DNA of 64,000 nt from Bacteroidales bacterium (GTDB taxonomy: Bacteria > Bacteroidota > Bacteroidia > Bacteroidales > UBA932), in NCBI GenBank assembly GCA_017554305.1, contig JAFZIN010000007.1, forward strand, positions 1 through 64,000, written 5' to 3'. Position numbers and translations under genes: made by a program. This document shows, piece after piece, positions 1 through 64,000 of this stretch. Positions within the stretch are counted from its first letter, which is position 1, and each line of letters begins with the position of its first letter. A model generated the notes under the pieces. It did not search any database. It was not told where the DNA came from and saw nothing but the letters and a program-made list of their open reading frames with translations.

Positions 1-1323
1 AAGGCCGTTAGGGACTTTGAGAAATACCTTACACTTACCTCATCCAAAGGAGATTACGCACTGGAGAGCAAACTGAGAATTGCAGACTGCAAGTTTATGC
101 AGAGAGACTTTAAGGCGGCCTCCTCTCTGTATGACGAGGTGGCAAAATATACATCCTCACAATCATTGTATGCGCCTCTGCAATCCGCAATAGCACAGGG
201 ACTTTTACAGAACAACAAAAAGAAGATAGAAATCCTCAGCGGCATAACCTCCGTAAATTACAGTTCTGCAGAGCAGTACACGGAGGCACTCTATGAGTTG
301 GGACGCACATATCTTCAGACCAACAACAACTCTCTGGCAAAGACCACCTTTAAGAGACTGCTCAATGACGCTCCGGATAACAGGTTCTATTACAAGGCAT
401 TGCTGGAGTTGGGAATGATGGCTTCCAATGATAAGAACTTTGCAGAGGCAAAAGATTACTACAAGAAGGTAGTGGAGCAGAGCCCAATAAAGGAGGAGCA
501 GCAGACTGCGCTCAACGCTTTGGAGAATATCTACCAGGCAGAGAATAAACCGGAGGAGTTTTTGGCATACGCTGCAGATAAGGATGTTACAGGAGAGACA
601 GAAGAGGAGAAGGAGAGGTTCATATTCAACTCCGCAGAGCAGATTTACCTGGCGGAGAAGTACGAGGCGGCGGCCTCCGCACTGGAGAAATTTATTGAGA
701 GGTTCCCTCAGAGTAAGAATATGGATAGAGCAATCTTCTATCTGGCAGACAGTTACACCAAGTGCGGAGAGTACGCCAAGGCGGCCGGCATATACGGAAT
801 GCTGGAGACTCTTGCTACGGATGTTGCTCAGAAAGAGAGCTATGCAATGCGTAAGATAGAACTGCTTTACAAGGCGGAGGAGTTCAACAAAACCGTTTTG
901 GAAGCGTCATCATTTATAGAGAAATACTCTAATGAGGAGGCACGTAGGAAGGCGCTCTGGTACAAGGGTAAATCTCTGTGGGAAGAGGGAGAGAGAGAAG
1001 ATGCTGTGGCGGCGTTGGGTGATGTGGCGGAAAACCCTAAGGATGAGATGGGTGCGGAGGCCGCCTACCTGCTCATAAAGGATGCGTTTGACAGCGGAAA
1101 CTTTGATAAGGTGGAGACTCTGGTATTTGCGCTGAGCGAGCAGAAGACAGGTGAAAGGTTCTATCTGGCAAAGAGTTACCTGCTGCTGGGAGACTCCTAC
1201 CTGGAGAAGGGAGACAAAGAGGGTGCAAGGCAGGTTTATGAAAGCATCTACAAGTCTTACAACGGACAGGGAGACATAAAAGCGGTGGCCAAAAGTAAGA
1301 TGGAAGCTATCGGGAAGAAATAG
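1..1323 (+). CDS. TPR-repeat protein, 5' end outside window
   Basis: The frame is open from base 1, so the gene starts upstream; 440 residues are visible. The whole visible chain is helix-turn-helix TPR-like repeats (recurring patterns such as A-L-x-E-L-G and AxxxAxxxYxxV), of the kind found in YbgF/CpoB or BamD-like periplasmic scaffolds. No catalytic motif is seen. TPR proteins of this sort hold envelope complexes together by protein-protein contact; the partner is not visible here. It ends 22 bases before an outer-membrane barrel gene on the same strand, so the two are probably co-transcribed and the protein probably serves the envelope. The signal peptide, if any, lies outside the window. 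Confidence 0.8.
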   Translation, partial: KAVRDFEKYLTLTSSKGDYALESKLRIADCKFMQRDFKAASSLYDEVAKYTSSQSLYAPLQSAIAQGLLQNNKKKIEILSGITSVNYSSAEQYTEALYELGRTYLQTNNNSLAKTTFKRLLNDAPDNRFYYKALLELGMMASNDKNFAEAKDYYKKVVEQSPIKEEQQTALNALENIYQAENKPEEFLAYAADKDVTGETEEEKERFIFNSAEQIYLAEKYEAAASALEKFIERFPQSKNMDRAIFYLADSYTKCGEYAKAAGIYGMLETLATDVAQKESYAMRKIELLYKAEEFNKTVLEASSFIEKYSNEEARRKALWYKGKSLWEEGEREDAVAALGDVAENPKDEMGAEAAYLLIKDAFDSGNFDKVETLVFALSEQKTGERFYLAKSYLLLGDSYLEKGDKEGARQVYESIYKSYNGQGDIKAVAKSKMEAIGKK

Positions 1324-1345
1324 AAAATTATAAAGTTTTAAAGAT

Positions 1346-3214
1346 ATGAGAAAGAGCAAATTAACCACAAAGATTACGGGGTCGTTGTTACTCCTCTTTT
1401 TATCCGCCTCTCTCCTTTGCGCCCAGAACGGAAGGGTTGAGGTTACCAAAGACTTTAACACGGATTTGACCGGTGCAAAAAAGGGGGCTATGAAGATAGA
1501 TTTCTCAGACACGCTGAGAAACTTCAACCTCAATATGAAGTACAAAATTCTGGAGAGGCAGATGAGGGATCTATACTCCTTTACCCCTACTCCGTCTGCA
1601 AATATCTCATCTACAAAGGCTGCGGAGACTCCGGAGTTTGCCGCAAAGGTTGGATTCGGGCTTCCTGTGGCTCCATCCTTTGGATTCTACTACCAGCCTG
1701 CCTTTGCCTCACTTAACACAGATGCCACCAACCTGCTGACTCTCAAGGCCAACTATGACGGCTACTTTGGAAAGGCCCGCCTTGCAGGCACAGGAGATGA
1801 CGGCATGGTTCATACTTACAAGGATAAGGCAAAAGCCTACAGCAACAAGGCGGGAGTGAGCGCTGCTTACACTACCCTATGGGCAGACGGACAGGTAGAT
1901 GCAGAGGCCTTCTATAACCGCGGACACTACACCTATTACGGAGTGAACTGGTCATACTATGTTAATGATTTAACTGCAGCTGATAAACTCTCTCTGCTCA
2001 ATAACAAGAGTTATCTGAAAGACAACCAGTCACATACATACAATCAGGTTGGAGTGAAAGTGGAGGCAAAGTCCTCAGATTCTGAGAAATATGAGGGAAA
2101 GTTCAGGTATAACGCAAAACTGTCGGTGACATATACAGGTGATGATGCAAAGTTCGGACTTCTTGGAACAGGCAGAACAAACCACAGTTTGGACAGAAAG
2201 GAGAGCCTCATTAAGGCAAGCGTTGAGGCGGGTCCTACCATTGGAAAATACTCTATGGTTACCGTTGGAGTGAACTCTGAGAGTTCCTTATTCTCAGGTA
2301 ATTTTGGAGACAAGTATAACTTCTCTCTGCTGGATGCGTCACTCAGTTACAAACTCAGAAGAGACAAACTCTCTATGGATTTGGGAGCAAAGGTAAGTTT
2401 CAACTTTAACAACAAGAGCGGCACAGACAGGTACCATCACTATGTATTCCCTAAAGTCTCAATACTTTATGAGATGACAGAGGGCACAACCTGGGGTTAT
2501 CTGAATGCAGACGGCGGAAACGACATCAACAGTTACGCCTCACTTCTGGAAAGATGCCCGTATATTTACCCGCTTATAGATATTAGGGAGAGCAGTACCC
2601 CTGTTGAGGTGAAAGCCGGAATTAAGGGCATTGAAGGGGGAAATTTCAGCTATAATTTCTATATGGGTGGAGCCTACCGCAAAGGATTGCTGCAGTTCTA
2701 CGGAAATCCTATAAATGCAATCTACTCAAATCACGTGGAGTTCAACCTGGGATTCCAGACAGATTATAAGACCAGAGGATTTGCTGCAGGAGCGGGAGCC
2801 AAGTACTCCTTCTACTCAGACGGAAAGATGTACCGCGGATTTGTTCAGAATTTGGATGGTGCTGAGATAACGGGGGCAACGGTAGAAAACAGGGTTGCAA
2901 AGGGCAAGCCTGCGGGCTATCCGCCGTTTGAAGCAAACCTCTATGCGGAGTGGAATTGGGATGAGAAATTATTTATAGGTGCAACCCTATACGGAAGGAG
3001 CAAAACTATGGCCACTCCGTTCACCCAGTGGGCAGACAGAACACAGAAGTATAAAGCGTATGCAAACCTCTCATTATATGCGCAGTACGCCATAAATGAC
3101 AACTTCACCGCATACGCCTTTGCGGGTAACCTTTTAAACAAGGATATCATCAACTACGGAATGTATGTAGAAAAGGGCATAAACGGGGGGCTCGGAGTCT
3201 TGATTAAGTTCTGA
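1346..3214 (+). CDS. outer-membrane beta-barrel protein (TonB-receptor-like barrel without plug)
   Basis: 622 residues. It has a signal peptide (basic start, then a Leu-rich core ending near a Cys-Ala-Gln). The rest is alternating aromatic/polar beta strands (YNFYMGGAYRKG, GAKYSFYSDGK and similar) and the chain ends in Phe (GVLIKF), the usual end of an outer-membrane barrel. The second half resembles the barrel of TonB-dependent receptors, but no plug domain or TonB box is visible and the length is short for a receptor, so a substrate cannot be named. It follows the TPR gene by 22 bases and lies just upstream of the gyrB promoter. Barrel identity is fairly sure; function is unknown. Confidence 0.75.
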   Translation: MRKSKLTTKITGSLLLLFLSASLLCAQNGRVEVTKDFNTDLTGAKKGAMKIDFSDTLRNFNLNMKYKILERQMRDLYSFTPTPSANISSTKAAETPEFAAKVGFGLPVAPSFGFYYQPAFASLNTDATNLLTLKANYDGYFGKARLAGTGDDGMVHTYKDKAKAYSNKAGVSAAYTTLWADGQVDAEAFYNRGHYTYYGVNWSYYVNDLTAADKLSLLNNKSYLKDNQSHTYNQVGVKVEAKSSDSEKYEGKFRYNAKLSVTYTGDDAKFGLLGTGRTNHSLDRKESLIKASVEAGPTIGKYSMVTVGVNSESSLFSGNFGDKYNFSLLDASLSYKLRRDKLSMDLGAKVSFNFNNKSGTDRYHHYVFPKVSILYEMTEGTTWGYLNADGGNDINSYASLLERCPYIYPLIDIRESSTPVEVKAGIKGIEGGNFSYNFYMGGAYRKGLLQFYGNPINAIYSNHVEFNLGFQTDYKTRGFAAGAGAKYSFYSDGKMYRGFVQNLDGAEITGATVENRVAKGKPAGYPPFEANLYAEWNWDEKLFIGATLYGRSKTMATPFTQWADRTQKYKAYANLSLYAQYAINDNFTAYAFAGNLLNKDIINYGMYVEKGINGGLGVLIKF

Positions 3215-3222
3215 TTTTTTCT

Positions 3223-3230
3223 TAAATTTG
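3223..3230 (+). promoter_or_regulatory. promoter -7 element for gyrB
   Basis: TAAATTTG matches the Bacteroidota -7 consensus TAnnTTTG. A CTTG at 3199-3202 sits 20 bases upstream as a 3-of-4 match to the -33 TTTG. The gyrB start codon is 24 bases downstream. Confidence 0.6.
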
Positions 3231-3241
3231 CTAGGATTTAA

Positions 3242-6407
<3,166 letters not shown>

Positions 6408-6434
6408 AAAGATAAACAGTTAAAATACAACGTA

Positions 6435-7691
6435 ATGGACATTTTTGAAAGAATACAACAGAACGAAGGCGGTCCTCTGGGGCAGTATCGTAAAAGAGCT
6501 AAAGGCTACTTCATGTTCCCTAAATTGGAGGGTGAAATTCAGCCATACATGACATTCCAGGGTAAGAAGATGCTTACCTGGACATTCAACAACTATCTGG
6601 GGCTTGCAAACGATCCTGAGGTTAGAAAGGCAGATGCAGAGGCTGCTGCAAAGTGGGGACTTGCATATCCTATGGGTGCAAGAATGATGAGCGGCCATAC
6701 CTCACTGCACGAGCAACTTGAGAGAGAACTCGCTGAGTTTGAGTGCAAAGAGGATGCTTTCCTCTTCAACTTCGGATACCAGGGAATGATTTCCACACTG
6801 GACGCTCTCCTTACCAGAAGAGACGTTGTTGTATATGATGAAGAGTGCCATGCCTGCATTATGGACGGACTGAGACTTCATATTGGTTACAGAATGAAGT
6901 ATGCTCACAATGATATTGCAGACTGCGAGAAGGTTCTGGGCCGAGCAACCAAGCGTGCAGAGGAGCAGGGAGGCGGCGTTCTCCTTGTAACTGAGGGAGT
7001 TTACGGAATGACCGGTGCTCTGGGAATTCTGGATAAGATTGTAGAACTCAAAAAGAAATTCAAGTTCAGAATACTTATTGACGATGCTCACGGATTTGGA
7101 GTTATGGGTGCCCACGGAAGAGGAACATCTGAGGAACTCAACTGTATGGATGGCATAGACCTCTACTTTGGTGCTTTTGCAAAAGCAATGGCCTCAATCG
7201 GAGGTTTTGTTGCAGGTCCAAAGGATATCATCAACTACCTGAGATACAACCTTAGAAGTCAGATATATGCAAAGAGTCTCCCTATGCCTTTCGTAGAGGG
7301 CAACCTTAAGAGACTTGATCTTATCCGCAAGGGTGATGAGAGAAGAAAGCACCTCTTTGACGTAGCACGTGCACTGCAGAACGGTTTGAGAAAGATGGGA
7401 TATGACATTGGTCCTGCAGAGGCTTGCATTACTCCTGTGTTCATTCACGGTACCGTTCCTGAGGCAACCAACATATTGGTAGACCTCAGAGAGAACTACA
7501 ACATCTTCTGTTCTGTAGTTGTATATCCTGTTGTTCCTCAGGGCGTTATTATGTTCCGCCTCATCTGCACCCAAATGCACCAGATGGAGCACGTAGAGTA
7601 CACTCTTAAGGCGTTTGCAGAGATTAAAGAGAAACACGCAAAGGGACTCTACAGCGGAAGCACAGATATTCAGGACAGAGCCATTGACTAA
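6435..7691 (+). CDS. spt: serine palmitoyltransferase
   Basis: 418 residues, a PLP enzyme of the alpha-oxoamine synthase group. Signature stretches are YLGLANDPEVRK, YPMGARMMSGH, the cofactor-contacting IDDAHGFGVMG, and FGAFAKAMASIGGF, in which the Lys of AKAM is the likely PLP lysine. The N-terminal EGGPLGQYRK and the loop without KBL-type features fit the Bacteroidales serine palmitoyltransferase rather than glycine C-acetyltransferase (the main alternative). It condenses serine with an acyl-CoA/ACP to 3-ketosphinganine, the committed step of bacterial sphingolipid synthesis. Its stop codon overlaps the start of an SDR gene by one base, which supports the pathway assignment. Confidence 0.85.
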   Translation: MDIFERIQQNEGGPLGQYRKRAKGYFMFPKLEGEIQPYMTFQGKKMLTWTFNNYLGLANDPEVRKADAEAAAKWGLAYPMGARMMSGHTSLHEQLERELAEFECKEDAFLFNFGYQGMISTLDALLTRRDVVVYDEECHACIMDGLRLHIGYRMKYAHNDIADCEKVLGRATKRAEEQGGGVLLVTEGVYGMTGALGILDKIVELKKKFKFRILIDDAHGFGVMGAHGRGTSEELNCMDGIDLYFGAFAKAMASIGGFVAGPKDIINYLRYNLRSQIYAKSLPMPFVEGNLKRLDLIRKGDERRKHLFDVARALQNGLRKMGYDIGPAEACITPVFIHGTVPEATNILVDLRENYNIFCSVVVYPVVPQGVIMFRLICTQMHQMEHVEYTLKAFAEIKEKHAKGLYSGSTDIQDRAID

Positions 7692-8515
7692 TGGGACGGT
7701 TTGACAATAAAGTAGTTATAGTTACAGGGGCCAGTTCGGGAATCGGACTGGCCGCTGCTCGTCAGTTTGCAAGTGAAGGTGCAAGCGTTGTTCTTGCAGC
7801 CAGAAGTGCAGACAAACTCAAACAGACCTTCTGCGAACTCTCTCATAAAGGGCAGGAAGCCAACCGTTTCCTTGCCGTTCCTACAGACGTCACCAAGGAG
7901 GAGGATTGCAAAAGGCTGATTGAAGCCACAGTGCAGAAGTTTGGAAAGATAGATGTTCTTGTAAACAATGCCGGCATCTCAATGAGGGCAATGTTCAAGG
8001 ATTTGGATCTTTCCGTCATCAAATCTCTGATGGATGTAAACTTCTGGGGTACAGTTTACTGCACCAAGTACGCCCTGCCTCACCTGCTTGAAACCAAGGG
8101 AACAGTTGTGGGAGTCATCTCCATTGCGGGCTTTAAGGGACTCCCTGCTAGAACCGGTTACTCTTCATCCAAGTTTGCTATTTACGGATTCCTGGATACC
8201 CTTAGAGTTGAGCACCTTAAAGACGGTCTAAACGTACTGGTATTTGCTCCGGGATTCACCGCCTCCAACGTTAGGTTTGCCGCCCTTACGGCAGACGGAA
8301 CGCCTCAGGGTCAGACCCCTAGAGAGGAGGGCAAGATGATGAGTGCAGAGACCTGCGCCAGGAAACTCACCAACGCAGTGCACAAGAGAAAATCTCAGGT
8401 GATCCTCACCCCTATTGGCAAACTAACCGTTTACCTCAACAAGTTCTTCCCACGTCTTGTAGACCGCCTGGAATACAACTACATGAAAAAGGAACCCGAC
8501 TCCCCTTTGAAATAA
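7691..8515 (+). CDS. SDR oxidoreductase, candidate 3-ketosphinganine reductase
   Basis: 274 residues. Classical short-chain dehydrogenase: cofactor motif TGASSGIG at about residue 12, NNAG at about 95, active-site Ser in VISIAG and YSSSK (Tyr-x3-Lys) at about 155. R in LAARSADKL at the end of beta-2 suggests NADP(H). The start ATG shares its A with the spt stop (TAATG), so translation is coupled to serine palmitoyltransferase; by context the substrate is likely 3-ketosphinganine, giving sphinganine. The family alone cannot fix the substrate. A terminator-like hairpin follows at 8565. Confidence 0.75.
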   Translation: MGRFDNKVVIVTGASSGIGLAAARQFASEGASVVLAARSADKLKQTFCELSHKGQEANRFLAVPTDVTKEEDCKRLIEATVQKFGKIDVLVNNAGISMRAMFKDLDLSVIKSLMDVNFWGTVYCTKYALPHLLETKGTVVGVISIAGFKGLPARTGYSSSKFAIYGFLDTLRVEHLKDGLNVLVFAPGFTASNVRFAALTADGTPQGQTPREEGKMMSAETCARKLTNAVHKRKSQVILTPIGKLTVYLNKFFPRLVDRLEYNYMKKEPDSPLK

Positions 8516-8535
8516 AAGTTATTTCAATACCTTTG
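8506..8535 (+). promoter_or_regulatory. strong promoter match at the end of the spt operon
   Basis: TTTG at 8506-8509, 18 bases, then TACCTTTG at 8528-8535: both elements of the Bacteroidota promoter at near-ideal spacing. It points away from any coding gene on that strand: the next 400 bases on plus are non-coding and full of inverted repeats. It would start a transcript near 8542. Confidence 0.55.
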
Positions 8536-8564
8536 TGGCGAAAAGTTTGTGAAATTTTAGTTTC

Positions 8565-8597
8565 AAACGGGCGGCAATAGTCGCCCGTTTATTTTTT
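8565..8597 (+). terminator. intrinsic terminator after spt operon
   Basis: A nine-base perfect stem (AAACGGGCG at 8565-8573, CGCCCGTTT at 8582-8590) with an eight-base loop, followed by A and a run of six T. Confidence 0.7.
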
Positions 8598-8748
8598 AAC
8601 CGAGGTAAAGGCGCACAAGCGCGTTTACAATGGGAAAGTTGTAAATCTTCTCTATCCCCTCGGTAACGGGAGCCGGGTAATTCAATGAGAATTGATTACT
8701 CGGCTCCTTCATTGTTACATATAGTGCGGATAGTATACTATACATCCC

Positions 8749-8773
8749 AACTCACAAAAATTTTTTGTGAGTT
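8749..8773. terminator. AT-rich palindrome, probable bidirectional terminator
   Basis: AACTCACAAAAA is followed directly by TTTTTTGTGAGTT, a twelve-base inverted repeat with T runs on both strands, between converging transcription from the spt side and the minus-strand operon. Confidence 0.45.
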
Positions 8774-8830
8774 CAATTGTGATTGTTTACCAAGCTATAT
8801 ACTGTTTATTCTCAGGAAGAAATGAAATAT

Positions 8831-8866
8831 TAAAGGCCGCCGTAGATGTTTACGCGACCTTTATTA
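8831..8866 (-). terminator. hairpin after the five-gene minus operon
   Basis: On the minus strand AAAGGTCGC pairs with GCGGCCTTT (one G-U), followed by an AT-rich tail. It lies about 80 bases past the last stop codon of the operon. The remaining bases from 8867 to 8944 hold nothing I recognise. Confidence 0.45.
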
Positions 8867-8944
8867 TAATAATACATAATCAATAGAATAACGGGTTACT
8901 CGGTAAATTCATTTGACTTTATCTCTCAAAATATCTATAATTAA

Positions 8945-9874
8945 TTACTTTATTATTTGATAGTAAGAAATCTGTGGCTTATTTGAATAGTATGCCTTAG
9001 CAATTTCTTTAGCAGCGTTGATTCGATATTTATTCAGGGCTATTTTTGAATCATATCTCTTTAACTCTCTTTGTATTTCTTCTTTCCTCTGTTTTTCAAC
9101 GTTATTCATAATGGTATTGAGCAACAAAACACTTTCTTTATAGCTAGGGCTCTCTGGATCTACTAAAGCTAAAGTTTGGGCCGCAGACTCATAATCTTGC
9201 ACTGCAATCTGAGCTCTTGCTTCTTGGACTAATTCAGCAGATTTTTGTTTTTGATACTCCTTAAATATTTCAAGTGTCACCTTATACACTTTAGGATAAG
9301 AAGGAAGGACTTCTGGATATAGAGCAAGTTGAGCTAATGCTTCTTCATATAAATGTTGTGATGCAAGAGATTTTGCTTTTAATATGAATGATTTACAGTA
9401 TTGTTCATCATAATCATATATTCTCTTCTTACAATCCGAAATGAATACTGAATATCGTTTATTATTGGCATCTATGTTTGACATTGCATTTGCTGTAGCC
9501 TCCTCAATGCTAAATCCGTTTCCAATGATAGTCATTGAAATTGAGCCAATTACTGTTCTGTTTCTAAGTTGAGCTACATTAATTGACAAATCAATCTTAA
9601 CTGTAACAATATTCCTCATTCCTCCTTCCACTCTTTGGATATCATAAACAGAAAGAGTAGGATACATGATGAATGCACCATCATTGATAGCAGCAACTCC
9701 ATTCACAGTTGCTATCTGAGTTAATTTCTGAGACAGACGAAGAAGGCCTGGTTGAGAAAAATGTTCTAATGATTCTGGGCAAATGACCCCAATACACACA
9801 TCATACCTTTCCGTCTGTGAAAAACCAGAAAGACAACTAAAGACTAATATGATAGAGATTAAACATTTTTTCAT
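8945..9874 (-). CDS. exported protein of unknown function, helical C-terminal half
   Basis: 309 residues with a signal peptide (MKKCLISIILVFSCLSGFSQ). Residues 20-135 form a mixed alpha/beta N-terminal part (VKIDLSINVAQLR, GSISMTIIGNG) that echoes the domains of the lipoprotein encoded two genes upstream. Residues 160-300 are helical with TPR-like A-L-x-x-Y spacing (YEEALAQLALYPEVLPSYPK, DYESAAQTLALVDP). No catalytic residues stand out. It is last in a five-gene AT-rich operon, eight bases after the previous gene. It probably acts in the periplasm or at the outer membrane with the CsgG-like partner; I do not recognise the family by name. Confidence 0.7.
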   Translation of the reverse strand: MKKCLISIILVFSCLSGFSQTERYDVCIGVICPESLEHFSQPGLLRLSQKLTQIATVNGVAAINDGAFIMYPTLSVYDIQRVEGGMRNIVTVKIDLSINVAQLRNRTVIGSISMTIIGNGFSIEEATANAMSNIDANNKRYSVFISDCKKRIYDYDEQYCKSFILKAKSLASQHLYEEALAQLALYPEVLPSYPKVYKVTLEIFKEYQKQKSAELVQEARAQIAVQDYESAAQTLALVDPESPSYKESVLLLNTIMNNVEKQRKEEIQRELKRYDSKIALNKYRINAAKEIAKAYYSNKPQISYYQIIK

Positions 9875-9882
9875 TATTTATA

Positions 9883-10779
9883 CTATTTGATGGTAATATA
9901 TATTGTATTTCCTTTAATGTCCCTACTAATATTCAAGCCTAATGATCTCATAAACTTAAAAATCTCAAGAGCAAACTTATTGGTATTATAGTTATTACCA
10001 GTATTGGGATCCTTGAGAGGAATTCTCACATCATCAAAGATCATCTGCTTATCAGTAGTACCTTGAATGTGATAATTATTTTTATATGCATGTTCTTCCA
10101 TCCACAATTCAAGTTCATCAGATAGTTGTAATTCTTGAGTACCGACATTGGATGACATGCTATATGTAGAATTGGCATCAAATCCAAAGTTTATTATGAT
10201 TGAGCGTCCATTATTAACGATATCTGTAAATTTTTCCTGAATTACATTAAGGAAATCGGTCGCACAACTTTCAATAGCTTTACTAGCAAGCTTACCGATG
10301 TCATCAGTGTAAAACTTATTGCTTTCTCCAACCTTATTCGCAAGCGAATTACCGGTTGAAATCTCATAGGCTGTAACTATAATCTTAACTGAGTTCCCTG
10401 AAGGCGTTAATAGTACATTATCCTCGGCTTCTACATAAACATCTGCTCCTGACATCTGAATGATTTGAGACTTAAGATCAGTTTGATTACCAGAGGCAAA
10501 GATGTTGTTGTCATTTGCCGATTTCAATTTTGCCGTAAAATCTACAGTTGTGAACCCACGAGAATCAAAAGCTTCTTTAATCTTTGTGAGAACTATTCGT
10601 TTGTTAACATCAGATTCCAATATAGTCCTAATATCTTCTCCTTCTTTGGTATATGGAATTACCATTATCTTAGGCTGTACTGTTTGAACTGAAACAACTG
10701 GTGTGGTTTCTTGTGAAAATGCTGTACTTATAGTAACAATTATCAAAAGCACAATTATGATTATTTTTCTCATATTCAT
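9883..10779 (-). CDS. DUF6175-like exported protein
   Basis: 298 residues from the ATG at 10779 (a second ATG at 10773 is possible); a longer reading would need TTG and overlap the previous gene. Signal peptide MRKIIIIVLLIIVTISTAFSQ. The segment KIMVIPYTKEGEDIR followed by GFTTVDFTAKL and GADVYVEAED matches my memory of the Bacteroidota family DUF6175; this is recall, not a search. The fold resembles the TolB-N/CsgG-like alpha/beta domain used to build envelope assemblies. Role unknown. It sits fourth in the operon with a four-base gap to the lipoprotein gene. Confidence 0.7.
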   Translation of the reverse strand: MNMRKIIIIVLLIIVTISTAFSQETTPVVSVQTVQPKIMVIPYTKEGEDIRTILESDVNKRIVLTKIKEAFDSRGFTTVDFTAKLKSANDNNIFASGNQTDLKSQIIQMSGADVYVEAEDNVLLTPSGNSVKIIVTAYEISTGNSLANKVGESNKFYTDDIGKLASKAIESCATDFLNVIQEKFTDIVNNGRSIIINFGFDANSTYSMSSNVGTQELQLSDELELWMEEHAYKNNYHIQGTTDKQMIFDDVRIPLKDPNTGNNYNTNKFALEIFKFMRSLGLNISRDIKGNTIYITIK

Positions 10780-10783
10780 TATG

Positions 10784-11239
10784 TTAAAGACCAAACTTTC
10801 TGATTATTCCATTTTGCTCTAAATCTTTCCTCAAAGCAAAAATATTAACAGTTATGTCAGCTGTAATAGTCCATTTTTTATATTTTGTCCATGAGTAATT
10901 TGTAACAGGAACAGAGGAAATGATAAAACTTTTGTGCCTGCCCTTTTCAAAGAGCTCCTTAAAATATCTTGGATTGGCTTGAAGAGCCTGATCCTCCCTA
11001 AGGGATATCAATGGATTATTATATTGAGAACCCGGAATACCTCTAAAAAGAATTGACTCTAAGGCATTTTTCTCAGCAGCATCAAGAGATTCAATCTTAT
11101 GCTTGCCAAAACCAGTAGCTCTTAAAGTTATCGTATTATTCTGCTCAGAAACTATAACGCAAGATTGAACTGGATATACTTTCGGTGAACAGGATATAAT
11201 TATGGTCATTAAAGATGAAAGAAGTAATAACTTTCTCAT
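10784..11239 (-). CDS. LPP20-like lipoprotein
   Basis: 151 residues from the ATG at 11239, two bases after the CsgG-like gene's stop. The N-terminus is a lipoprotein signal (MRKLLLLSSLMTIIISCS, lipobox IISC, then SPK), so the mature protein is lipidated. The body has the pattern of LPP20/FlgP-like lipoproteins: a strand ITLRATGFGKH, a helix DAAEKNALESILFRG, and later strands KKWTITADITVNIFALR. These small domains accompany CsgG or FlgT proteins in outer-membrane rings in other bacteria. That link is by family; the actual partner here is inferred from gene order. Confidence 0.7.
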   Translation of the reverse strand: MRKLLLLSSLMTIIISCSPKVYPVQSCVIVSEQNNTITLRATGFGKHKIESLDAAEKNALESILFRGIPGSQYNNPLISLREDQALQANPRYFKELFEKGRHKSFIISSVPVTNYSWTKYKKWTITADITVNIFALRKDLEQNGIIRKFGL

Positions 11240-11241
11240 AA

Positions 11242-12075
11242 TCAATAGACTATTAGTTTGCATTCCATTTTATCATTAGCAGAGAAACGAGAAAATAACT
11301 CCATCCCTATTTTCTTAGGGACCTCACACTCACAGAAATAATCGCCCGCTACCTTTATAACCTTTATAACTCCGATTTCAGATGGGTAAGGATGTCCATC
11401 TAATAACTCAACATATTCTACACTAAACTTGTCTCCAACCTTAACTCCTTGTCTTGTTCCAGCTGCCAATAATACCTTGGTCGCCGAAGAATTTTTACAA
11501 TCAATTATTTTAACAATGTGAGTAGTCAAAGGGAAATTCACCCTGAAGTATTCCTCGAGTTCATTTTTTAGAGATGCCATAGCATTATTTACCGCACTTT
11601 CTGGAGATAACATCAATTCGCTGGTTTTACCTTGAAAACTAGTAGCTTCTGTACTAAGACCAGTTTCAACGTCGACTACCTTCATTTGGAATGCCACACT
11701 TGCCTGATATCCCTTAACAGTTCCATTGGTATTCTTTATTGCATATACTGGAATTTTGGTAATATGTCCGGTAATCATCTTTTCTGCAGCGACGGCAATT
11801 CCTTGATTAACAGTATTTTTACTATCGATAAAGGCCTCGCTCTTTTGTAATTCCAACTCTGCTTGAACTTTATCTATGCTAGTTCTATCTACGACTCTGA
11901 AACAATGAGTATTCGTAAGAATCTCTACCACATTCTCAGTCACAAGACCTGAATATTGTTGACTTCCTTCACATGAAAAGGCGGCAACTCCAACAACTAT
12001 CCTATTATCTTCTTGCGCGTGGAGATAAACTCCACACGCAATGAACGATAGAATAAATACAATGGCATTTTTCAT
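11242..12075 (-). CDS. CsgG/HfaB-like exported protein with FlgT-C-like end
   Basis: 277 residues, signal peptide MKNAIVFILSFIACGVYLHA. Residues 25-175 look like the CsgG/LpoB domain: VGVAAFSCEG, then LTNTHCFRVVDRTSIDKVQAEL, then ITGHITKI, and a strand pair with VETGLSTEATSFQG. Residues about 200-270 resemble the FlgT C-terminal SH3-like domain (GTRQGVKVGDKFSV ... IGVIKVIKV). CsgG proteins form outer-membrane secretion channels; many CsgG-domain proteins without the lipid anchor, as here, are periplasmic. There is no curli subunit gene nearby, so curli secretion is not supported. Confidence 0.75.
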   Translation of the reverse strand: MKNAIVFILSFIACGVYLHAQEDNRIVVGVAAFSCEGSQQYSGLVTENVVEILTNTHCFRVVDRTSIDKVQAELELQKSEAFIDSKNTVNQGIAVAAEKMITGHITKIPVYAIKNTNGTVKGYQASVAFQMKVVDVETGLSTEATSFQGKTSELMLSPESAVNNAMASLKNELEEYFRVNFPLTTHIVKIIDCKNSSATKVLLAAGTRQGVKVGDKFSVEYVELLDGHPYPSEIGVIKVIKVAGDYFCECEVPKKIGMELFSRFSANDKMECKLIVY

Positions 12076-12077
12076 AT

Positions 12078-12614
12078 TTAAAGATTAGATGCAGACTTGG
12101 CTGTTTCAACCATTGATGCAATAGCCTTTGCTTGAGCAGCAGATTCTTCAAGGAGAATAGGTGTGGCATCTGAAGTGAATTTGGTCATCGCAGCCAACTT
12201 AGCCGCTTTTAGTGGGTTTTTGATCTCTTTAGCCTTTTTTGCTGCATCTTCAGATAATTTTGTCGCTTTTGCAACTGCGTCTCCTTCATCTGCAATTGAG
12301 GCAGAGAGTTCGAGAATGTCGTCCAAAGATGGCTTTACAATAGTGACATCGGTTACACCATCTTTTGTCTCACCGATTTGTCTATAATATAAATTTTCCA
12401 ACTTTTCGCTATTTTTCACAGCCGATTCAGCCGCATTTAGCACTGCATTAGCGTGGGCATCAACCTCAGGAACACCTGTTGCTTTGGGAAATTTTTTGCA
12501 TAATTCGGAGAGTTTTTGAGCACGTGTGACAGAAGCACTAATTTCTTCTTTAGTTTGAGCAATGACATTTGTTGCAACCAGGAGAGTTGCCATCATCAAA
12601 ACAATCTTTTTCAT
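12078..12614 (-). CDS. exported helical protein, first gene of operon
   Basis: 178 residues with signal peptide MKKIVLMMATLLVATNVIAQ. The mature part is almost wholly alpha-helical and Ala/Lys-rich (ADEGDAVAKATKLSEDAAKKAKEI), probably a helical bundle or coiled coil. No known domain recognised. It opens the five-gene operon; the gap to the next gene is two bases. No TAnnTTTG box lies in the 60 bases before it, so the operon may be transcribed from further upstream, possibly by read-through of the adjacent ncRNA terminator. Confidence 0.65.
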   Translation of the reverse strand: MKKIVLMMATLLVATNVIAQTKEEISASVTRAQKLSELCKKFPKATGVPEVDAHANAVLNAAESAVKNSEKLENLYYRQIGETKDGVTDVTIVKPSLDDILELSASIADEGDAVAKATKLSEDAAKKAKEIKNPLKAAKLAAMTKFTSDATPILLEESAAQAKAIASMVETAKSASNL

Positions 12615-12671
12615 AACTTTTTTATTCTTTTAGTTAACATGATTTTTTGTTTCTGTCATTAGGCTAAGAGA

Positions 12672-12872
12672 CACAAAAAACGCGAGCGAAACTTGCTCTT
12701 ATTGAGGTCGTAGGAAACCCTTAGGGAAACAAGTAACGCCCGCGTAAATGTTACGTGGACATAGATACTTGTTCTTGATCCCTAAATTCTTTTGAAATTT
12801 CCTACGTTTCAATTAAGACCGAACAAATAGCTAACGCTGTATGTCTGTCATTTTATAGCTTTCACCCAAATG
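12672..12872 (-). ncRNA. 6S-like structured RNA (candidate Bacteroidales-1 / 6S)
   Basis: On the minus strand a promoter at 12879-12910 predicts a start near 12872, and a hairpin with six T at 12674-12691 predicts the end, giving about 200 nt. In between is a long rod: CGTAGGAAA pairs perfectly with TTTCCTACG, AACAAGTA with TACTTGTT, AGGGA with TCCCT, and TCTTAATTGA with TCAATAAGA (one bulge), capped by CGTAA-CAT-TTACG. A long rod with an internal loop, own promoter and own terminator is what 6S RNA looks like. Assignment to 6S or to Rfam's Bacteroidales-1 motif is from memory of those families and not tested. Confidence 0.6.
12674..12695 (-). terminator. intrinsic terminator of the 6S-like RNA
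   Basis: Minus strand GAGC-AAGTTTC-GCTC followed by GCG and six T. Confidence 0.55.
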
Positions 12873-12878
12873 ACTTAA

Positions 12879-12910
12879 CAAATCTAATTAAATTAAAAGT
12901 ATTATCCAAA
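12879..12910 (-). promoter_or_regulatory. promoter of the 6S-like RNA
   Basis: Minus strand TTTG (12910-12907), exactly 20 bases, then TAGATTTG (12886-12879). Both elements match the Bacteroidota consensus at ideal spacing. The other bases from 12911 to 13035 hold no gene and nothing I recognise. Confidence 0.65.
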
Positions 12911-13035
12911 CCGAATACTATGTTATTAACTCAATCTATGCAATGTCGGCCTTTTAAAAGGGTTACCCCAAAAATAGAATAGCTGAAATACAATTTATTC
13001 CGTAAAAGAAATAAAACAGTGTTTTTTTATCGGAC

Positions 13036-13068
13036 AAAAAACTTATTGTGCTGATTAATAAGGTTTTT
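13036..13068 (-). terminator. hairpin after the DUF234-type ATPase gene
   Basis: AAAAACTTATT and AATAAGGTTTTT form an inverted repeat; on the minus strand it is followed by a T run. It starts 25 bases after the stop codon. Confidence 0.55.
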
Positions 13069-13093
13069 ACGCACTATACGGGTGACGCATGAA

Positions 13094-14539
13094 TCAGTCA
13101 AAGAGGTCGTCCAGCGTGATAACATTTTGAAAAATACCAGAGTATTCGTTGTTCAATAGTCCAAATGTAGTCACAAGGACAGGATTGATTGTACTGCGCT
13201 TGGGAATCATTGTATCAAGTCGGTTGTATCTGCCAACTAAAACACGGTCGTATGACTTTGTAACTGTGTACTCATCATTATAGAATTTCATTTCGCACAT
13301 ATTAACAATATTGTCCTTGCGTTCTATTATAAGGTCTATCTGACTCCCATCCACTTCATCGTCACCTTTGACTAACCAGTTGGACTGATTGGATGATACT
13401 CCGGAAATACCAAGTGCCTTCTTAATCTTGTCAATGTGTCTAAGACATACTTCTTCGAATGCGAAACCTCGCCAGCTACTGATACTCTGCGAGGTAACGT
13501 TTGTCAACCAGAAATCGTTATCCAATCGGCTACGTCCCTTGACGTATTTTAAATAGAAAAGACAGAAAGCGTCAACCAACTTATAATGCTCATCTCTTTT
13601 TGACTGGCCAAGAGGAACATATTTCATCACAAAATCGCTGGTCAAAAGAGCATTAAGCATTTTTGACAATAGCCCATTATCTCCCAGTTTTGTTTTATCT
13701 ATGATATCCTTTCTAGTGTAACCGCTTCTTCGTCCGGCAAGGAGTTCAACAATTCTTTTCATCTCTTCAGGATTGCTAAATACCGATGAGAACAAGCGGT
13801 CATACTCGCTATCAAGAACGCACTCATCTGAAAAGAAAATATTGTCGATATTTTGAGCTAGGCTAAATCCTTTTGTAAAATACTGTAGGTAGTAAGGAAT
13901 ACCGCCAAAGATCATATTACTTTGGACTATATCATATCTGGACAGATGTACTCCATTGTTTTTGAAAAATAATTCGCATTCCCTTAGGGAGAATGGAAAA
14001 AGTTTGATTTCGCGTGTGACACGTCCATAAAGCCCTCCGTGATTGTTTATAAGGTTATCTTGAATCCAGGAAGTTGCACTCCCGCAAACTACAACCATTA
14101 TATTGTCCCTATGACATGCCCACGTGTTCCAAAATCCCTCAAATGCCGTGATGAATTTAGAACGAGGAGTATCCAGCCACGGGAGTTCGTCCAAAAAGAT
14201 AACCTGCTTGCTTCCATTATCAATGCTCTGAAGCCATTGCTCCAACATAAAGAAGGCTTCGAGCCAGGATGCTGGCCTATGGCTCTTTTTCATTCCATGG
14301 AGAAGCAGTGACTGGTAAAAATGTAGAAGTTGATCGGACAGCATATTGGCATTACCGTTCTCATCAACTGGAGATAATCCCGCATGCCTAAATGTGATCA
14401 ATCCCTTTAGTGCTTCGTCTACAAGAAATGTTTTCCCCACACGTCTTCGACCATATACTGCCACTAATTGGGATTTGTTACTATTATAAAGATTATTCAG
14501 TTCTTTTATCTCTTTATCTCGCCCTATAATTGTTTTCAT
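13094..14539 (-). CDS. P-loop ATPase with C-terminal nuclease-like domain (DUF234 type)
   Basis: 481 residues from the ATG at 14539; longer readings need a non-ATG start. N-terminal ATPase: Walker A GRRRVGKT at about residue 27, Walker B VIFLDELPW at about 120, and a sensor-like VVVCGSATSW. A winged-helix part follows (GYTRKDIIDKTKLGDNGLLSKML). The C-terminus carries QIDLIIERKDNIVNMCEMKFY, a D...ExK pattern of the PD-(D/E)xK fold typical of DUF234. Such proteins are scattered in Bacteroidota and archaea, often in variable regions; target and function are unknown. Codon and base use are AT-rich like the neighbouring operon, which suggests transfer. Confidence 0.8.
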   Translation of the reverse strand: MKTIIGRDKEIKELNNLYNSNKSQLVAVYGRRRVGKTFLVDEALKGLITFRHAGLSPVDENGNANMLSDQLLHFYQSLLLHGMKKSHRPASWLEAFFMLEQWLQSIDNGSKQVIFLDELPWLDTPRSKFITAFEGFWNTWACHRDNIMVVVCGSATSWIQDNLINNHGGLYGRVTREIKLFPFSLRECELFFKNNGVHLSRYDIVQSNMIFGGIPYYLQYFTKGFSLAQNIDNIFFSDECVLDSEYDRLFSSVFSNPEEMKRIVELLAGRRSGYTRKDIIDKTKLGDNGLLSKMLNALLTSDFVMKYVPLGQSKRDEHYKLVDAFCLFYLKYVKGRSRLDNDFWLTNVTSQSISSWRGFAFEEVCLRHIDKIKKALGISGVSSNQSNWLVKGDDEVDGSQIDLIIERKDNIVNMCEMKFYNDEYTVTKSYDRVLVGRYNRLDTMIPKRSTINPVLVTTFGLLNNEYSGIFQNVITLDDLFD

Positions 14540-14632
14540 ACACTTGGGTATTTTATTGTGCTGCAAATATAGCAAAAATGCAGATTCCAGCATAATAAAA
14601 TGGCAATATTTTTATTTGAAAATAATAGAAGT

Positions 14633-14709
14633 AGCTTATAATCAGTATTATAGCGATCTGGCGCTCGGTGCGGGAGCACAGCAGTCCCCATATAGAGTTG
14701 CATTGGGGT
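14633..14709. repeat. G-rich repeat, copy A (tRNA-linked)
   Basis: The segment has the order CTTATAAT, GCGCTCGGTGCGGGAGCAC, GTCCCC, TATAGAG, TGCA, GGGGT. The same order of blocks recurs at 19903-19974. Both copies lie downstream of a tRNA gene with a long palindrome. No gene is present between 14540 and 14849; a further eight-base hairpin (CTGGAGAG/CTCTCCAG) is at about 14770-14791. Confidence 0.5.
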
Positions 14710-14809
14710 AAAAAAGGGCCGGATGGGTACAAAAAAGCAGAGATTTAATAAGCCGCAGGCAGGAGAGGTCTGGAGAGGGCTTCCTCTCCAGTCAGAAATA
14801 ATGCCCTTT

Positions 14810-14853
14810 GGGCACAAAAAACGGAGACCGTTTGGTCTCCGTTTTTTGTGCCC
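14810..14853 (-). terminator. 20-bp perfect palindrome overlapping the tRNA-Leu 3' end
   Basis: Arms 14810-14829 and 14834-14853 are perfect reverse complements with a four-base loop. On the minus strand the stem is flanked by A6/T6 tracts, so it can end tRNA transcription. The arm includes the last five bases of the tRNA gene, which an ordinary terminator need not do. Confidence 0.75.
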
Positions 14854-14931
14854 AGGACAAGAGTCGAACTTGCACACCATTGCTGGCACTAGTCCCTGAA
14901 ACTAGCGTGTCTACCATTCCACCACCTGGGC
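14849..14931 (-). tRNA. tRNA-Leu (CAG)
   Basis: 83 nt with a long variable arm. The acceptor stem GCCCAGG pairs with CCTGGGC. The anticodon stem CUAGU/ACUAG encloses loop UUCAGGG, giving anticodon CAG. The T arm contains GTTCGACTC. CCA is not encoded. A TATATTTG box at 14942-14949 on the minus strand is its likely promoter. Confidence 0.93.
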
Positions 14932-14941
14932 AAAGGGAGTG

Positions 14942-14949
14942 CAAATATA
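14942..14949 (-). promoter_or_regulatory. promoter -7 element for tRNA-Leu
   Basis: Minus strand TATATTTG ends eleven bases before the mature tRNA 5' end. No clear -33 element. Confidence 0.5.
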
Positions 14950-14969
14950 CAATTTTTGTTTTCATTTAG

Positions 14970-14977
14970 TAAATTTG
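14970..14977 (+). promoter_or_regulatory. promoter -7 element for menG
   Basis: TAAATTTG lies twelve bases before the ATG at 14989. This very short leader rules out the upstream TTG as the start. Confidence 0.5.
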
Positions 14978-14988
14978 CTGACAATTTT

Positions 14989-15717
14989 ATGGACACATCG
15001 GGAATATTCAATAAGATATCAGGCAACTACGGTCAGTTCAACCACCTTTTCTCTATGAATATAGACAAGAGATGGAGAAGAATGGCAGCCCGCACCGCTG
15101 TTCGTCTTCTTAAGGGCAATAACGCTCCCCAGCCCCCAAAAGTGCTTGATTTGGCGTGCGGTACGGGAGATCTCTCCTTTCCGTTGGCCAAAAGAGGTAT
15201 GGAGGTGATTGGCGTAGATCTCTCAGAGGGAATGCTTGAGGTGGGACGCCACAGGATGGAGCATAAGTGGAAGAAAGAGATGGCCGGCTACATAAAACCG
15301 GTTCTTATGAAGGGAGACGGTGCTCATTTGAATTTTGCGGATGAAACTTTTGATTTGGTTACCATTGGTTACGGAATCCGCAATTTTGACGATAGGCCAA
15401 CATCTCTCTCTGAAATTAAGCGAGTGCTCAAACCATCTGGTATTCTGCTGATTCTGGAGTTTGGAGAACCTCGTAACGCTTTCATAAGATGGTTCTACAA
15501 ACCGTACTTTAAATATGTGATTCCAAGTATGGCCTCCGCCCTAACTTTAGGAAAAGAGGGCTCCGCATACAGATACTTCATCAAATCAGTAGAAAAATTT
15601 CCTAAATTTGAGAGGTTTTGCGAGGAACTCACAAATGCGGGTTTCAAGCAGGCAAGTTACAGAAGCCAAAGCGGTGGTATTTCTGTCTTGTACACGGCCT
15701 TCAAAGAGAGGATATGA
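14989..15717 (+). CDS. menG: demethylmenaquinone methyltransferase
   Basis: 242 residues of the UbiE/MenG family. The SAM-binding motif I is VLDLACGTGDLSFPLA at about residue 53; motif YGIRNFDDR and the LEFGEP segment are family signatures. It methylates demethylmenaquinone to menaquinone at the inner membrane face; Bacteroidales use menaquinone only, so MenG rather than UbiE. The ATG at 14989 is favoured because a promoter box lies at 14970. Its stop overlaps the cls start by ATGA (four bases), so the respiratory quinone and phospholipid enzymes are translationally coupled. Confidence 0.9.
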   Translation: MDTSGIFNKISGNYGQFNHLFSMNIDKRWRRMAARTAVRLLKGNNAPQPPKVLDLACGTGDLSFPLAKRGMEVIGVDLSEGMLEVGRHRMEHKWKKEMAGYIKPVLMKGDGAHLNFADETFDLVTIGYGIRNFDDRPTSLSEIKRVLKPSGILLILEFGEPRNAFIRWFYKPYFKYVIPSMASALTLGKEGSAYRYFIKSVEKFPKFERFCEELTNAGFKQASYRSQSGGISVLYTAFKERI

Positions 15718-17207
15718 TTCTTTTTTCTTGGCATAGCTTCTGGCCGATTCTATCGGCAATCCTATATGCAATGAATATGTGCATTGCTATATATGCCTCT
15801 GTTACAATGATTCTCCGCCGTCAGGATCCTATTAAGACACTCTCCTGGACAGCAGTAATGATTCTGCTCCCGTACCTGGGAATTATACTCTATCTTACAT
15901 TCGGACAGAACTACAGAAAGAAGAAGATGTTCTCCCGCAAGGGTTTGGCAGATTACAGAATAAAACAGGAACTCTCCGCAGAGGAGAGCAAGGCACTGGA
16001 GTCCACCCCGGAGATTCTTACGGGAGATCTGGAAGCCTATAAGAAGCTGATTTGCCAGAACATGCGCAACAGTTACTCACTGTTGGACTACAATAATGAC
16101 ATAGAGTTCTACTTCAACGGCAAGGATGCGCTGGATGCTATGTACCAGCAGATTGCAGAGGCAAAGAGCCACATTCACCTGCAGACCTACATACTGGAGA
16201 ATGACCGTATCGGGAGTAAGTTTATAGATCTTCTCAGAAAGAAGGCAAAGGAGGGAGTGGAGGTAAGACTGATGTATGACGATGTTGGCAGTCACCACAT
16301 TAAGAAGAAGCTGGTAAAGCAGATGCAGGAGGACGGCATTGAGGTTCTAGTCTTCTCACCGGTTAAAATCTTTATGCCTATGTCTAAGATCAACTACCGT
16401 AACCACCGTAAAATACTGGTAGTTGACGGAGCCGTGGGTTTCATAGGAGGAGTAAATATAGCAGACAGATACTATTACGGAATCTACGGCGGAGAGTGGC
16501 GTGATACTCAGATTAAGGTTACCGGAGAGAGCGTATTTTCATTCCAGGCAAGTTTCCTTCTGGACCGCTATTTTGTTCAGAATCACAAGCTTCACATAAG
16601 CCGCAAGTACTATCCTCACATTGAGATGGGAAAGATGTCTCTGACTGGAAAGATGCAGGATGTGTATGCTCAGATAATCTCTTCCGGTCCGGACAGCGAT
16701 TGGGCAGGAATCATGCAGTGCTACTTCACAGCTATAACTTCCGCTCAGTCACATATTTACATAGAGACTCCGTATTTCACTCCTAACGAGACTATACTTA
16801 ATGCCATAAAGACTGCGGCCCTTGGAAACATAGACGTAAGACTTATGCTGCCGGAACAGGGAGATTCCCTAATGGCAAGATACAGTACCCATTCCTTTGT
16901 TACTGAGTTGCTTGAGGCGGGTGTAAAAATTTACTTCTTTACAGAAGGGTTCAACCACTCCAAGGCAATTAGCGTAGACGGCAGGATGTGCATTATAGGT
17001 TCTGCAAATATGGATGCCCGCAGTTTTGAGCATAACTTTGAGATACTGAGCGTTTTATATGACAGGGAGTGTGCCGTTACATTTGAAAAGAGATTTAAAA
17101 GGGATATAGAACTCTGCAAGAAAGTAGAGCTTGAAAGCTGGAAGAAGAGAAGTATGGGACAGAAGATTAAGGAGAGCCTGTTCCGCCTCATCTCTCCGTT
17201 GCTGTAA
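15714..17207 (+). CDS. cls: cardiolipin synthase
   Basis: 497 residues from the ATG overlapping the menG stop. Two N-terminal membrane segments (ILSAILYAMNMCIAIYA and TAVMILLPYLGIILYLTFG) precede two phospholipase-D domains. The HKD motifs are NHRKILVVDG (about residue 222) and NHSKAISVDG (about 405), each followed by GSANMD/GGVNIAD. It joins two phosphatidylglycerols, or PG with another head group, to make cardiolipin in the inner membrane. Length and layout match the ClsA group. The alternative of another PLD transferase is unlikely given the two N-terminal helices. Confidence 0.9.
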   Translation: MILFSWHSFWPILSAILYAMNMCIAIYASVTMILRRQDPIKTLSWTAVMILLPYLGIILYLTFGQNYRKKKMFSRKGLADYRIKQELSAEESKALESTPEILTGDLEAYKKLICQNMRNSYSLLDYNNDIEFYFNGKDALDAMYQQIAEAKSHIHLQTYILENDRIGSKFIDLLRKKAKEGVEVRLMYDDVGSHHIKKKLVKQMQEDGIEVLVFSPVKIFMPMSKINYRNHRKILVVDGAVGFIGGVNIADRYYYGIYGGEWRDTQIKVTGESVFSFQASFLLDRYFVQNHKLHISRKYYPHIEMGKMSLTGKMQDVYAQIISSGPDSDWAGIMQCYFTAITSAQSHIYIETPYFTPNETILNAIKTAALGNIDVRLMLPEQGDSLMARYSTHSFVTELLEAGVKIYFFTEGFNHSKAISVDGRMCIIGSANMDARSFEHNFEILSVLYDRECAVTFEKRFKRDIELCKKVELESWKKRSMGQKIKESLFRLISPLL

Positions 17208-17237
17208 TAGATTGTAAATTAATTAAATATAAGAACT

Positions 17238-18188
17238 ATGAGTAAAGATTATGTAGTAGGTGTAGATATCGGAGGCCAGACAGCCAAGATAGGTATCGTG
17301 AACAAAAAGGGTGACATCCTTGCAAGAAAGGTGATTTCCACCAAGTTTGAAGATGCTAACGAGTTCATTACTCTTTTGGGCAAGACCATAAGAGAGATGG
17401 CTCAGGATGCCGGAATTGCAATGGATGACATTAACGGTGTTGGAGTTGGCGCTCCGGACGGAAACTATTACACTGGAGATATTGTTGAGGCAACCAACCT
17501 TATGTGGGCAAAGGGAAAAACCGTTCACTTTGCAAACGAACTCTCAAAGATGCTTGGTGGCCAGCCTGTTACAATAACCAACGATGCCAATGCCGCAGCA
17601 ATTGGTGAGATGAAATACGGTGCCGCAAAGAAGATGAAGAACTTCATTGAAATTACACTCGGAACCGGAGTGGGCAGCGGTATTGTTGTTGACGGAAAAC
17701 TTGTTTATGGTCACGATGGTTTTGCAGGAGAACTGGGACACACCTGTGCAATCAAGAACGGAAGAGCCTGCGGCTGCGGACAGAAGGGATGTCTTGAGGC
17801 TTACTGCTCTGCCACCGGAGTTGCACGCACTGCAAAAGAGATGTTGGAGAAGAGTGACAGACCAAGCTTACTGCGTGAGTACAAAGATATTACATCAAAG
17901 GATGTGTTTGACGCTGCAGAGAAGGGAGATGAGATGGCTAAGGAGATATTTGAGTATACAGGTAAGGTTATGGGTGAAAAGTTTGCAGACTTTATCCCGT
18001 TCTCCGCTCCTGAGGCAATCATTCTCTTTGGCGGTCTTACTCACGCTAAGGACTACTTTATGGAGTACCTGGTAGACGCTATGAATGAGAATGTTGTATT
18101 TCTCTGGAAGGGCAAGGTAAAGGTGCTTGTAAGTGCACTCAACGAGTCTGATGCAGCCATTTTAGGAGCCAGCGCTCTTGCCTGGTAA
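17238..18188 (+). CDS. ROK-family sugar kinase, likely glucokinase
   Basis: 316 residues. The ATP phosphate motif DIGGQTAKIGIV opens the protein, TNDANAAAIGE holds the catalytic Asp, and EITLGTGVGSG precedes the ROK zinc motif CGCGQKGCLEAY. These show an active ROK kinase rather than a repressor (no helix-turn-helix). ROK proteins of this length in Bacteroidota are usually annotated glucokinase; other hexoses or N-acetylmannosamine cannot be excluded. It sits 30 bases after cls and 11 before the dehydrogenase, so it is probably in one operon with both. Confidence 0.85.
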   Translation: MSKDYVVGVDIGGQTAKIGIVNKKGDILARKVISTKFEDANEFITLLGKTIREMAQDAGIAMDDINGVGVGAPDGNYYTGDIVEATNLMWAKGKTVHFANELSKMLGGQPVTITNDANAAAIGEMKYGAAKKMKNFIEITLGTGVGSGIVVDGKLVYGHDGFAGELGHTCAIKNGRACGCGQKGCLEAYCSATGVARTAKEMLEKSDRPSLLREYKDITSKDVFDAAEKGDEMAKEIFEYTGKVMGEKFADFIPFSAPEAIILFGGLTHAKDYFMEYLVDAMNENVVFLWKGKVKVLVSALNESDAAILGASALAW

Positions 18189-18199
18189 ATCTTTAAACA

Positions 18200-19141
18200 A
18201 TGGGAAAAATTAAAATTGTCTTTTTGGATGCAGCCTCTATAGGAGACGATGTATCATTAGATAGCATTGCCTCTCTTGGCGAGCTGGTTACATATCCGTT
18301 TACAAAACCGGAAGAGGTCTTTGAAAGAGTAACGGATTGTGACGTGCTTATTATCAACAAGGTACAGATAGGTAAAGAGCAGATCGATGCTGCAAAGAAT
18401 CTTAAACTTATCTGTATTGCTGCAACGGGAACCAACAACGTAAATCTGGTTTATGCAGGGAGCAAAGGCATTCCGGTAAAGAACGTTGCAGGTTACTCAA
18501 CGGAGAGCGTTTCACAGGTTACTATGGCTATGATTCTCTCACTTGCCTGTCATATAGGTTATTATGACAATATGGTAAAGAGCGGAGAGTACAGCCGCGG
18601 AAACGTTGTTTCTGATGTTTCCCGTTACTGGAGAGAACTTAAGGGGCAACGCCTTGGCATTGTGGGACTTGGAACCATTGGAAGCAGAGTGGCTCAGCTT
18701 GCAGAGTGCTTTGGAATGGAAGTATGTTACTACTCCACCTCCGGAAAGCCTCACTCAGACAGGTATAAACATCTGCCTTTGAACGAGTTGCTTGCTACCT
18801 CAGATTTTATTTCTGTTCACGCTCCCTTAAATGAGAATACAAAGAACCTTATAACATACGATAAATTAGCGCTTTGCAAAAAGACTGCTAAAGTTATAAA
18901 CATTGGCAGAGGCGGAATCATAAATGAGGAAGACCTTGTAAAGGCCTTGAATGATAATATTATAGAGGGTATAGGCATAGATGTGTTCTCAAAGGAACCA
19001 ATACCTGAATCATCTCCTTATCTGAAGATAAAAGATAAGACAAAGGCAGTGCTTCTTCCTCATATTGGATGGACAAGCAAAGAGGCTCGCATTCTGCTGG
19101 TTAAGAAGATAGCAGAAAACATTAAAACCACTGCATTATGA
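18200..19141 (+). CDS. D-2-hydroxyacid dehydrogenase (glycerate dehydrogenase type)
   Basis: 313 residues. The NAD-binding Rossmann motif is GIVGLGTIGSRVAQLA at about residue 150; NIGRGGIINEEDL and LLPHIGWTSKEAR are the usual substrate/catalytic regions, with the His of PHIGW as acid-base. The compact form without an ACT domain suggests hydroxypyruvate/glycerate or lactate-type substrates rather than PGDH (SerA), which is longer. The next gene begins four bases before its stop (ATGA), so the two are translated together. Confidence 0.85.
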   Translation: MGKIKIVFLDAASIGDDVSLDSIASLGELVTYPFTKPEEVFERVTDCDVLIINKVQIGKEQIDAAKNLKLICIAATGTNNVNLVYAGSKGIPVKNVAGYSTESVSQVTMAMILSLACHIGYYDNMVKSGEYSRGNVVSDVSRYWRELKGQRLGIVGLGTIGSRVAQLAECFGMEVCYYSTSGKPHSDRYKHLPLNELLATSDFISVHAPLNENTKNLITYDKLALCKKTAKVINIGRGGIINEEDLVKALNDNIIEGIGIDVFSKEPIPESSPYLKIKDKTKAVLLPHIGWTSKEARILLVKKIAENIKTTAL

Positions 19142-19524
19142 GTAAGAAATGCTCTCCCAACTCCATCAAAGAGTTGAAACCCAATGAGATATTTGTTTTT
19201 GGAAGCAACCTTGCAGGAAAGCACGGTGGCGGCGCCGCCTGGTACGCCTACCAGAACTTTGGTGCGGTATGGGGTGAAGGTGTGGGACTCCACGGTCAGA
19301 CCTACGCCATTCCAACTATGCAGGGCGGAGTGGAGACCATTAAACCGTATGTAGATGAGTTCATTAAGTTTGCCAAGCAGCACAAAGAGCTTACCTTCCT
19401 TGTAACCCGCATAGGCTGCGGAATTGCAGGCTTTACAGACGGGCAGATTGCTCCGCTATTTAAGAAAGCCCTGGAGGTAGAGAACATCCTCCTCCCCGGC
19501 TCCTTTATGAAATTCCTACAGTAA
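19138..19524 (+). CDS. small macro-like protein, A1S_2505 phage-protein family
   Basis: 128 residues. The core IFVFGSNLAGKHGGGAAWYA followed by GLHGQTYAIPT and LVTRIGCGIAGF fits a family annotated as A1S_2505-like phage non-structural protein, a macro-domain-like fold; similar proteins occur in phages and in bacterial chromosomes. Macro domains bind ADP-ribose or related nucleotides, but no activity is proven for this subgroup. It overlaps the hydroxyacid dehydrogenase by four bases and precedes a TfoX-like gene by four, so it is a resident operon member here rather than prophage debris. Confidence 0.7.
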   Translation: MSKKCSPNSIKELKPNEIFVFGSNLAGKHGGGAAWYAYQNFGAVWGEGVGLHGQTYAIPTMQGGVETIKPYVDEFIKFAKQHKELTFLVTRIGCGIAGFTDGQIAPLFKKALEVENILLPGSFMKFLQ

Positions 19525-19528
19525 CCAA

Positions 19529-19846
19529 ATGGCCAGCAACGCAGATTTTGTTCAATACATTGTAGATCAGTGCTCCCGCGCAGGAGACATTGCAGTTAGA
19601 AAGATGATGGGAGACTACTGCATCTATTGTGATGGCATCATCTTTGGCCTTATCTGTGATAGCAACCTTTACGTAAAGGTCACAGAACCCGGCAGAGCAG
19701 TTCTCAAAGAGGTAGACATGCGCCCGCCATACCCGGGAGCCAAGAACTACTTCTATATCAGTGATGTAGATGACAGTGACTACTTGGTGGAGCTTATCCG
19801 GGCAACCCTGCCTGCCCTCCCACCGCCAAAGATCAGGTTCAAATAA
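19529..19846 (+). CDS. TfoX/Sxy N-terminal-domain protein
   Basis: 105 residues covering only the TfoX N-terminal domain: VRKMMGDYCIYCDGIIFGLICDSNLYVKV is the typical R-x-M-[FM]-G-x-Y start, and KNYFYISDVDDSDYLVELI the end. In gamma-proteobacteria full-length Sxy/TfoX activates competence with CRP; stand-alone N-terminal proteins are widespread and have no established job. No competence genes are near. It is last in the cls-kinase-dehydrogenase string. Confidence 0.8.
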   Translation: MASNADFVQYIVDQCSRAGDIAVRKMMGDYCIYCDGIIFGLICDSNLYVKVTEPGRAVLKEVDMRPPYPGAKNYFYISDVDDSDYLVELIRATLPALPPPKIRFK

Positions 19847-19902
19847 GAGGGGGCCGGCAAAGCCGGGGGTGAGATAGTGACATGGTCACAAGAAAAAAGG
19901 AA

Positions 19903-19974
19903 AGCCGCTTATAATAAGGCGCATAGCGCCCGGTGCGGAGCACCGTGGTCCCCCTAGAGGGGGTGCAGGGGGTG
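19903..19974. repeat. G-rich repeat, copy B (tRNA-linked)
   Basis: CTTATAAT, GCGCCCGGTGCGGAGCAC, GTCCCC, CTAGAGG, TGCA and GGGGGT occur in the same order as in the copy at 14633-14709. It lies between the end of the TfoX-like gene and the palindrome after tRNA-Arg. Confidence 0.5.
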
Positions 19975-19988
19975 AAATAGTGACTTTC

Positions 19989-20036
19989 AGTCACAAAAAA
20001 AGAGAAGACCGTCTGGTCTTCTCTTTTTTTGTGACT
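19989..20036 (-). terminator. 22-bp perfect palindrome overlapping the tRNA-Arg 3' end
   Basis: Arms 19989-20010 and 20015-20036 are perfect reverse complements around a four-base loop and contain A7/T7 tracts. As at tRNA-Leu, exactly the last five bases of the tRNA gene are inside the arm. Confidence 0.75.
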
Positions 20037-20105
20037 CCGGCAGGGCTCAAACCTGCAACCTTCTGATCCGTAGTCAGATGCTCTATTCAATTGAGCTACG
20101 GAGCC
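20032..20105 (-). tRNA. tRNA-Arg (ACG)
   Basis: 74 nt. The acceptor GGCTCCG pairs with CGGAGTC (one G-U). The anticodon stem UCUGA/UCAGA encloses CUACGGA, giving ACG; the A is normally deaminated to inosine. The T arm contains GGTTTGAGCCC. CCA is not encoded. It lies 18 bases after rplS on the same strand and is probably co-transcribed with it. Confidence 0.93.
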
Positions 20106-20123
20106 AGATATAGAGGAAACTGA

Positions 20124-20507
20124 TTACTCAGCCTCAGTTTTAGCCTCAGCTCCGCGAGCGAAACTCTTCTCCTTAATGCGGGCCTTCTTACCGGTTAAGT
20201 CTCTCAGATAGAAGATTCTTGCTCTTCTTACCTTACCAACCTTATCTACAGAGATCTTATCTATAAAAGGTGAGAACAAAGGGAATATTCTCTCAACTCC
20301 AACACCGTTAGAAATCTTTCTTACGGTAAAAGTCTGAGTAGCACCCTCTCCACGTCTTTGAATGCAAACGCCTTTAAAGTTCTGGAGTCTCTCCTTGTCA
20401 CCCTCTTTAATCTTGTAAGTGACTGTAATTGTGTCACCTGCCTTAAATGCAGGAAATTCTTTCTGCTCTCCGGCAAAAGCCTGCTGAGCTACTTTAATTA
20501 AATCCAT
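20124..20507 (-). CDS. rplS: 50S ribosomal protein L19
   Basis: 127 residues. [33 protein letters not shown] and the later [18 protein letters not shown] and [23 protein letters not shown] are diagnostic for bL19. It sits at the 30S-50S interface. The short Ala/Glu C-terminal tail is common in Bacteroidota. An ideal promoter lies at 20620-20650, leaving a leader of about 105 bases with hairpin potential, and a tRNA-Arg gene follows after 18 bases. The gene stands apart from its usual partners trmD and rimM. Confidence 0.96.
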
Positions 20508-20613
20508 TTCTCTCTAATTTTAATTCAGCAACATTGTACCAAAAGCACTACCAGTCAATTTCTCAGTGTCTTACGGCCGCCTTGGCCTATACAAGAGGTT
20601 GCCTTCGGTTTTG
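20508..20613 (-). promoter_or_regulatory. rplS 5' leader, candidate L19 autoregulatory RNA
   Basis: The promoter predicts a 105-nt untranslated leader. It contains GGCC-AAGGC-GGCC and neighbouring repeats that can fold. Ribosomal-protein leaders that bind their own product are known for several proteins in Bacteroidia; whether this one belongs to a described L19 motif is not tested. Confidence 0.4.
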
Positions 20614-20619
20614 GGACTG

Positions 20620-20650
20620 CAAAAATAGAAATTATTTCCAAACTTCCAAA
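20620..20650 (-). promoter_or_regulatory. promoter of rplS
   Basis: Minus strand TTTG (20650-20647), 19 bases, TATTTTTG (20627-20620): both consensus elements at ideal spacing. Confidence 0.7.
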
Positions 20651-20662
20651 ATAAGCGCGCAA

Positions 20663-21823
20663 CTATTTTCCGGCCTTATACATAGCTCCGCCTATACAAT
20701 CGTATGCGGCACCGGTAACGCTGCTCATACAGTTAGGCTGATCTGCAATGTAAAGCGCTCCTAAAAAGGCAAATATGAGCGCCTCCTTAAACTTCACCGT
20801 AAGGGAATCAGGAACTATGAAGGTGCAGCCGGGTGCGTTAAAACGGATTCTCTCCATCAGATACTTGTTAAAGGCGCCGCCTCCCGTAACCAGAACCTTT
20901 GGGGTGTTGGCTCCTGTCTGTTTGGTATTGAGAGATATCTGATAAGCCGCATGCTCCGTAAAGGTGGCCAGTTTGTCTGCCATTGTAAGCGGCATCCCCT
21001 TCTCATTCAAGGTGCTGTCTATAAGCGGAATAACCTCCTTCTCCACCCACTCTCTGCCAAGAGATTTAGGCCCGGACTGGGAATAGAACGGAAGAGCGTT
21101 CAGTTTTGCCAGCAGTTCTCTGTGAATTGTGCCGCTTTTAGCCATTTCTCCGTCCTTATCATAATCCAGCCCTATCTGCCTGGTATAGTGATTTAAAACG
21201 TAGTTAACAGGGGAAATATCGTGTGCCAGACGGGCGCTCTTTCCGTTAAGAAGCCCCTCACAGGAGATATTGGAAAAGCCGCCAATGTTGAGGCAGTAAT
21301 CGTATGCGCCAAAGAGGTGACGGTCACCTATTGGAACAAGAGGAGCCCCCTGCCCTCCCAGAGCCACATCTGTTGTTCTGAAATCACACACGGCATCAAC
21401 ACCGGTAAGCGCAGCAATGGCGGCGCCGCACCCTATCTGCCCGGTAAAGAAGAGATTAGGCTGGTGAAACACGGTCTGCCCGTGAGAAGCAATAATGGAG
21501 ACCTCCCTCTTACTGTCTGAGCAGATGCCTGTTACGGGAATAAGCGAGTGGCGCTCCATAAAGACCTTAACCCTCTCTCCAAGGAACATGCCGTAATCTG
21601 AATGGAGCAGCGCATACTCCTCTGCAGTCATCTTCTGCGCCCTGGAAAGACGCTCCTTTAACGGCTTTGGAAAAGGCTCATCCTCAGCATTTAAGGTCTC
21701 ATAACTCCACTTCCCCTCCTTAAAGAAAAAACGAGCGTGACAGATATCAAGTCCGTCTAAAGAGGTACCGCTCATAAGGCCAATTATGCCAACTCCGTTT
21801 TCAAAATCGTATATCCTTTTCAT
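20663..21823 (-). CDS. anmK: anhydro-N-acetylmuramic acid kinase
   Basis: 386 residues, the usual AnmK length. GIIGLMSGTSLDGLDICHARF opens the protein (phosphate loop), followed by SHGQTVFHQP, the catalytic region CDFRTTDVALGGQGAPLVPIGD, NIGGFSNIS, and VTGGGAFNKYLMERI near the end. It phosphorylates 1,6-anhydroMurNAc and opens the ring to MurNAc-6-phosphate, recovering wall sugars released by lytic transglycosylases. It is the last gene of the grpE-dnaJ-M23 string, 12 bases after the M23 gene. Its pathway links with the AmgK/MurU-like pair at 54598-56820 and the MltF-like enzyme at 60693. Confidence 0.93.
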   Translation of the reverse strand: MKRIYDFENGVGIIGLMSGTSLDGLDICHARFFFKEGKWSYETLNAEDEPFPKPLKERLSRAQKMTAEEYALLHSDYGMFLGERVKVFMERHSLIPVTGICSDSKREVSIIASHGQTVFHQPNLFFTGQIGCGAAIAALTGVDAVCDFRTTDVALGGQGAPLVPIGDRHLFGAYDYCLNIGGFSNISCEGLLNGKSARLAHDISPVNYVLNHYTRQIGLDYDKDGEMAKSGTIHRELLAKLNALPFYSQSGPKSLGREWVEKEVIPLIDSTLNEKGMPLTMADKLATFTEHAAYQISLNTKQTGANTPKVLVTGGGAFNKYLMERIRFNAPGCTFIVPDSLTVKFKEALIFAFLGALYIADQPNCMSSVTGAAYDCIGGAMYKAGK

Positions 21824-21835
21824 AATCAGATACTT

Positions 21836-23605
21836 TTACCACTTAAAACTGCGCCTTACAACCTGCTTGTTGCCCACATTGTCCTTAACCGTTACCACAA
21901 GGCTGTGCATTCTTCCCCTGGAAAGCCCGGCATCATAGAGCGGAATCTCCAGCGTACTTGTCTTTCCATCATGCTCAGCCACAACCCAATGGCCGTCTAT
22001 CTCACAATTGAAACTATTTATTCCCGATAGTTTATCTTTTATTGTAATCTTTATTGAAGAGCCTTTAACCAAAGCCCCCTCTTTCACTCTTACCGTCACC
22101 TCCGGAGGGAGGATATCTGCTGTAACACAGTACTTTCCAAAGCCGCCCACCTTTGCAGTAAGAACGCCGGTAAGAGCGTTGTAACTGCCGCCTACTCCGG
22201 AAAGTGAGCCGTTTCTGCCAACTCTTGCCAGAAGCACCTTATCTTTAATACCCACAGGTACAGAGGCTTGTATCTCTATCTCCATAGATTTATGCAGCGG
22301 AACATTCTCATCTCCTATCTTCCAAAGAGCGCTCATTGGAGGAATATCTGCGGAACTTTTATAGAGTTCACTCTCTTTAACAATCTCAATGTAGCCGTCT
22401 CTGTAGAGCGCTCCTTCCGGTATCTTAACCTTCAGTCCGTCAAATGAATAGACATTCTCCGTATTCCATTTCATAAACTCTCCTTTTGGGGCAAAAGGAA
22501 CTGCGGAGGTAAAGAGCGAATCCACTCTCTTTACAGTATAATCTGCAGAGGTAAGGTTTCCGTAAACATCGGAAACCTTAACGGTAATTGTGTGAGAGGC
22601 CGTATCCTGAAGAGTTATAACTCCGTCATTAACAGCGGTTATCCTGTCTGAGAGCTTATTGGCAGGATCAACCTGAGTTTTAACGTAGTAACGGGAGGTG
22701 CTTCTTCTAAGAGGAGTATCCAAAAGTGAAGCAATGTAGCGGCCGGTGGAGTATGGAATGTTGCCTTCCGTAAATGAGAAAACAGAGGTGCTGTCTATCA
22801 GAACCTCATATTTATAAACCGCTAATTTTCCGTTGGTTCCCTCCATAAGGTCGTATGCATCTACTGCAACATAGAAGGAGCGCGGAACCGCAGTTACGCT
22901 ATCTTTGGCAGCAGGAACGGGGAATGTGTAGAGCGCTCCGTAAAGAGTGGCGCACCCCACAAAACGGACATCTCTTATTAGCGGAGAAGTTTTATCTGAG
23001 AGGTTGTAAATATCTGTCAGTTGCAGGTTTACAGGAGTCCCCTCCTCATCCAGAACTTCAAAATGAAGATGCGGACCGCCGGAAGAGCCGCTGTTACCGG
23101 AGTATGCAATCAAATCTCCGCGCTTTACCAAAAGTGAATCTTTAGGAAAATCAATGGCCTGGTTCCAGCTCTTCTCCCTATACTGTTTATCTCTTACAAG
23201 TTTCTGATACTTAGGCGCAAAACGCAGAAGGTGGCCATAAATTGTTCTGTAGCCGGAGGGGTGCGTCACCTCTATCATATTGCCGAATCCCCAGGCGGAA
23301 ACCGTTATGCGTGAGACATACCCCTCATCTGCAGCAAAGATTTTCCTGCCGGTTGTGCCTGCGGTTCTCATATCGAGTCCGCAGTGAAAGTGATTGCCGC
23401 GCAGCTCTCCGTAGGTTCCCGCAAAACCATTGTAAGATTCTATCGGGAGTAAGAAAGAAGATACAGCCTCCTTTTGGGCGGAGAGGTTCACGCCTATATC
23501 ACTGCTTTGAGAGAAGAGTGAAGTTGAATAGAGTGTAAAAAAAGCAAAAAGAGCAACTCCAATCATCTTGGAAGCCGCTCTCTTTATGCCTTTTACTAAG
23601 CTCAT
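21836..23605 (-). CDS. M23 peptidase with long C-terminal beta-rich region
   Basis: 589 residues. After a signal/anchor helix (MIGVALFAFFTLYSTSLFS) the M23 domain spans about 45-200 with HFHCGLDMRT (HxxxD), FGNMIEVTH, YGHL and GGPHLHFEV (HxH), so it is predicted active. The remaining 380 residues are beta-rich and Ig-like, with YGNLTSADY, KVKIPEGALYRDGYIEI and a final DNVGNKQVVRRSF, resembling the Bacteroidota M23 proteins with a C-terminal adhesin-like part. It probably trims peptidoglycan in the periplasm. It lies two bases after dnaJ and before anmK, an odd mix of heat-shock and wall genes. Confidence 0.85.
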   Translation of the reverse strand: MSLVKGIKRAASKMIGVALFAFFTLYSTSLFSQSSDIGVNLSAQKEAVSSFLLPIESYNGFAGTYGELRGNHFHCGLDMRTAGTTGRKIFAADEGYVSRITVSAWGFGNMIEVTHPSGYRTIYGHLLRFAPKYQKLVRDKQYREKSWNQAIDFPKDSLLVKRGDLIAYSGNSGSSGGPHLHFEVLDEEGTPVNLQLTDIYNLSDKTSPLIRDVRFVGCATLYGALYTFPVPAAKDSVTAVPRSFYVAVDAYDLMEGTNGKLAVYKYEVLIDSTSVFSFTEGNIPYSTGRYIASLLDTPLRRSTSRYYVKTQVDPANKLSDRITAVNDGVITLQDTASHTITVKVSDVYGNLTSADYTVKRVDSLFTSAVPFAPKGEFMKWNTENVYSFDGLKVKIPEGALYRDGYIEIVKESELYKSSADIPPMSALWKIGDENVPLHKSMEIEIQASVPVGIKDKVLLARVGRNGSLSGVGGSYNALTGVLTAKVGGFGKYCVTADILPPEVTVRVKEGALVKGSSIKITIKDKLSGINSFNCEIDGHWVVAEHDGKTSTLEIPLYDAGLSRGRMHSLVVTVKDNVGNKQVVRRSFKW

Positions 23606-23607
23606 AA

Positions 23608-24786
23608 TTACCTGAAGAACCTCTTAATCTTGTCTATAAAACTCTGACGGTCAGACTTTGACGGAATTGGAGTAAAGGACGGACATCCTTTGAGTTTCTC
23701 CACCAGTGCCTTCTCCTCTGCAGAGAGTTTGGTTGGAATCCACACCTGAACATAGACGTGGAGGTCTCCCCTTCCGTAACCGTTAACGTCCGGCACTCCT
23801 TTTCCTCTGATTCTTAGGTCTGTACCGCTCTGAGTTCCGGCCGGAATCTTAATCTTGAGTTTGCCGGTTACTGCCGGAATCTCTGCCTCACAGCCGTTTA
23901 TAGCATCCGGAATACTTATGAAGAGCGGATAAATCAGATCATTACCGTCTCTCTCAAAATCTTTGTGAGGTTCCTCCTCAATGGCAACAAAGAGGTCTCC
24001 GTTTATGCCGCCGTTGCGGGCTGCATTTCCCTTGCCCTGAACGGTAAGAGTCATACCCTGTGCAACGCCTGCAGGAACCTTAAATACAATCTCTTCCGGA
24101 GCTTTAACAAGTCCGCTTCCGCCGCACTTACGGCAAGGTTTCTCAATTACCTTACCTGTTCCGTTACAGCGAGGGCAAGGAGACTGTGTCTGGGTAATTC
24201 CAAAGATTGAACGGGCCGTACGGACAACATATCCTGTTCCCTTACAATCCGGGCAGGTCTTTATATCTGCCTCACTTGCAGCACCTTTACCGCCGCAATC
24301 AGGGCAGGCAACCAGTTTTGTCACCTTAACTCTCTTCTCCACGCCGCTCATTATCTCCTCCAGAGTGAGCTTCATACGGATACGGATATCGCTGCCGCGC
24401 TCCACACGTCTTCCGCCGCCGGAACCGCCTCCGCCAAACATATCTCCGAATATATCTCCAAATCCGCCACCGCCGCCAAATCTGCCGCCGAATATATCTC
24501 CAAAGTTGCGGAAGATATCCTCTACAGAGAAGCCCTGTCCGCCGCCGAATCCTCCTGCACCCTCTGCAGCAAAGCCAAACTGGTCATAACGCTTTCTCTT
24601 TGCATCATCTGAGAGAACGTCATACGCCTCAGCCGCCTCCTTAAACTTCTCCTCAGCCTCTTTGTTTCCCGGATTTCGGTCTGGGTGGTACTGAAGCGCA
24701 AGTTTACGGTACGCCTTCTTAATATCCTCAGCAGAAGCGTCTTTGGAGACGCCCAACACCTCGTAATAATCTCTTTTTTCTGCCAT
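23608..24786 (-). CDS. dnaJ: chaperone DnaJ (Hsp40)
   Basis: 392 residues, full type I layout. J domain 1-70 with the HPD triad (YHPDRNPGN), a Gly/Phe-rich region at about 75-130 with repeats such as [10 protein letters not shown], four zinc-knuckle CxxCxGxG motifs ([32 protein letters not shown]) and the C-terminal substrate domain. It hands unfolded clients to DnaK and stimulates its ATPase. It is 12 bases after grpE; dnaK is separate at 32223. Confidence 0.96.
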
Positions 24787-24798
24787 CTTCTATCCCTA

Positions 24799-25404
24799 TT
24801 AAATTCCAATAACAACTTTTGCAAAACGGATAACCTTGCCGCCCAGTTTGTAACCCTTCTGAACAACCTCCACAACCTTGCCCTTGAGTTTCTCCTCAGG
24901 AGCCGGAATCTGTGCCACAGCCTCGTGTTCATCCGTATCAAACTCCTTACCCACAGCCTCTATCTCTTCCAGTCCCTTGGACTTGAGAGTGCTAACCAAC
25001 TTCTTGTAAATGAGTTCAGTTCCCTCTTTTGCAGCCTCACTTCCCTCTGCCTTTGAAAGCGCCTCCAACGCCCTCTCAAAATCATCTACAACAGGGAGCA
25101 GATCCTTAATAACCCCCTTTGCTGCAGTATCTACCAGTTCCAACTTCTCCTGGGCGGAACGGCGGCGGAAATTGTCAAACTCAGCCATAAGGTAATGATA
25201 CTCCTTCTTCTGAGCCTCAACCGCCTCCTTCTGAGTATCCAATGCAGCTTTAAGCTCATCTACAGCCTTTTGCATGGCTTCCTCTGCGCTCTCCTCTGCA
25301 CTCTCTTTCTCCTTAGCGGCAGCCTCCTCAGTTTCCGCAACATTATTCTTTTCTTCATCTATAACCTCCTCGGAGGTCATTTTCTTTTTATTTTTATGTG
25401 ACAT
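24799..25404 (-). CDS. grpE: nucleotide exchange factor GrpE
   Basis: 201 residues from the ATG at 25404. It has a long charged coiled coil (about 30-95, EEAAAKEKESAEESAEEAM then MAEFDNFRRRSAQEK) and the C-terminal beta domain ending KLGGKVIRFAKVVIG. It releases ADP from DnaK. The start at 25404 is supported by a TATATTTG promoter box at 25425-25432, only 20 bases upstream, which excludes the longer reading. A TGACA-N3-TGTCC motif lies further upstream at 25474-25486 and resembles one before dnaK. Confidence 0.94.
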   Translation of the reverse strand: MSHKNKKKMTSEEVIDEEKNNVAETEEAAAKEKESAEESAEEAMQKAVDELKAALDTQKEAVEAQKKEYHYLMAEFDNFRRRSAQEKLELVDTAAKGVIKDLLPVVDDFERALEALSKAEGSEAAKEGTELIYKKLVSTLKSKGLEEIEAVGKEFDTDEHEAVAQIPAPEEKLKGKVVEVVQKGYKLGGKVIRFAKVVIGI

Positions 25405-25424
25405 AATCCTAATTTTTGAACGCC

Positions 25425-25432
25425 CAAATATA
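25425..25432 (-). promoter_or_regulatory. promoter -7 element for grpE operon
   Basis: Minus strand TATATTTG, with no perfect TTTG at -33. The operon read from it is grpE-dnaJ-M23-anmK. Confidence 0.55.
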
Positions 25433-25473
25433 GGGCAAATCTTTTGCCACTCCCACACTTATATATTGGCAAA

Positions 25474-25486
25474 GGACAATTTGTCA
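25474..25486. promoter_or_regulatory. TGNCA-type paired motif, possible heat-shock element
   Basis: Minus strand TGACA-AAT-TGTCC. A related TGTCA-TTT-TGGCA lies before dnaK at 32105-32117. It overlaps the -33 element of the divergent transporter gene. Confidence 0.3.
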
Positions 25487-25513
25487 TACTTCCACATTAT
25501 TGTCTTACATTTG
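25480..25513 (+). promoter_or_regulatory. promoter of the TauE/SafE gene
   Basis: TTTG at 25480-25483, 22 bases, TACATTTG at 25506-25513. The start codon is 24 bases further. Confidence 0.55.
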
Positions 25514-25536
25514 TTGCAAATTTGACACCCGCACCA

Positions 25537-26331
25537 ATGATTGAGCAGATTCAGACATTTCTTGCCACCACTCCCGTAACAGATTACAGGATGATAATCC
25601 TGCTAATCTCAGTGGGCATTTTTGTGGGTTTCATAAACACCATTGCGGGAATGGCCACCGCCCTCTCTTACGGCCTCTTTATGATGATGGGTCTGCCTAT
25701 TAACGTAGCCAACGGCACAACCCGCGTAGGCGTTCTGCTTCAGTTCATTACAACAAGCGCCATCTTTAAGAAAAAGGGCTACCTCAATGTAAAGACCGGC
25801 TGGAAAGTGGGCATACCCGTTGGCCTGGGTGCCATCTTTGGAGCACTTTTGGCCGCCGTGCTCAAAGTGAAAGTGATTGAGATAGTTATGGCTATCCTCC
25901 TCCCGATAATTTGTCTGCTCCTTTTCATAGATAAGAGCCGTCTTGCCAGAATCAACACGGAATCTAAGAACTCCAACCTTCTCATCTTTCTGATATTTAC
26001 CGTTATAGGAGTTTACGGCGGATTCACTCATTCCGGAGTAGGACTGCTGATTATGTTTGGTAGTTTCTTCTTCCTGGGGCTGGATATGATACGCTCCAAC
26101 GCCATTAAGCAGTTTGCCGTAACCATCTATACCCCACTGGCACTTACAGTCTTCATCATTTACGGACAGGTTAACTGGACCATTGCCCTAATCTATGCCA
26201 TAGGCAACATAATTGGCGGCGTGGCAGGCTCTTACGCCTCCATAAAGGGCGGAGAAAAGTTCATAAAGGTCTTTGTGACAATAGTCATTGTGATAATGAG
26301 TACCTTCTTAATACTCAAGCAGTTCAGATAG
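25537..26331 (+). CDS. TauE/SafE-family membrane transporter
   Basis: 264 residues from the ATG at 25537, chosen because a two-element promoter ends at 25513. About eight hydrophobic segments, with the family repeat GFINTIAGMATALSYG in the first half and GVYGGFTHSGVGLLIMFG in the second, plus a closing KVFVTIVIVIMSTFLILKQF. TauE/SafE proteins export sulfite, sulfoacetate or other organic anions through the inner membrane; the substrate here is not evident and no sulfur genes are near. It converges on the HAD gene with a two-base gap. Confidence 0.85.
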   Translation: MIEQIQTFLATTPVTDYRMIILLISVGIFVGFINTIAGMATALSYGLFMMMGLPINVANGTTRVGVLLQFITTSAIFKKKGYLNVKTGWKVGIPVGLGAIFGALLAAVLKVKVIEIVMAILLPIICLLLFIDKSRLARINTESKNSNLLIFLIFTVIGVYGGFTHSGVGLLIMFGSFFFLGLDMIRSNAIKQFAVTIYTPLALTVFIIYGQVNWTIALIYAIGNIIGGVAGSYASIKGGEKFIKVFVTIVIVIMSTFLILKQFR

Positions 26332-26333
26332 AA

Positions 26334-27122
26334 CTACAAAATTCCCAGACGCAGCAGAGCCTTTGCAACCCCATCAGAATCAACATCTTCCGTAATATAG
26401 TCTGAGGCAGCACGCACATCTTCTGTGGCATTGCCCATGCAGACACTTATAGCAGTATGCTCCAGCATTGGAATATCGTTCCCGCCATCTCCAAAGGAGA
26501 GCGTATCTTTAAGGTCTATCTTAAAGAGTTCCAGCATCTTGTCTATGCCGTAGGCCTTAGTTACTCCTGTCTCGTTCACATCTGCAAAGAGCGGATTCCA
26601 GACGCTGGCGGTACAGCCCGTAAGCCAGTCTCTCATAAGTTCATCCAACTCCCTTCCCCTCAAATAGATACACATCTGGTACACATCTTTTTCAATTATC
26701 TCCTCCAACGGCAGAACCACCGGCGGAGCAACCCCTACCACCCTTGCAATCTCCTCTGCCACATCAGACTGACGGTTCAGATAGTAGTTATCCGAACACA
26801 TAAAAGAGAGGGGGAACTGAGGCAGACTCTCATCTTTCAGGCGTTTATAGATAGCCTCCAACTGGCTCTTAGGCAGCCTCCTACCAAAGAGCATCTTCTT
26901 ATCTTTGTCATAACAGGTTGCTCCGTTGTTTGCAACGTATCCGTCAAACTGCAACCCGTCCAGAACACCGGTCATCTTAACCATACGGCCGGTAGAAATG
27001 AAAACCTTGATTCCCTTCTCTCTCAGAGCCTTCAGAACGCGCACATTGCTCTCTGTAACTCTGTGAGTCTTAAAGGAAACCAAGGTTCCGTCTATATCAA
27101 AAAATATCGCTTTTACAGCCAC
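26334..27122 (-). CDS. HAD-superfamily (Cof-type) sugar-phosphate phosphatase
   Basis: 262 residues. Motif I FFDIDGTLV holds the nucleophile Asp; motif II is VFISTGR, and motif III/IV is SFGDGGNDIPMLE. The large Cof-type cap (residues about 85-185) points to sugar phosphates, FMN or PLP as substrates. The start is GTG at 27122, overlapping the aldolase stop by one base (TAGTG), so it is translated with the glycolytic aldolase; a role on a phosphorylated sugar is a fair inference. Confidence 0.85.
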   Translation of the reverse strand: MAVKAIFFDIDGTLVSFKTHRVTESNVRVLKALREKGIKVFISTGRMVKMTGVLDGLQFDGYVANNGATCYDKDKKMLFGRRLPKSQLEAIYKRLKDESLPQFPLSFMCSDNYYLNRQSDVAEEIARVVGVAPPVVLPLEEIIEKDVYQMCIYLRGRELDELMRDWLTGCTASVWNPLFADVNETGVTKAYGIDKMLELFKIDLKDTLSFGDGGNDIPMLEHTAISVCMGNATEDVRAASDYITEDVDSDGVAKALLRLGIL

Positions 27123-28120
27123 TAAGCCTTACCGTCTGAACCAAGTACGTTTACAATCTTGTGCTCATAAAGCTTCTGCATCTCATCTCTTGCAGGGCCC
27201 AGATATTTACGAGGGTCAAACTCGCCAGGTTTCTCATTGAATACCTTGCGGATCATAGCTGTCATAGCAAGACGAGAGTCTGAATCTATGTTAATCTTGC
27301 AAACTGCACTCTTGGCTGCCTTGCGAAGCTGCTCCTCAGGAATACCAACAGCATCTGGAAGTTTGCCGCCGTTCTCGTCTATAATCTTAACATATTCCTG
27401 TGGTACTGAAGAAGATCCGTGGAGTACAATTGGGAATCCAGGGAGTTTCTTCTCAATCTCCTCAAGAACGTCAAATGCCAATGGAGGTGGAACCAGAAGG
27501 CCTGTCTTAGGGTCTCTTGTGCACTGCTCAGGTTTAAATTTGTAAGCACCGTGAGAAGTACCTATTGAGATAGCCAAAGAGTCACATCCCGTCTTGCTTG
27601 TGAAGTCTATAACCTCCTCCGGACGAGTGTAATGAGACTCCTCTGCAGCAACCTCATCCTCAACGCCTGCAAGCACTCCCAACTCAGCCTCAACAGTTAC
27701 GTCATACTGGTGAGCGTAATCTACAACCTTCTTTGTAAGTGCAACATTCTCATCGTAAGGGAGAGCGGAACCGTCTATCATAACAGATGAGAAGCCCATA
27801 TCTACGCAGCTCTTGCAAAGCTCAAATGAATCACCGTGATCCAAATGGAGAACAATCTGAGGATTCTCCCAACCCAGCTCCTTTGCATACTCAACAGCGC
27901 CCTGAGCCATATATCTCAAAAGTGTCTGATTTGCATAGTTTCTGGCACCCTTACTAACCTGAAGAATAACAGGAGATCTCTTCTCTGCAGCAGCCTTAAT
28001 AATGGCCTGCAACTGCTCCATATTGTTGAAATTGAAGGCCGGAATGGCATATCCGCCCTTTACTGCCTTTGCAAACATCTCTCTGGTGTTAACAAGACCT
28101 AACTCTTTGAAACTTACCAT
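27122..28120 (-). CDS. fba: class II fructose-bisphosphate aldolase
   Basis: 332 residues. Class II zinc aldolase: GGYAIPAFNFNNMEQ near the start, the zinc/catalytic LHLDHGDSFELC (HxDH), SVMIDGSALPYDEN, VEAELGVLAG, then GTSHGAYKF and VLHGSSSVPQEY with further zinc His ligands. It splits fructose-1,6-bisphosphate to DHAP and G3P. Length and the VPQEY segment fit the long class IIB-like Bacteroidales enzyme. A TACTTTTG box at 28203-28210 (minus) predicts a 75-nt leader. Confidence 0.93.
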   Translation of the reverse strand: MVSFKELGLVNTREMFAKAVKGGYAIPAFNFNNMEQLQAIIKAAAEKRSPVILQVSKGARNYANQTLLRYMAQGAVEYAKELGWENPQIVLHLDHGDSFELCKSCVDMGFSSVMIDGSALPYDENVALTKKVVDYAHQYDVTVEAELGVLAGVEDEVAAEESHYTRPEEVIDFTSKTGCDSLAISIGTSHGAYKFKPEQCTRDPKTGLLVPPPLAFDVLEEIEKKLPGFPIVLHGSSSVPQEYVKIIDENGGKLPDAVGIPEEQLRKAAKSAVCKINIDSDSRLAMTAMIRKVFNEKPGEFDPRKYLGPARDEMQKLYEHKIVNVLGSDGKA

Positions 28121-28202
28121 AATACTCTTTTATTTATAATAATTTTTAACTTTCTTTTCCTCCCGATAGATTAACTTCTCCCCCTCTTTCCAAAAACCGC
28201 CG

Positions 28203-28210
28203 CAAAAGTA
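28203..28210 (-). promoter_or_regulatory. promoter -7 element for fba
   Basis: Minus strand TACTTTTG matches TAnnTTTG. It lies 12 bases from the divergent gmk box. Confidence 0.45.
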
Positions 28211-28221
28211 GTAATTATTAT

Positions 28222-28229
28222 TAACTTTG
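28222..28229 (+). promoter_or_regulatory. promoter -7 element for gmk
   Basis: TAACTTTG, 22 bases before the gmk ATG. Confidence 0.5.
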
Positions 28230-28251
28230 CACATAGTTATAATTTGTAATT

Positions 28252-28911
28252 ATGAAGAACAAGGTAATGGTATTCTCTGCTCCGAGCGGGGCGGGCAAAA
28301 CTACAATAGTGAGACATCTTTTGGAGAACTTCAACAACCTGGAGTTTTCCGTCTCTGCAACATCCAGAGCACCAAGAGGTAAGGAGGAGAACGGCAAGGA
28401 TTATTACTTCCTCTCCGTTGAGGAGTTCAAACAGAGAATTGCCAACAAGGAATTTGTTGAATATGAGGAGGTTTACCCCGGTTCGTTCTACGGCACTCTC
28501 AAGAGCGAGGTTGAGAGAATCTGGGCCAAAGGCAACGTAATTCTCTTTGACGTAGACGTTAAGGGAGGAGTAAACATCAAAAAAATATTCGGAGAAAAGT
28601 CATACACCGTCTTTATTCAGCCGCCTTCACTGGAGGTTATGGAGCAGAGACTTAGGGCCAGAGGAACAGATACAGACCAGGCCATTCAGACAAGAGTTGC
28701 CAAGGCCGCACAGGAGATGACATACGCCCCTCAGTTTGACACCATTCTGGTAAATGACAAACTGGAAGACTCCTTTGCCAAGGCAGATAAGATTGTGGAG
28801 GAGTTCACCGGATTCAGGCCTAAAAACGCAAAGCGCCACTGCCGTATCTGCGGAGCAGAAAAAGAGTGCCTCTTCTGCAAACTTATTGCAAAAATCACAG
28901 GCAAAAAGTGA
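28252..28911 (+). CDS. gmk: guanylate kinase with C-terminal CxxC pair
   Basis: 219 residues. P-loop APSGAGKTTIVRHL at about residue 10, GMP-binding SATSRAPRGKEENGKDYYFLS and EYEEVYPGSFYGT, lid R residues in EQRLRARGTD. It makes GDP from GMP. The core ends near residue 190; a short extension then carries CRICGAEKECLFC, two CxxC pairs five residues apart, which would suit a small zinc knuckle. Most guanylate kinases end without it. The nadD start codon overlaps the gmk stop (GTGA). Confidence 0.93.
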   Translation: MKNKVMVFSAPSGAGKTTIVRHLLENFNNLEFSVSATSRAPRGKEENGKDYYFLSVEEFKQRIANKEFVEYEEVYPGSFYGTLKSEVERIWAKGNVILFDVDVKGGVNIKKIFGEKSYTVFIQPPSLEVMEQRLRARGTDTDQAIQTRVAKAAQEMTYAPQFDTILVNDKLEDSFAKADKIVEEFTGFRPKNAKRHCRICGAEKECLFCKLIAKITGKK

Positions 28912-29456
28912 AACAGGTAGCTCTATATTTTGGCTCATTCAACCCCCTGCACTACGGGCATCTTGCAGTTGCGGAATATGTAATAACCAACTGCAACACA
29001 GACCGCTTTGAGATGGTGCTCAGCCCTCACAACCCCTTTAAAGAGAAAGGGATACTGGAAGACCCATATCAAAGACTCAAAAATCTAAAGAAAGAAATAA
29101 GAGAGTTCAACCGCACCCTCAAAGCCAAAGCGGAGCGCACCAACACCAAGTGCAAAAGGGTATATATCAATGATATAGAATTCCACCTAAAAGAACCGCT
29201 CTACACCTACAACACAATGAACGAGCTTAAGAAGCTCCACCCAAACAACAATTACACAATTGTTGTGGGAGCAGACAGTTTTGCCGCAATGCCACGCTGG
29301 TATTTAGGAGAGGAAATTTTAAAGAACTACCACGTAATAGTCTATCCAAGAAAAGGTTACAGAGTTAAGACCCTCTGCAGAAAATATAAGGCCACCTACC
29401 TGGAGAACGCCCCGCTCAACAACATCTCTTCCACAGAACTGCGTAGCCGGCGTTAA
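28908..29456 (+). CDS. nadD: nicotinate-nucleotide adenylyltransferase
   Basis: 182 residues starting at GTG 28908, four bases inside gmk; this gives the exact family N-terminus MKQVALYFGSFNPLHYGHL. The nucleotidyltransferase motif FNPLHYGHL (HxGH) and, near the end, NNISSTELRSR (the ISST-x-x-R motif) are complete. It adenylates nicotinate mononucleotide in NAD synthesis; pncB, the step before it in salvage, is at 56898. It converges on an SDR gene with four shared bases. Confidence 0.92.
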   Translation: MKQVALYFGSFNPLHYGHLAVAEYVITNCNTDRFEMVLSPHNPFKEKGILEDPYQRLKNLKKEIREFNRTLKAKAERTNTKCKRVYINDIEFHLKEPLYTYNTMNELKKLHPNNNYTIVVGADSFAAMPRWYLGEEILKNYHVIVYPRKGYRVKTLCRKYKATYLENAPLNNISSTELRSRR

Positions 29457-30184
29457 ATTTTAATTCTCTCCCAAATGCAGTTAGGGATTAGTTTCCAGAA
29501 GAATACAAGGATTCTGTAACGCCAGTCTATAACCTTTACCCTCTTCTGTTTTTCAATTGCTCTTACAATTTTCTTTGCAACGTAGTCTACCTCCATAAGC
29601 ATTGGGTAGTGGTGCTTTACCGTGTCCAGCAGCGGAGTATCTACAAAGCCCGGGCGGATATCCGTAAACTTAATGTGGAGTTTCTGTGAGTGAGCCAGCT
29701 GTGCAAGAGCCTGAATATAAGTGTTGTCAAAGCTCTTGGTGGCGGAGTACGAAGGAGCGTGGCTGAGCCCCTTAACGCCTGCAATTGAACTGATTACGGC
29801 AAGGTGGCCATAGCCGTTGTTCTTCTCTTTAAAGTAGTTGAAGGCAGCGGTAACCATTCTGGTAAAACCAACAACGTTGGTCTGGGTAGTCATAACCTCA
29901 ATCTGAGGCTCAAGCTCTCTGTTCTGCCTTCCCACTCCGCTTACGTGGAAGTAAAGATCCATACCGCCAAGCTTATCTATAAGAGAAAGAAGATGGCTCG
30001 GAGCCTCCTCTTCATTTATGTCTACTGCCTCATAAACAACGTTTTGCGGAAACTTATCCTGCAGCGCTTTTAAGTTCTCTTCTCTTCTTCCGGCAACGCC
30101 CAAACGCCATCCCTTCTCTGCCAGAAGCTCTGCAACTTTGCTTCCCATACCGGAAGTAGCTCCCATTATAACCGCTCTTTTCAT
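29453..30184 (-). CDS. SDR-family oxidoreductase
   Basis: 243 residues. Cofactor motif MGATSGMGSKVAELL at the start with R of GRREENL (NADP preference), HVSGVG in place of NNAG, active Ser in VISSIAG and YSATK as Tyr-x3-Lys. A hydrophobic C-terminal end (RILVFFWKLIPNCIWERI) may touch the membrane, as in some lipid-reducing SDRs. Substrate unknown. It lies nine bases after the pseudouridine synthase on the same strand. Confidence 0.82.
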   Translation of the reverse strand: MKRAVIMGATSGMGSKVAELLAEKGWRLGVAGRREENLKALQDKFPQNVVYEAVDINEEEAPSHLLSLIDKLGGMDLYFHVSGVGRQNRELEPQIEVMTTQTNVVGFTRMVTAAFNYFKEKNNGYGHLAVISSIAGVKGLSHAPSYSATKSFDNTYIQALAQLAHSQKLHIKFTDIRPGFVDTPLLDTVKHHYPMLMEVDYVAKKIVRAIEKQKRVKVIDWRYRILVFFWKLIPNCIWERIKI

Positions 30185-30193
30185 ACTTCTATT

Positions 30194-30973
30194 TTAATCA
30201 TTTACAATATGTTGCATCTCTCCCATAAGAGGAGCCTCAACGCAAACAATTTTCTGATTATCCGTAGGATTGCCCTTAGCATCCTTAACCCCTATTGGAT
30301 GCACAAACTCTATCTTTCTGGCATGCAGTGAGATAGAACCGTCTCTATTGGAACGCCTGGCCCCGTATTTAAGATCTCCCTTAATTGGCATACCAACATT
30401 TGAGAGCTGGCAGCGTATCTGATGATGACGGCCGGTAAGCAGTTCCACCTCCGTAAGCAGGTAATTATCTGTCTGTTTTAAAACCCTGTATCTTAAAACC
30501 GCCTCTTTGCACTCTTTTGGAGGAACCCCTTTACCTTTGAATATGAAGGATTTATTGGCCTTCTCATCTCTGCTCATATAATCTCTGAGTTCTTTTTGTT
30601 CCCCGATAGTTATCTGATAATCCGGCTTTTGTGTGAGTGCCCAGTAGGTCTTGTTGAGTCTTCCCTCTCTTATAAGAGCGTTAATTCTCTCCAGCCCTTT
30701 GGAGGTTTTGGCAAAGAGAACCGCTCCGCTTACCGGACGGTCTAAGCGGTGGGCAACTCCCATAAAGACATTGCCCGCCTTTTTATCTCTTTGAGCAATA
30801 AAGCATTTGAGAGTTTCACTGAGAGGTTCGTCATTGGTCTTGTCTCCCTGAACAATCTCCCCACTCCTCTTATTTACAATAAGATAGTGATTATCTTCAT
30901 ATAGGATTCTGGAGGAGATATCATTAAACTCCTCAGCCTCTAAAACTCTGTATTTGCTCTTAATTCCGTCCAT
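30194..30973 (-). CDS. RluA-family pseudouridine synthase
   Basis: 259 residues from the ATG at 30973. The catalytic motif HRLDRPVSGAVLFAK holds the Asp; TGRHHQIRCQLS and the opening YEDNHYLIVNKRSGEIVQ are typical of RluA/RluD members without an S4 domain. It isomerises uridine in rRNA or tRNA; which site cannot be read from sequence. The start is fixed by a TAAATTTG box at 30985-30992 just upstream, leaving a leader of only a few bases. Confidence 0.9.
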   Translation of the reverse strand: MDGIKSKYRVLEAEEFNDISSRILYEDNHYLIVNKRSGEIVQGDKTNDEPLSETLKCFIAQRDKKAGNVFMGVAHRLDRPVSGAVLFAKTSKGLERINALIREGRLNKTYWALTQKPDYQITIGEQKELRDYMSRDEKANKSFIFKGKGVPPKECKEAVLRYRVLKQTDNYLLTEVELLTGRHHQIRCQLSNVGMPIKGDLKYGARRSNRDGSISLHARKIEFVHPIGVKDAKGNPTDNQKIVCVEAPLMGEMQHIVND

Positions 30974-30984
30974 TGTTCGCTCCA

Positions 30985-30992
30985 CAAATTTA
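30985..30992 (-). promoter_or_regulatory. promoter -7 element for the pseudouridine synthase
   Basis: Minus strand TAAATTTG, 11 bases before the ATG; the transcript would be almost leaderless. Confidence 0.5.
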
Positions 30993-31035
30993 TACTTTTT
31001 TACCACTATTATTATGGATATGCAACCAATAATCT

Positions 31036-31043
31036 TATCTTTG
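31036..31043 (+). promoter_or_regulatory. promoter -7 element for the gene at 31065
   Basis: TATCTTTG, 21 bases before the ATG; divergent from the box at 30985. Confidence 0.5.
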
Positions 31044-31064
31044 TAGGGTACAAACAGTAAAACT

Positions 31065-32018
31065 ATGAAAGGTATTATCAAACTCTCTGCAATTGCACTC
31101 TTGCTGCTTTGCGCACTTCCATGCTCACTATTTGCTCAGGATGAAGATGCAGATTTGGCACAAATGGAGGTTAAGTCCAACCCCCATCCGGACAGAAATC
31201 ATATTATCAATGTATTCATTGGTGACTTTACATACACTCCACAGTCACACAACACATCTGCAGGTTCCAAGGTGTTGGATGTTATTGCCGCTGTTGCTAC
31301 CGGAGAAGTGACTCAGTATCACGATGGTAGAGCAGAATCTGTAAGATCTAACCTGGTAAGGGGACTCAGCTGGTCTTTCAGACTGAGAGTTATGGACCGT
31401 CCGTTTGAGCCTGATATGGATGATCCTAAATATGCCATTCTTGTAGACGGTACCATTGGTACCATATCAACTACCTCAAAGGTTGAGACATACGAGGTTC
31501 AGGATCCTAAAGACAAGAAAAAGAAGATTAAGAAGACAAGAGAACTCTACCGTGCAGACGTTACCGTTTTGGTTAATGTAAAATCTATAACAGACGGACA
31601 CATTTTAAATACAGTAACTTTCAGAAGCACAGACTCTCAGAACTCTTACTGGTACAACACCAGAGACGAGTCTCTGAATAAGGCCATTGAAAGATTACCG
31701 GGTCAGGTAAGAAGATATTTTGACTCCTGCTACCCTCTCTATGCAACTATCATTGAGAGAGCAGGAGAGAGAAACAACCGCCAAAAAGAGGTTTACATTG
31801 ACCTCGGCTCCGCTCACAGACTATATGAGGGTCTTACATTTGGCGTTTACAAGAGAAAGATTGTAGCCGGCAGAGAGGCACATACCTACCTTGGCAGAAT
31901 CAAAGTAAAGAAGATTGAGGGACCGGATGTTACATTCTGTAAGGTTGTAAGCGGAGGCAAGGATATCAAGAACTGCTTAGACATCGGTGAGGAGCTGACT
32001 ATAGTATCAAGGCACTAG
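31065..32018 (+). CDS. exported protein of unknown function with FlgT-C-like end
   Basis: 317 residues, signal peptide MKGIIKLSAIALLLLCALPCSLFAQ. The middle (45-230) is an alpha/beta domain with CsgG-like traits: NVFIGDFTYTP, LVDGTIGTISTT, and YRADVTVLVNVKSITDGHILNTVTF. The last 80 residues (EVYIDLGSAHRLYEGLTFGVYKRK ... YLGRIKVKKIEG) resemble the FlgT C-terminal domain also seen in the CsgG-like protein at 11242. It is monocistronic: own promoter, strong terminator after it. Role unknown, probably at the outer membrane or in the periplasm. Confidence 0.75.
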   Translation: MKGIIKLSAIALLLLCALPCSLFAQDEDADLAQMEVKSNPHPDRNHIINVFIGDFTYTPQSHNTSAGSKVLDVIAAVATGEVTQYHDGRAESVRSNLVRGLSWSFRLRVMDRPFEPDMDDPKYAILVDGTIGTISTTSKVETYEVQDPKDKKKKIKKTRELYRADVTVLVNVKSITDGHILNTVTFRSTDSQNSYWYNTRDESLNKAIERLPGQVRRYFDSCYPLYATIIERAGERNNRQKEVYIDLGSAHRLYEGLTFGVYKRKIVAGREAHTYLGRIKVKKIEGPDVTFCKVVSGGKDIKNCLDIGEELTIVSRH

Positions 32019-32042
32019 GATAATCTTTCCTTTTTAAAGGTT

Positions 32043-32070
32043 AAGGGGTGGCCGGCGGCCACCCCTTTTT
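32043..32070 (+). terminator. intrinsic terminator
   Basis: AAGGGGTGGCCG and CGGCCACCCCTT form a GC-rich, nearly perfect hairpin followed by T5. Confidence 0.85.
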
Positions 32071-32104
32071 GTCCCCTGCCTCACGCAGTTACGGAGGCGT
32101 ATTT

Positions 32105-32117
32105 TGTCATTTTGGCA
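32105..32117. promoter_or_regulatory. TGNCA-type paired motif upstream of dnaK
   Basis: TGTCA-TTT-TGGCA, with a further TGGC ten bases on. A weak box GTAGTTTG lies at about 32129. See the related motif at 25474. Confidence 0.3.
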
Positions 32118-32222
32118 GAAAAATGGCGGTAGTTTGGAGTGGCACAGAAATGGAGATATACCCATCGCGGAGCTAAATAGAGCTCAGTTAAACAGAAAAA
32201 AACAAAAAAAGGAGATATTATT

Positions 32223-34157
32223 ATGGGAAAAATTATTGGAATTGACTTGGGAACAACCAACAGTTGTGTCTCAGTAATGGAAGGCAGCGAGCCTACCGTT
32301 ATCATCAACAGCGAGGGTAAAAGAACTACCCCATCTGTTGTAGCATTTACACAGGGCGGAGAGAGAAAGATTGGAGATCCTGCTAAACGTCAGGCAATTA
32401 CTAACCCTACCAAAACAATCTACTCCATAAAGAGATTTATGGGTGAGACTTATGACAGGGTTCAGACAGAGATAGCAAGAGTACCTTACAAGGTTGCAAA
32501 GGGAGATAACAACACTCCTAGAATTGACATTGACGGAAGACTCTACTCACCGCAGGAGATTTCTGCAATGATTCTTCAGAAGATGAAGAAGACCGCAGAA
32601 GACTATCTGGGACAGACAGTTACAGAGGCTGTCATTACAGTTCCTGCATACTTTACAGACTCTCAGCGTCAGGCAACAAAAGAGGCCGGAGAGATTGCAG
32701 GTCTTAACGTAAAGAGAATCATTAACGAGCCTACCGCAGCAGCTCTTGCATACGGTCTGGATAAGAAGGAGAAGGATGCTAAAGTGGCTGTGTTTGACCT
32801 TGGTGGAGGTACATTTGATATCTCTATCCTTGAGTTGGGTGACGGCGTGTTTGAGGTTAAATCTACCAACGGTGATACCCACCTGGGAGGTGATGACTTT
32901 GACCACGTTATCATAGACTGGCTGGTTGAGGAGTTTAAGAATGACCACAGCGGTGCAGATCTGAGCAAAGATCCTATGGCTCTTCAGAGACTTAAAGAGG
33001 CTGCAGAAAAGGCTAAGATTGAGCTCTCAAGCCAGACTACTACAGAGATCAACCTTCCTTACATCATGCCAATTGACGGCGTTCCTCAGCACCTTGTAAA
33101 GACCCTTACAAGAGCTAAGTTTGAGGCACTTGCAGATCCTTTCTTCCAGAAGTGCATTGAGCCTTGCCGCAAAGCTTTGGCAGACGCTCACCTCAGCGCA
33201 TCTGACATTAACGAGGTTCTTTTGGTTGGAGGTTCAAGCCGTATTCCAAAAGTACAGCAGATGGTTAAGGATTTCTTTGGAAAAGAGCCTAATAAGAGCG
33301 TTAACCCAGATGAGGTTGTTGCAATTGGCGCATCTATTCAGGGCGGAGTTCTGGCAGGTGACGTTAAGGATGTGCTTCTGTTGGATGTAACTCCTCTGTC
33401 ATTGGGTATTGAGACCTTTGGCGGCGTATTTACAAAACTGATTGAGGCCAACACCACAATACCTACCCGCAAGAGTCAGATATTCTCTACTGCATCTGAT
33501 AATCAGCCATCTGTAGAGGTTCACGTACTCCAGGGCGAGCGTCCTATGGCTTCAGGTAACAAGTCTATTGGAAGATTCCATCTGGACGGCATCATGCCGG
33601 CACCAAGAGGTGTTCCTCAGATTGAAGTTACCTTTGATATTGATGCCAACGGTATTCTCAACGTATCCGCTAAAGATAAGGGAACCGGTAAGGAGCAGCA
33701 GATTAGAATTGAGGCTTCCAGCGGTCTTAGCGAGGCAGAGATTAAGAGAATGAGAGACGAGGCAAAGGCCAACGAGCAGGCAGATAAGGCAGAGAGAGAG
33801 AAGGCAGACAAACTCAACAACGCAGATGCTCAGGTATTTGCAAGTGAGAAGAACCTCAAGGATTACGGAGACAAGATTCCTGCAGACAAGAAGGCTAAGA
33901 TTGAGGAGGCTACCAAGAAACTGAAGGAGGCTCACCAGGCTAAGAACTTTGCAGAGCTGGATAACCTTATGAATCAGCTTAATGAGGCTTGGCACGCTGC
34001 AAGCGAGGATATGGCTAAGGCTGCCGGTGCTCAGCAGGGCCCTAACCCTGGAACTCAGGGAGGTTATGACCCTAACGCCAACCAGGGCGGCGCATCCGGC
34101 CAGGGCGGCAGCAAAGACGGTGAGGTCACAGACGTAGACTTTGAGGAGGTCAAATAA
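32223..34157 (+). CDS. dnaK: chaperone DnaK (Hsp70)
   Basis: 644 residues, full length. ATPase domain: [45 protein letters not shown]; the substrate domain begins near [17 protein letters not shown] and ends in a helical lid. The Gly/Gln/Asn-rich tail closes with the usual [13 protein letters not shown]. It binds unfolded proteins with DnaJ and GrpE, coded at 23608-25404. It is a single-gene unit between terminators at 32043 and 34183. Confidence 0.97.
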
Positions 34158-34182
34158 GCTAGGCCTAAAACGCTAACGCTAA

Positions 34183-34213
34183 AGGAGGTAACCGAAAGGT
34201 TGCCTCTTTTTTT
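34183..34213 (+). terminator. intrinsic terminator of dnaK
   Basis: GAGGTAACC-GAAA-GGTTGCCTC followed by seven T: nine-base stem with a GNRA tetraloop. Confidence 0.85.
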
Positions 34214-34265
34214 GTATTTTTCTACTTTCTTTTTAAAATTATGATGGGAAAGGGAGAAATTTTCT

Positions 34266-34273
34266 TATATTTG
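34266..34273 (+). promoter_or_regulatory. promoter -7 element for the CoA-transferase gene
   Basis: TATATTTG, giving a leader of about 40 bases. Confidence 0.5.
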
Positions 34274-34318
34274 GGAATTGAACTCAAAGTTTTACGATTA
34301 AATTAAAAGACAAACAAT

Positions 34319-35659
34319 ATGGATTGGTTAGAAAAATACAAAGACCGTATCGTTACGCCTGACGTAGCAGCAAGTGCTATTCAGAGTGGAATGAATATAG
34401 TATTGGGTCACTCTGCAGCAGCGCCTCAGGAGATTCCTCTTGCAATGATGGATCAGAGAGACAGGCTTACAGATGTTGACATCTATCACATGGTAACGCT
34501 TCACCCTGCAACTTACATGCAGCCAGAGGGTTACGGACACTTCCGTCACATCACAAACTTTGCTCACGGCAATACAAGAGAGGGTCTCAATGATGACCGC
34601 GGAGATTTTGTTCCTTACTACTACCATCAGATTGGAGACTGGTTTGACACCCGCTATCCTATTGATGTAGCAATGGTTACAGTAACTCCTCCTAATGAGG
34701 ACGGTTATTGCTCACTCGGTATCTCTGTAGATTACACCAAGTTGGCTGTAGACCGTGCAAAGATTATTATGGCAGAGATGAATGATCAGATGCCGTTCCT
34801 CGGATACGGAGACTGTCTTGTTCACATCTCAAAGATAGACTACATTGTACCTACCTCAAAGCCTATGTTCCAGCTTCCTAAGCCAAACATAGGACCTGTT
34901 GAAGAGAAGATTGGAGAGTACTGTGCTTCACTGGTAGAAGACGGTGCAACACTTCAGTTGGGTATTGGTGCTATTCCGGATGCAGCACTCCATTTTATGA
35001 CCAACAAGAAGGATCTTGGTATTCATACAGAGATGTTCTCAGACGGTGTGGTTGAGTTGGTTAAGAAGGGTGTTATTACAAATGCAAAGAAGAAACTGCA
35101 CCCTGGCAAACTGGTTACCGGCTTCCTTATGGGATCACAGATGTTGTATGACTTTGTAGACCATAACCCGGATGTTTTGATGTACCCTGTTAGTTATTGC
35201 AATGACCCAAGAACTATCTGCCAGATGGATCACTTTGTATCTATCAACTCTGCTCTTGAGATGGACCTCCAGGGCCAGAGTACCGCAGAAACCATTGGTC
35301 TTAAGATATATAGCGGAACAGGCGGACAGGTAGACTTCATAAGAGGTGCTTCCTGGAACAAGACCAGCAAGGCTATTCTTGCATTCCCTTCTACTGCAAA
35401 ACACGGAGAGATGTCTCGTATTAAGCCGTTCCTTACAGAGGGAGCAGGAATTACCACTCCAAGAGATGACATTGATTATGTTATCACAGAGTACGGTATT
35501 GCTCACCTTAAGGGTGCAAGTCTCAGAGACAGAGCAAGAATGCTTATTGGTCTGTCACATCCTAAGTTCAGAGATGAACTCATAAAAGAGTTTGAGAGAA
35601 GATTTCCTCGCACACCATTCAAGCCTTGGGATTTCTCTGCTAAAGAGTTTATTTACTAG
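34319..35659 (+). CDS. acetyl-CoA hydrolase/CoA-transferase family enzyme
   Basis: 446 residues. Family I CoA-transferase related to 4-hydroxybutyrate and butyryl-CoA:acetate CoA-transferases: LQLGIGAIPDA, HTEMFSDGVVEL with the likely catalytic Glu, and the CoA-binding SGTGGQVDFIRGA. The C-terminus ITEYGIAHLKGASLRDRARMLIGLSHPKFRDEL is typical. It moves CoA between acetate and another short acid, probably in fermentation; succinate, propionate or butyrate cannot be told apart from sequence alone. It has its own promoter and precedes an ATPase gene by 15 bases. Confidence 0.87.
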   Translation: MDWLEKYKDRIVTPDVAASAIQSGMNIVLGHSAAAPQEIPLAMMDQRDRLTDVDIYHMVTLHPATYMQPEGYGHFRHITNFAHGNTREGLNDDRGDFVPYYYHQIGDWFDTRYPIDVAMVTVTPPNEDGYCSLGISVDYTKLAVDRAKIIMAEMNDQMPFLGYGDCLVHISKIDYIVPTSKPMFQLPKPNIGPVEEKIGEYCASLVEDGATLQLGIGAIPDAALHFMTNKKDLGIHTEMFSDGVVELVKKGVITNAKKKLHPGKLVTGFLMGSQMLYDFVDHNPDVLMYPVSYCNDPRTICQMDHFVSINSALEMDLQGQSTAETIGLKIYSGTGGQVDFIRGASWNKTSKAILAFPSTAKHGEMSRIKPFLTEGAGITTPRDDIDYVITEYGIAHLKGASLRDRARMLIGLSHPKFRDELIKEFERRFPRTPFKPWDFSAKEFIY

Positions 35660-35674
35660 TTTCAATTATTCAAT

Positions 35675-37243
35675 ATGTACGACAAAGAACGCGGGCTTTA
35701 TATAGCTCATTCAGACAACGGTCCAATCTCCATGATTGGAAAGATGGCTAACCGCCACGGCCTCATCTCCGGAGCCACAGGCACCGGAAAGACTGTCACT
35801 CTGCAAGTTATAGCAGAGAGTTTCTGCCAGGCAGGTGTTCCATGCTTTATGGCAGATATGAAGGGAGACCTCTCCGGTATAAGCCAAAGCGGTAAGATGA
35901 GCGGCTTTATTGAGAAGAGAAAAGATGAGTTCGGAATTCCTGAACCCGCCTTCCAACCTTGCCCTGTCCGCTTCTTTGACGTCTTTGGAGAAGAGGGCCA
36001 TCCAATGAGATCCACCATCTCCAAGATGGGTCCTCAGCTACTCTCCAGAATTTTGGAACTTAATGATACTCAGGAAGGTGTATTGAACGTCCTCTTTAAG
36101 GTTGCAGACCAGAAGGGACTCCTTTTGGATGACATTAAAGATTTGCGTTCAATGCTCAACTACCTTTCTCAGCATTCCGCAGAGTACACTACCACATACG
36201 GAAACATTGCTCCTCAAAGTATAGGTGCAATACAGAGATCTCTGTTAACTCTTGAGAACCAGGGAGGTGACAACTTCTTTGCAGAACCTTCATTTGATAT
36301 TATGGATCTTCTGCAGACAGATGCCGCAACCGGAAAGGGAATAATGAACGTGCTTGCAGCAGATAAACTGATGCACCGTCCTAAACTCTATTCCACCTTC
36401 CTACTCTGGTTGCTCTCAGAGCTTTACACCAATCTGCCTGAGGTTGGTGATATGGATTATCCGCGTCTGGTCTTCTTCTTTGATGAGGCTCACATGCTCT
36501 TTGAGGGTACGTCCAAGTCATTGACAGACAAGATTGAGCAGGTAATCAGACTCATACGCAGCAAGGGGGTTGGAGTATACTTTATTTCTCAGCTTCCTAC
36601 AGATATTCCGGAAGTAATTCTTGGTCAGCTTGGTAACCGAGTTCAGCACGCCTTAAGAGCATATACTCCTAAGGATCAGAGAGCTGTGAAGGTTGCTGCA
36701 GAGACCTTCAGAGCAAATCCTGCATTCAAGACAGAGGATGCAATTATGAACCTCGGAACAGGAGAGGCACTGGTCTCATTCCTTGATGAAAAGGGTGCTC
36801 CTTCCATTGTTGGGAAGGCAAAGATTCTCTTCCCTATGAGCCAGATAGGAGCAATAGACGAGAGCCAGAGAAGACAGATTATCAACTCTTCACGCATACT
36901 TGGAAAATATGATAAGGTGCATGACAGAGAGTCTGCATTTGAGGTTCTTTTAGAGAATGCAAAGAGAGAAGAGGAGGAACGCAAAAAGGCGGAAGAGGCC
37001 CTTGCAATTCAGAAACAGCAGGAACTGGAGGAGAAGGAGAAAGCAAAGAAGAAGGGTAAATCCACTATAAGTAAGGTATTTAAGGCTGTCATCACCGCTG
37101 TTACCGCTGCCATTGCCACTATGGCGGGCAACGCATTAACCGGGAGAAAGAGCAAGGGCACAGGCAAGAGAATTGTAAAGAATGCAACCTCTGCTGCAAC
37201 CCGTACCATTACAAGAGATATTCTGGGAAGTATTATTAAATAA
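35675..37243 (+). CDS. HerA-like (DUF853) ATPase
   Basis: 522 residues. Walker A is GLISGATGTGKTVTLQ at about residue 30, Walker B is LVFFFDEAHMLF at about 265, and FISQLPTDIPEVILGQLGNR carries the sensor Gln region seen in FtsK/HerA pumps. DUF853 proteins are hexameric DNA-translocase-like ATPases of unproven role. A charged coiled coil (about 430-465, REEEERKKAEEA) leads to a hydrophobic segment AVITAVTAAIATMAG and a basic tail, so the C-terminus may contact membrane or nucleic acid. It converges with the NUDIX gene, sharing eight bases. Confidence 0.85.
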   Translation: MYDKERGLYIAHSDNGPISMIGKMANRHGLISGATGTGKTVTLQVIAESFCQAGVPCFMADMKGDLSGISQSGKMSGFIEKRKDEFGIPEPAFQPCPVRFFDVFGEEGHPMRSTISKMGPQLLSRILELNDTQEGVLNVLFKVADQKGLLLDDIKDLRSMLNYLSQHSAEYTTTYGNIAPQSIGAIQRSLLTLENQGGDNFFAEPSFDIMDLLQTDAATGKGIMNVLAADKLMHRPKLYSTFLLWLLSELYTNLPEVGDMDYPRLVFFFDEAHMLFEGTSKSLTDKIEQVIRLIRSKGVGVYFISQLPTDIPEVILGQLGNRVQHALRAYTPKDQRAVKVAAETFRANPAFKTEDAIMNLGTGEALVSFLDEKGAPSIVGKAKILFPMSQIGAIDESQRRQIINSSRILGKYDKVHDRESAFEVLLENAKREEEERKKAEEALAIQKQQELEEKEKAKKKGKSTISKVFKAVITAVTAAIATMAGNALTGRKSKGTGKRIVKNATSAATRTITRDILGSIIK

Positions 37244-37628
37244 GACTCTGCTCAAGAGTCTCAATTACAGATAAATCTGCGGGGAGCCAGTTGACGCTCC
37301 GCAGATCTTTTTTACTGAGCCATCTGGCCGCTTCATGTTCCTTAAGAACTATATCATCAGATTTAAGAGAGCAGAGAAAGCAGTGCATCTTAAGATGAAA
37401 TGCAGGGTAATCGTACTCAACGGTTTTAATTAAATCCCCTACTGTAATCTCCGCATCCAGTTCCTCTCTAATCTCCCTAACCAGAGCATCTTGAGGCGTT
37501 TCTCCCCTCTCCATCTTGCCACCAGGAAACTCCCACATATCTTTAAAATCTCCGTACCCTCTCTGGGTTGCAAAGAGAGAGCCGTCACGTACAATTACCG
37601 CAGCAACAACCTCTATGCTCTTAAGCAT
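37236..37628 (-). CDS. NUDIX hydrolase, MutT/8-oxo-dGTP type
   Basis: 130 residues. The NUDIX box is complete: GGKMERGETPQDALVREIREELDAEI (Gx5Ex7REUxEE). The N-terminal VAAVIVRDGSLFATQRGYGDFKDMWEFPGGK matches the MutT-like (deoxy)nucleoside triphosphate pyrophosphohydrolases that clear oxidised nucleotides. It overlaps the amn stop by one base and is therefore coupled to AMP nucleosidase. Confidence 0.88.
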   Translation of the reverse strand: MLKSIEVVAAVIVRDGSLFATQRGYGDFKDMWEFPGGKMERGETPQDALVREIREELDAEITVGDLIKTVEYDYPAFHLKMHCFLCSLKSDDIVLKEHEAARWLSKKDLRSVNWLPADLSVIETLEQSLI

Positions 37629-38440
37629 TACCAGTCGTATTTCAGGTGTTTAACGGTCTTCTTCTCCTCAATAATCATCTTAAGGGAATCTATACCCATC
37701 TGAAGATGATCATCTACAAACTTCTGAGTTACAACCTTATCGTTTGCATCTGTCTTAATGCCCTCCGGAATCATAGGCTGGTCTGATACCAGAAGGAGTG
37801 CACCGGTAGGAATATGGTTTGCAAAACCGCAGATGAAGAGTGTTGCAGTCTCCATATCTACAGCCATAGCACGGGTAGAAGCAAGATACTGCTTAAAGTT
37901 CTCATCGTGCTCCCAAAGTCTTCTGTTTGTGGTAAATACAGTGCCTGTCCAGTAATCCTTTCCGTGGTCTCTTATGGCAGATGAAACGGCACGCTGGAGC
38001 ATGAAGGCCGGAAGTGCAGGAACTACCAGCGGATAGTAGTCATTGGAGGTTCCCTCACCTCTGATGGCTGCAATAGGAAGAACAAGGTCACCTATCTTTG
38101 TATGTCTGTCTATTCCTCCGCATTTGCCTAAGAAGAGGCAAGCCCTTGGATGAACGGAACTTAGAAGATCCATAATGGTTGCCGCATTAGGGCTTCCCAT
38201 TCCAAAGTTAATGATTGTGATTCCCTCTGCGCTGGCACTAGGCATATTGGAATCTTTTCCCAATACCTCAACACCAAACTTTTCTGCAAACAGATCTACA
38301 TATTTTCCAAAGTTTGTAAGCAGAATACAGTCATCAAAACTGTCCAGAGGTCTCTTTGTATATCTTGGCAGCCAGTTGCTTGCAATTTTTGCTCTCTTTT
38401 GCTCACCCTGAAGCGTTGCCAATTCGTTTGAAATATCCAT
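37628..38440 (-). CDS. amn: AMP nucleosidase (short Bacteroidota form)
   Basis: 270 residues from the ATG at 38440 (a longer reading would run into rmuC). Phosphorylase-type nucleosidase: GITIINFGMGSPNAATIMDLL, CLFLGKCGGIDRHTKIGDLVLPIAA, then AVDMETATLFICGF with the base-binding Glu and LLLVSDQP with the catalytic Asp. It removes adenine from AMP. Proteobacterial Amn is about 480 residues with an extra N-terminal domain that is missing here, as usual in Bacteroidota. It follows rmuC by 40 bases. Confidence 0.9.
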   Translation of the reverse strand: MDISNELATLQGEQKRAKIASNWLPRYTKRPLDSFDDCILLTNFGKYVDLFAEKFGVEVLGKDSNMPSASAEGITIINFGMGSPNAATIMDLLSSVHPRACLFLGKCGGIDRHTKIGDLVLPIAAIRGEGTSNDYYPLVVPALPAFMLQRAVSSAIRDHGKDYWTGTVFTTNRRLWEHDENFKQYLASTRAMAVDMETATLFICGFANHIPTGALLLVSDQPMIPEGIKTDANDKVVTQKFVDDHLQMGIDSLKMIIEEKKTVKHLKYDW

Positions 38441-38480
38441 AGTCAAAACTTTTATTTGCGGCAAAGTTACAACAACTTTC

Positions 38481-39791
38481 CTATTCTTCTTCAATATAAC
38501 GGTTTGGGGCCTCATCTGCAGTAGGAAGGGCCTCTACATCCTTAAGTTTACGGTTTATCTGATTGGTTCTTGTGGAGATAAGGGTATCCATATCCTTCAA
38601 TCCTCCCTCAATCTTTCCCTTAGCCTTCTGGAGCATATCTCCAAACTTTCCAAACTCCGTCTTCACCTCACCAAGCACCTTCCATACATCATTGCCCTTC
38701 TTCTGAATTGCCAGCGTCTTAAATCCCATCTGAAAACTGTTGAGCATAGCGGCCAGGTTGGTTGGTCCTGCAACCGTCACATTAAACTCACGCTGAAGGG
38801 TTTCCAGCAGTGAAGCATCTCTTGCAATCTCTGCATACAGCCCCTCAAACGGAAGGAACATAATTGCAAAACGGGTAGTCTCAGGAACGTTGATATACTT
38901 GCTTATGTTCTTTCCCTCCTGCTTTACTGCTGCTGTAAACTCCTTACGCACAGCATCTATCCTCTCCTTATCTCCGCTGTCATACGCCTCCAGAAGAGCG
39001 TCATATTTATCCTTAGGGAATTTGGAGTCTATAGGAAGCAGAACCGGATTTCCGTCCTGCCCCGGAAAACGCACCGCAAACTCCACAACAGCACTCTTGT
39101 CCGCTCCCGTATGGGCATTTGCAACAAACTGACCCGGAGCAAGATACTGTTCCAGCAGCATCTGCAGCTGCACCTCTCCCAAACCTCCTCTCATCTTAAC
39201 GTTGCTCAGCACTTTCTTAAGTCCTCCCACATCTTTTGCCAGTTCCTTCATCTGAGCAAGGCCCGTCTTTACATTATCCAGTTGGTTCCCCACGGTTTCA
39301 AAGCTCTTGCTAATTCTCTCATTCAGAGTCTTATCTAACTTCTCCTCAACAGTGGCCCTCATCTTCTCCAGACTCTTTTCAGTACTCTGCACCATTCCCG
39401 CCTGTGTTTTCTCAATAGAGAGCAGCCTCTCTTTCTGGCTCTCCTCCAGAGATTTGAGCCTTTCATCCTGTTTGCTTTCCATAGCCTTCAGACGCTCCGT
39501 CTGAAGAATCTGCATCTTATCCAACTGCAGTTTCTGTGTCTCGCTGAATGAGTTGTTGAAATCCTTTATCCTCTCAGAGAGTTCCTCACGCTGAGAAGTT
39601 TGCGCCCTCTCATAATCATCCTTGTTCTCTTTGTGGTACTCCTTCATCTGAGATGCAAGATCCTTAAAGAAAGAATCATTGCTCTCCTTAAGCCCCTTTA
39701 TAACCCTCTGCTGCCTTGAAATTAAGAAGAACATAATCACCAGTGAAACCACCAGTACACAGAAAAGAATAATTATCAAAATATCTGTCAT
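38481..39791 (-). CDS. rmuC: DNA recombination protein RmuC
   Basis: 436 residues. One N-terminal membrane helix (ILIIILFCVLVVSLVIMFFLI), a long coiled coil (about 25-200) and the PD-(D/E)xK-like RmuC domain (about 210-400) with GGLGEVQLQMLLEQYL, DKSAVVEFAVRFPG, VLLPIDSKFP and FAIMFLPFEGLYAEI. RmuC limits DNA inversions and rearrangements at short repeats in E. coli. A TAATTTTG box at 39812-39819 (minus) is the likely promoter. Confidence 0.92.
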   Translation of the reverse strand: MTDILIIILFCVLVVSLVIMFFLISRQQRVIKGLKESNDSFFKDLASQMKEYHKENKDDYERAQTSQREELSERIKDFNNSFSETQKLQLDKMQILQTERLKAMESKQDERLKSLEESQKERLLSIEKTQAGMVQSTEKSLEKMRATVEEKLDKTLNERISKSFETVGNQLDNVKTGLAQMKELAKDVGGLKKVLSNVKMRGGLGEVQLQMLLEQYLAPGQFVANAHTGADKSAVVEFAVRFPGQDGNPVLLPIDSKFPKDKYDALLEAYDSGDKERIDAVRKEFTAAVKQEGKNISKYINVPETTRFAIMFLPFEGLYAEIARDASLLETLQREFNVTVAGPTNLAAMLNSFQMGFKTLAIQKKGNDVWKVLGEVKTEFGKFGDMLQKAKGKIEGGLKDMDTLISTRTNQINRKLKDVEALPTADEAPNRYIEEE

Positions 39792-39811
39792 ATCACACTA
39801 ACTATTTCTCT

Positions 39812-39819
39812 CAAAATTA
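39812..39819 (-). promoter_or_regulatory. promoter -7 element for rmuC
   Basis: Minus strand TAATTTTG, 21 bases before the ATG. Confidence 0.45.
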
Positions 39820-39862
39820 AGAAAAATCTTCCTCCAAAAAAATTTTAACGCCAAATTCACCA

Positions 39863-39898
39863 TTTGACACAACCTGTCAAAACGCCACTCTATCTTTG
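39863..39898 (+). promoter_or_regulatory. promoter with overlapping operator-like palindrome
   Basis: TTTG at 39863-39866 and TATCTTTG at 39891-39898 (24 bases apart). The perfect inverted repeat TTTGACA-CAACC-TGTCAAA (39863-39881) covers the -33 element, as a repressor site would. Confidence 0.5.
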
Positions 39899-39947
39899 CA
39901 CCGTAAAATAAAACAACAGAGATATTAACAATAAAAAACATAAAACC

Positions 39948-40052
39948 ATGAACAATTACAATTACTTATTCAACAGTGAAATAGAGGCCTTCATTGAGGC
40001 AACTATAGCAGATTCCAAAGAGATTAACATTTCCCTTGTTTCCATAAGTTAG
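39948..40052 (+). CDS. small protein of 34 residues, unknown
   Basis: The reading frame MNNYNYLFNSEIEAFIEATI... ends at TAG 40050-40052. It is acidic, with an amphipathic middle (EIEAFIEATIADSKEINI) and no signal peptide. A promoter and an operator-like palindrome lie upstream, a 50-base A-rich leader precedes the ATG, and a strong hairpin at 40071 follows, so it forms a complete transcription unit. No cysteine or double-glycine site marks it clearly as a peptide precursor. It could also be a leader peptide or chance frame in a small RNA. I do not recognise it. Confidence 0.45.
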   Translation: MNNYNYLFNSEIEAFIEATIADSKEINISLVSIS

Positions 40053-40070
40053 TGCAAACCGCTAAAAAAG

Positions 40071-40104
40071 ATGAGCCGGCCCCTATTGAAAGGAGCCGGC
40101 TCAT
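40071..40104. terminator. bidirectional intrinsic terminator
   Basis: ATGAGCCGGC (40071-40080) and GCCGGCTCAT (40095-40104) form a perfect ten-base stem. It serves the small gene on plus and, with a T run in the other direction, the S41 protease gene on minus. Confidence 0.7.
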
Positions 40105-40125
40105 TTGTTCTATAGAAAATCTACG

Positions 40126-43100
40126 TTACTTCACCTCTTTCAGCAGGCCTTTGATTGCAGCTTCAAGCTGTGGATCTTTGCCGTTGAGGAAGTCCTTGTA
40201 AGGGAGTTCTACCTTTACGTCCGGTTCAAACTGCTTGTTCTCAGTAACTACGCCGTCTGTACCCATTGAGGCAATCATAGGAATACCGAATACAATGGTA
40301 GGGTCTATCTGAGTCTCCCACCAAACTGCGGTACCGGTGCCCGGAACAGGCATTCCGTATACCTTACCAATCTTGTTCTGCTGGTAAACGAACGGGAACA
40401 TAAAGGCGTCTGAGTAGTTGCCCTCGCAGGTAAGGACAGCACTTGGCTTCTGCCAGCGTCCTAAAGGCTCACCATCATCAAGCAGCTCACCCTGAGGAGC
40501 ATAGCGCATATAGGTCTTTGCACCCAGGAGAGTTACAAGTTCATCATGAAGCCAGCCGCCGCCGTTGAAACGTGTATCTACAATAACTGCCTCTTTCTTT
40601 ACATGTCTGCCGCCCAGGCGGTTATAGATGGTGCGGTAACTCTGCTGGTTCATTCCTTCAACGTGAACGTAACCAAGTTTTCCGCCGGACATCTCCTCAA
40701 CCATCTTCTCCATTCTTCTAACCCACCACTGATACATAAGATTTCCAAGTGAAGACTCGGCAACAGGACGGAGGGTCTGAGTGAAGGTCTTACCGTCTGC
40801 AGATTTAACTGATACAATGGTATTTACGCCTGCAAGGTTGTTGAGGAACTTGTAATAGTTCTCAGTTGCAGGAATACTCTCACCGTTAATGGCAGTAATG
40901 ACGTCTCCCGGTTTAATCTTGTTTGAGAGTTTGTCTGCAGGGCCGTTAGGAATGATGGCTGTAACCTTAATACCGTCACCGGTATAGGTCTCGTCATAAA
41001 GCATTCCAAAGTTGGCTGTTGCATCACCTCCGGTCATAGCTCTTGCTGCATAGTAGCGGCCGCCTGTGTGAGAAGCGTTAAGCTCTCCCAGAAGCTCACT
41101 CAGAAGTACCTGGAAATCATAGTTGTTGTTGATGTAAGGGAGGAACTTTGCATATTCATCGTGATACATCTTCCAGTTAATACCGTGAATCTTAGGATCA
41201 TAGAACTTCTTGGTAACCTGCAGCCACATGTGGTCGAACATATAGGCGCGCTCGCCTGCAGCATCCAGCTCCATCTTGCCGGCAATGGCAACAGGCTTTG
41301 GCATACCGCTCATTACATCTATCTTAACAGGAGCGCCGTTACGCAATCCAAAGATGCTCTTCTCATCCTTGCTGAGTTCAATGCCTCTCATCATACCAAC
41401 ATTGCCCTGTCCAACACGCTTGCTCTCACGGCTGCGGGTATCTGCAACCCAAAGCTCCATTCCCTTCTCACCGCTGCGCAGATAGTAAACCTTCTTGCCG
41501 TCTTTTGTGAAGGCGTAATCCATTGGCTGGCCGTCTGTTCTGACATCCGCAATGCGAGTCTCAATCATATCAAAGTCATCAAAGACAATAGGTTTTACCT
41601 CTTTCTTTGGCTCCGGCTTCTTAAGATCTTTCTTATCACCAGGTTTGCCATCCGGCTTACCCTCAGGCTTACCTTCTGGTTTAACACCTGGGCCCGGTTT
41701 TGGTTTATCACCCTTCTCTTTCTCCTCAAGGAGTTCAAAATCACCCTTTGAGAGGAGGAACTTATCGTAAGACTCCTTGTCAAAGAAGGCAGCCTTAAGA
41801 CCGTTGCTGTTTCCGCCTGAACCAATGTAAGTCATTGCCTGACCGCCAAATCCAAAGCGTGCATTTCTCTCACCGTAAGCGCTGTTTACAGGGTAGCGAA
41901 TCTCTCCGCCCTCCGCAGAGATAAGAGCGGTAGCACCGCCTCTCATCTGGTTCTTCTCATCATCTACAAGAAGCCACTTGCTGTCCGGGCTCCACTCAAA
42001 TCCCCAATCGCCATCGCGATATGAATGGTTGTGGCCCTTAGGCAGAACCGTAACGGTCTTCTTTGTCTTAAGATCCATCACTTTGAGGGTATTACGCTCG
42101 CAAACGTAGGCCAGTTTCTTGCCGTCTGGAGAAACATCCGGCTGGTAGTTGTCTTTGCCGTCTGCTACAACCTTCTCATAATTAAGGAGTGTGGAGGCAT
42201 AGAAGTACTTCTCTGTAGTATCTTTCAAAGTAGCCTTAAGAATGTTCCAGTTACCGTCAACCTCTGCAGCATAGTAGAGAGCCTTGCCGTCCGGTGCCCA
42301 GGTAATCATTCTCTCCTGGTACGGAGTGTTGGTGATTCTCTTGGTGCGTGCATCGTTAACGCCCACAACAAAGATTTCTCCGCGGTTAACCAGCGCAATC
42401 TCCTTACCGTTAGGGCTTACCGCCATCTCCGTGGCGTTGTTTATGTTGAGGCTCTTAATCTTCTGATAGCCTGCGTTTGATGCTATTGAAATGTTGAGTT
42501 TCTTTGGCTTCTGACCGTCTTTAACGGTGTAAATATCTCCCTTCCAAACAAATGAAAGAGTACCGTTGTTTGCAATGGTAACCTCTCTTACAGGGAAGTC
42601 CTTAAACTCAGTAAGTTGAGTCTTGTTACCCGTTGCAAGATCCTGCTTAAAGAGGTTGAGAGCGTTGTTGGCCCTGTTAAGTTTCATCTCTGAGATGTAG
42701 TAAACGGCATTGCCGTCCGGAGAGAAAACAGGCTTTAAGTTCTCTCCCTCATAGTCTGAAACTTTTGTATAACTATCTGATTTAAGGTCATATATCCAAA
42801 TATCTCTGGTTACGGATGAAGTGTGGTGCTTTCTCCACGGATCCTCATAACCCTTCTTGTCCTGGAATACAATTCTGCCACCGTCCTTTGAGAAGTTGGC
42901 CTCATCTGCACCGGCAGCGGTTACCAGAATTGGTCTGCCGCCCGTTACAGGAATCTTGTATAGGTTCTTGAACATTGTGGATGGGAAACGTACGCTCTCG
43001 TATGGAGCAAATCTTCCGCTTCCAAAGAGCACAAACTTTCCGTCCGGAGTAAAGTCAAACGGATAATCCGCTGCAGAGTTGTAGGTTAGACGAACCGGAA

Positions 43101-43410
43101 TACCGCCGTTTGCATCCATAACAAATACGTCAAAGTTGCCGTAGATGTCACTTGCGTAGGCAATCTTCTTACCGTCTCTGCTCCATACCGGATAACCGTT
43201 GTAGTTATCACCGGATGTGATAGGCATTGCAAGACCGCCCTCTGAACTAACCTTGTAAAGGTTACCCATGTAACCGAATACAATCTGAGAGCCGTCCGGT
43301 GAAATGGCCGGAGTCCTCAGCCACCTAACCTGCTGCTGAGAATAACCTGCTGCACAAAAAAATAGAAGAAGTGCAACAGATGCAAAAAATCTGGATTTAA
43401 ATTTGAACAT
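40126..43410 (-). CDS. tricorn-like S41 protease with beta-propeller domains
   Basis: 1094 residues with signal peptide (FASVALLLFFCAAGYSQ). Residues about 25-560 are WD40/PD40 TolB-like propeller repeats (PAISPDGSQIVFGYMGN, PDGKKLAYVCERN, and others). A Lys/Pro/Gly linker of short repeats (GKPEGKPDGKPGDK) lies at about 570-620, then a second propeller part, a PDZ domain (about 800-880, KIKPGDVITAINGESI) and the S41 core with VDTRFNGGGWLHDELV and the probable nucleophile Ser in GNYSDAFMF. Tricorn-type enzymes degrade peptides; this one is exported, so it probably acts in the periplasm. Confidence 0.88.
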   Translation of the reverse strand: MFKFKSRFFASVALLLFFCAAGYSQQQVRWLRTPAISPDGSQIVFGYMGNLYKVSSEGGLAMPITSGDNYNGYPVWSRDGKKIAYASDIYGNFDVFVMDANGGIPVRLTYNSAADYPFDFTPDGKFVLFGSGRFAPYESVRFPSTMFKNLYKIPVTGGRPILVTAAGADEANFSKDGGRIVFQDKKGYEDPWRKHHTSSVTRDIWIYDLKSDSYTKVSDYEGENLKPVFSPDGNAVYYISEMKLNRANNALNLFKQDLATGNKTQLTEFKDFPVREVTIANNGTLSFVWKGDIYTVKDGQKPKKLNISIASNAGYQKIKSLNINNATEMAVSPNGKEIALVNRGEIFVVGVNDARTKRITNTPYQERMITWAPDGKALYYAAEVDGNWNILKATLKDTTEKYFYASTLLNYEKVVADGKDNYQPDVSPDGKKLAYVCERNTLKVMDLKTKKTVTVLPKGHNHSYRDGDWGFEWSPDSKWLLVDDEKNQMRGGATALISAEGGEIRYPVNSAYGERNARFGFGGQAMTYIGSGGNSNGLKAAFFDKESYDKFLLSKGDFELLEEKEKGDKPKPGPGVKPEGKPEGKPDGKPGDKKDLKKPEPKKEVKPIVFDDFDMIETRIADVRTDGQPMDYAFTKDGKKVYYLRSGEKGMELWVADTRSRESKRVGQGNVGMMRGIELSKDEKSIFGLRNGAPVKIDVMSGMPKPVAIAGKMELDAAGERAYMFDHMWLQVTKKFYDPKIHGINWKMYHDEYAKFLPYINNNYDFQVLLSELLGELNASHTGGRYYAARAMTGGDATANFGMLYDETYTGDGIKVTAIIPNGPADKLSNKIKPGDVITAINGESIPATENYYKFLNNLAGVNTIVSVKSADGKTFTQTLRPVAESSLGNLMYQWWVRRMEKMVEEMSGGKLGYVHVEGMNQQSYRTIYNRLGGRHVKKEAVIVDTRFNGGGWLHDELVTLLGAKTYMRYAPQGELLDDGEPLGRWQKPSAVLTCEGNYSDAFMFPFVYQQNKIGKVYGMPVPGTGTAVWWETQIDPTIVFGIPMIASMGTDGVVTENKQFEPDVKVELPYKDFLNGKDPQLEAAIKGLLKEVK

Positions 43411-43453
43411 AGTTGTATAGTTGAATAATTTGTTTTCCGTGGGTTTAAAGGTA

Positions 43454-43490
43454 CAAAAGTTATGTCAATAATATGACGCGCAAAAGTTAT
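43454..43490. repeat. direct repeat in the divergent promoter region
   Basis: CAAAAGTTAT occurs at 43454-43463 and again at 43481-43490, 27 bases apart. Between them is GTCA-ATAATA-TGAC. On the minus strand the copies supply TTTG and a near-consensus AACTTTTG, so part of the repeat may be the protease promoter. Confidence 0.4.
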
Positions 43491-43495
43491 CTTTG
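43488..43495 (+). promoter_or_regulatory. promoter -7 element for the DJ-1 gene
   Basis: TATCTTTG, 18 bases before the ATG at 43514. Confidence 0.5.
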
Positions 43496-43513
43496 TTGCA
43501 AAATTCTTCAATT

Positions 43514-44107
43514 ATGAAAAAGGCCCTCATTCTCCTTGCACCCGGTTTTGAAACCATAGAGGCAACAACTCCTATGGACGTCCTCAGAAGATGCCAGATA
43601 CCCGTGGTTGTTATCTCTGTAAACGGAGAGGACAAACATGGCGTTATGCACACGGATGAACTTACAGTAACCTCCTCACACTCAGTAAGCGTTAAGGCAG
43701 ATTACACCCTCTCCTCAGCGGAGGGAAGGGCTGTTGTTTCAGAGGCAGAGATGGTTATTCTTCCGGGCGGCTTCCCCGGTTATGTGAATCTTGCTAAAAA
43801 TAAGGAGGTTGGAGAGATTCTTAAAAAGTATAAAAGAGAGGGGAAACTAATCGGAGCAATCTGCGGAGCCCCTACCGCCCTCAAGGCTAACAACATAGCG
43901 CCCGGCAGCAGAATCACCTGCCACACCTCCGTAAAAGATGATATGACAGCGGGCGGATATCTTTACACCGGAAGTGCAGTTGAAAGATGCGGCAATCTCA
44001 TTACCGGAAAGGGAGCCGGCCTCTCACTGGAGTTTGCACTGGAATGCGCTCTGGCATTGACAGATGCAGAGAGAGTTACAGAGGTAAAAAAGAAGATGGA
44101 ACTCTAG
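43514..44107 (+). CDS. DJ-1/PfpI family protein
   Basis: 197 residues from the ATG at 43514; the promoter box at 43488 excludes a longer form. DJ-1 fold: KKALILLAPGFETIEATTPMDVLRR with the conserved Glu, MVILPGGFPGY, and the nucleophile elbow IGAICGAPTAL holding the reactive Cys. The FETIEATTPMDVL type matches the YajL/DJ-1 branch, linked to oxidative stress protection; deglycase activity reported for the family is disputed. It ends one base from the converging acyltransferase gene. Confidence 0.9.
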   Translation: MKKALILLAPGFETIEATTPMDVLRRCQIPVVVISVNGEDKHGVMHTDELTVTSSHSVSVKADYTLSSAEGRAVVSEAEMVILPGGFPGYVNLAKNKEVGEILKKYKREGKLIGAICGAPTALKANNIAPGSRITCHTSVKDDMTAGGYLYTGSAVERCGNLITGKGAGLSLEFALECALALTDAERVTEVKKKMEL

Positions 44108-45268
44108 CTATTCAACTGATAATTTGTTTTTTACCGGATTGCTGTAAACCTTCAGATAGATATCCATAAGCGGAAGAAGAATGTTCTTCCATCTGGAGAG
44201 AGTAAGATGCATATTATCTGCAAACTGCTTGTACTCCTCCTTGGTATACTTGTCTGTAAACTTAAAGGTGTTGTACAGCATATCGTATGCTATATAGTTG
44301 TTTTTAAAGAGTTTATAGCCGTTGTAAATTCTGGTGTCTATAACGGATGCCATATATGCCAGCGCCTCGTTGCGGTCCAGTGAGCCGGCAGTGAGAAGTT
44401 CCTCCGCCGTTATAGGCTTGCAAATCTGAATGTGAACCTTGCCCTTAGGAGAGAGAATGCCCTCCATAATGCTTCTGAAGTCCTCCCCCTTCTCCTTTAT
44501 ATACGGGTGATCCTGAGAAAGATAGAGCTCTCTAACCTTCTGCGTTATGCAGGTCTCCCATTCGTATGACACAGCCATTGGAACTATGTTGAGTGTGGAG
44601 AAGTTTGTGCCTATATTTTTATCTCCCGATAGTGAAAACATCTTAAGAACTGTCTGGCTGGTCTTGTCATCTCCGTCCTTTGTTCGGCCGTTGCGCTGTG
44701 CAATCCAAACGGAAGTCTTTCTCTCATTTATCACATAACGGATATAACTGGAAAGATGGTGGCTGGTCTTGTAGAAATCCTTTGTAGTTCCGCCTCTTAC
44801 AACCTTGAACATACGGTTTGATTTGCCTACGTCTGAGACCATTCCGGGCTGCATAAGGTTATCTCCAAAGGTAATCTCTGAGCAGTCTAAGCCATTGTTG
44901 TGCAGCGCTATCTGAAGCAGTGCGGCATCCAGAAGAATATCTCTGTGGTTGGAGACAAAGAGGTAACCCTTGCCCGGTTCCAGATTCTCAAAACCATCAT
45001 ACGTAAAACCGTCTGTGGTCTTTCTTACAATTGCATTAATGGCATCAAACATAAAGCCCACCTGGAACTGGCTCACCGTTTTGAATGAGCGGAACTCATT
45101 GATTCTCTTCTCAATATCCTTCCCCTCATAAATGAAGTTCATAACAGCAGGAAAGTTCTCATCAGATGCAATTCTCTGCATGGCGTCAGATATTTCATCA
45201 TCTCTGTAAGGACGAATATCATCCCACTCGTTGGAAATATCCTTAGGTGTCTTTCTGTTGATGTCCAT
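44108..45268 (-). CDS. 1-acyl-glycerol-3-phosphate acyltransferase-like protein
   Basis: 386 residues from the ATG at 45268, five bases after the esterase stop. The acyltransferase signature is YLFVSNHRDILLD, a variant of the usual NHxxxxD, followed by WIAQRNGRTKDGDD in the place of the FPEGTRS block. A large N-terminal part (MNFIYEGKDIEKRINEF) marks it as the Bacteroidota long form. It should move an acyl chain to a glycerophosphate or similar acceptor at the inner membrane. It is the last gene of the 12-gene run. Confidence 0.8.
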   Translation of the reverse strand: MDINRKTPKDISNEWDDIRPYRDDEISDAMQRIASDENFPAVMNFIYEGKDIEKRINEFRSFKTVSQFQVGFMFDAINAIVRKTTDGFTYDGFENLEPGKGYLFVSNHRDILLDAALLQIALHNNGLDCSEITFGDNLMQPGMVSDVGKSNRMFKVVRGGTTKDFYKTSHHLSSYIRYVINERKTSVWIAQRNGRTKDGDDKTSQTVLKMFSLSGDKNIGTNFSTLNIVPMAVSYEWETCITQKVRELYLSQDHPYIKEKGEDFRSIMEGILSPKGKVHIQICKPITAEELLTAGSLDRNEALAYMASVIDTRIYNGYKLFKNNYIAYDMLYNTFKFTDKYTKEEYKQFADNMHLTLSRWKNILLPLMDIYLKVYSNPVKNKLSVE

Positions 45269-45273
45269 AATCT

Positions 45274-46110
45274 TTACTTTTGGAGTGTACCAATCCATTT
45301 AAGGAATCTATCATTCCAACCTCTTGCTCCTGAGTTCTTTGCCGCTCTTACCCCGAAGCCGTGCCCTCCCTTCTGATGAAATTCCACCTTGCAAGGTACT
45401 CCTTTTCTTTCTAATTCGGAAGCCATATTGTGAGAACCGTTAGATTTCACAATAGGATCATCTTCACAGTGAAGCAGGAAAACTGGAGCCATATCTTTTC
45501 TAACATTCTCATCTAAAGAGAGTTTTGAAACCAGAGTAGTATCTCCGCGGAGAAGGTTCTTCTTGGAAAGCCGGTGACAGTAAGGTTCACGCAGTGTGAC
45601 AACCGGGTAAAGCATAGCAACGTATGCAGGCCTGTACTTTGGATTCTCCTCCAGAGCGGCACATCCAGCAAGATGTCCTCCGGCAGAAAAACCAACTACC
45701 GCAATCTTTGAGGTATCTATACCCAAAGCGGTGGAATTATCTTTAAGATAGGTAATTGCACGTCTGTAATCCTCCAGCTGATCTGGGTAATGCGCACCAA
45801 ACCAGCCCATTCTGTAACGCAGCACAATTGCCAGATAGCCCCTCTTTGCAAAACTTTTTGCCACGTCAAACCCCTCCTGGTTTATAGCCAGGTATCTGTA
45901 ACTTCCTCCGGGAAGGATAATTACAGCAGGACTGCTGCCGCTGGTTCCCGCATCCGGAGCGTATGTAAATATCTTAACTCTCTTATAACTCCTCTCTGTC
46001 TTCTCTCCTTCCCAAAGCCTCTTCTTATCCACTCTGTGCTGAGCAAGCAGAGCAGATCCCGCCATAAGCAGAGCCGCAGAGCAAAACAATATCTTAAACC
46101 ATCTCTTCAT
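45274..46110 (-). CDS. exported alpha/beta hydrolase (esterase)
   Basis: 278 residues, signal peptide MKRWFKILFCSAALLMAGSALLAQ. HSL/acetyl-xylan-esterase-like core: VIILPGGSYRYLA (oxyanion), VVGFSAGGHLAG with the nucleophile Ser, FLLHCEDDPIV with the Asp, and KGGHGFG with the His, so the triad is complete. It probably removes an ester in the periplasm. Its start overlaps the MMPL-acyltransferase stop by 17 bases, so it belongs to the lipid cluster and may trim or mature its product. Confidence 0.85.
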   Translation of the reverse strand: MKRWFKILFCSAALLMAGSALLAQHRVDKKRLWEGEKTERSYKRVKIFTYAPDAGTSGSSPAVIILPGGSYRYLAINQEGFDVAKSFAKRGYLAIVLRYRMGWFGAHYPDQLEDYRRAITYLKDNSTALGIDTSKIAVVGFSAGGHLAGCAALEENPKYRPAYVAMLYPVVTLREPYCHRLSKKNLLRGDTTLVSKLSLDENVRKDMAPVFLLHCEDDPIVKSNGSHNMASELERKGVPCKVEFHQKGGHGFGVRAAKNSGARGWNDRFLKWIGTLQK

Positions 46111-49100
46111 CTGACTTGTACAAGTTTTTATCCTTTTCTCTCATCCTGCCGTAATCCTCATTACCATAAACAGTTGCGCACAGAGCATCATACTCCTCCT
46201 TATAGTATCTTCTCATTGCCTGAGACTGCTTTAACGCTCTTGTCCCAAACCTGCCCAACTCTTTGTAAGGGATTCTCTCCTTAAACTCCAAAACCACTCT
46301 TCCCCTTCTTAAAAGGTGCTCACCCTTAGGGAAAACCTCACCCGGCCCAAACAGTACAACGGGTAGAATATCCATCTGAAGTTCCTCTGCCATTGAAAAG
46401 GCACCGCTGCGGAACTTAAGGATATCACAATCCTCGCTTCTTGTCCCCTCCGGGAATATAAGTATTGAGCACCCCTCTTTCTTGAGGGAGAGCAGTTTCT
46501 CTCTGTTTATCTCCATCCCCTCCTCAATGCAAACATTTCCCGCTTTGCGCACAAAGTTACCATAAACCGGCGATTTATAAACCCATTTGTTGGTAACAAC
46601 CACTATCTTTTTACTCAGCGATAGATAATAGAGCAGATCAAGGTGAGACTGATGGTTGGAAATAATCACACAAGGCTCTGAAGATGAGAAGTATCTGTCT
46701 GTGTATTCAAAAATCTCCTTTACTTTTAACTCTTTTCCTTCACTCTTTACAAAGAACTTAACCCTTGGCATCTTTGAGGAGAAAAACCTCATATAACGGG
46801 TTATAAGTGAACGGAGTCTCTCTCCCTTTAACTTTGGATTAAAGAGCGTTATAAGCTTCAGCCAGAGGCATACGGCCGCAAAAACAGCTGCACAATAGAG
46901 AGTTATGAAAATATCTGAGAGCCTTATAGGAAGCACTCTCTCTTTACGCTCCTTTCTGAAAGATTTGCAAACCAGAAAGCGGAAGATTACAGGAGGGAGC
47001 ATAAAGGCCAGAAGCACCACGCAGATAAGACCAATTACGGCAACCGCACCCAGAGAGTGCAGAGCCGGATGAAGGGCAAAGATAAGAGAGCCCACTCCCA
47101 CAAACATAGTTATGGCAGAGAGAGTTACGCCGGTCTTATAGGATTGGAGCAACGGCTTTTTATTGGTGTATTCGTACTGCAAACCCTCCACCATAAAGAT
47201 GGTGTAGTCATCTCCCAATCCGAATATGAAGGATGCAAGAATTATATTTACAATGTTGAAACTTACTCCGAATATTCCCATAATTCCGGTTATCCAAATC
47301 CAGGAGACAACCATTGGAAGGAAGGCGCAAAGAGCAAGTTCCAGACGGCGGAAGGCAATCCATAAGAAGATGAAAACCAGAACGGAACAGATAGCCAGCA
47401 CCTTGTCAAAATCTTTCTGCAGTATATCTATCATCCCGTCCGTCATTGAGTAGGAATCAAATAGGAAGGAGCCCTCTGCCTTGTTGCCGTAATCTTTGTA
47501 TGAACTATAAAGTGAACTTAGATTTTCCTTTGGTGTATAAAGGATTTCCATCACAATAGATGTGGAAGAATCCCTAAGAATGAAAGGAGCCATTAGGGTT
47601 CCTATTGGAGAGAAAAACTCCTCCTGCTGCACGCCTAACTCACTTGTAAATAGCGCCTTGAACGGATCAAACGCATCATTTGTAAAACCGGCAGCCTCAC
47701 CCGCCTTATCTAAAGAATTAAGCAGAGTCACGCCGTTTTTCTCCACAAATGATTTCCAGAGAGAGAGCCTTCTCTGCTGCTCCTTCTCCGATGGAAGGAA
47801 CGGCCCTATTCCTCTGGATGATAGCACGTTGCCGCTCTTAACACTGGAGTCTGTAAAGGCTCTGTTTTTCTCCGCCGCATAAAGAGCATCACTTAGAGTG
47901 GCACCTTCCGTTACTGCATAAACCGCCACGCTACCCTCTCTTCCGGAGTATGATGAGAGTTTATCAAGTAACTGAGACTGAGCGGGTGCCATATAGTTTA
48001 TCTTGGTAAAGTCTCCGCTGAAAGTAACCTTGCGGCTGAAGAGGTAGAATACAACGGTTGCAACTACCAGAAGCCAGAAGAGATAGCGGTTCTCCTCTGG
48101 GCGGAATCCTGCCCAGCGGCCCAGCCAGCCGTTGCTCTTAGGTTTATAGTGTTTCTCTCCCACCCAATGCGGTAAGAAGATGATTACAAAGAAGATGGCT
48201 CCCACCAGAGAGACGGCTGCAAAGAGGCCGAAGTCTCTCATGCCGGAGGCGCTCATAACGAGCAGAGAGAGGAATGCTCCCACAGTGGTTATGTTACCTA
48301 TAACCATCGGGGAAACTATGTCTGAAAGAGTCTGGCGGGCGTTAGAGGTAAAGCCTAAACGGGTGGAGTACAAAAGTGAGTAATCTACTGCTATGCCGAA
48401 TATTACGCAGCAGGCGGCAAGGGCCACGCTGCTCACGCTCTCCTTCACAAGTCCCATAAAGGCAAGCCCCGCCATTATTCCAAATAATACCGGAACGCAG
48501 ATTAAAAGTATTGGTCTTACCCTTCTGAAGTACCAGGCTAAAAGTCCTACAATCAGAACAATGGCAAGGACGGCGCAGCGTACAGCATCCTTTTTCATAC
48601 GCTCCGCATTCATTACGGCTATTACCGGAGAACCGGTAAACTCCATCTGCACATCTGGGTAAAGGGCTGTTACGGAGTCTCTTATCTCATATACCCGTCT
48701 TAATAGTTGGGAGTTGTTGCCGGTCTCGCTTCCGCCAAATTCAGATGAGAAGTTCATCATAATTGCAGAGGAATCTGGAGTGAAGAGATACTCGCCTATT
48801 ACTCTGAAGCCGCTCTCCGTTCCAAGAGCGGTAAGTTTTTTGAGCAGTTTTGAGGAGAACTGAAGCGGATCTGCCGCCACTATGCTCTGAGTGAGACCGT
48901 TGGAGGTAATCATAGATTCCTTGTCCTGCTCCAGCATCTGCGTAAAATTGCCGTTGGAGATTATGGAATCTATACGGGCATAATCCTCATCTTCCAGGAA
49001 GTAAGGCATGTTCTCCGCTACAAATGAGGCGATTGCAAGGAATGAGGTTGGGTCTATCCTTACCGTAGGCTCCTTAATTCCCTCTACATCCATAGAGAGG

Positions 49101-49408
49101 AAACGCTCTGAGTATTCGTCTGCCGCCTGAGTCAGACGCTCTATACCATCCTGAGTATCATTAGGTTTCTCCTTTAAACTCATTAGAGAGACAACCTTGT
49201 CCTGCATTCTGAGATTCTTGTATACGAACTGGCTCTGACGGCTGTTTTCTCCGGAACCGTAAGGCAGAAAGGCTGCAATATCCTCATTCAGAGTTATATG
49301 TCGCATGCAGAGGTAGAAGCAACCTGCCAAAAGAATTGGGAGAAGGAGAGCAAGATAACGCCTTCCGCCGGCAAAGAAATCATATATCTTTAAAAAGAAT
49401 CTCTCCAT
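46094..49408 (-). CDS. MMPL/RND exporter fused to PlsC-type acyltransferase
   Basis: 1104 residues. Residues 1-830 are an RND/MMPL transporter: two halves, each with a periplasmic loop and about six membrane helices (IVLIVGLLAWYFRRVRPILLI; VFGIAVDYSLLYSTRLG; then SFIFGLGDDYTIFMVEGLQYEY in the second half). Residues about 870-1104 are a lysophospholipid acyltransferase domain with CVIISNHQSHLDLLYYLS (NHx4D) and ILIFPEGTRSEDCD. Export and acyl transfer in one chain suggest a lipid or acyl-polyene product is attached or moved across the membrane. Overlaps: one base with GT2 (TAATG), 17 with the esterase. Confidence 0.88.
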   Translation of the reverse strand: MERFFLKIYDFFAGGRRYLALLLPILLAGCFYLCMRHITLNEDIAAFLPYGSGENSRQSQFVYKNLRMQDKVVSLMSLKEKPNDTQDGIERLTQAADEYSERFLSMDVEGIKEPTVRIDPTSFLAIASFVAENMPYFLEDEDYARIDSIISNGNFTQMLEQDKESMITSNGLTQSIVAADPLQFSSKLLKKLTALGTESGFRVIGEYLFTPDSSAIMMNFSSEFGGSETGNNSQLLRRVYEIRDSVTALYPDVQMEFTGSPVIAVMNAERMKKDAVRCAVLAIVLIVGLLAWYFRRVRPILLICVPVLFGIMAGLAFMGLVKESVSSVALAACCVIFGIAVDYSLLYSTRLGFTSNARQTLSDIVSPMVIGNITTVGAFLSLLVMSASGMRDFGLFAAVSLVGAIFFVIIFLPHWVGEKHYKPKSNGWLGRWAGFRPEENRYLFWLLVVATVVFYLFSRKVTFSGDFTKINYMAPAQSQLLDKLSSYSGREGSVAVYAVTEGATLSDALYAAEKNRAFTDSSVKSGNVLSSRGIGPFLPSEKEQQRRLSLWKSFVEKNGVTLLNSLDKAGEAAGFTNDAFDPFKALFTSELGVQQEEFFSPIGTLMAPFILRDSSTSIVMEILYTPKENLSSLYSSYKDYGNKAEGSFLFDSYSMTDGMIDILQKDFDKVLAICSVLVFIFLWIAFRRLELALCAFLPMVVSWIWITGIMGIFGVSFNIVNIILASFIFGLGDDYTIFMVEGLQYEYTNKKPLLQSYKTGVTLSAITMFVGVGSLIFALHPALHSLGAVAVIGLICVVLLAFMLPPVIFRFLVCKSFRKERKERVLPIRLSDIFITLYCAAVFAAVCLWLKLITLFNPKLKGERLRSLITRYMRFFSSKMPRVKFFVKSEGKELKVKEIFEYTDRYFSSSEPCVIISNHQSHLDLLYYLSLSKKIVVVTNKWVYKSPVYGNFVRKAGNVCIEEGMEINREKLLSLKKEGCSILIFPEGTRSEDCDILKFRSGAFSMAEELQMDILPVVLFGPGEVFPKGEHLLRRGRVVLEFKERIPYKELGRFGTRALKQSQAMRRYYKEEYDALCATVYGNEDYGRMREKDKNLYKSDEEMV

Positions 49409-50139
49409 TATTTTCCGAATAACTTTTGAAGGGCCATTCTTGGATAGCCGTAAAAGAGAGCGCCCAAAGTGAGGAAGGTATTCATTACGCTTATGCGTGT
49501 AAAGTCCGCTCCCTTACGGAAATGGGTCACTCTGTCCGTTGGGTAGATTACATCTACCGGAACCACCAGAAGTTTTACACGGCGCCAGGCGGAGCGCACA
49601 AGCACCTCAGTTTCAAACTCGTATCTGTTTCCAAAGAAATGAATCTTTGCAATTTTCTTTAAAGGATAGAGGCGGCAGCCGCTTTGAGTATCGGGCAGTT
49701 TGTATCCCGTCTGAACTGTAAGCCAGAAGTTTGAGAAGTTGTTGGCAAACTTTCCGCCGGAGTCTATTCCCCTTTGAGAGCGGCTTCCAATAATGATGCT
49801 TTTTTGGCGCTCCTTCTCTGTAAGACTCTCTGCCAGAGCCATCATCTTCTCTGCTCCGGATAACGTGTGCTGACCGTCTGCATCAAAAACCAGAGCGTAC
49901 TCAAACCCCAGCTCCAAAGCCTTCTTAAAACCGGCACGAATGGCGTAACCCTTTCCTTTATTCTTTGTATAAGAGACTATGGCGTAAGGATTTGCAGCCT
50001 CAGCTTTAGCAAGGCTGTCATCTGTAGAACCGTCATTTACCGCAATTACCTTATAACCGGTTTCATTTATAGAGCGTACCACTCCGCCTACGGAGTTTGT
50101 ATTGTTGTAAAACGGCACTATAAAACAAACTCCCTCCAT
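49408..50139 (-). CDS. family 2 glycosyltransferase
   Basis: 243 residues from the ATG at 50139; longer readings require TTG. GT-A fold: VCFIVPFYNNTNSVGGVV, VIAVNDGSTDDSL, and the metal motif VFDADGQHT (DxD). The end YPRMALQKLFGK shows no membrane helices of the ArnC type, though SQRGIDSGGKFANNFSNFWL and GCRLYPLKKI resemble dolichyl-phosphate-mannose-synthase-like members. It probably adds a sugar to the lipid made by the cluster or to a lipid carrier flipped by the neighbouring SMR protein. Confidence 0.85.
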   Translation of the reverse strand: MEGVCFIVPFYNNTNSVGGVVRSINETGYKVIAVNDGSTDDSLAKAEAANPYAIVSYTKNKGKGYAIRAGFKKALELGFEYALVFDADGQHTLSGAEKMMALAESLTEKERQKSIIIGSRSQRGIDSGGKFANNFSNFWLTVQTGYKLPDTQSGCRLYPLKKIAKIHFFGNRYEFETEVLVRSAWRRVKLLVVPVDVIYPTDRVTHFRKGADFTRISVMNTFLTLGALFYGYPRMALQKLFGK

Positions 50140-50143
50140 CACT

Positions 50144-50500
50144 CTATTTCTGCACAATTAGAATTGCACCTATAATTATCAGAGCAACACCCACATACCT
50201 TACAAAAGGAATGTGCTCATGGAAGACAACCGCTGCAACCACAAGTCCCAGAACGTAACTGAAACTGATCATAGGATATGCGGCGCTGAACGGATAATTC
50301 CTTAAGATATAGAACCATAGAACGGAGCCACCGCCCATGCAAAGACCGCAGAGCAAAAAGTTTATATCTGTAAACAACTGTTTGATACAACTCCAGGTAA
50401 AGGCCAGCTTGTCTACCTTCTGCATTGTAAACTTCAGAAACATCTGACCTAAAACCAGCAGCGTACTTTGAACTATGGAGAGCAGTATCAGTTTGTACAT
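50144..50500 (-). CDS. SMR/EamA-like small membrane protein
   Basis: 118 residues, four membrane helices (LILLSIVQSTLLVLGQMFLKF; NFLLCGLCMGGGSVLWFYIL; AAYPMISFSYVLGLVVAAVVF; YVGVALIIIGAILIVQ). AYPMISFSYV is the proline/aromatic signature of the EmrE/ArnE-F group. With a GT2 next door, flipping of a glycosylated lipid carrier (as in Ara4N modification) is one reading; drug efflux is less likely in this context. It overlaps the ketosynthase-like gene by 13 bases. Confidence 0.8.
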   Translation of the reverse strand: MYKLILLSIVQSTLLVLGQMFLKFTMQKVDKLAFTWSCIKQLFTDINFLLCGLCMGGGSVLWFYILRNYPFSAAYPMISFSYVLGLVVAAVVFHEHIPFVRYVGVALIIIGAILIVQK

Positions 50501-51450
50501 AAGTTACTTATTAAGGTGAATGAATAGTTGGCTCCGCTACGGACTGCAAGAAGAATTCTCTTTTTTCCGGCGGAGTTTTTCAAAATATCTGAGCAGCAGA
50601 AGAGTCCGAATGCAGAAGCGGAAAGGTACTCTCCGCACCACTGCTTGTATGTAAGACGCTCCTTCTCCTTAGGGATGAACGCAAAGTTCTCCCTCTGCGG
50701 GTTAGGGAAATCGGAGGTCATTACAAGATCTATGTCATCCCAGGTTAAACCGCTGGATGATAGAAAATTATCTAAAGTATCAGAAACGCCTCCGCGTATC
50801 TGAATCATATCTTCAATTACAGCGTATGCCCTCTCAGACGGTTTATTTTCCAACAGAAAGGCGGTGGCTCCCTCTGAAAGAGGAATTGATGAGAGTTTTG
50901 GAAGGAAACTCAGCATACGGTAAAGGTTATCTGTCATCTGGTCTGCAACTACCATCAGTATGGATGAGGCCTCCCCCTTTTCAAACTGCATAATTGAATC
51001 CAGCAGCGCCCCCTCCATAGAGAATGCATCATTTACGTGAGTGGAGTTGAAACCTTTGCACCCCAGAGCAATAGCAATCTGAGAAGCGCAGGTGTTAGGT
51101 GTTGAACAGATGAACTTTGAAGGGTTTAGCATATTCTCTCCGTCATCTATCATCTTCTTTAAAAATACCTCGGTATCTCCCACACAGCCGTTTCCGGTTC
51201 CGGAGATTATGGCATCCGGGCACTTTAACGGAGAGTTCTCCATCACATATTTTGAAACGGCCAGGGTTCTCTTTAAAATGGAACTCATTCTGCGGGCCTC
51301 CATTGGAGGTATAAACTGCTTAAAATCCGGGTCTTTACAAAGCACCCTGCCGCCCTCCACCGGCAGCGCCTCAAAGGAGTTCACCCCTTTGAACGGCTCC
51401 TGTGCGGAGATTGCGGCCGCAGAGATTATGTATGCTTTTCCCCTCTTCAT
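50488..51450 (-). CDS. ketosynthase-like protein without catalytic Cys (chain-length-factor type)
   Basis: 320 residues, thiolase fold of the beta-ketoacyl synthase family (AIISGTGNGCVGDTEVFL, CSTPNTCASQIAIAL, EGATAFLLEN). At the nucleophile position, where the partner has ISTACSAAANA, this protein has STHVNDAFSMEGA: no Cys. The two catalytic His blocks are also absent (EYLSASAFGLFCCSDIL replaces the TGHATS block). That is what a chain-length factor looks like beside its active ketosynthase. It starts four bases inside the ketosynthase gene (ATGA), so the two are translated together and probably form a heterodimer. Confidence 0.8.
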   Translation of the reverse strand: MKRGKAYIISAAAISAQEPFKGVNSFEALPVEGGRVLCKDPDFKQFIPPMEARRMSSILKRTLAVSKYVMENSPLKCPDAIISGTGNGCVGDTEVFLKKMIDDGENMLNPSKFICSTPNTCASQIAIALGCKGFNSTHVNDAFSMEGALLDSIMQFEKGEASSILMVVADQMTDNLYRMLSFLPKLSSIPLSEGATAFLLENKPSERAYAVIEDMIQIRGGVSDTLDNFLSSSGLTWDDIDLVMTSDFPNPQRENFAFIPKEKERLTYKQWCGEYLSASAFGLFCCSDILKNSAGKKRILLAVRSGANYSFTLISNLCTN

Positions 51451-52646
51451 TGGCAGTATTTTGAGAAAATAAGTGATGTATCGTTTCCTCCAAATCCAAA
51501 GGAGTTGGAGATTACATTCTTAACGTCTATATCTGTAACAGTCTCTGTAACAGGAGAGAAACTCAGTTCAGCATCTCCTCTTTCATAACGCAGGTTTGCC
51601 GGAATGAATCTCTTTTCAATAACCAGCAGAGAAATTATTGCCTCCAAAGCTGCGGCCGCACTGGTTGCGTGCCCGGTAAAACACTTGGTAGAACCAATAT
51701 ATGGAATCTTATCTCCAAAGAGAGTCATAAGCGCCTTGCCCTCAGAGAGGTCATTGTTCTGTGTTCCCGTTCCGTGAGCGTTAACGTAATCTATATCCTC
51801 CGGCTTCAGACCGGCCTTCTTAAGTGCCTTGGTCATAGCCAGATATGCACCTTTACCATCCGGAGATGATGCTGTCTGATGGAATGCGTCACAGGCATTT
51901 CCCCACCCGGAAAGAAGCCCCCTTATCTTTGCCCCCCTCTTTTGAGCGTGCTCAATGCTCTCTAAAACAATGAACCCCGCTCCCTCTCCAAGATTGAGCC
52001 CTTTTCTGGAGGCGTCAAACGGACGGCAAGGCGTATCATCTAAAATCATAAGGGAGTTGAATCCATTAAAGTGGTACCTTGTAAGTGACTCTGTTCCACC
52101 CGCTATGATAACGTCATAGCGTCCGCTCTCAATAAGTTCCGCACCAAAGGCAATGGCGTTGGCGGCGGCGCTGCAGGCGGTGGAGATTACATCCGTATAT
52201 ACCACACGGCTCTTTAAAGAGTCTGCTATAAGGTCATTGCATACACCATCTAGATGTAGAAAAATTTTATCGGAGTTCTCCGGCCCCTCCAGAAAGTTGT
52301 TGAGGTAACTCTCTGTAATGTCCATACCTCCAACGGTAGTGCCGCTTATAAGGGCAACCTTTGTTCCCTCCTTAAGGCAGGCATCCTCCTCGGCCGCCCG
52401 GGCAGCAACAATGCCCAAAAGAGCAGAGCGCGGAAAAACCCTCTCCTTATCCTCACCTATAAGTTCAACAAGTTGAGAATTAGAGTATTCCACCTCCCCG
52501 CAAGGAAGGTTTGTATGAACGGTTTTAAGATATTTGGGAGATGCAATGGGGCAGCGTTTCTCTAAAAGAGAAGTATAGGTCTTATCCAAACCTATACCCA
52601 ACGCAGAGATTATCCCCATGCCTGTTATTGCAATCCCAGAGGACAT
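51447..52646 (-). CDS. beta-ketoacyl-ACP synthase, FabF type
   Basis: 399 residues. GMGIISALGIGLDKTYTSL opens it; the active Cys is in ISTACSAAANAIAFG (about residue 157), the His pair in YVNAHGTGTQNND and KCFTGHATSAAAALEA, and SFGFGGNDTSLIF closes it. It elongates acyl-ACP with malonyl-ACP. Place beside an ACP and an inactive partner makes it a type II polyketide/polyene ketosynthase (APE/DAR-like) rather than the housekeeping FabF. It follows the ACP gene by six bases. Confidence 0.9.
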   Translation of the reverse strand: MSSGIAITGMGIISALGIGLDKTYTSLLEKRCPIASPKYLKTVHTNLPCGEVEYSNSQLVELIGEDKERVFPRSALLGIVAARAAEEDACLKEGTKVALISGTTVGGMDITESYLNNFLEGPENSDKIFLHLDGVCNDLIADSLKSRVVYTDVISTACSAAANAIAFGAELIESGRYDVIIAGGTESLTRYHFNGFNSLMILDDTPCRPFDASRKGLNLGEGAGFIVLESIEHAQKRGAKIRGLLSGWGNACDAFHQTASSPDGKGAYLAMTKALKKAGLKPEDIDYVNAHGTGTQNNDLSEGKALMTLFGDKIPYIGSTKCFTGHATSAAAALEAIISLLVIEKRFIPANLRYERGDAELSFSPVTETVTDIDVKNVISNSFGFGGNDTSLIFSKYCQ

Positions 52647-52652
52647 TTGGGG

Positions 52653-52901
52653 TTATTTTTTGCTCTCTATGAATTCCGCAATTGAATTTACACTGGTCAT
52701 AATACCCTTAGCCTGAGCAGGATCTGCTAGTTTAATACCGTAGTTCTTCTCAAGCATTACAATAAGTTCCAGTGCATCTATTGAGTCAAGCCCAAGCCCC
52801 TCCTTACCAAAAAGCGGTGCGTCATCCTTAATATCCTCAGGAGTAAGCTCCTCCAGGTTGAGGGCTTCAATAATCTGGGCCTTTAATTTCTGTACATCCA
52901 T
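52653..52901 (-). CDS. acyl carrier protein
   Basis: 82 residues. The phosphopantetheine site is GLGLDSIDALELIVML (Ser about 41). The chain is acidic and helical, as expected. It differs from housekeeping AcpP in the GLGLDSID context, typical of dedicated ACPs in aryl-polyene and lipid clusters. A possible internal promoter (TTTG-N20-TAAATTGC) sits in the 57-base gap upstream. It holds the growing chain for the adjacent ketosynthase pair. Confidence 0.9.
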   Translation of the reverse strand: MDVQKLKAQIIEALNLEELTPEDIKDDAPLFGKEGLGLDSIDALELIVMLEKNYGIKLADPAQAKGIMTSVNSIAEFIESKK

Positions 52902-52958
52902 ATCGTTTTAGATTTGAAGGCGCAATTTACTAAAAATTGGCTGAAACATCAAATTAGA

Positions 52959-53861
52959 CTACTTTTCATCTGAAGACTTCTGGGCCCAGAAATCGTAGAA
53001 ATTGAACCACTGGTAAGGGTTCTCCCTTATCACACGCTCCAGAATCTCCACATACTTCTGCCCGTAAGCAACGGCGCGGGCCTCACGTCCCTTAATTTCC
53101 GGATCTATCTTAATCTGCTCAACGTGAACCCTGTAACGGAACCACTTTTTGGTACCCAGAACAAACATTGCAATAAAATCTGCCTGAAAGCGGTCTGCTA
53201 TATTATAGATTCCAATAGGAAATTCCGCCTCCGCTCCCAGAAAGTTGAACTTGTGGTTACGGCGTCCGGTAAAAGTTCTGTCTCCCGCCAAAGTAATTGC
53301 CTCACAGTCTCTTATAACATCGTTAATCTTAAAGATGTGCTCCATGCTGTCACTCACCTCCACCATCTCAATGTTGTTCTGTTCCATTGCCCCCTTGCGG
53401 AACTTCTGCATCTGGGCCGTCTCTCCCGCAAAGGCCAGAACGTTCAGTTTTTTAGGCAGATGGCCGCACAGGTATGAAGAGATTTCAAAGTTACCCACGT
53501 GGGCGCTCACCATAACCAGAGGCTTCTCTGTGGTGAAATACTTGAATACCAGATCTTTCTCTATTCTTGCAACAACATATTTGTTAATATGACCGGCATA
53601 GATGTAGAAGCGGTCCAACAGAAACTTTCCAAAGAGCAGATGGTTTTTGAAGGTACCCCAGAGAGATTTTACAAAAGAGAATTTCTGCCTTCTTCTGAGG
53701 TATGCGTAAATGGAGTAGGCTCTGCGCGGAGCAAAGATAATGTAGCCTATAACCACAAATGGCAAAAAGCAGTATATAACCCTGATATCCACATACTTGA
53801 GTATGCGCATCAGAAGCCCCTGCTTGGCCTCGCCGCCTCCCGTTTTACCTTTCCAATCCAT
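52959..53861 (-). CDS. LpxL/HtrB-like acyltransferase
   Basis: 300 residues. One N-terminal hydrophobic segment (VIYCFLPFVVIGYIIFA), then the lipid-A-type acyltransferase motif VSAHVGNFEISSYL (Hx4E) and the later GDRTFTGRRNHKFNFLGAEAEFPIG. Such enzymes take the acyl chain from ACP; here the ACP next door is the natural donor. The acceptor could be a glycolipid or lipid A, or the aryl head group in a polyene cluster. It is four bases after fabG. This is not the only LpxL expected in a genome. Confidence 0.87.
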   Translation of the reverse strand: MDWKGKTGGGEAKQGLLMRILKYVDIRVIYCFLPFVVIGYIIFAPRRAYSIYAYLRRRQKFSFVKSLWGTFKNHLLFGKFLLDRFYIYAGHINKYVVARIEKDLVFKYFTTEKPLVMVSAHVGNFEISSYLCGHLPKKLNVLAFAGETAQMQKFRKGAMEQNNIEMVEVSDSMEHIFKINDVIRDCEAITLAGDRTFTGRRNHKFNFLGAEAEFPIGIYNIADRFQADFIAMFVLGTKKWFRYRVHVEQIKIDPEIKGREARAVAYGQKYVEILERVIRENPYQWFNFYDFWAQKSSDEK

Positions 53862-53864
53862 CTT

Positions 53865-54593
53865 TTAGGTGTTAAGTCCGCCGTTAATTTCAATAACCTG
53901 ACCGGTAATGTAACCCGCTTTCTCTGAGGCCAGAAAGGCAACCAAATCTGCAACCTCCTCTGCTGTTCCAAATCTTCCGGCAGGAATTGTATCTTTCAAA
54001 CTGTTCTGGTCCAGCTCTTTAGTCATATCCGTCTCCACAAAGCCAGGAGCCACCGCATTAACCGTAACCCTTCTCTTTGCCACCTCCAGAGCAAGCGCCT
54101 TTGTTGCGGCAATCACTCCTCCCTTGGCTGCTGAGTAGTTTGTCTGGCCGGGCATTCCTTTTATTCCCGACAGTGAAGCAACACTTATTACCCTGCCCCA
54201 CTTCTTCTTAGCCATAGGTGTAATGGCCTTGCGGGTAACGTGGAAGAAGCCGTTGAGGTGAGTGTTAATAACGTCATACCAATCCTTATCTTCCATCCAC
54301 ATCAGAAGGGTATCTCTTCTTATTCCGGCATTGTTCACAAGCACTGCAATATAGTCATCCGGATGAGCAGCCATCCAACCGTCCAACGCCTCCTCTGCCT
54401 CCTTAGGCACTGATACGTTGAACTTTAGAAGCTCAGCCGCTCCGCCTGCCTCCTCAATCTCTCTCTTTACTTCCAGCGCAGCATCCTCTCTGCTTACATA
54501 ATTGATGAGTATAGGATAACCCTCCTTTGCAAGAGCCTTGCATATTGCGGCCCCTATACCTCTTGAACCTCCTGTTACAAGTGCGTATTTCAT
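53865..54593 (-). CDS. 3-oxoacyl-ACP reductase (FabG-like)
   Basis: 242 residues. TGGSRGIGAAICKALAKEG, LVNNAGIRRDTLL, SVASLSGIKGMPGQTNYSAAKGG (catalytic Ser, Tyr, Lys), VNAVAPGFVETDMT and a C-terminal GQVIEINGGL. It reduces the ketoacyl-ACP made by the ketosynthase pair. FabG paralogues beside ACP and KS are normal in aryl-polyene loci. Four bases separate it from the nucleotidyltransferase gene and three from the acyltransferase. Confidence 0.88.
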   Translation of the reverse strand: MKYALVTGGSRGIGAAICKALAKEGYPILINYVSREDAALEVKREIEEAGGAAELLKFNVSVPKEAEEALDGWMAAHPDDYIAVLVNNAGIRRDTLLMWMEDKDWYDVINTHLNGFFHVTRKAITPMAKKKWGRVISVASLSGIKGMPGQTNYSAAKGGVIAATKALALEVAKRRVTVNAVAPGFVETDMTKELDQNSLKDTIPAGRFGTAEEVADLVAFLASEKAGYITGQVIEINGGLNT

Positions 54594-54597
54594 ATCT

Positions 54598-55401
54598 TTA
54601 CTTATTTGATAATTCTTTCATAAACTCCTCTGCCTTAGGAAGATGCTCCAAACGGCCCACATCCAGCAGGCGGAGGTTGTCAAAGTAACGCCCCTCAATC
54701 TTAAACTTTGCTGCATTGTTAAGGTAGAAATCTACAATTGAAAACTTCTCCTCCCAACTTTCCATAAGGGCAAAAACCTTTGGAGAGAGCACGTGTATTC
54801 CGCCGAATGCAAACGGCCTCAGCCCCTTCTCTTCCAGTATTTTATGAGCATCTTTATCTCCCGATAGTGCAGCATACTTTTTATACGGAGACTTTACCTC
54901 AAACGTCTTCAGATTCTCCCAGCCTGCCAGAAGATTGTTGGAATCAAAAAGGAGGCGGCGGTCACTGTAACGTCCGCTCACTACAACAGATGCAAGAACT
55001 CCCTCCTCAATTCTCTTAACGGAGGAATTGTAAAAAGATTTCAGATCCAGATCTGAGAGAATATCCACGTTGTGAACAAGGAAAGGTTCTCCGTCATCTA
55101 AAAGTTTTGCAGCGTGACGCACCCCTCCTCCGGTATCTCTCAGCAAATCAAACTCTTCTGAGAACTGAACCTTAAGGCCGCAATGAGGATTTTTCCTAAA
55201 GAACTCCTTAACAAACTCCTCCACCTTCTCTCCAAAGTGGTGAACGTTTATAACAATATCCTTAAAGCCGAATGAAGCAAGACGTCTTATCTGCCACTCC
55301 AAAAAGGTAACCCCTCCAACCTCAACCAGCGCCTTGGGCTTGTTGTCTGTCAGAGGTTTGAGTCTGGTACCCAATCCTGCGGCAAAAATAAGAGCTTTCA
55401 A
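54598..55401 (-). CDS. nucleotidyltransferase, MurU-like
   Basis: 267 residues. Start is TTG at 55401, directly after the upstream TAA; no ATG is available before the nucleotide motif IFAAGLGTRLKPLTDNKPKALVEVGG at residue 4, so the rare start is forced. LRDTGGGVRHA and FLVHNVDILSDLD (metal-binding Asp) fit the sugar-1-phosphate nucleotidyltransferases, closest in pattern to MurU (MurNAc-1-P uridylyltransferase). Pairing with an AmgK-like kinase gene supports that choice. GDP-mannose-type or other NDP-sugar enzymes remain possible. Confidence 0.78.
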   Translation of the reverse strand: MKALIFAAGLGTRLKPLTDNKPKALVEVGGVTFLEWQIRRLASFGFKDIVINVHHFGEKVEEFVKEFFRKNPHCGLKVQFSEEFDLLRDTGGGVRHAAKLLDDGEPFLVHNVDILSDLDLKSFYNSSVKRIEEGVLASVVVSGRYSDRRLLFDSNNLLAGWENLKTFEVKSPYKKYAALSGDKDAHKILEEKGLRPFAFGGIHVLSPKVFALMESWEEKFSIVDFYLNNAAKFKIEGRYFDNLRLLDVGRLEHLPKAEEFMKELSNK

Positions 55402-56820
55402 TTATACCTCCTCCTCTATACCAAGTTCTCTGTGGGTAAGTTTAACCCTAACGTTGAATTTCTTTGCAATATGGTCTGCAAGATGCTTTGCACAATATAC
55501 GGAGCGGTGCTGTCCGCCGGTACATCCGAATGATACCTGCAGGTGAGTGAACTTCCTCTCCACAAACCTTTTAACGTGGGCATCCACCATATCGTAAACG
55601 TTGGAGAGGAACTTCTTAATTCCGCCCTCGTCTTCCAGATATTTTATTACAGGTTCATCCAGTCCGGTAAAGAGGCGGAAGCGCTCATACTTGCCAGGAT
55701 TTTCAAGGGCACGGCAGTCAAATACATAACCGCCGCCGTTACCGCTGTCATCCATTGGAATACCCTTCTTGTAGGCAAAGGAGAATACATGAACCTCCAG
55801 AGTAACCTCCCTTCTTAAGTCCTTGAGCTGGCGCATCTTAGTGAGTGCGGTCAGAACCTGCTGAAGGTAAGGATATTCGTTGAAAGGTTTCTTTATGAGT
55901 TTTCTGAGATTCTCAATTGCAAACGGTATGCTCTGAAGGAAGTGAGGCTTCTTTTCAAAGTATCCGCGGAAACCGTAGGCTCCCAAAACCTGAAGGGTTC
56001 TGAAGAGAACAAAGAGACGGAGGTTGTGAGTGAACTCCTTCTCAGATACCATCAGATATTTCTTAAGTTCCTTACGGTAAGTTGCTATGAGGGTGTCTTT
56101 GAGTTCGTCTGAATAGTTGGCTCTGGCCTGCCATACGAATGAGGCAATGTCATAGTAGAACGGGCCTCGTCTTCCGCCCTGGAAGTCAATAAAATACGGA
56201 ACGCCGCCAACCAGCATCACGTTGCGGGCCTGGAAGTCTCTGTACATAAAGGTGTTGCCCTTCATAACAGCAAGCAGGTCCTTTGCCATCTTCTGCATAT
56301 CCTCATGCAGGCGGATCTCACTGAACTCCACGCCGCTGGTCTTAAGGAAGCAGTATTTGAAGTAGTTGAAATCAAACCAGATGTTTTTCTCATCAAACTC
56401 CGGCTGAGGATAGCAATTGGAGTAATCCAGGTCTCTTCCTCCAAGGAACTGGAACTTAGGGAGCAGCGCCATTGTACGCTTTAAGAGGGTAACCTCCTTC
56501 TGGGAGTAACTTCCCTTCTCCCTTCCGCTTTTGATTGCATCAAACAGAGATACGGTTCCCAAATCTTCCTGCAGATAGTAGATGCCGTCCTTGCTGGAGA
56601 TGTAAACCTCCGGAACATTGAGTCCCACCTCCTTAAAATGTCTTGCAAGAGAGATGAATGCGTGATTCTCCTCCACGCTTGTTCCCATTGCTCCAATTAG
56701 GGAGACCTTCTCAGACTTCAGCCTGAAATATCTTCTGTTACTTCCGGACTGAGGCAACTCCTCACAGGAGACGCACTTCTGGCCGGTATATTGTTCAAAT
56801 AGATCCTTAAGTTGTTTCAT
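55402..56820 (-). CDS. AmgK-like sugar kinase fused to RapZ C-terminal domain
   Basis: 472 residues from the ATG at 56820. Residues about 1-325 are a phosphotransferase of the aminoglycoside-kinase fold: SGSNRRYFRL, then YRDFQARNVMLVGGVPYFIDFQGGRRGPFYYDIAS with the HRD-like and DFG-like blocks, as in the MurNAc/GlcNAc kinase AmgK. Residues about 335-472 match the RapZ C-terminal domain: VFDCRALENPGKYERFRLFTGLDEPV and VSFGCTGGQHRSVYCAKHLADHI. In E. coli RapZ this domain senses glucosamine-6-phosphate. The RapZ Walker domain is missing, so the protein is not a RapZ orthologue. Confidence 0.85.
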   Translation of the reverse strand: MKQLKDLFEQYTGQKCVSCEELPQSGSNRRYFRLKSEKVSLIGAMGTSVEENHAFISLARHFKEVGLNVPEVYISSKDGIYYLQEDLGTVSLFDAIKSGREKGSYSQKEVTLLKRTMALLPKFQFLGGRDLDYSNCYPQPEFDEKNIWFDFNYFKYCFLKTSGVEFSEIRLHEDMQKMAKDLLAVMKGNTFMYRDFQARNVMLVGGVPYFIDFQGGRRGPFYYDIASFVWQARANYSDELKDTLIATYRKELKKYLMVSEKEFTHNLRLFVLFRTLQVLGAYGFRGYFEKKPHFLQSIPFAIENLRKLIKKPFNEYPYLQQVLTALTKMRQLKDLRREVTLEVHVFSFAYKKGIPMDDSGNGGGYVFDCRALENPGKYERFRLFTGLDEPVIKYLEDEGGIKKFLSNVYDMVDAHVKRFVERKFTHLQVSFGCTGGQHRSVYCAKHLADHIAKKFNVRVKLTHRELGIEEEV

Positions 56821-56838
56821 AAGAGTATAACTGTCTAA

Positions 56839-56846
56839 CAAATTTA
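56839..56846 (-). promoter_or_regulatory. promoter -7 element for the 12-gene run
   Basis: Minus strand TAAATTTG, 18 bases before the ATG at 56820. It is the only strong box seen ahead of the run from 56820 to 44108. Confidence 0.5.
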
Positions 56847-56868
56847 GGAAATAATATCCAAAAAAACG

Positions 56869-56876
56869 TATCTTTG
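56869..56876 (+). promoter_or_regulatory. promoter -7 element for pncB
   Basis: TATCTTTG, divergent from the box at 56839. It covers the upstream TTG of the frame, so translation must start at ATG 56898. Confidence 0.55.
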
Positions 56877-56897
56877 AATGTTTATAACTATTCTGAT

Positions 56898-58412
56898 ATG
56901 GAGAATAACAAAGACCTCTTCAAGGTAATGAGCCATGTTTCCTACTGCTCTGACAAGTACCAGTACACTATGGGAAAGTCATTTTTGGAGTGCGGAATGA
57001 AGGATAAAACCGCCTATTTCAACCTCTTCTACCGTAAGGCGCCGGACAATAACAACTGGGCTGTGGTTAGCGGAGTGAGAGAGGCAATGGAGATGATTGC
57101 CAACCTGGGAGGTGAATCTCCGGAGTTCTTTGAGAAGTTCCTCCCGGGTGAGGAGTACAAGGCTTTCCGTGAGTATGCTTCACAGATGAAGTTTACCGGA
57201 AATGTTTATGCTATGAGAGAGGGAGAGATTGCCTTTCCAAGGGAACCGGTCATAACCATAGAGGCCCCAATCATTGAGGCTCAGGTACTTGAGACGCCGC
57301 TGCTCTGCATTATGAACCATCAGATGGCCATTGCCACCAAGGCCAGCAGAGTTTGCAGAAGCACCCAAAAGCCTGTAAGTGAGTTTGGCAGCCGCCGCGC
57401 CCACGGTCCCTGGGCAGCCACCTACGGAGCAAAGGCCGCATACATAGGAGGCTGCGCCAACTCCTCCAACGTTCTTACAACGGAAATATTCGGAACCCCG
57501 GCCTCCGGAACTATGGCTCACAGTTATGTAACCTCTTTCGGCTGCTCCATTAAGGGTGAGTTCACAGCCTTCAAAAACTACATTAAGACACACATAGGAG
57601 AACCGCTTATTCTCCTTATAGATACGTATGATACCATAAACTGCGGATTGAGAAATGCAATCAAAGCATATCGCGAATGCGGTATAGATGATTCATATCC
57701 ACAGGGTTACGGCATAAGGTTAGACAGCGGAGACCTCGCATACCTCTCACGCAAGTGCCGCATGATTTTAGACGAGGCGGGCTTTAAGAAGTGCAAGATA
57801 TTTGCTACCAACTCATTGGACGAGTATCTGATTGCAGAACTGGAAAAGCAGGGAGCAATGATAGATTCATACGGAGTGGGAGATGCCATTGCAACCAGCA
57901 AACACAACCCGTGCTTTGGCAACGTTTACAAGCTGGTTCAGGTAGACAACGAGCCGGTGCTCAAGAGATCTGAAGATAAGGTAAAGCTTATAAACCCCGG
58001 ATTCCAAATTACTTACAGAATCATTCAGAACGGCGTGTTTAAGGCAGACGTTACCTGCCTCAGAGGAGATGCCACCTCAAAGAAGATTGAGAACGGAGAG
58101 GAACTTCACATACAGAACGAGTTTGACGAGACCCAGCGTAAAAAGTTTGCAAAGGGCAGTTACACCTTCCAACCGCTTCAGATTCAGACAATGAAAGACG
58201 GCAAGATCTGCTATGAAGACGAGCCTGTTCAGCAGAAGAGAGAGCGTTTCTTAAAGAATCTGAGTTGCTTTAACGAAACGGAGAGACGTCTAATTAACCC
58301 GCACGTTTACAAGGTGGATATCTCAGACGAACTCTATGACCTTAAGATGAAGCTGATTAACAATCTGATACGAGAGATAGAGGAACTAAAGGAATCATTC
58401 AGACAAGAGTAA
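56898..58412 (+). CDS. pncB: nicotinate phosphoribosyltransferase
   Basis: 504 residues from the ATG at 56898. Key blocks: CSDKYQYTMGKSFLECG, FYRKAP, EFGSRRAHGPWAA (phosphoribosyl site), FGTPASGTMAHSYV and GIRLDSGDLAYLS. It couples ATP hydrolysis to transfer of phosphoribosyl to nicotinate, giving NaMN, which NadD (28908) then adenylates. The length matches the type 2 long form common in Bacteroidota. The porin gene starts two bases after its stop. Confidence 0.93.
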   Translation: MENNKDLFKVMSHVSYCSDKYQYTMGKSFLECGMKDKTAYFNLFYRKAPDNNNWAVVSGVREAMEMIANLGGESPEFFEKFLPGEEYKAFREYASQMKFTGNVYAMREGEIAFPREPVITIEAPIIEAQVLETPLLCIMNHQMAIATKASRVCRSTQKPVSEFGSRRAHGPWAATYGAKAAYIGGCANSSNVLTTEIFGTPASGTMAHSYVTSFGCSIKGEFTAFKNYIKTHIGEPLILLIDTYDTINCGLRNAIKAYRECGIDDSYPQGYGIRLDSGDLAYLSRKCRMILDEAGFKKCKIFATNSLDEYLIAELEKQGAMIDSYGVGDAIATSKHNPCFGNVYKLVQVDNEPVLKRSEDKVKLINPGFQITYRIIQNGVFKADVTCLRGDATSKKIENGEELHIQNEFDETQRKKFAKGSYTFQPLQIQTMKDGKICYEDEPVQQKRERFLKNLSCFNETERRLINPHVYKVDISDELYDLKMKLINNLIREIEELKESFRQE

Positions 58413-58414
58413 TT

Positions 58415-60673
58415 ATGCCACATAACTTAAAACACAGATTAAGAACTCCCGCACTGCTTCTGCTTGCACTCTCTTCAATAATTCTTCTGGAGAGCTGGAG
58501 CAGACCTAAAGCCTTTCTTGGCAGCACTTTCTCAGTTAGAGATACCGTGGTAACAGACAGCGCTTTCCAGAGATTGGTAGATTCTCTTGCGGCACTGAAC
58601 ATAAGCCCAGATTCTTTAAGAAAGATGGGATTGGATGAGAGGGTTCTAGCAGCAATAGATTCTCTTTACAAGGCAGATTCCATTGCCAACATAAAGGTCT
58701 TTACTCCCAAGGAACTCAGAAGGATGAGAAGAGACAGCATACGCAAGGCAAAAGACAGCATACTGGCCAACTCCCCAAGAGTTTTGGATACATACGTCTT
58801 TCCAGACAGCGTAATCTATACCAGAATCTTCTCCTGGAAGCATGATACCTATCTTAATAATCAGGAACTTACAAAGATAGATACCACTTTCAACTACCGC
58901 TTTCACGATCTTCCTTTCCAGCGTGACGATATTAACGCACAGTATTTGGGAGTAAGCGGAAGTGCAGCTCTTCCTTTCAACTACTTTAAGAGAGAGAGTG
59001 AGGAACTCTTCCCCTTCTTTAACCCATACAAGACATACTCCTACTCTCAGGATAATCTTCCGTTCTACAACACCAAGACTCCTTACACGGAGTTGGCTTA
59101 TACGGGAACCCTTCTGGCCAACCGCCAGAAATCTGAAGACAACGTAAAGTTCCTTCATACCCAGAACTTTACACCTTCTTTCAACTTCTCCTTCCTCTAT
59201 CAGAGAAACGGAGGCGGAGGATTGCTTCAGAACGAGAAGACAGACTTCAGAACCCTTGCCTTTACCGGCAACTATCTGGGTAAAAACTATGTGGCTCACG
59301 GAGGCTATCTCTACTCCAGACTTAAGAGAGAGGAGAACGGCGGAGTTACAGATCTGAAGATGATAAGTGACACCACCATTGATGTAAGAACGGTGCCGGT
59401 TTACCTCAATGACGCCAACTCAGTCATAAGACGTAACTCCTTCTTTATCACCCATTCATACGGTATTCCAATCAGGTGGACCAAACAGAGAGATTCTCTT
59501 GGGAACGTTATTCACGATTCACTCAAGACCAGTCAGGGAACCGTTACCTACTTTGGACATCACGGAGAGTACACCGTATTCTCCAGAGGTTATACAGATA
59601 ACATTTCAGACTCCGTAGGGCGTTCACTCTACCATAATCAATTCTATCTAAACCCTTACAGCACATACGATTCCACAAGGGTAATGAACCTGGAGAACCG
59701 CTTCTTTATAAAGGTGCAGCCGTGGAATGCAGATGCTGTTGTCTCCAACCTCAGCGGAGGAGTTGGCCACCAGCTGGTTAACATCTACGGCTTTAAGCCG
59801 GATTACTTCCTCTCCGGAAATCAGAACAAAAAGTACAACAACGTTTACGCATACTTCGGAGCGGGAGGTAAATTCCGTAAGTATTTTGCCTGGAATGCCT
59901 TAGGAAAGATAGATATGGTGGGCTACTATAAGGGTAACTGGTCTTTGGATGCTGCAATGAGATTCTCTTCCTGGGTTGTTAAGGAGGGAGTCCATTTAAC
60001 CGCCAAGTTCCACGCCTCTTCACGCAGGCCTAACTACTTCTATAACAACCTTTACAGCAACCACTACATCTGGGAGTACGATTTTGCCAACACCCAGACA
60101 ACAAAGATTGAGGGATTGCTTCAGATTCCTCACTGGGGATTGGAGGCCTCTGTAGGTTACTCCCTTTTGAACAAGAACATCTATCTTGACTCTCTCTGCA
60201 CTCCTATCCAGAACGGAACTGCAATGAGCGTCCTTACCGGATATATCTCCAAGAACCTGGCAATAGGACCGTTACACTTAGATAACAGAGTCCTCTTCCA
60301 GCTATCTTCAAAGCAGGAGATTATTCCTCTGCCTAAACTGGCACTGAACTTGAGGTACTACCTGCAGTTCTATGCGGTAAAAGATATATTGAACGTGCAG
60401 ATTGGAGCGGATATGACCTACAACACAAAGTACTACGCTCAGGCATTTGACCCTGCGTTGGGAATGTTCTATAACCAGGAGAAATACAAGGTGGGGAACA
60501 ACCCTTACGTAGATGTGTTCATTAACCTTCAGTGGAAGAGAGCCTGCATATTCATAAAGGGTGAGAACATACTCATGGGCTGGCCTAACAGAGAGTACTA
60601 CTCCACTTACAGATATATCAGACCTCAGAGAGCTCTTAAGATTGGCATTTGGTGGCCATTCTACATAAAATAG
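58415..60673 (+). CDS. putative porin (Porin_10 family)
   Basis: 752 residues, with an N-terminal hydrophobic signal (LLLLALSSIILLESWS). After a charged periplasmic segment rich in D-S-[IL] repeats (about 40-130, SLAALNISPDSLRKMG), the FHDLPFQRDDINAQYLGVSGSAALPFNYF block is a Porin_10 hallmark. The rest alternates aromatic and polar residues (FNFSFLYQRNGGGG, KFRKYFAWNALGKIDMVGYY) and ends IGIWWPFYIK. It should be an outer-membrane beta barrel for small solutes; substrate unknown. It is two bases after pncB and 19 before the transglycosylase. Confidence 0.87.
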   Translation: MPHNLKHRLRTPALLLLALSSIILLESWSRPKAFLGSTFSVRDTVVTDSAFQRLVDSLAALNISPDSLRKMGLDERVLAAIDSLYKADSIANIKVFTPKELRRMRRDSIRKAKDSILANSPRVLDTYVFPDSVIYTRIFSWKHDTYLNNQELTKIDTTFNYRFHDLPFQRDDINAQYLGVSGSAALPFNYFKRESEELFPFFNPYKTYSYSQDNLPFYNTKTPYTELAYTGTLLANRQKSEDNVKFLHTQNFTPSFNFSFLYQRNGGGGLLQNEKTDFRTLAFTGNYLGKNYVAHGGYLYSRLKREENGGVTDLKMISDTTIDVRTVPVYLNDANSVIRRNSFFITHSYGIPIRWTKQRDSLGNVIHDSLKTSQGTVTYFGHHGEYTVFSRGYTDNISDSVGRSLYHNQFYLNPYSTYDSTRVMNLENRFFIKVQPWNADAVVSNLSGGVGHQLVNIYGFKPDYFLSGNQNKKYNNVYAYFGAGGKFRKYFAWNALGKIDMVGYYKGNWSLDAAMRFSSWVVKEGVHLTAKFHASSRRPNYFYNNLYSNHYIWEYDFANTQTTKIEGLLQIPHWGLEASVGYSLLNKNIYLDSLCTPIQNGTAMSVLTGYISKNLAIGPLHLDNRVLFQLSSKQEIIPLPKLALNLRYYLQFYAVKDILNVQIGADMTYNTKYYAQAFDPALGMFYNQEKYKVGNNPYVDVFINLQWKRACIFIKGENILMGWPNREYYSTYRYIRPQRALKIGIWWPFYIK

Positions 60674-60692
60674 AGACTAACAATAAGTTACG

Positions 60693-61772
60693 GTGAAGTT
60701 TTGGAAGACAAAAATAGTGCGTGTAGGTGTCATTGCTGCAGTGGCACTTCTGCTGGTTTTGTTCTTCACCTTCACAGGTCTCCATCCTAAGTACTCAAAA
60801 AGCAACGTAATAAGACCTCTTACTGGCGACACTCTCAACTGTACCATCCTTATAGACAACAAGTTGAACCCGGGTAACCCTGCCCTCAAGTTTACCACGG
60901 ACCTTATACGCCAGTTCTCAGAGAACAACCACTGCAAGGTTGAGGTGGGAGTAGAAAAATCTTCTCTTGAGGTTTGGGAAGATCTTACCAACGGCCAGGT
61001 AGACGTTATTATCTTCAACGCCAAAACAGACTCAATACCGGAGCCTTTCAGAGATTATCTTACGGTGAGTATCCCTGTTGAGAAGGATTATCACTGCGTA
61101 ATGAGATATGATGACGACTCCGTAATAGACAACGTAAACTTCTGGATAGCACACTTTAAGCCAACCGCAGATTACAGAAGGCTCTACTCCAGACTGCATA
61201 AACTGGAGACAACCCACACCTACTCTCTCCCTATGACAAGATACTCCATATCTCCATACGACAATCTTGTAAAGAAATACGCAGCACAGATTGGATGGGA
61301 TTGGAAACTGCTCAGTGCTCTCATATTCAAGGAGTCCGGCTGGAACACGGGAGTGGTCTCCAGAATGGGAGCGGTAGGTCTTATGCAGGTTCTGCAGTCA
61401 ATTGCCAACTCTATGGGAGTTGAAGATATCTATGACCCGGAGCAGAACATAAAGGCAGGCTGCTCCATTCTGGCCAAGACTCAAAAGACCTTCAGATCTC
61501 AGGGAATGGATGAAGATAACGCTCTGCTCTTTACCCTTGCCTCATACAATGCCGGAGAGGGCAGAATACTTCAGTGCCAGAAGGTTGCAAGGGCAGAGGG
61601 CAAGAACCCTCTAATCTGGGAAGAGGTTGCCTCCGTTATTCCTCTTATGATAGACGGCTACTCCAAAGACGGCGTAAACGTCTCCTCCTTCAAGGGCGCA
61701 CAACAGGTACTGGACTACCCTAAAAAGGTTATGTCACAGTATGAAATCTACAAGAAAACCGTAGCGGAATAA
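60693..61772 (+). CDS. MltF-like membrane-bound lytic transglycosylase
   Basis: 359 residues, GTG start at 60693. Membrane anchor (VGVIAAVALLLVLFFTF), a short solute-binding-like domain (about 50-170, CTILIDNKLNPGNPALKFTTDLIRQFSENNHCKVEVG) and an SLT domain (about 190-330) with SALIFKESGWNTGVVSRMGAVGLMQVL, in which the Glu of KESG is catalytic, and FTLASYNAGEGRI. It cleaves glycan strands, releasing anhydro-muropeptides that AnmK (20663) can recycle. The binding domain is about half MltF size. Confidence 0.9.
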   Translation: MKFWKTKIVRVGVIAAVALLLVLFFTFTGLHPKYSKSNVIRPLTGDTLNCTILIDNKLNPGNPALKFTTDLIRQFSENNHCKVEVGVEKSSLEVWEDLTNGQVDVIIFNAKTDSIPEPFRDYLTVSIPVEKDYHCVMRYDDDSVIDNVNFWIAHFKPTADYRRLYSRLHKLETTHTYSLPMTRYSISPYDNLVKKYAAQIGWDWKLLSALIFKESGWNTGVVSRMGAVGLMQVLQSIANSMGVEDIYDPEQNIKAGCSILAKTQKTFRSQGMDEDNALLFTLASYNAGEGRILQCQKVARAEGKNPLIWEEVASVIPLMIDGYSKDGVNVSSFKGAQQVLDYPKKVMSQYEIYKKTVAE

Positions 61773-61830
61773 AGAACTTGGATAATTGAATGTTTATTTA
61801 TAATTTGCAATCGTTTAACCGTACTATTTG

Positions 61831-62745
61831 ATGAAAAATTTCTACAAGTTCTCAATCCTGTTCATGTTGCTGATTTGTGTCAGCTGTTCCAAGAATGATG
61901 AAGATAATGTTATGACTTCAGTGGAATTTGATGTTACAGAGATCAATCTGGCCATCCATGAATCCCTTAAGTTAGAGCCTAAAGTGTACATTTCTGGATT
62001 GCCTGCTTTAGGGCAGAAATTAGAGTGGTCTTCATCTAATTCATCTATAGCAGTTGTAAATGAGGGGGGAGTGGTAACAGGACAAGAAACCGGTTCTGCC
62101 ACTATCTCTGCTAAGTATAAAGGAAAGAGTGCCAGTTGCCGTGTTTCTGTGCGTTCATTGACAATGGTTGATTTGGGTTTGTCTGTCAAATGGGCAGACC
62201 GTAACATAGGCGCCGATAGGCCTGAAAGCGTTGGCGCTTACTATGCATGGGGAGAGACATCCGTGAAATCTATTTACGACTTGGATAAATACAAGTGGTG
62301 TACCGGAGGAGACTACAGAAATCTAACAAAATATAATAGATATACCGAGTTTGGTAAGGTTGACAACAAGACAATTCTAGAACCATCTGATGACATTGCA
62401 AGTATTACATACGGAAATAAATGGCGCATGCCAACGGTTGATGAGTTAAATGATCTTTTGGAGAAGTGTGATTGGTCTTGGGTAACTCTAAATGGAAACA
62501 GTGGCGGATATAATGTTAAAAGCAGAATAAACGGAAACAGTATTTTTTTGCCTGTTACCGGTCAGCGTTACGAGGATGTTCTCTGGGCTACAGATGAAGG
62601 GTATTATTGGACATCTTCTCTTTTAGCAAAGAAAGCTGATGACGCTCCTTGTTATGCTAACATTGTATGGTTCAGTTCAAAAGAGAAGCGTTGGGGCTAC
62701 ACCTTACGTCATTTAGGTCTGGCAATACGGCCTGTTTCTGACTAG
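61831..62745 (+). CDS. lipoprotein with Big_2 and FISUMP-like domains
   Basis: 304 residues from the ATG at 61831. Lipoprotein signal FYKFSILFMLLICVSC (lipobox ICVSC), followed by SKNDEDN. Residues about 30-105 form a bacterial Ig-like (Big_2) domain: LEWSSSNSSIAVVNEGGVVTG...SATISAKYKG. Residues 110-304 fit the FISUMP/DUF1566 surface domain (VDLGLSVKWADRNIGADRPE; WGETS; WRMPTVDELNDLL; YYWTSSL; AIRPVSD). Such proteins sit on the Bacteroidota cell surface; ligand unknown. Coding style is more AT-rich than the neighbours, so it may be a later arrival. Confidence 0.85.
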   Translation: MKNFYKFSILFMLLICVSCSKNDEDNVMTSVEFDVTEINLAIHESLKLEPKVYISGLPALGQKLEWSSSNSSIAVVNEGGVVTGQETGSATISAKYKGKSASCRVSVRSLTMVDLGLSVKWADRNIGADRPESVGAYYAWGETSVKSIYDLDKYKWCTGGDYRNLTKYNRYTEFGKVDNKTILEPSDDIASITYGNKWRMPTVDELNDLLEKCDWSWVTLNGNSGGYNVKSRINGNSIFLPVTGQRYEDVLWATDEGYYWTSSLLAKKADDAPCYANIVWFSSKEKRWGYTLRHLGLAIRPVSD

Positions 62746-62753
62746 TTTTGGAG

Positions 62754-62826
62754 AGCGGAAAACGGGACTCGAACCCGCGGCCCTCAGCTTGGGAAGCTGA
62801 TGCTCTACCAACTGAGCTATTTCCGC
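62754..62826 (-). tRNA. tRNA-Gly (CCC)
   Basis: 73 nt. Acceptor GCGGAAA pairs with TTTCCGC, discriminator U. Anticodon stem UCAGC/GCUGA encloses UUCCCAA, giving CCC. T arm GCGGGTTCGAGTCCCGT. CCA is not encoded. Unlike the other two tRNA genes here, it has no long palindrome after it. Confidence 0.94.
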
Positions 62827-62844
62827 AGTTTGGTTTTGGGAAGA

Positions 62845-62852
62845 CAAATTTA
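62845..62852 (-). promoter_or_regulatory. promoter -7 element for tRNA-Gly
   Basis: Minus strand TAAATTTG ends 19 bases before the mature tRNA, giving a short 5' leader. Confidence 0.5.
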
Positions 62853-62868
62853 GTAAAATTTCTCATAG

Positions 62869-64000
62869 ATGAGACTTAGCTGGTTTATTGCAAAGAGGTT
62901 GGGTAACGGAGAGGGCAAAGGGCTCGGCTCCGTTGGCAATATCATTGCAATAATCTCAGTAGCAATAAGCATCCTTATTATAATTATTGCGCTTGCCGTC
63001 TCCAAAGGATTCCGTTATGAACTTAAAGAGAAGATGACCGGCTTTATGGGAGATGTAACAGTGTCTCCTGCCGGAAGTTACGGCTTTTCAGACTTGAGCG
63101 TTATGAAATTGGGAGCTCTTTCAAACAAAGAGGAGATTCTCAATCTTCCATACGTTAAAAGCATTCAGGGAGTATCTCTCCGTCCCGCAATGATTAAGAC
63201 ATCTGATCAGATTCAGGGAGTGGTGCTCAAGGGAGTGGATTCCACCTTTGACTGGAACTTCCTTCAAAGCAGCATGTTGGAGGGAAAGGTTCCATCCGTT
63301 GCAGAGGATGACGCTCAGGTACTTATCTCCAAGAGAGTTGCAGATATGCTCTCCCTCTCATTAAATGATAAGATAACCGTCTACTTTGTCTCATCTGAGG
63401 TTAGGGTTAGACGTCTTACAATATCCGGTATCTACTCCGCACAGTTGGAGAACTATGACAAACTCTATCTAATCTGTTCCAAGGCATTGATTAACAAGCT
63501 TAACGGCTGGGATGAGGATGAGTGCAGCAACTACCAGATTCTCTTCAATGACCACTCTGAAAAACTCTTCAGAGAGAGACGCAATCAGATATCTCAACTG
63601 GTTTATGAAGGTATTCCGGATGAGGGATGTGCGGTAAGAGTGAGCGGAGTATATGAAGATTTAGGACATCTTATAGACTGGCTTAAACTGCTGGATATGA
63701 ACGTTCTCATCATATTGATACTGATGATTGCAGTTGCCGGGTTCAATATGGTCTCCTGCGTTCTTATTATCCTCTTTGAGAACATCTCCTCAATTGGCGT
63801 TCTCAAATCACTGGGAATGAAGGATTCCGGAATAAAGAGAGTCTTCCTTACAAAATGCTCCAAGACAGTGTTTTACGGCCTTATATTAGGTAACGTTATT
63901 GGAATAGCATTCTGCCTTTTGCAGTCACACTTTAAGTTCCTGCACCTTAATCCGGACAACTACTTTATAAGTTATGTGCCTATAGATATCTCCTGGTGGA
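62869..64000 (+). CDS. FtsX-like ABC transporter permease (LolC/E type), 3' end outside window
   Basis: The frame opens with ATG at 62869 (MRLSWFIAKRLGNGEGKG) and has no stop before 64000; 377 residues are visible. There is an N-terminal membrane helix (VGNIIAIISVAISILIIIIALAVSKGF), a MacB-like periplasmic domain (GDVTVSPAGSYGF; GVVLKGVDSTFDWNFL), then a cluster of helices from about residue 278 (NVLIILILMIAVAGFNMVSCVLIILFENISSIGVLKSLGM), the FtsX domain of LolC/LolE. These permeases release lipoproteins to LolA with the ATPase LolD. Expected length is about 410. Confidence 0.85.
   Translation, partial: MRLSWFIAKRLGNGEGKGLGSVGNIIAIISVAISILIIIIALAVSKGFRYELKEKMTGFMGDVTVSPAGSYGFSDLSVMKLGALSNKEEILNLPYVKSIQGVSLRPAMIKTSDQIQGVVLKGVDSTFDWNFLQSSMLEGKVPSVAEDDAQVLISKRVADMLSLSLNDKITVYFVSSEVRVRRLTISGIYSAQLENYDKLYLICSKALINKLNGWDEDECSNYQILFNDHSEKLFRERRNQISQLVYEGIPDEGCAVRVSGVYEDLGHLIDWLKLLDMNVLIILILMIAVAGFNMVSCVLIILFENISSIGVLKSLGMKDSGIKRVFLTKCSKTVFYGLILGNVIGIAFCLLQSHFKFLHLNPDNYFISYVPIDISWW

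Follow-up and report, generated by a model that had tools for sequence, protein, structure and literature searches.

The ten-gene operon at 44108-54593 of the window (the whole stretch of 64,000 nucleotides analyzed here, from a Bacteroidales bacterium) is not a new lipid system; it is a piece of a flexirubin-type (aryl-polyene-like) pathway. We consider it likely that this pathway is spread over several loci of the genome, with the operon providing reduction, elongation, attachment and export, and with the tyrosine-derived start replaced by the loading of a free acid. In this and related bacteria, a two-gene module made up of a ligase and a dedicated carrier protein appears to stand in for the head-group enzymes, probably loading a ready-made acid as the start of the chain.

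Architecture and relationships of the operon

A search for open reading frames and domains revealed ten intact frames, all on the minus strand, and bore out the ten single-strand genes and named domains of the original prediction. Upstream, the run extends into two further minus-strand genes, with intervals of 4 and 0 bases. The features, in window positions, are:

55402..56841, minus strand: APH-type kinase with a RapZ C-terminal domain, contiguous with the operon (PF01636, PF22740)
54598..55401, minus strand: nucleotidyltransferase, contiguous with the operon (PF00483)
53865..54593, minus strand: FabG-type reductase, FlxB (NCBIfam NF053542, 386.7 bits, cut-off 340)
52959..53861, minus strand: LpxL-like acyltransferase (PF03279, E = 8.8e-11; relatives in the clusters of FlxA-bearing genomes)
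52653..52901, minus strand: acyl carrier protein, presumably of the elongation machinery (PF00550; NF006617, 70.2 bits, cut-off 70)
51447..52646, minus strand: ketosynthase (KS) with Cys-His-His intact (PF00109/PF02801; tree; active-site alignment)
50488..51450, minus strand: chain-length-factor-like (CLF) partner without the Cys and both His (PF13723; alignment)
50144..50500, minus strand: small membrane protein, EamA/SMR, ArnE/F-like (PF00892; NF002816, 55.5 bits, below the cut-off of 99)
49408..50157, minus strand: GT2 glycosyltransferase (PF00535)
46094..49408, minus strand: MMPL exporter fused to a PlsC-type acyltransferase, 1104 aa (PF03176 and PF01553)
45274..46110, minus strand: esterase of the BD-FAE family, signal-peptide-like start by eye (PF20434, E = 7.3e-26)
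44108..45298, minus strand: second acyltransferase (PF01553, 26.5 bits, cut-off 23)

Among the mapped loci, the nucleotidyltransferase adjoins the cluster only in the genome of the window (G000) and in the sister genomes G097 and G074. From the frame coordinates, six junctions of the operon overlap (by 25, 17, 1, 14, 13 and 4 bases) and three have gaps (6, 57 and 3 bases). The predicted overlaps of 1-17 bases therefore hold only roughly, given the gapped junctions and the 25-base overlap, which disappears if the last gene begins at an internal ATG. Alignment of the catalytic residues agrees with the prediction of one intact and one Cys-less ketosynthase.

Two results establish the kinship to flexirubin loci that had been proposed from the gene content. 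The reductase exceeds the NCBIfam cut-off for flexirubin FlxB, and the window ketosynthase falls with those from flexirubin-type clusters of relatives in a 24-row clade of cluster ketosynthases, apart from four FabF rows with 100/99 support, in a tree of 40 rows in which the FabF rows are from the same genus and neither FabB nor a named flexirubin ketosynthase is included. As the tree was built from frames of 371-479 aa in stretches L054-L093, the longer L072 frame (genome G061) and all of L140-L147 fall outside it. A grouping with housekeeping FabF had been named beforehand as the result that would count against the kinship; the tree keeps the two apart, and on it we reject a housekeeping fatty-acid locus. 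Of the earlier readings, the best fit is a polyene whose precursors come from another place, whereas a different glycosylated or acylated lipid finds no support, as the GT2, the MMPL-acyltransferase fusion, the esterase, the LpxL-like protein and the second acyltransferase are of kinds common to the clusters of FlxA-bearing relatives.

Dehydratases and dialkylresorcinol genes on contig C18

A profile search of G000 located two FabZ/ApeI-like dehydratase-like proteins on contig C18. Family profiles also identified DarB (578.8 bits, cut-off 550), DarH (397.6 bits, cut-off 300) and LolA2 (195.9 bits, cut-off 125) on this contig, together with a DarG that is above the subfamily cut-off only (141.6 bits, cut-off 70; equivalog 141.8, cut-off 170) and a LolB2-like protein below its cut-off (30.9 bits, cut-off 60). 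The DarA candidate is a 297-aa protein that is flavodoxin-like by eye and has no family match. It is through DarB that the genome contains a dialkylresorcinol gene (darA or darB), and G000 is the only one of the 8 sampled genomes of its genus with DarB.

The window cluster has neither a dehydratase nor a LolA and C18 has its own KS/CLF, and C18 might therefore function apart from the window. In G097 and G074, the matching cluster retains a LolA and two dehydratase-like domains, one of them fused in front of the GT2 counterpart. The reported lack of lyase, ligase and dehydratase is correct within the ten genes and does not extend to the genome, where dehydratases and a ligase are present. Genome-wide, FlxA and FlxY are the only members of the head-group/dehydratase set not found in G000, and because this genome is 89.5% complete such absences are no proof.

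The two proteins on C18 and the two domains in the sister clusters weaken the suggestion of a saturated or hydroxylated chain, and given the former we set aside a truly dehydratase-free chemistry. A route that needs no dehydratase and ends in a glycolipid with a saturated or hydroxylated chain, as first proposed, would agree with an operon that has no dehydratase, but is highly improbable in view of C18 and of the GT2 and acyltransferases, whose kinds recur in the clusters of FlxA-bearing genomes. It is also quite unlikely that the operon is a relic whose product disappeared with the loss of the dehydratases and LolA: the sister genomes do retain these functions, but the ten frames are intact, the catalytic residues of the ketosynthase are retained and the functions missing from the window are present on C18.

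A carrier protein-ligase pair and the tyrosine-derived start

On contig C9, an AMP-forming ligase and a carrier protein of 74 aa accompany a ketosynthase, as the same module does in G097. The carrier protein adjoins the ligase in all loci with upstream sequence (14/14) and is fused to it in L147; G009, whose partial ligase lies at the edge of its contig, is outside this count. Adenylation motifs are retained in 14/14 full-length ligases. At least eight further loci with organism names were fetched by ligase sequence and are for that reason not a random sample of clusters. Among the matches listed, the ligase is at the end of the cluster in 8/8, the carrier-ligase pair is found 3′-terminally, next to genes for acyltransferases or MMPL proteins (n = 8), and FlxA over its cut-off occurs in 0/8 of these genomes, whose completeness is not given.

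In a survey of 99 genomes of the family, the ligase is present in 7, FlxA in 37 (35 over the cut-off and two contig-edge pieces, in G092 and G068) and FlxY in 37, and no genome has the ligase together with FlxA (0/99) or with FlxY (0/99). A match of at least 400 bits to the MMPL-acyltransferase fusion was found in 44 genomes, of which 6 have the ligase, 34 have FlxA, 0 have both and 4 have neither; two of these four (G036, G076) have FlxY. The exclusion gives a Fisher p of 3e-5 in the 44 genomes and of 0.04 in all 99, uncorrected for kinship. G009, with its ligase fragment, has no match to the fusion. The exchange is distributed over several cluster backbones; the GT2 tree covers the window and 37/51 stretches, with L141 and L145 yielding no GT2 and L058 unlabelled.

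No FlxA over the cut-off was found in G000. The top match (357 bits, cut-off 700) is a hut-type lyase, the sole aromatic lyase found in this genome, which lies among hut genes recognized by eye; on setting and score we reject a classical FlxA lyase elsewhere in the 89.5% complete G000. FlxY gave no match in G000 at E = 1e-60. A lyase does exist, and the hut histidine lyase could in principle also make coumarate and keep the classical start working, but its setting and low score make this extremely unlikely, as do the ligase-bearing genomes G027 and G061, in which no lyase matched PF00221.

The ligase is unlike FlxY in sequence comparison, and we set aside identity with it. Compared with one ApeH-like protein from Azospirillum, labelled by its cluster position, it has 20% identity (33 bits), and on this one protein an ApeH identity seems doubtful. 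Among solved structures, its top whole-sequence match is gramicidin synthase, with a score that sums several A domains. An Ile of the ligase, next to a conserved His, aligns with the A-domain Asp that we take to be the residue holding the amino group, and NHI is retained in 14/14 full-length ligases. We therefore set aside an amino-acid adenylating enzyme.

The top NCBIfam match of the ligase is a fatty-acyl ligase family, at 211 bits far under the cut-off of 476. This match, and the lack of a FlxJ-type methyltransferase in the G000 loci compared, would suit a module that loads a non-aromatic acid, giving a non-aryl polyene or resorcinol ester. We regard this as possible but somewhat doubtful, as the ligase is found where enzymes for the tyrosine-derived start are missing, and FlxJ persists in 2/13 ligase-type stretches (L072, L085), compared with 7/31 stretches from FlxA-bearing genomes. 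The position of the pair at the 3′ end by acyltransferase or MMPL genes in the eight named loci among the matches listed might instead indicate a late action, in tailoring or attachment, on a pathway started otherwise. Such a role is unlikely, since the pair was seen solely where searches did not yield FlxA or FlxY, and it sits with a ketosynthase in G000 and G097.

Proposed pathway and comparison with known systems

The analysis establishes which genes and families are present, where they lie, that the ligase excludes FlxA and FlxY in the sampled genomes, and that carrier protein and ligase adjoin; from this we infer each reaction, the nature of the acid and a joint action of the loci as follows. 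The C9 ligase would activate a free carboxylic acid and transfer it to the neighboring 74-aa carrier protein. Either the ketosynthase of C9 or the ketosynthase/CLF of the window would take over the acid for malonyl extension. The window FlxB would then reduce every keto group, and removal of water by the dehydratases of C18 would give a polyene. The LpxL-like, MMPL-fused and second acyltransferases may attach the polyene to a lipid, which the MMPL protein and the LolA2/LolB2-like proteins of C18 would move toward the outer membrane. DarB, DarG, DarH and the flavodoxin-like protein of C18 could provide a dialkylresorcinol partner.

More tentatively, a mobile two-gene starter cassette may have repeatedly replaced the tyrosine-derived start of flexirubin-type pathways in gut Bacteroidales, the pigment-lipid then being built on an aromatic acid scavenged from the plant diet of the host rather than on one of the cell's own making, a proposal that we hold with limited confidence. 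If true, repeated starter exchange would allow prediction of which gut bacteria are self-sufficient for the head group and which possibly need an outside supply. Caecibacteroides pullorum AN421 is a cultured carrier of the module; colonies of this species, which has the ligase cluster, are greyish-white on the medium used, which counts against our main reading. Among the papers listed, mostly open ones, we found no report of a gut Bacteroidales flexirubin-type cluster with a carrier-ligase start or without an ammonia-lyase.

In Chitinophaga pinensis, the flexirubin cluster comprises flxA-flxY and darAB, with flx and dar at separate loci, and the start consists of FlxA (tyrosine to 4-coumarate) and the CoA ligase FlxY (PMC3992019). 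G000 shares with it the FlxB reductase, several ketosynthases, dehydratases, an acyltransferase and the separation of flx and dar loci, and differs in having a carrier-ligase pair instead of FlxA and FlxY, neither of which was found. The E. coli / Xenorhabdus aryl polyene cluster is similar in its KS-CLF pair, reductase, two dehydratases, RND transporter, LolA/LolB-like proteins and ligase, and its ApeH is reported to load the acid directly on an ACP rather than by way of CoA (PMC8253772); likeness of our ligase to this type was gauged on the one Azospirillum protein (20% identity, 33 bits), not on E. coli ApeH. The arcuflavin start of Azoarcus BH72, a chorismate-derived hydroxybenzoate with the AMP-ligase ArcT, is set apart from ours by description, not by sequence (PMC3949708). 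As proposed here for G000, the polyene-dialkylresorcinol pigment arcuflavin needs two unlinked clusters for one pathway (PMC3949708).

The operon and its counterparts in relatives

The ten operon genes at 44108-54593 are all intact and all lie on the minus strand, and family matches bear out the domains that the original prediction had assigned to them. The operon reductase scores 386.7 bits on the model of the flexirubin reductase FlxB, above the curated cut-off of 340. Active-site alignment revealed that the ketosynthase (KS) retains Cys-His-His and that its chain-length-factor-like partner (CLF) has lost the Cys and both His. In a tree of 40 KSs, including four FabF of the genus, no FabB and no KS from a named flexirubin producer, the window KS falls within a clade of 24 KSs from relatives' flexirubin-type clusters. 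As this clade is separate from the four FabF rows (support 100/99), the grouping with housekeeping FabF that the original prediction had named as evidence against itself did not appear.

Relatives bearing the tyrosine ammonia-lyase FlxA gather the same kinds of gene in one cluster. FlxA directly precedes the FlxB-type reductase in, for example, G003, G057, G083 and G091, and in G057 and G083 its partner ligase FlxY is close to the second acyltransferase. In the window's genome (G000) and two sisters (G097, G074), a nucleotidyltransferase/kinase pair, which resembles AmgK/MurU, occupies the place upstream of the reductase; the G074 cluster is rearranged. The sister clusters retain a LolA together with a pair of dehydratase-like domains; of this pair, one stands free next to the LpxL-like gene and the other is fused in front of the glycosyltransferase GT2. 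The window cluster has none of these three, and its carrier-protein and LpxL-like genes are merely 57 bases apart.

Window 54598-56841: nucleotidyltransferase, then APH-type kinase (RapZ C-terminal domain), directly adjoining the operon
L054 9551-10657 (G097): GT2 with dehydratase-like domain fused in front, 368 aa
L055 9611-10756 (G074): the same fusion, 381 aa

Elsewhere in the window, G+C is 0.35-0.38 at 8001-14000, compared with 0.43-0.48 across the rest, and this stretch, with five minus-strand frames at 8945-12614, is possibly acquired DNA.

Functions on other contigs of the genome

The window belongs to a draft genome of 1.82 Mb in 32 contigs, 89.5% complete. The dehydratase and ligase described as missing are indeed absent from the operon, but both are present at genome level, since they were found on contigs C18 and C9.

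C18: DarH, DarG, DarB, flavodoxin-like protein (by eye), ApeI/FabZ-like dehydratase
C18: LolB2-like protein, LolA2, second CLF/KS pair, second FabZ-like protein
C9, in this order: 645-aa ketosynthase-like protein, 74-aa carrier protein, 446-aa AMP-forming ligase
C31: ketosynthase, carrier protein, MMPL, FAD oxidoreductase, LolA

On C18, DarB, DarH and LolA2 each exceed their model cut-offs, DarG exceeds a subfamily cut-off only, and the LolB2-like protein is under its cut-off. DarB (L009 2041-3177) occurs in G000 only among eight sampled genomes of the genus, and at 500 bits or more in 11 of the 99 family genomes. The end of C18 (L009 1-567) holds an MMPL fragment broken off by the contig end, the remainder of which was not found in the G000 assembly. 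The further KS locus on C31 (L092 4771-14910) comprises an acyltransferase, KS, carrier protein, 830-aa MMPL, FAD oxidoreductase, LolA and DUF5686; counterparts of its KS and MMPL also adjoin each other in G097, G074 and G003. FlxY has no G000 match at E 1e-60, and the sole aromatic lyase found is surrounded by hut genes, recognized by eye.

Distribution of the ligase, FlxA and FlxY

Orthologues of the C9 ligase (E 1e-60) occur in 7 of the 99 family genomes, FlxA (at least 500 bits) in 37, FlxY (above cut-off) in 37, and FlxA and FlxY together in 33; in none of the 99 does the ligase co-occur with either FlxA or FlxY. Among 44 genomes with a match of at least 400 bits to the MMPL exporter-acyltransferase fusion, six have the ligase, 34 FlxA, none both and four neither (of these four, G036 and G076 have FlxY, G026 is 73% complete and G050 80%). 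For this exclusion, Fisher p is 3e-5 in the 44 genomes and 0.04 over all 99, with kinship not corrected. The ligase genomes G027 and G061 matched no aromatic lyase of any kind; in G009, which lacks a match to the fusion, a piece of the ligase lies at a contig edge.

A small carrier protein lies immediately upstream of the ligase at all 14 loci with upstream sequence. Its motif reads ELDSLG at 13 of them and HLDSLS at L147, the locus at which carrier protein and ligase form one fused protein (9767-11308, 513 aa). The carrier protein had no match above 39.3 bits in 31 stretches from FlxA-bearing genomes, which do not span whole clusters, so that the genome-wide absence shown there is that of the ligase and not of the carrier protein.

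Named genomes were scanned with the ligase alignment and the best 80 loci among the matches listed retained. The first eight are Bacteroidales (47-66% identity), and each of the eight has the ligase at the end of its flexirubin-type cluster. Identity does not exceed 35% for the remaining 72, which span many phyla, a few Bacteroidota included; three of these that were mapped (L148-L150) have no cluster genes. FlxA exceeds its cut-off in none of the eight ligase-bearing genomes (completeness not given), one of which has a 341-bit match within the score range of hut-type lyases. One member of the eight is the cultured Caecibacteroides pullorum AN421, from chicken. Pairwise identity among the 15 ligases is at most 74%.

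Identity and proposed exchange of the starter module

All 14 full-length ligases retain the adenylation motifs and the C-terminal lysine motif. The ligase is not FlxY (23.5 bits, E 0.2) and does not resemble the single ApeH-like ligase used for comparison (20% identity, 33 bits). In an alignment to gramicidin synthase, the A-domain Asp, which holds the amino group, is opposite an Ile with a His adjoining, and NHI is retained in 14/14. These residues argue for a substrate acid that has no alpha-amino group. An FlxJ-type methyltransferase, retained in 2 of 13 ligase-type stretches, hints weakly that the head group is aromatic.

Mapping the ligase and FlxA labels onto a 38-row tree of the cluster GT2 takes four changes, three forced by strongly supported branches, and an AU test rejects placing all ligase rows in a single clade (p 1e-4). 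Six rows forming one GT2 clade are not kept together in the ligase tree (AU p 2e-5); groups were fixed before each tree, the ligase identity table having been seen ahead of the second. This split is in line with transfer of the carrier-ligase module between clusters.

Flexirubin synthesis starts with FlxA and FlxY, and the flx and dar loci are separate (PMC3992019); ApeH loads its acid onto ACP with no CoA intermediate, and ApeR initiates aryl polyene synthesis (PMC8253772); arcuflavin requires both of two unlinked clusters (PMC3949708); and a flexirubin-like cluster is noted in gut Bacteroides (PMC12940132). On the medium used, colonies of C. pullorum are greyish white (PMC8849064), which either speaks against a pigment or would be consistent with a lack of the acid. 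The system is best read as a familiar type of pathway in an uncommon state: flexirubin-type, scattered over the genome, and with a starter module that has probably been exchanged.
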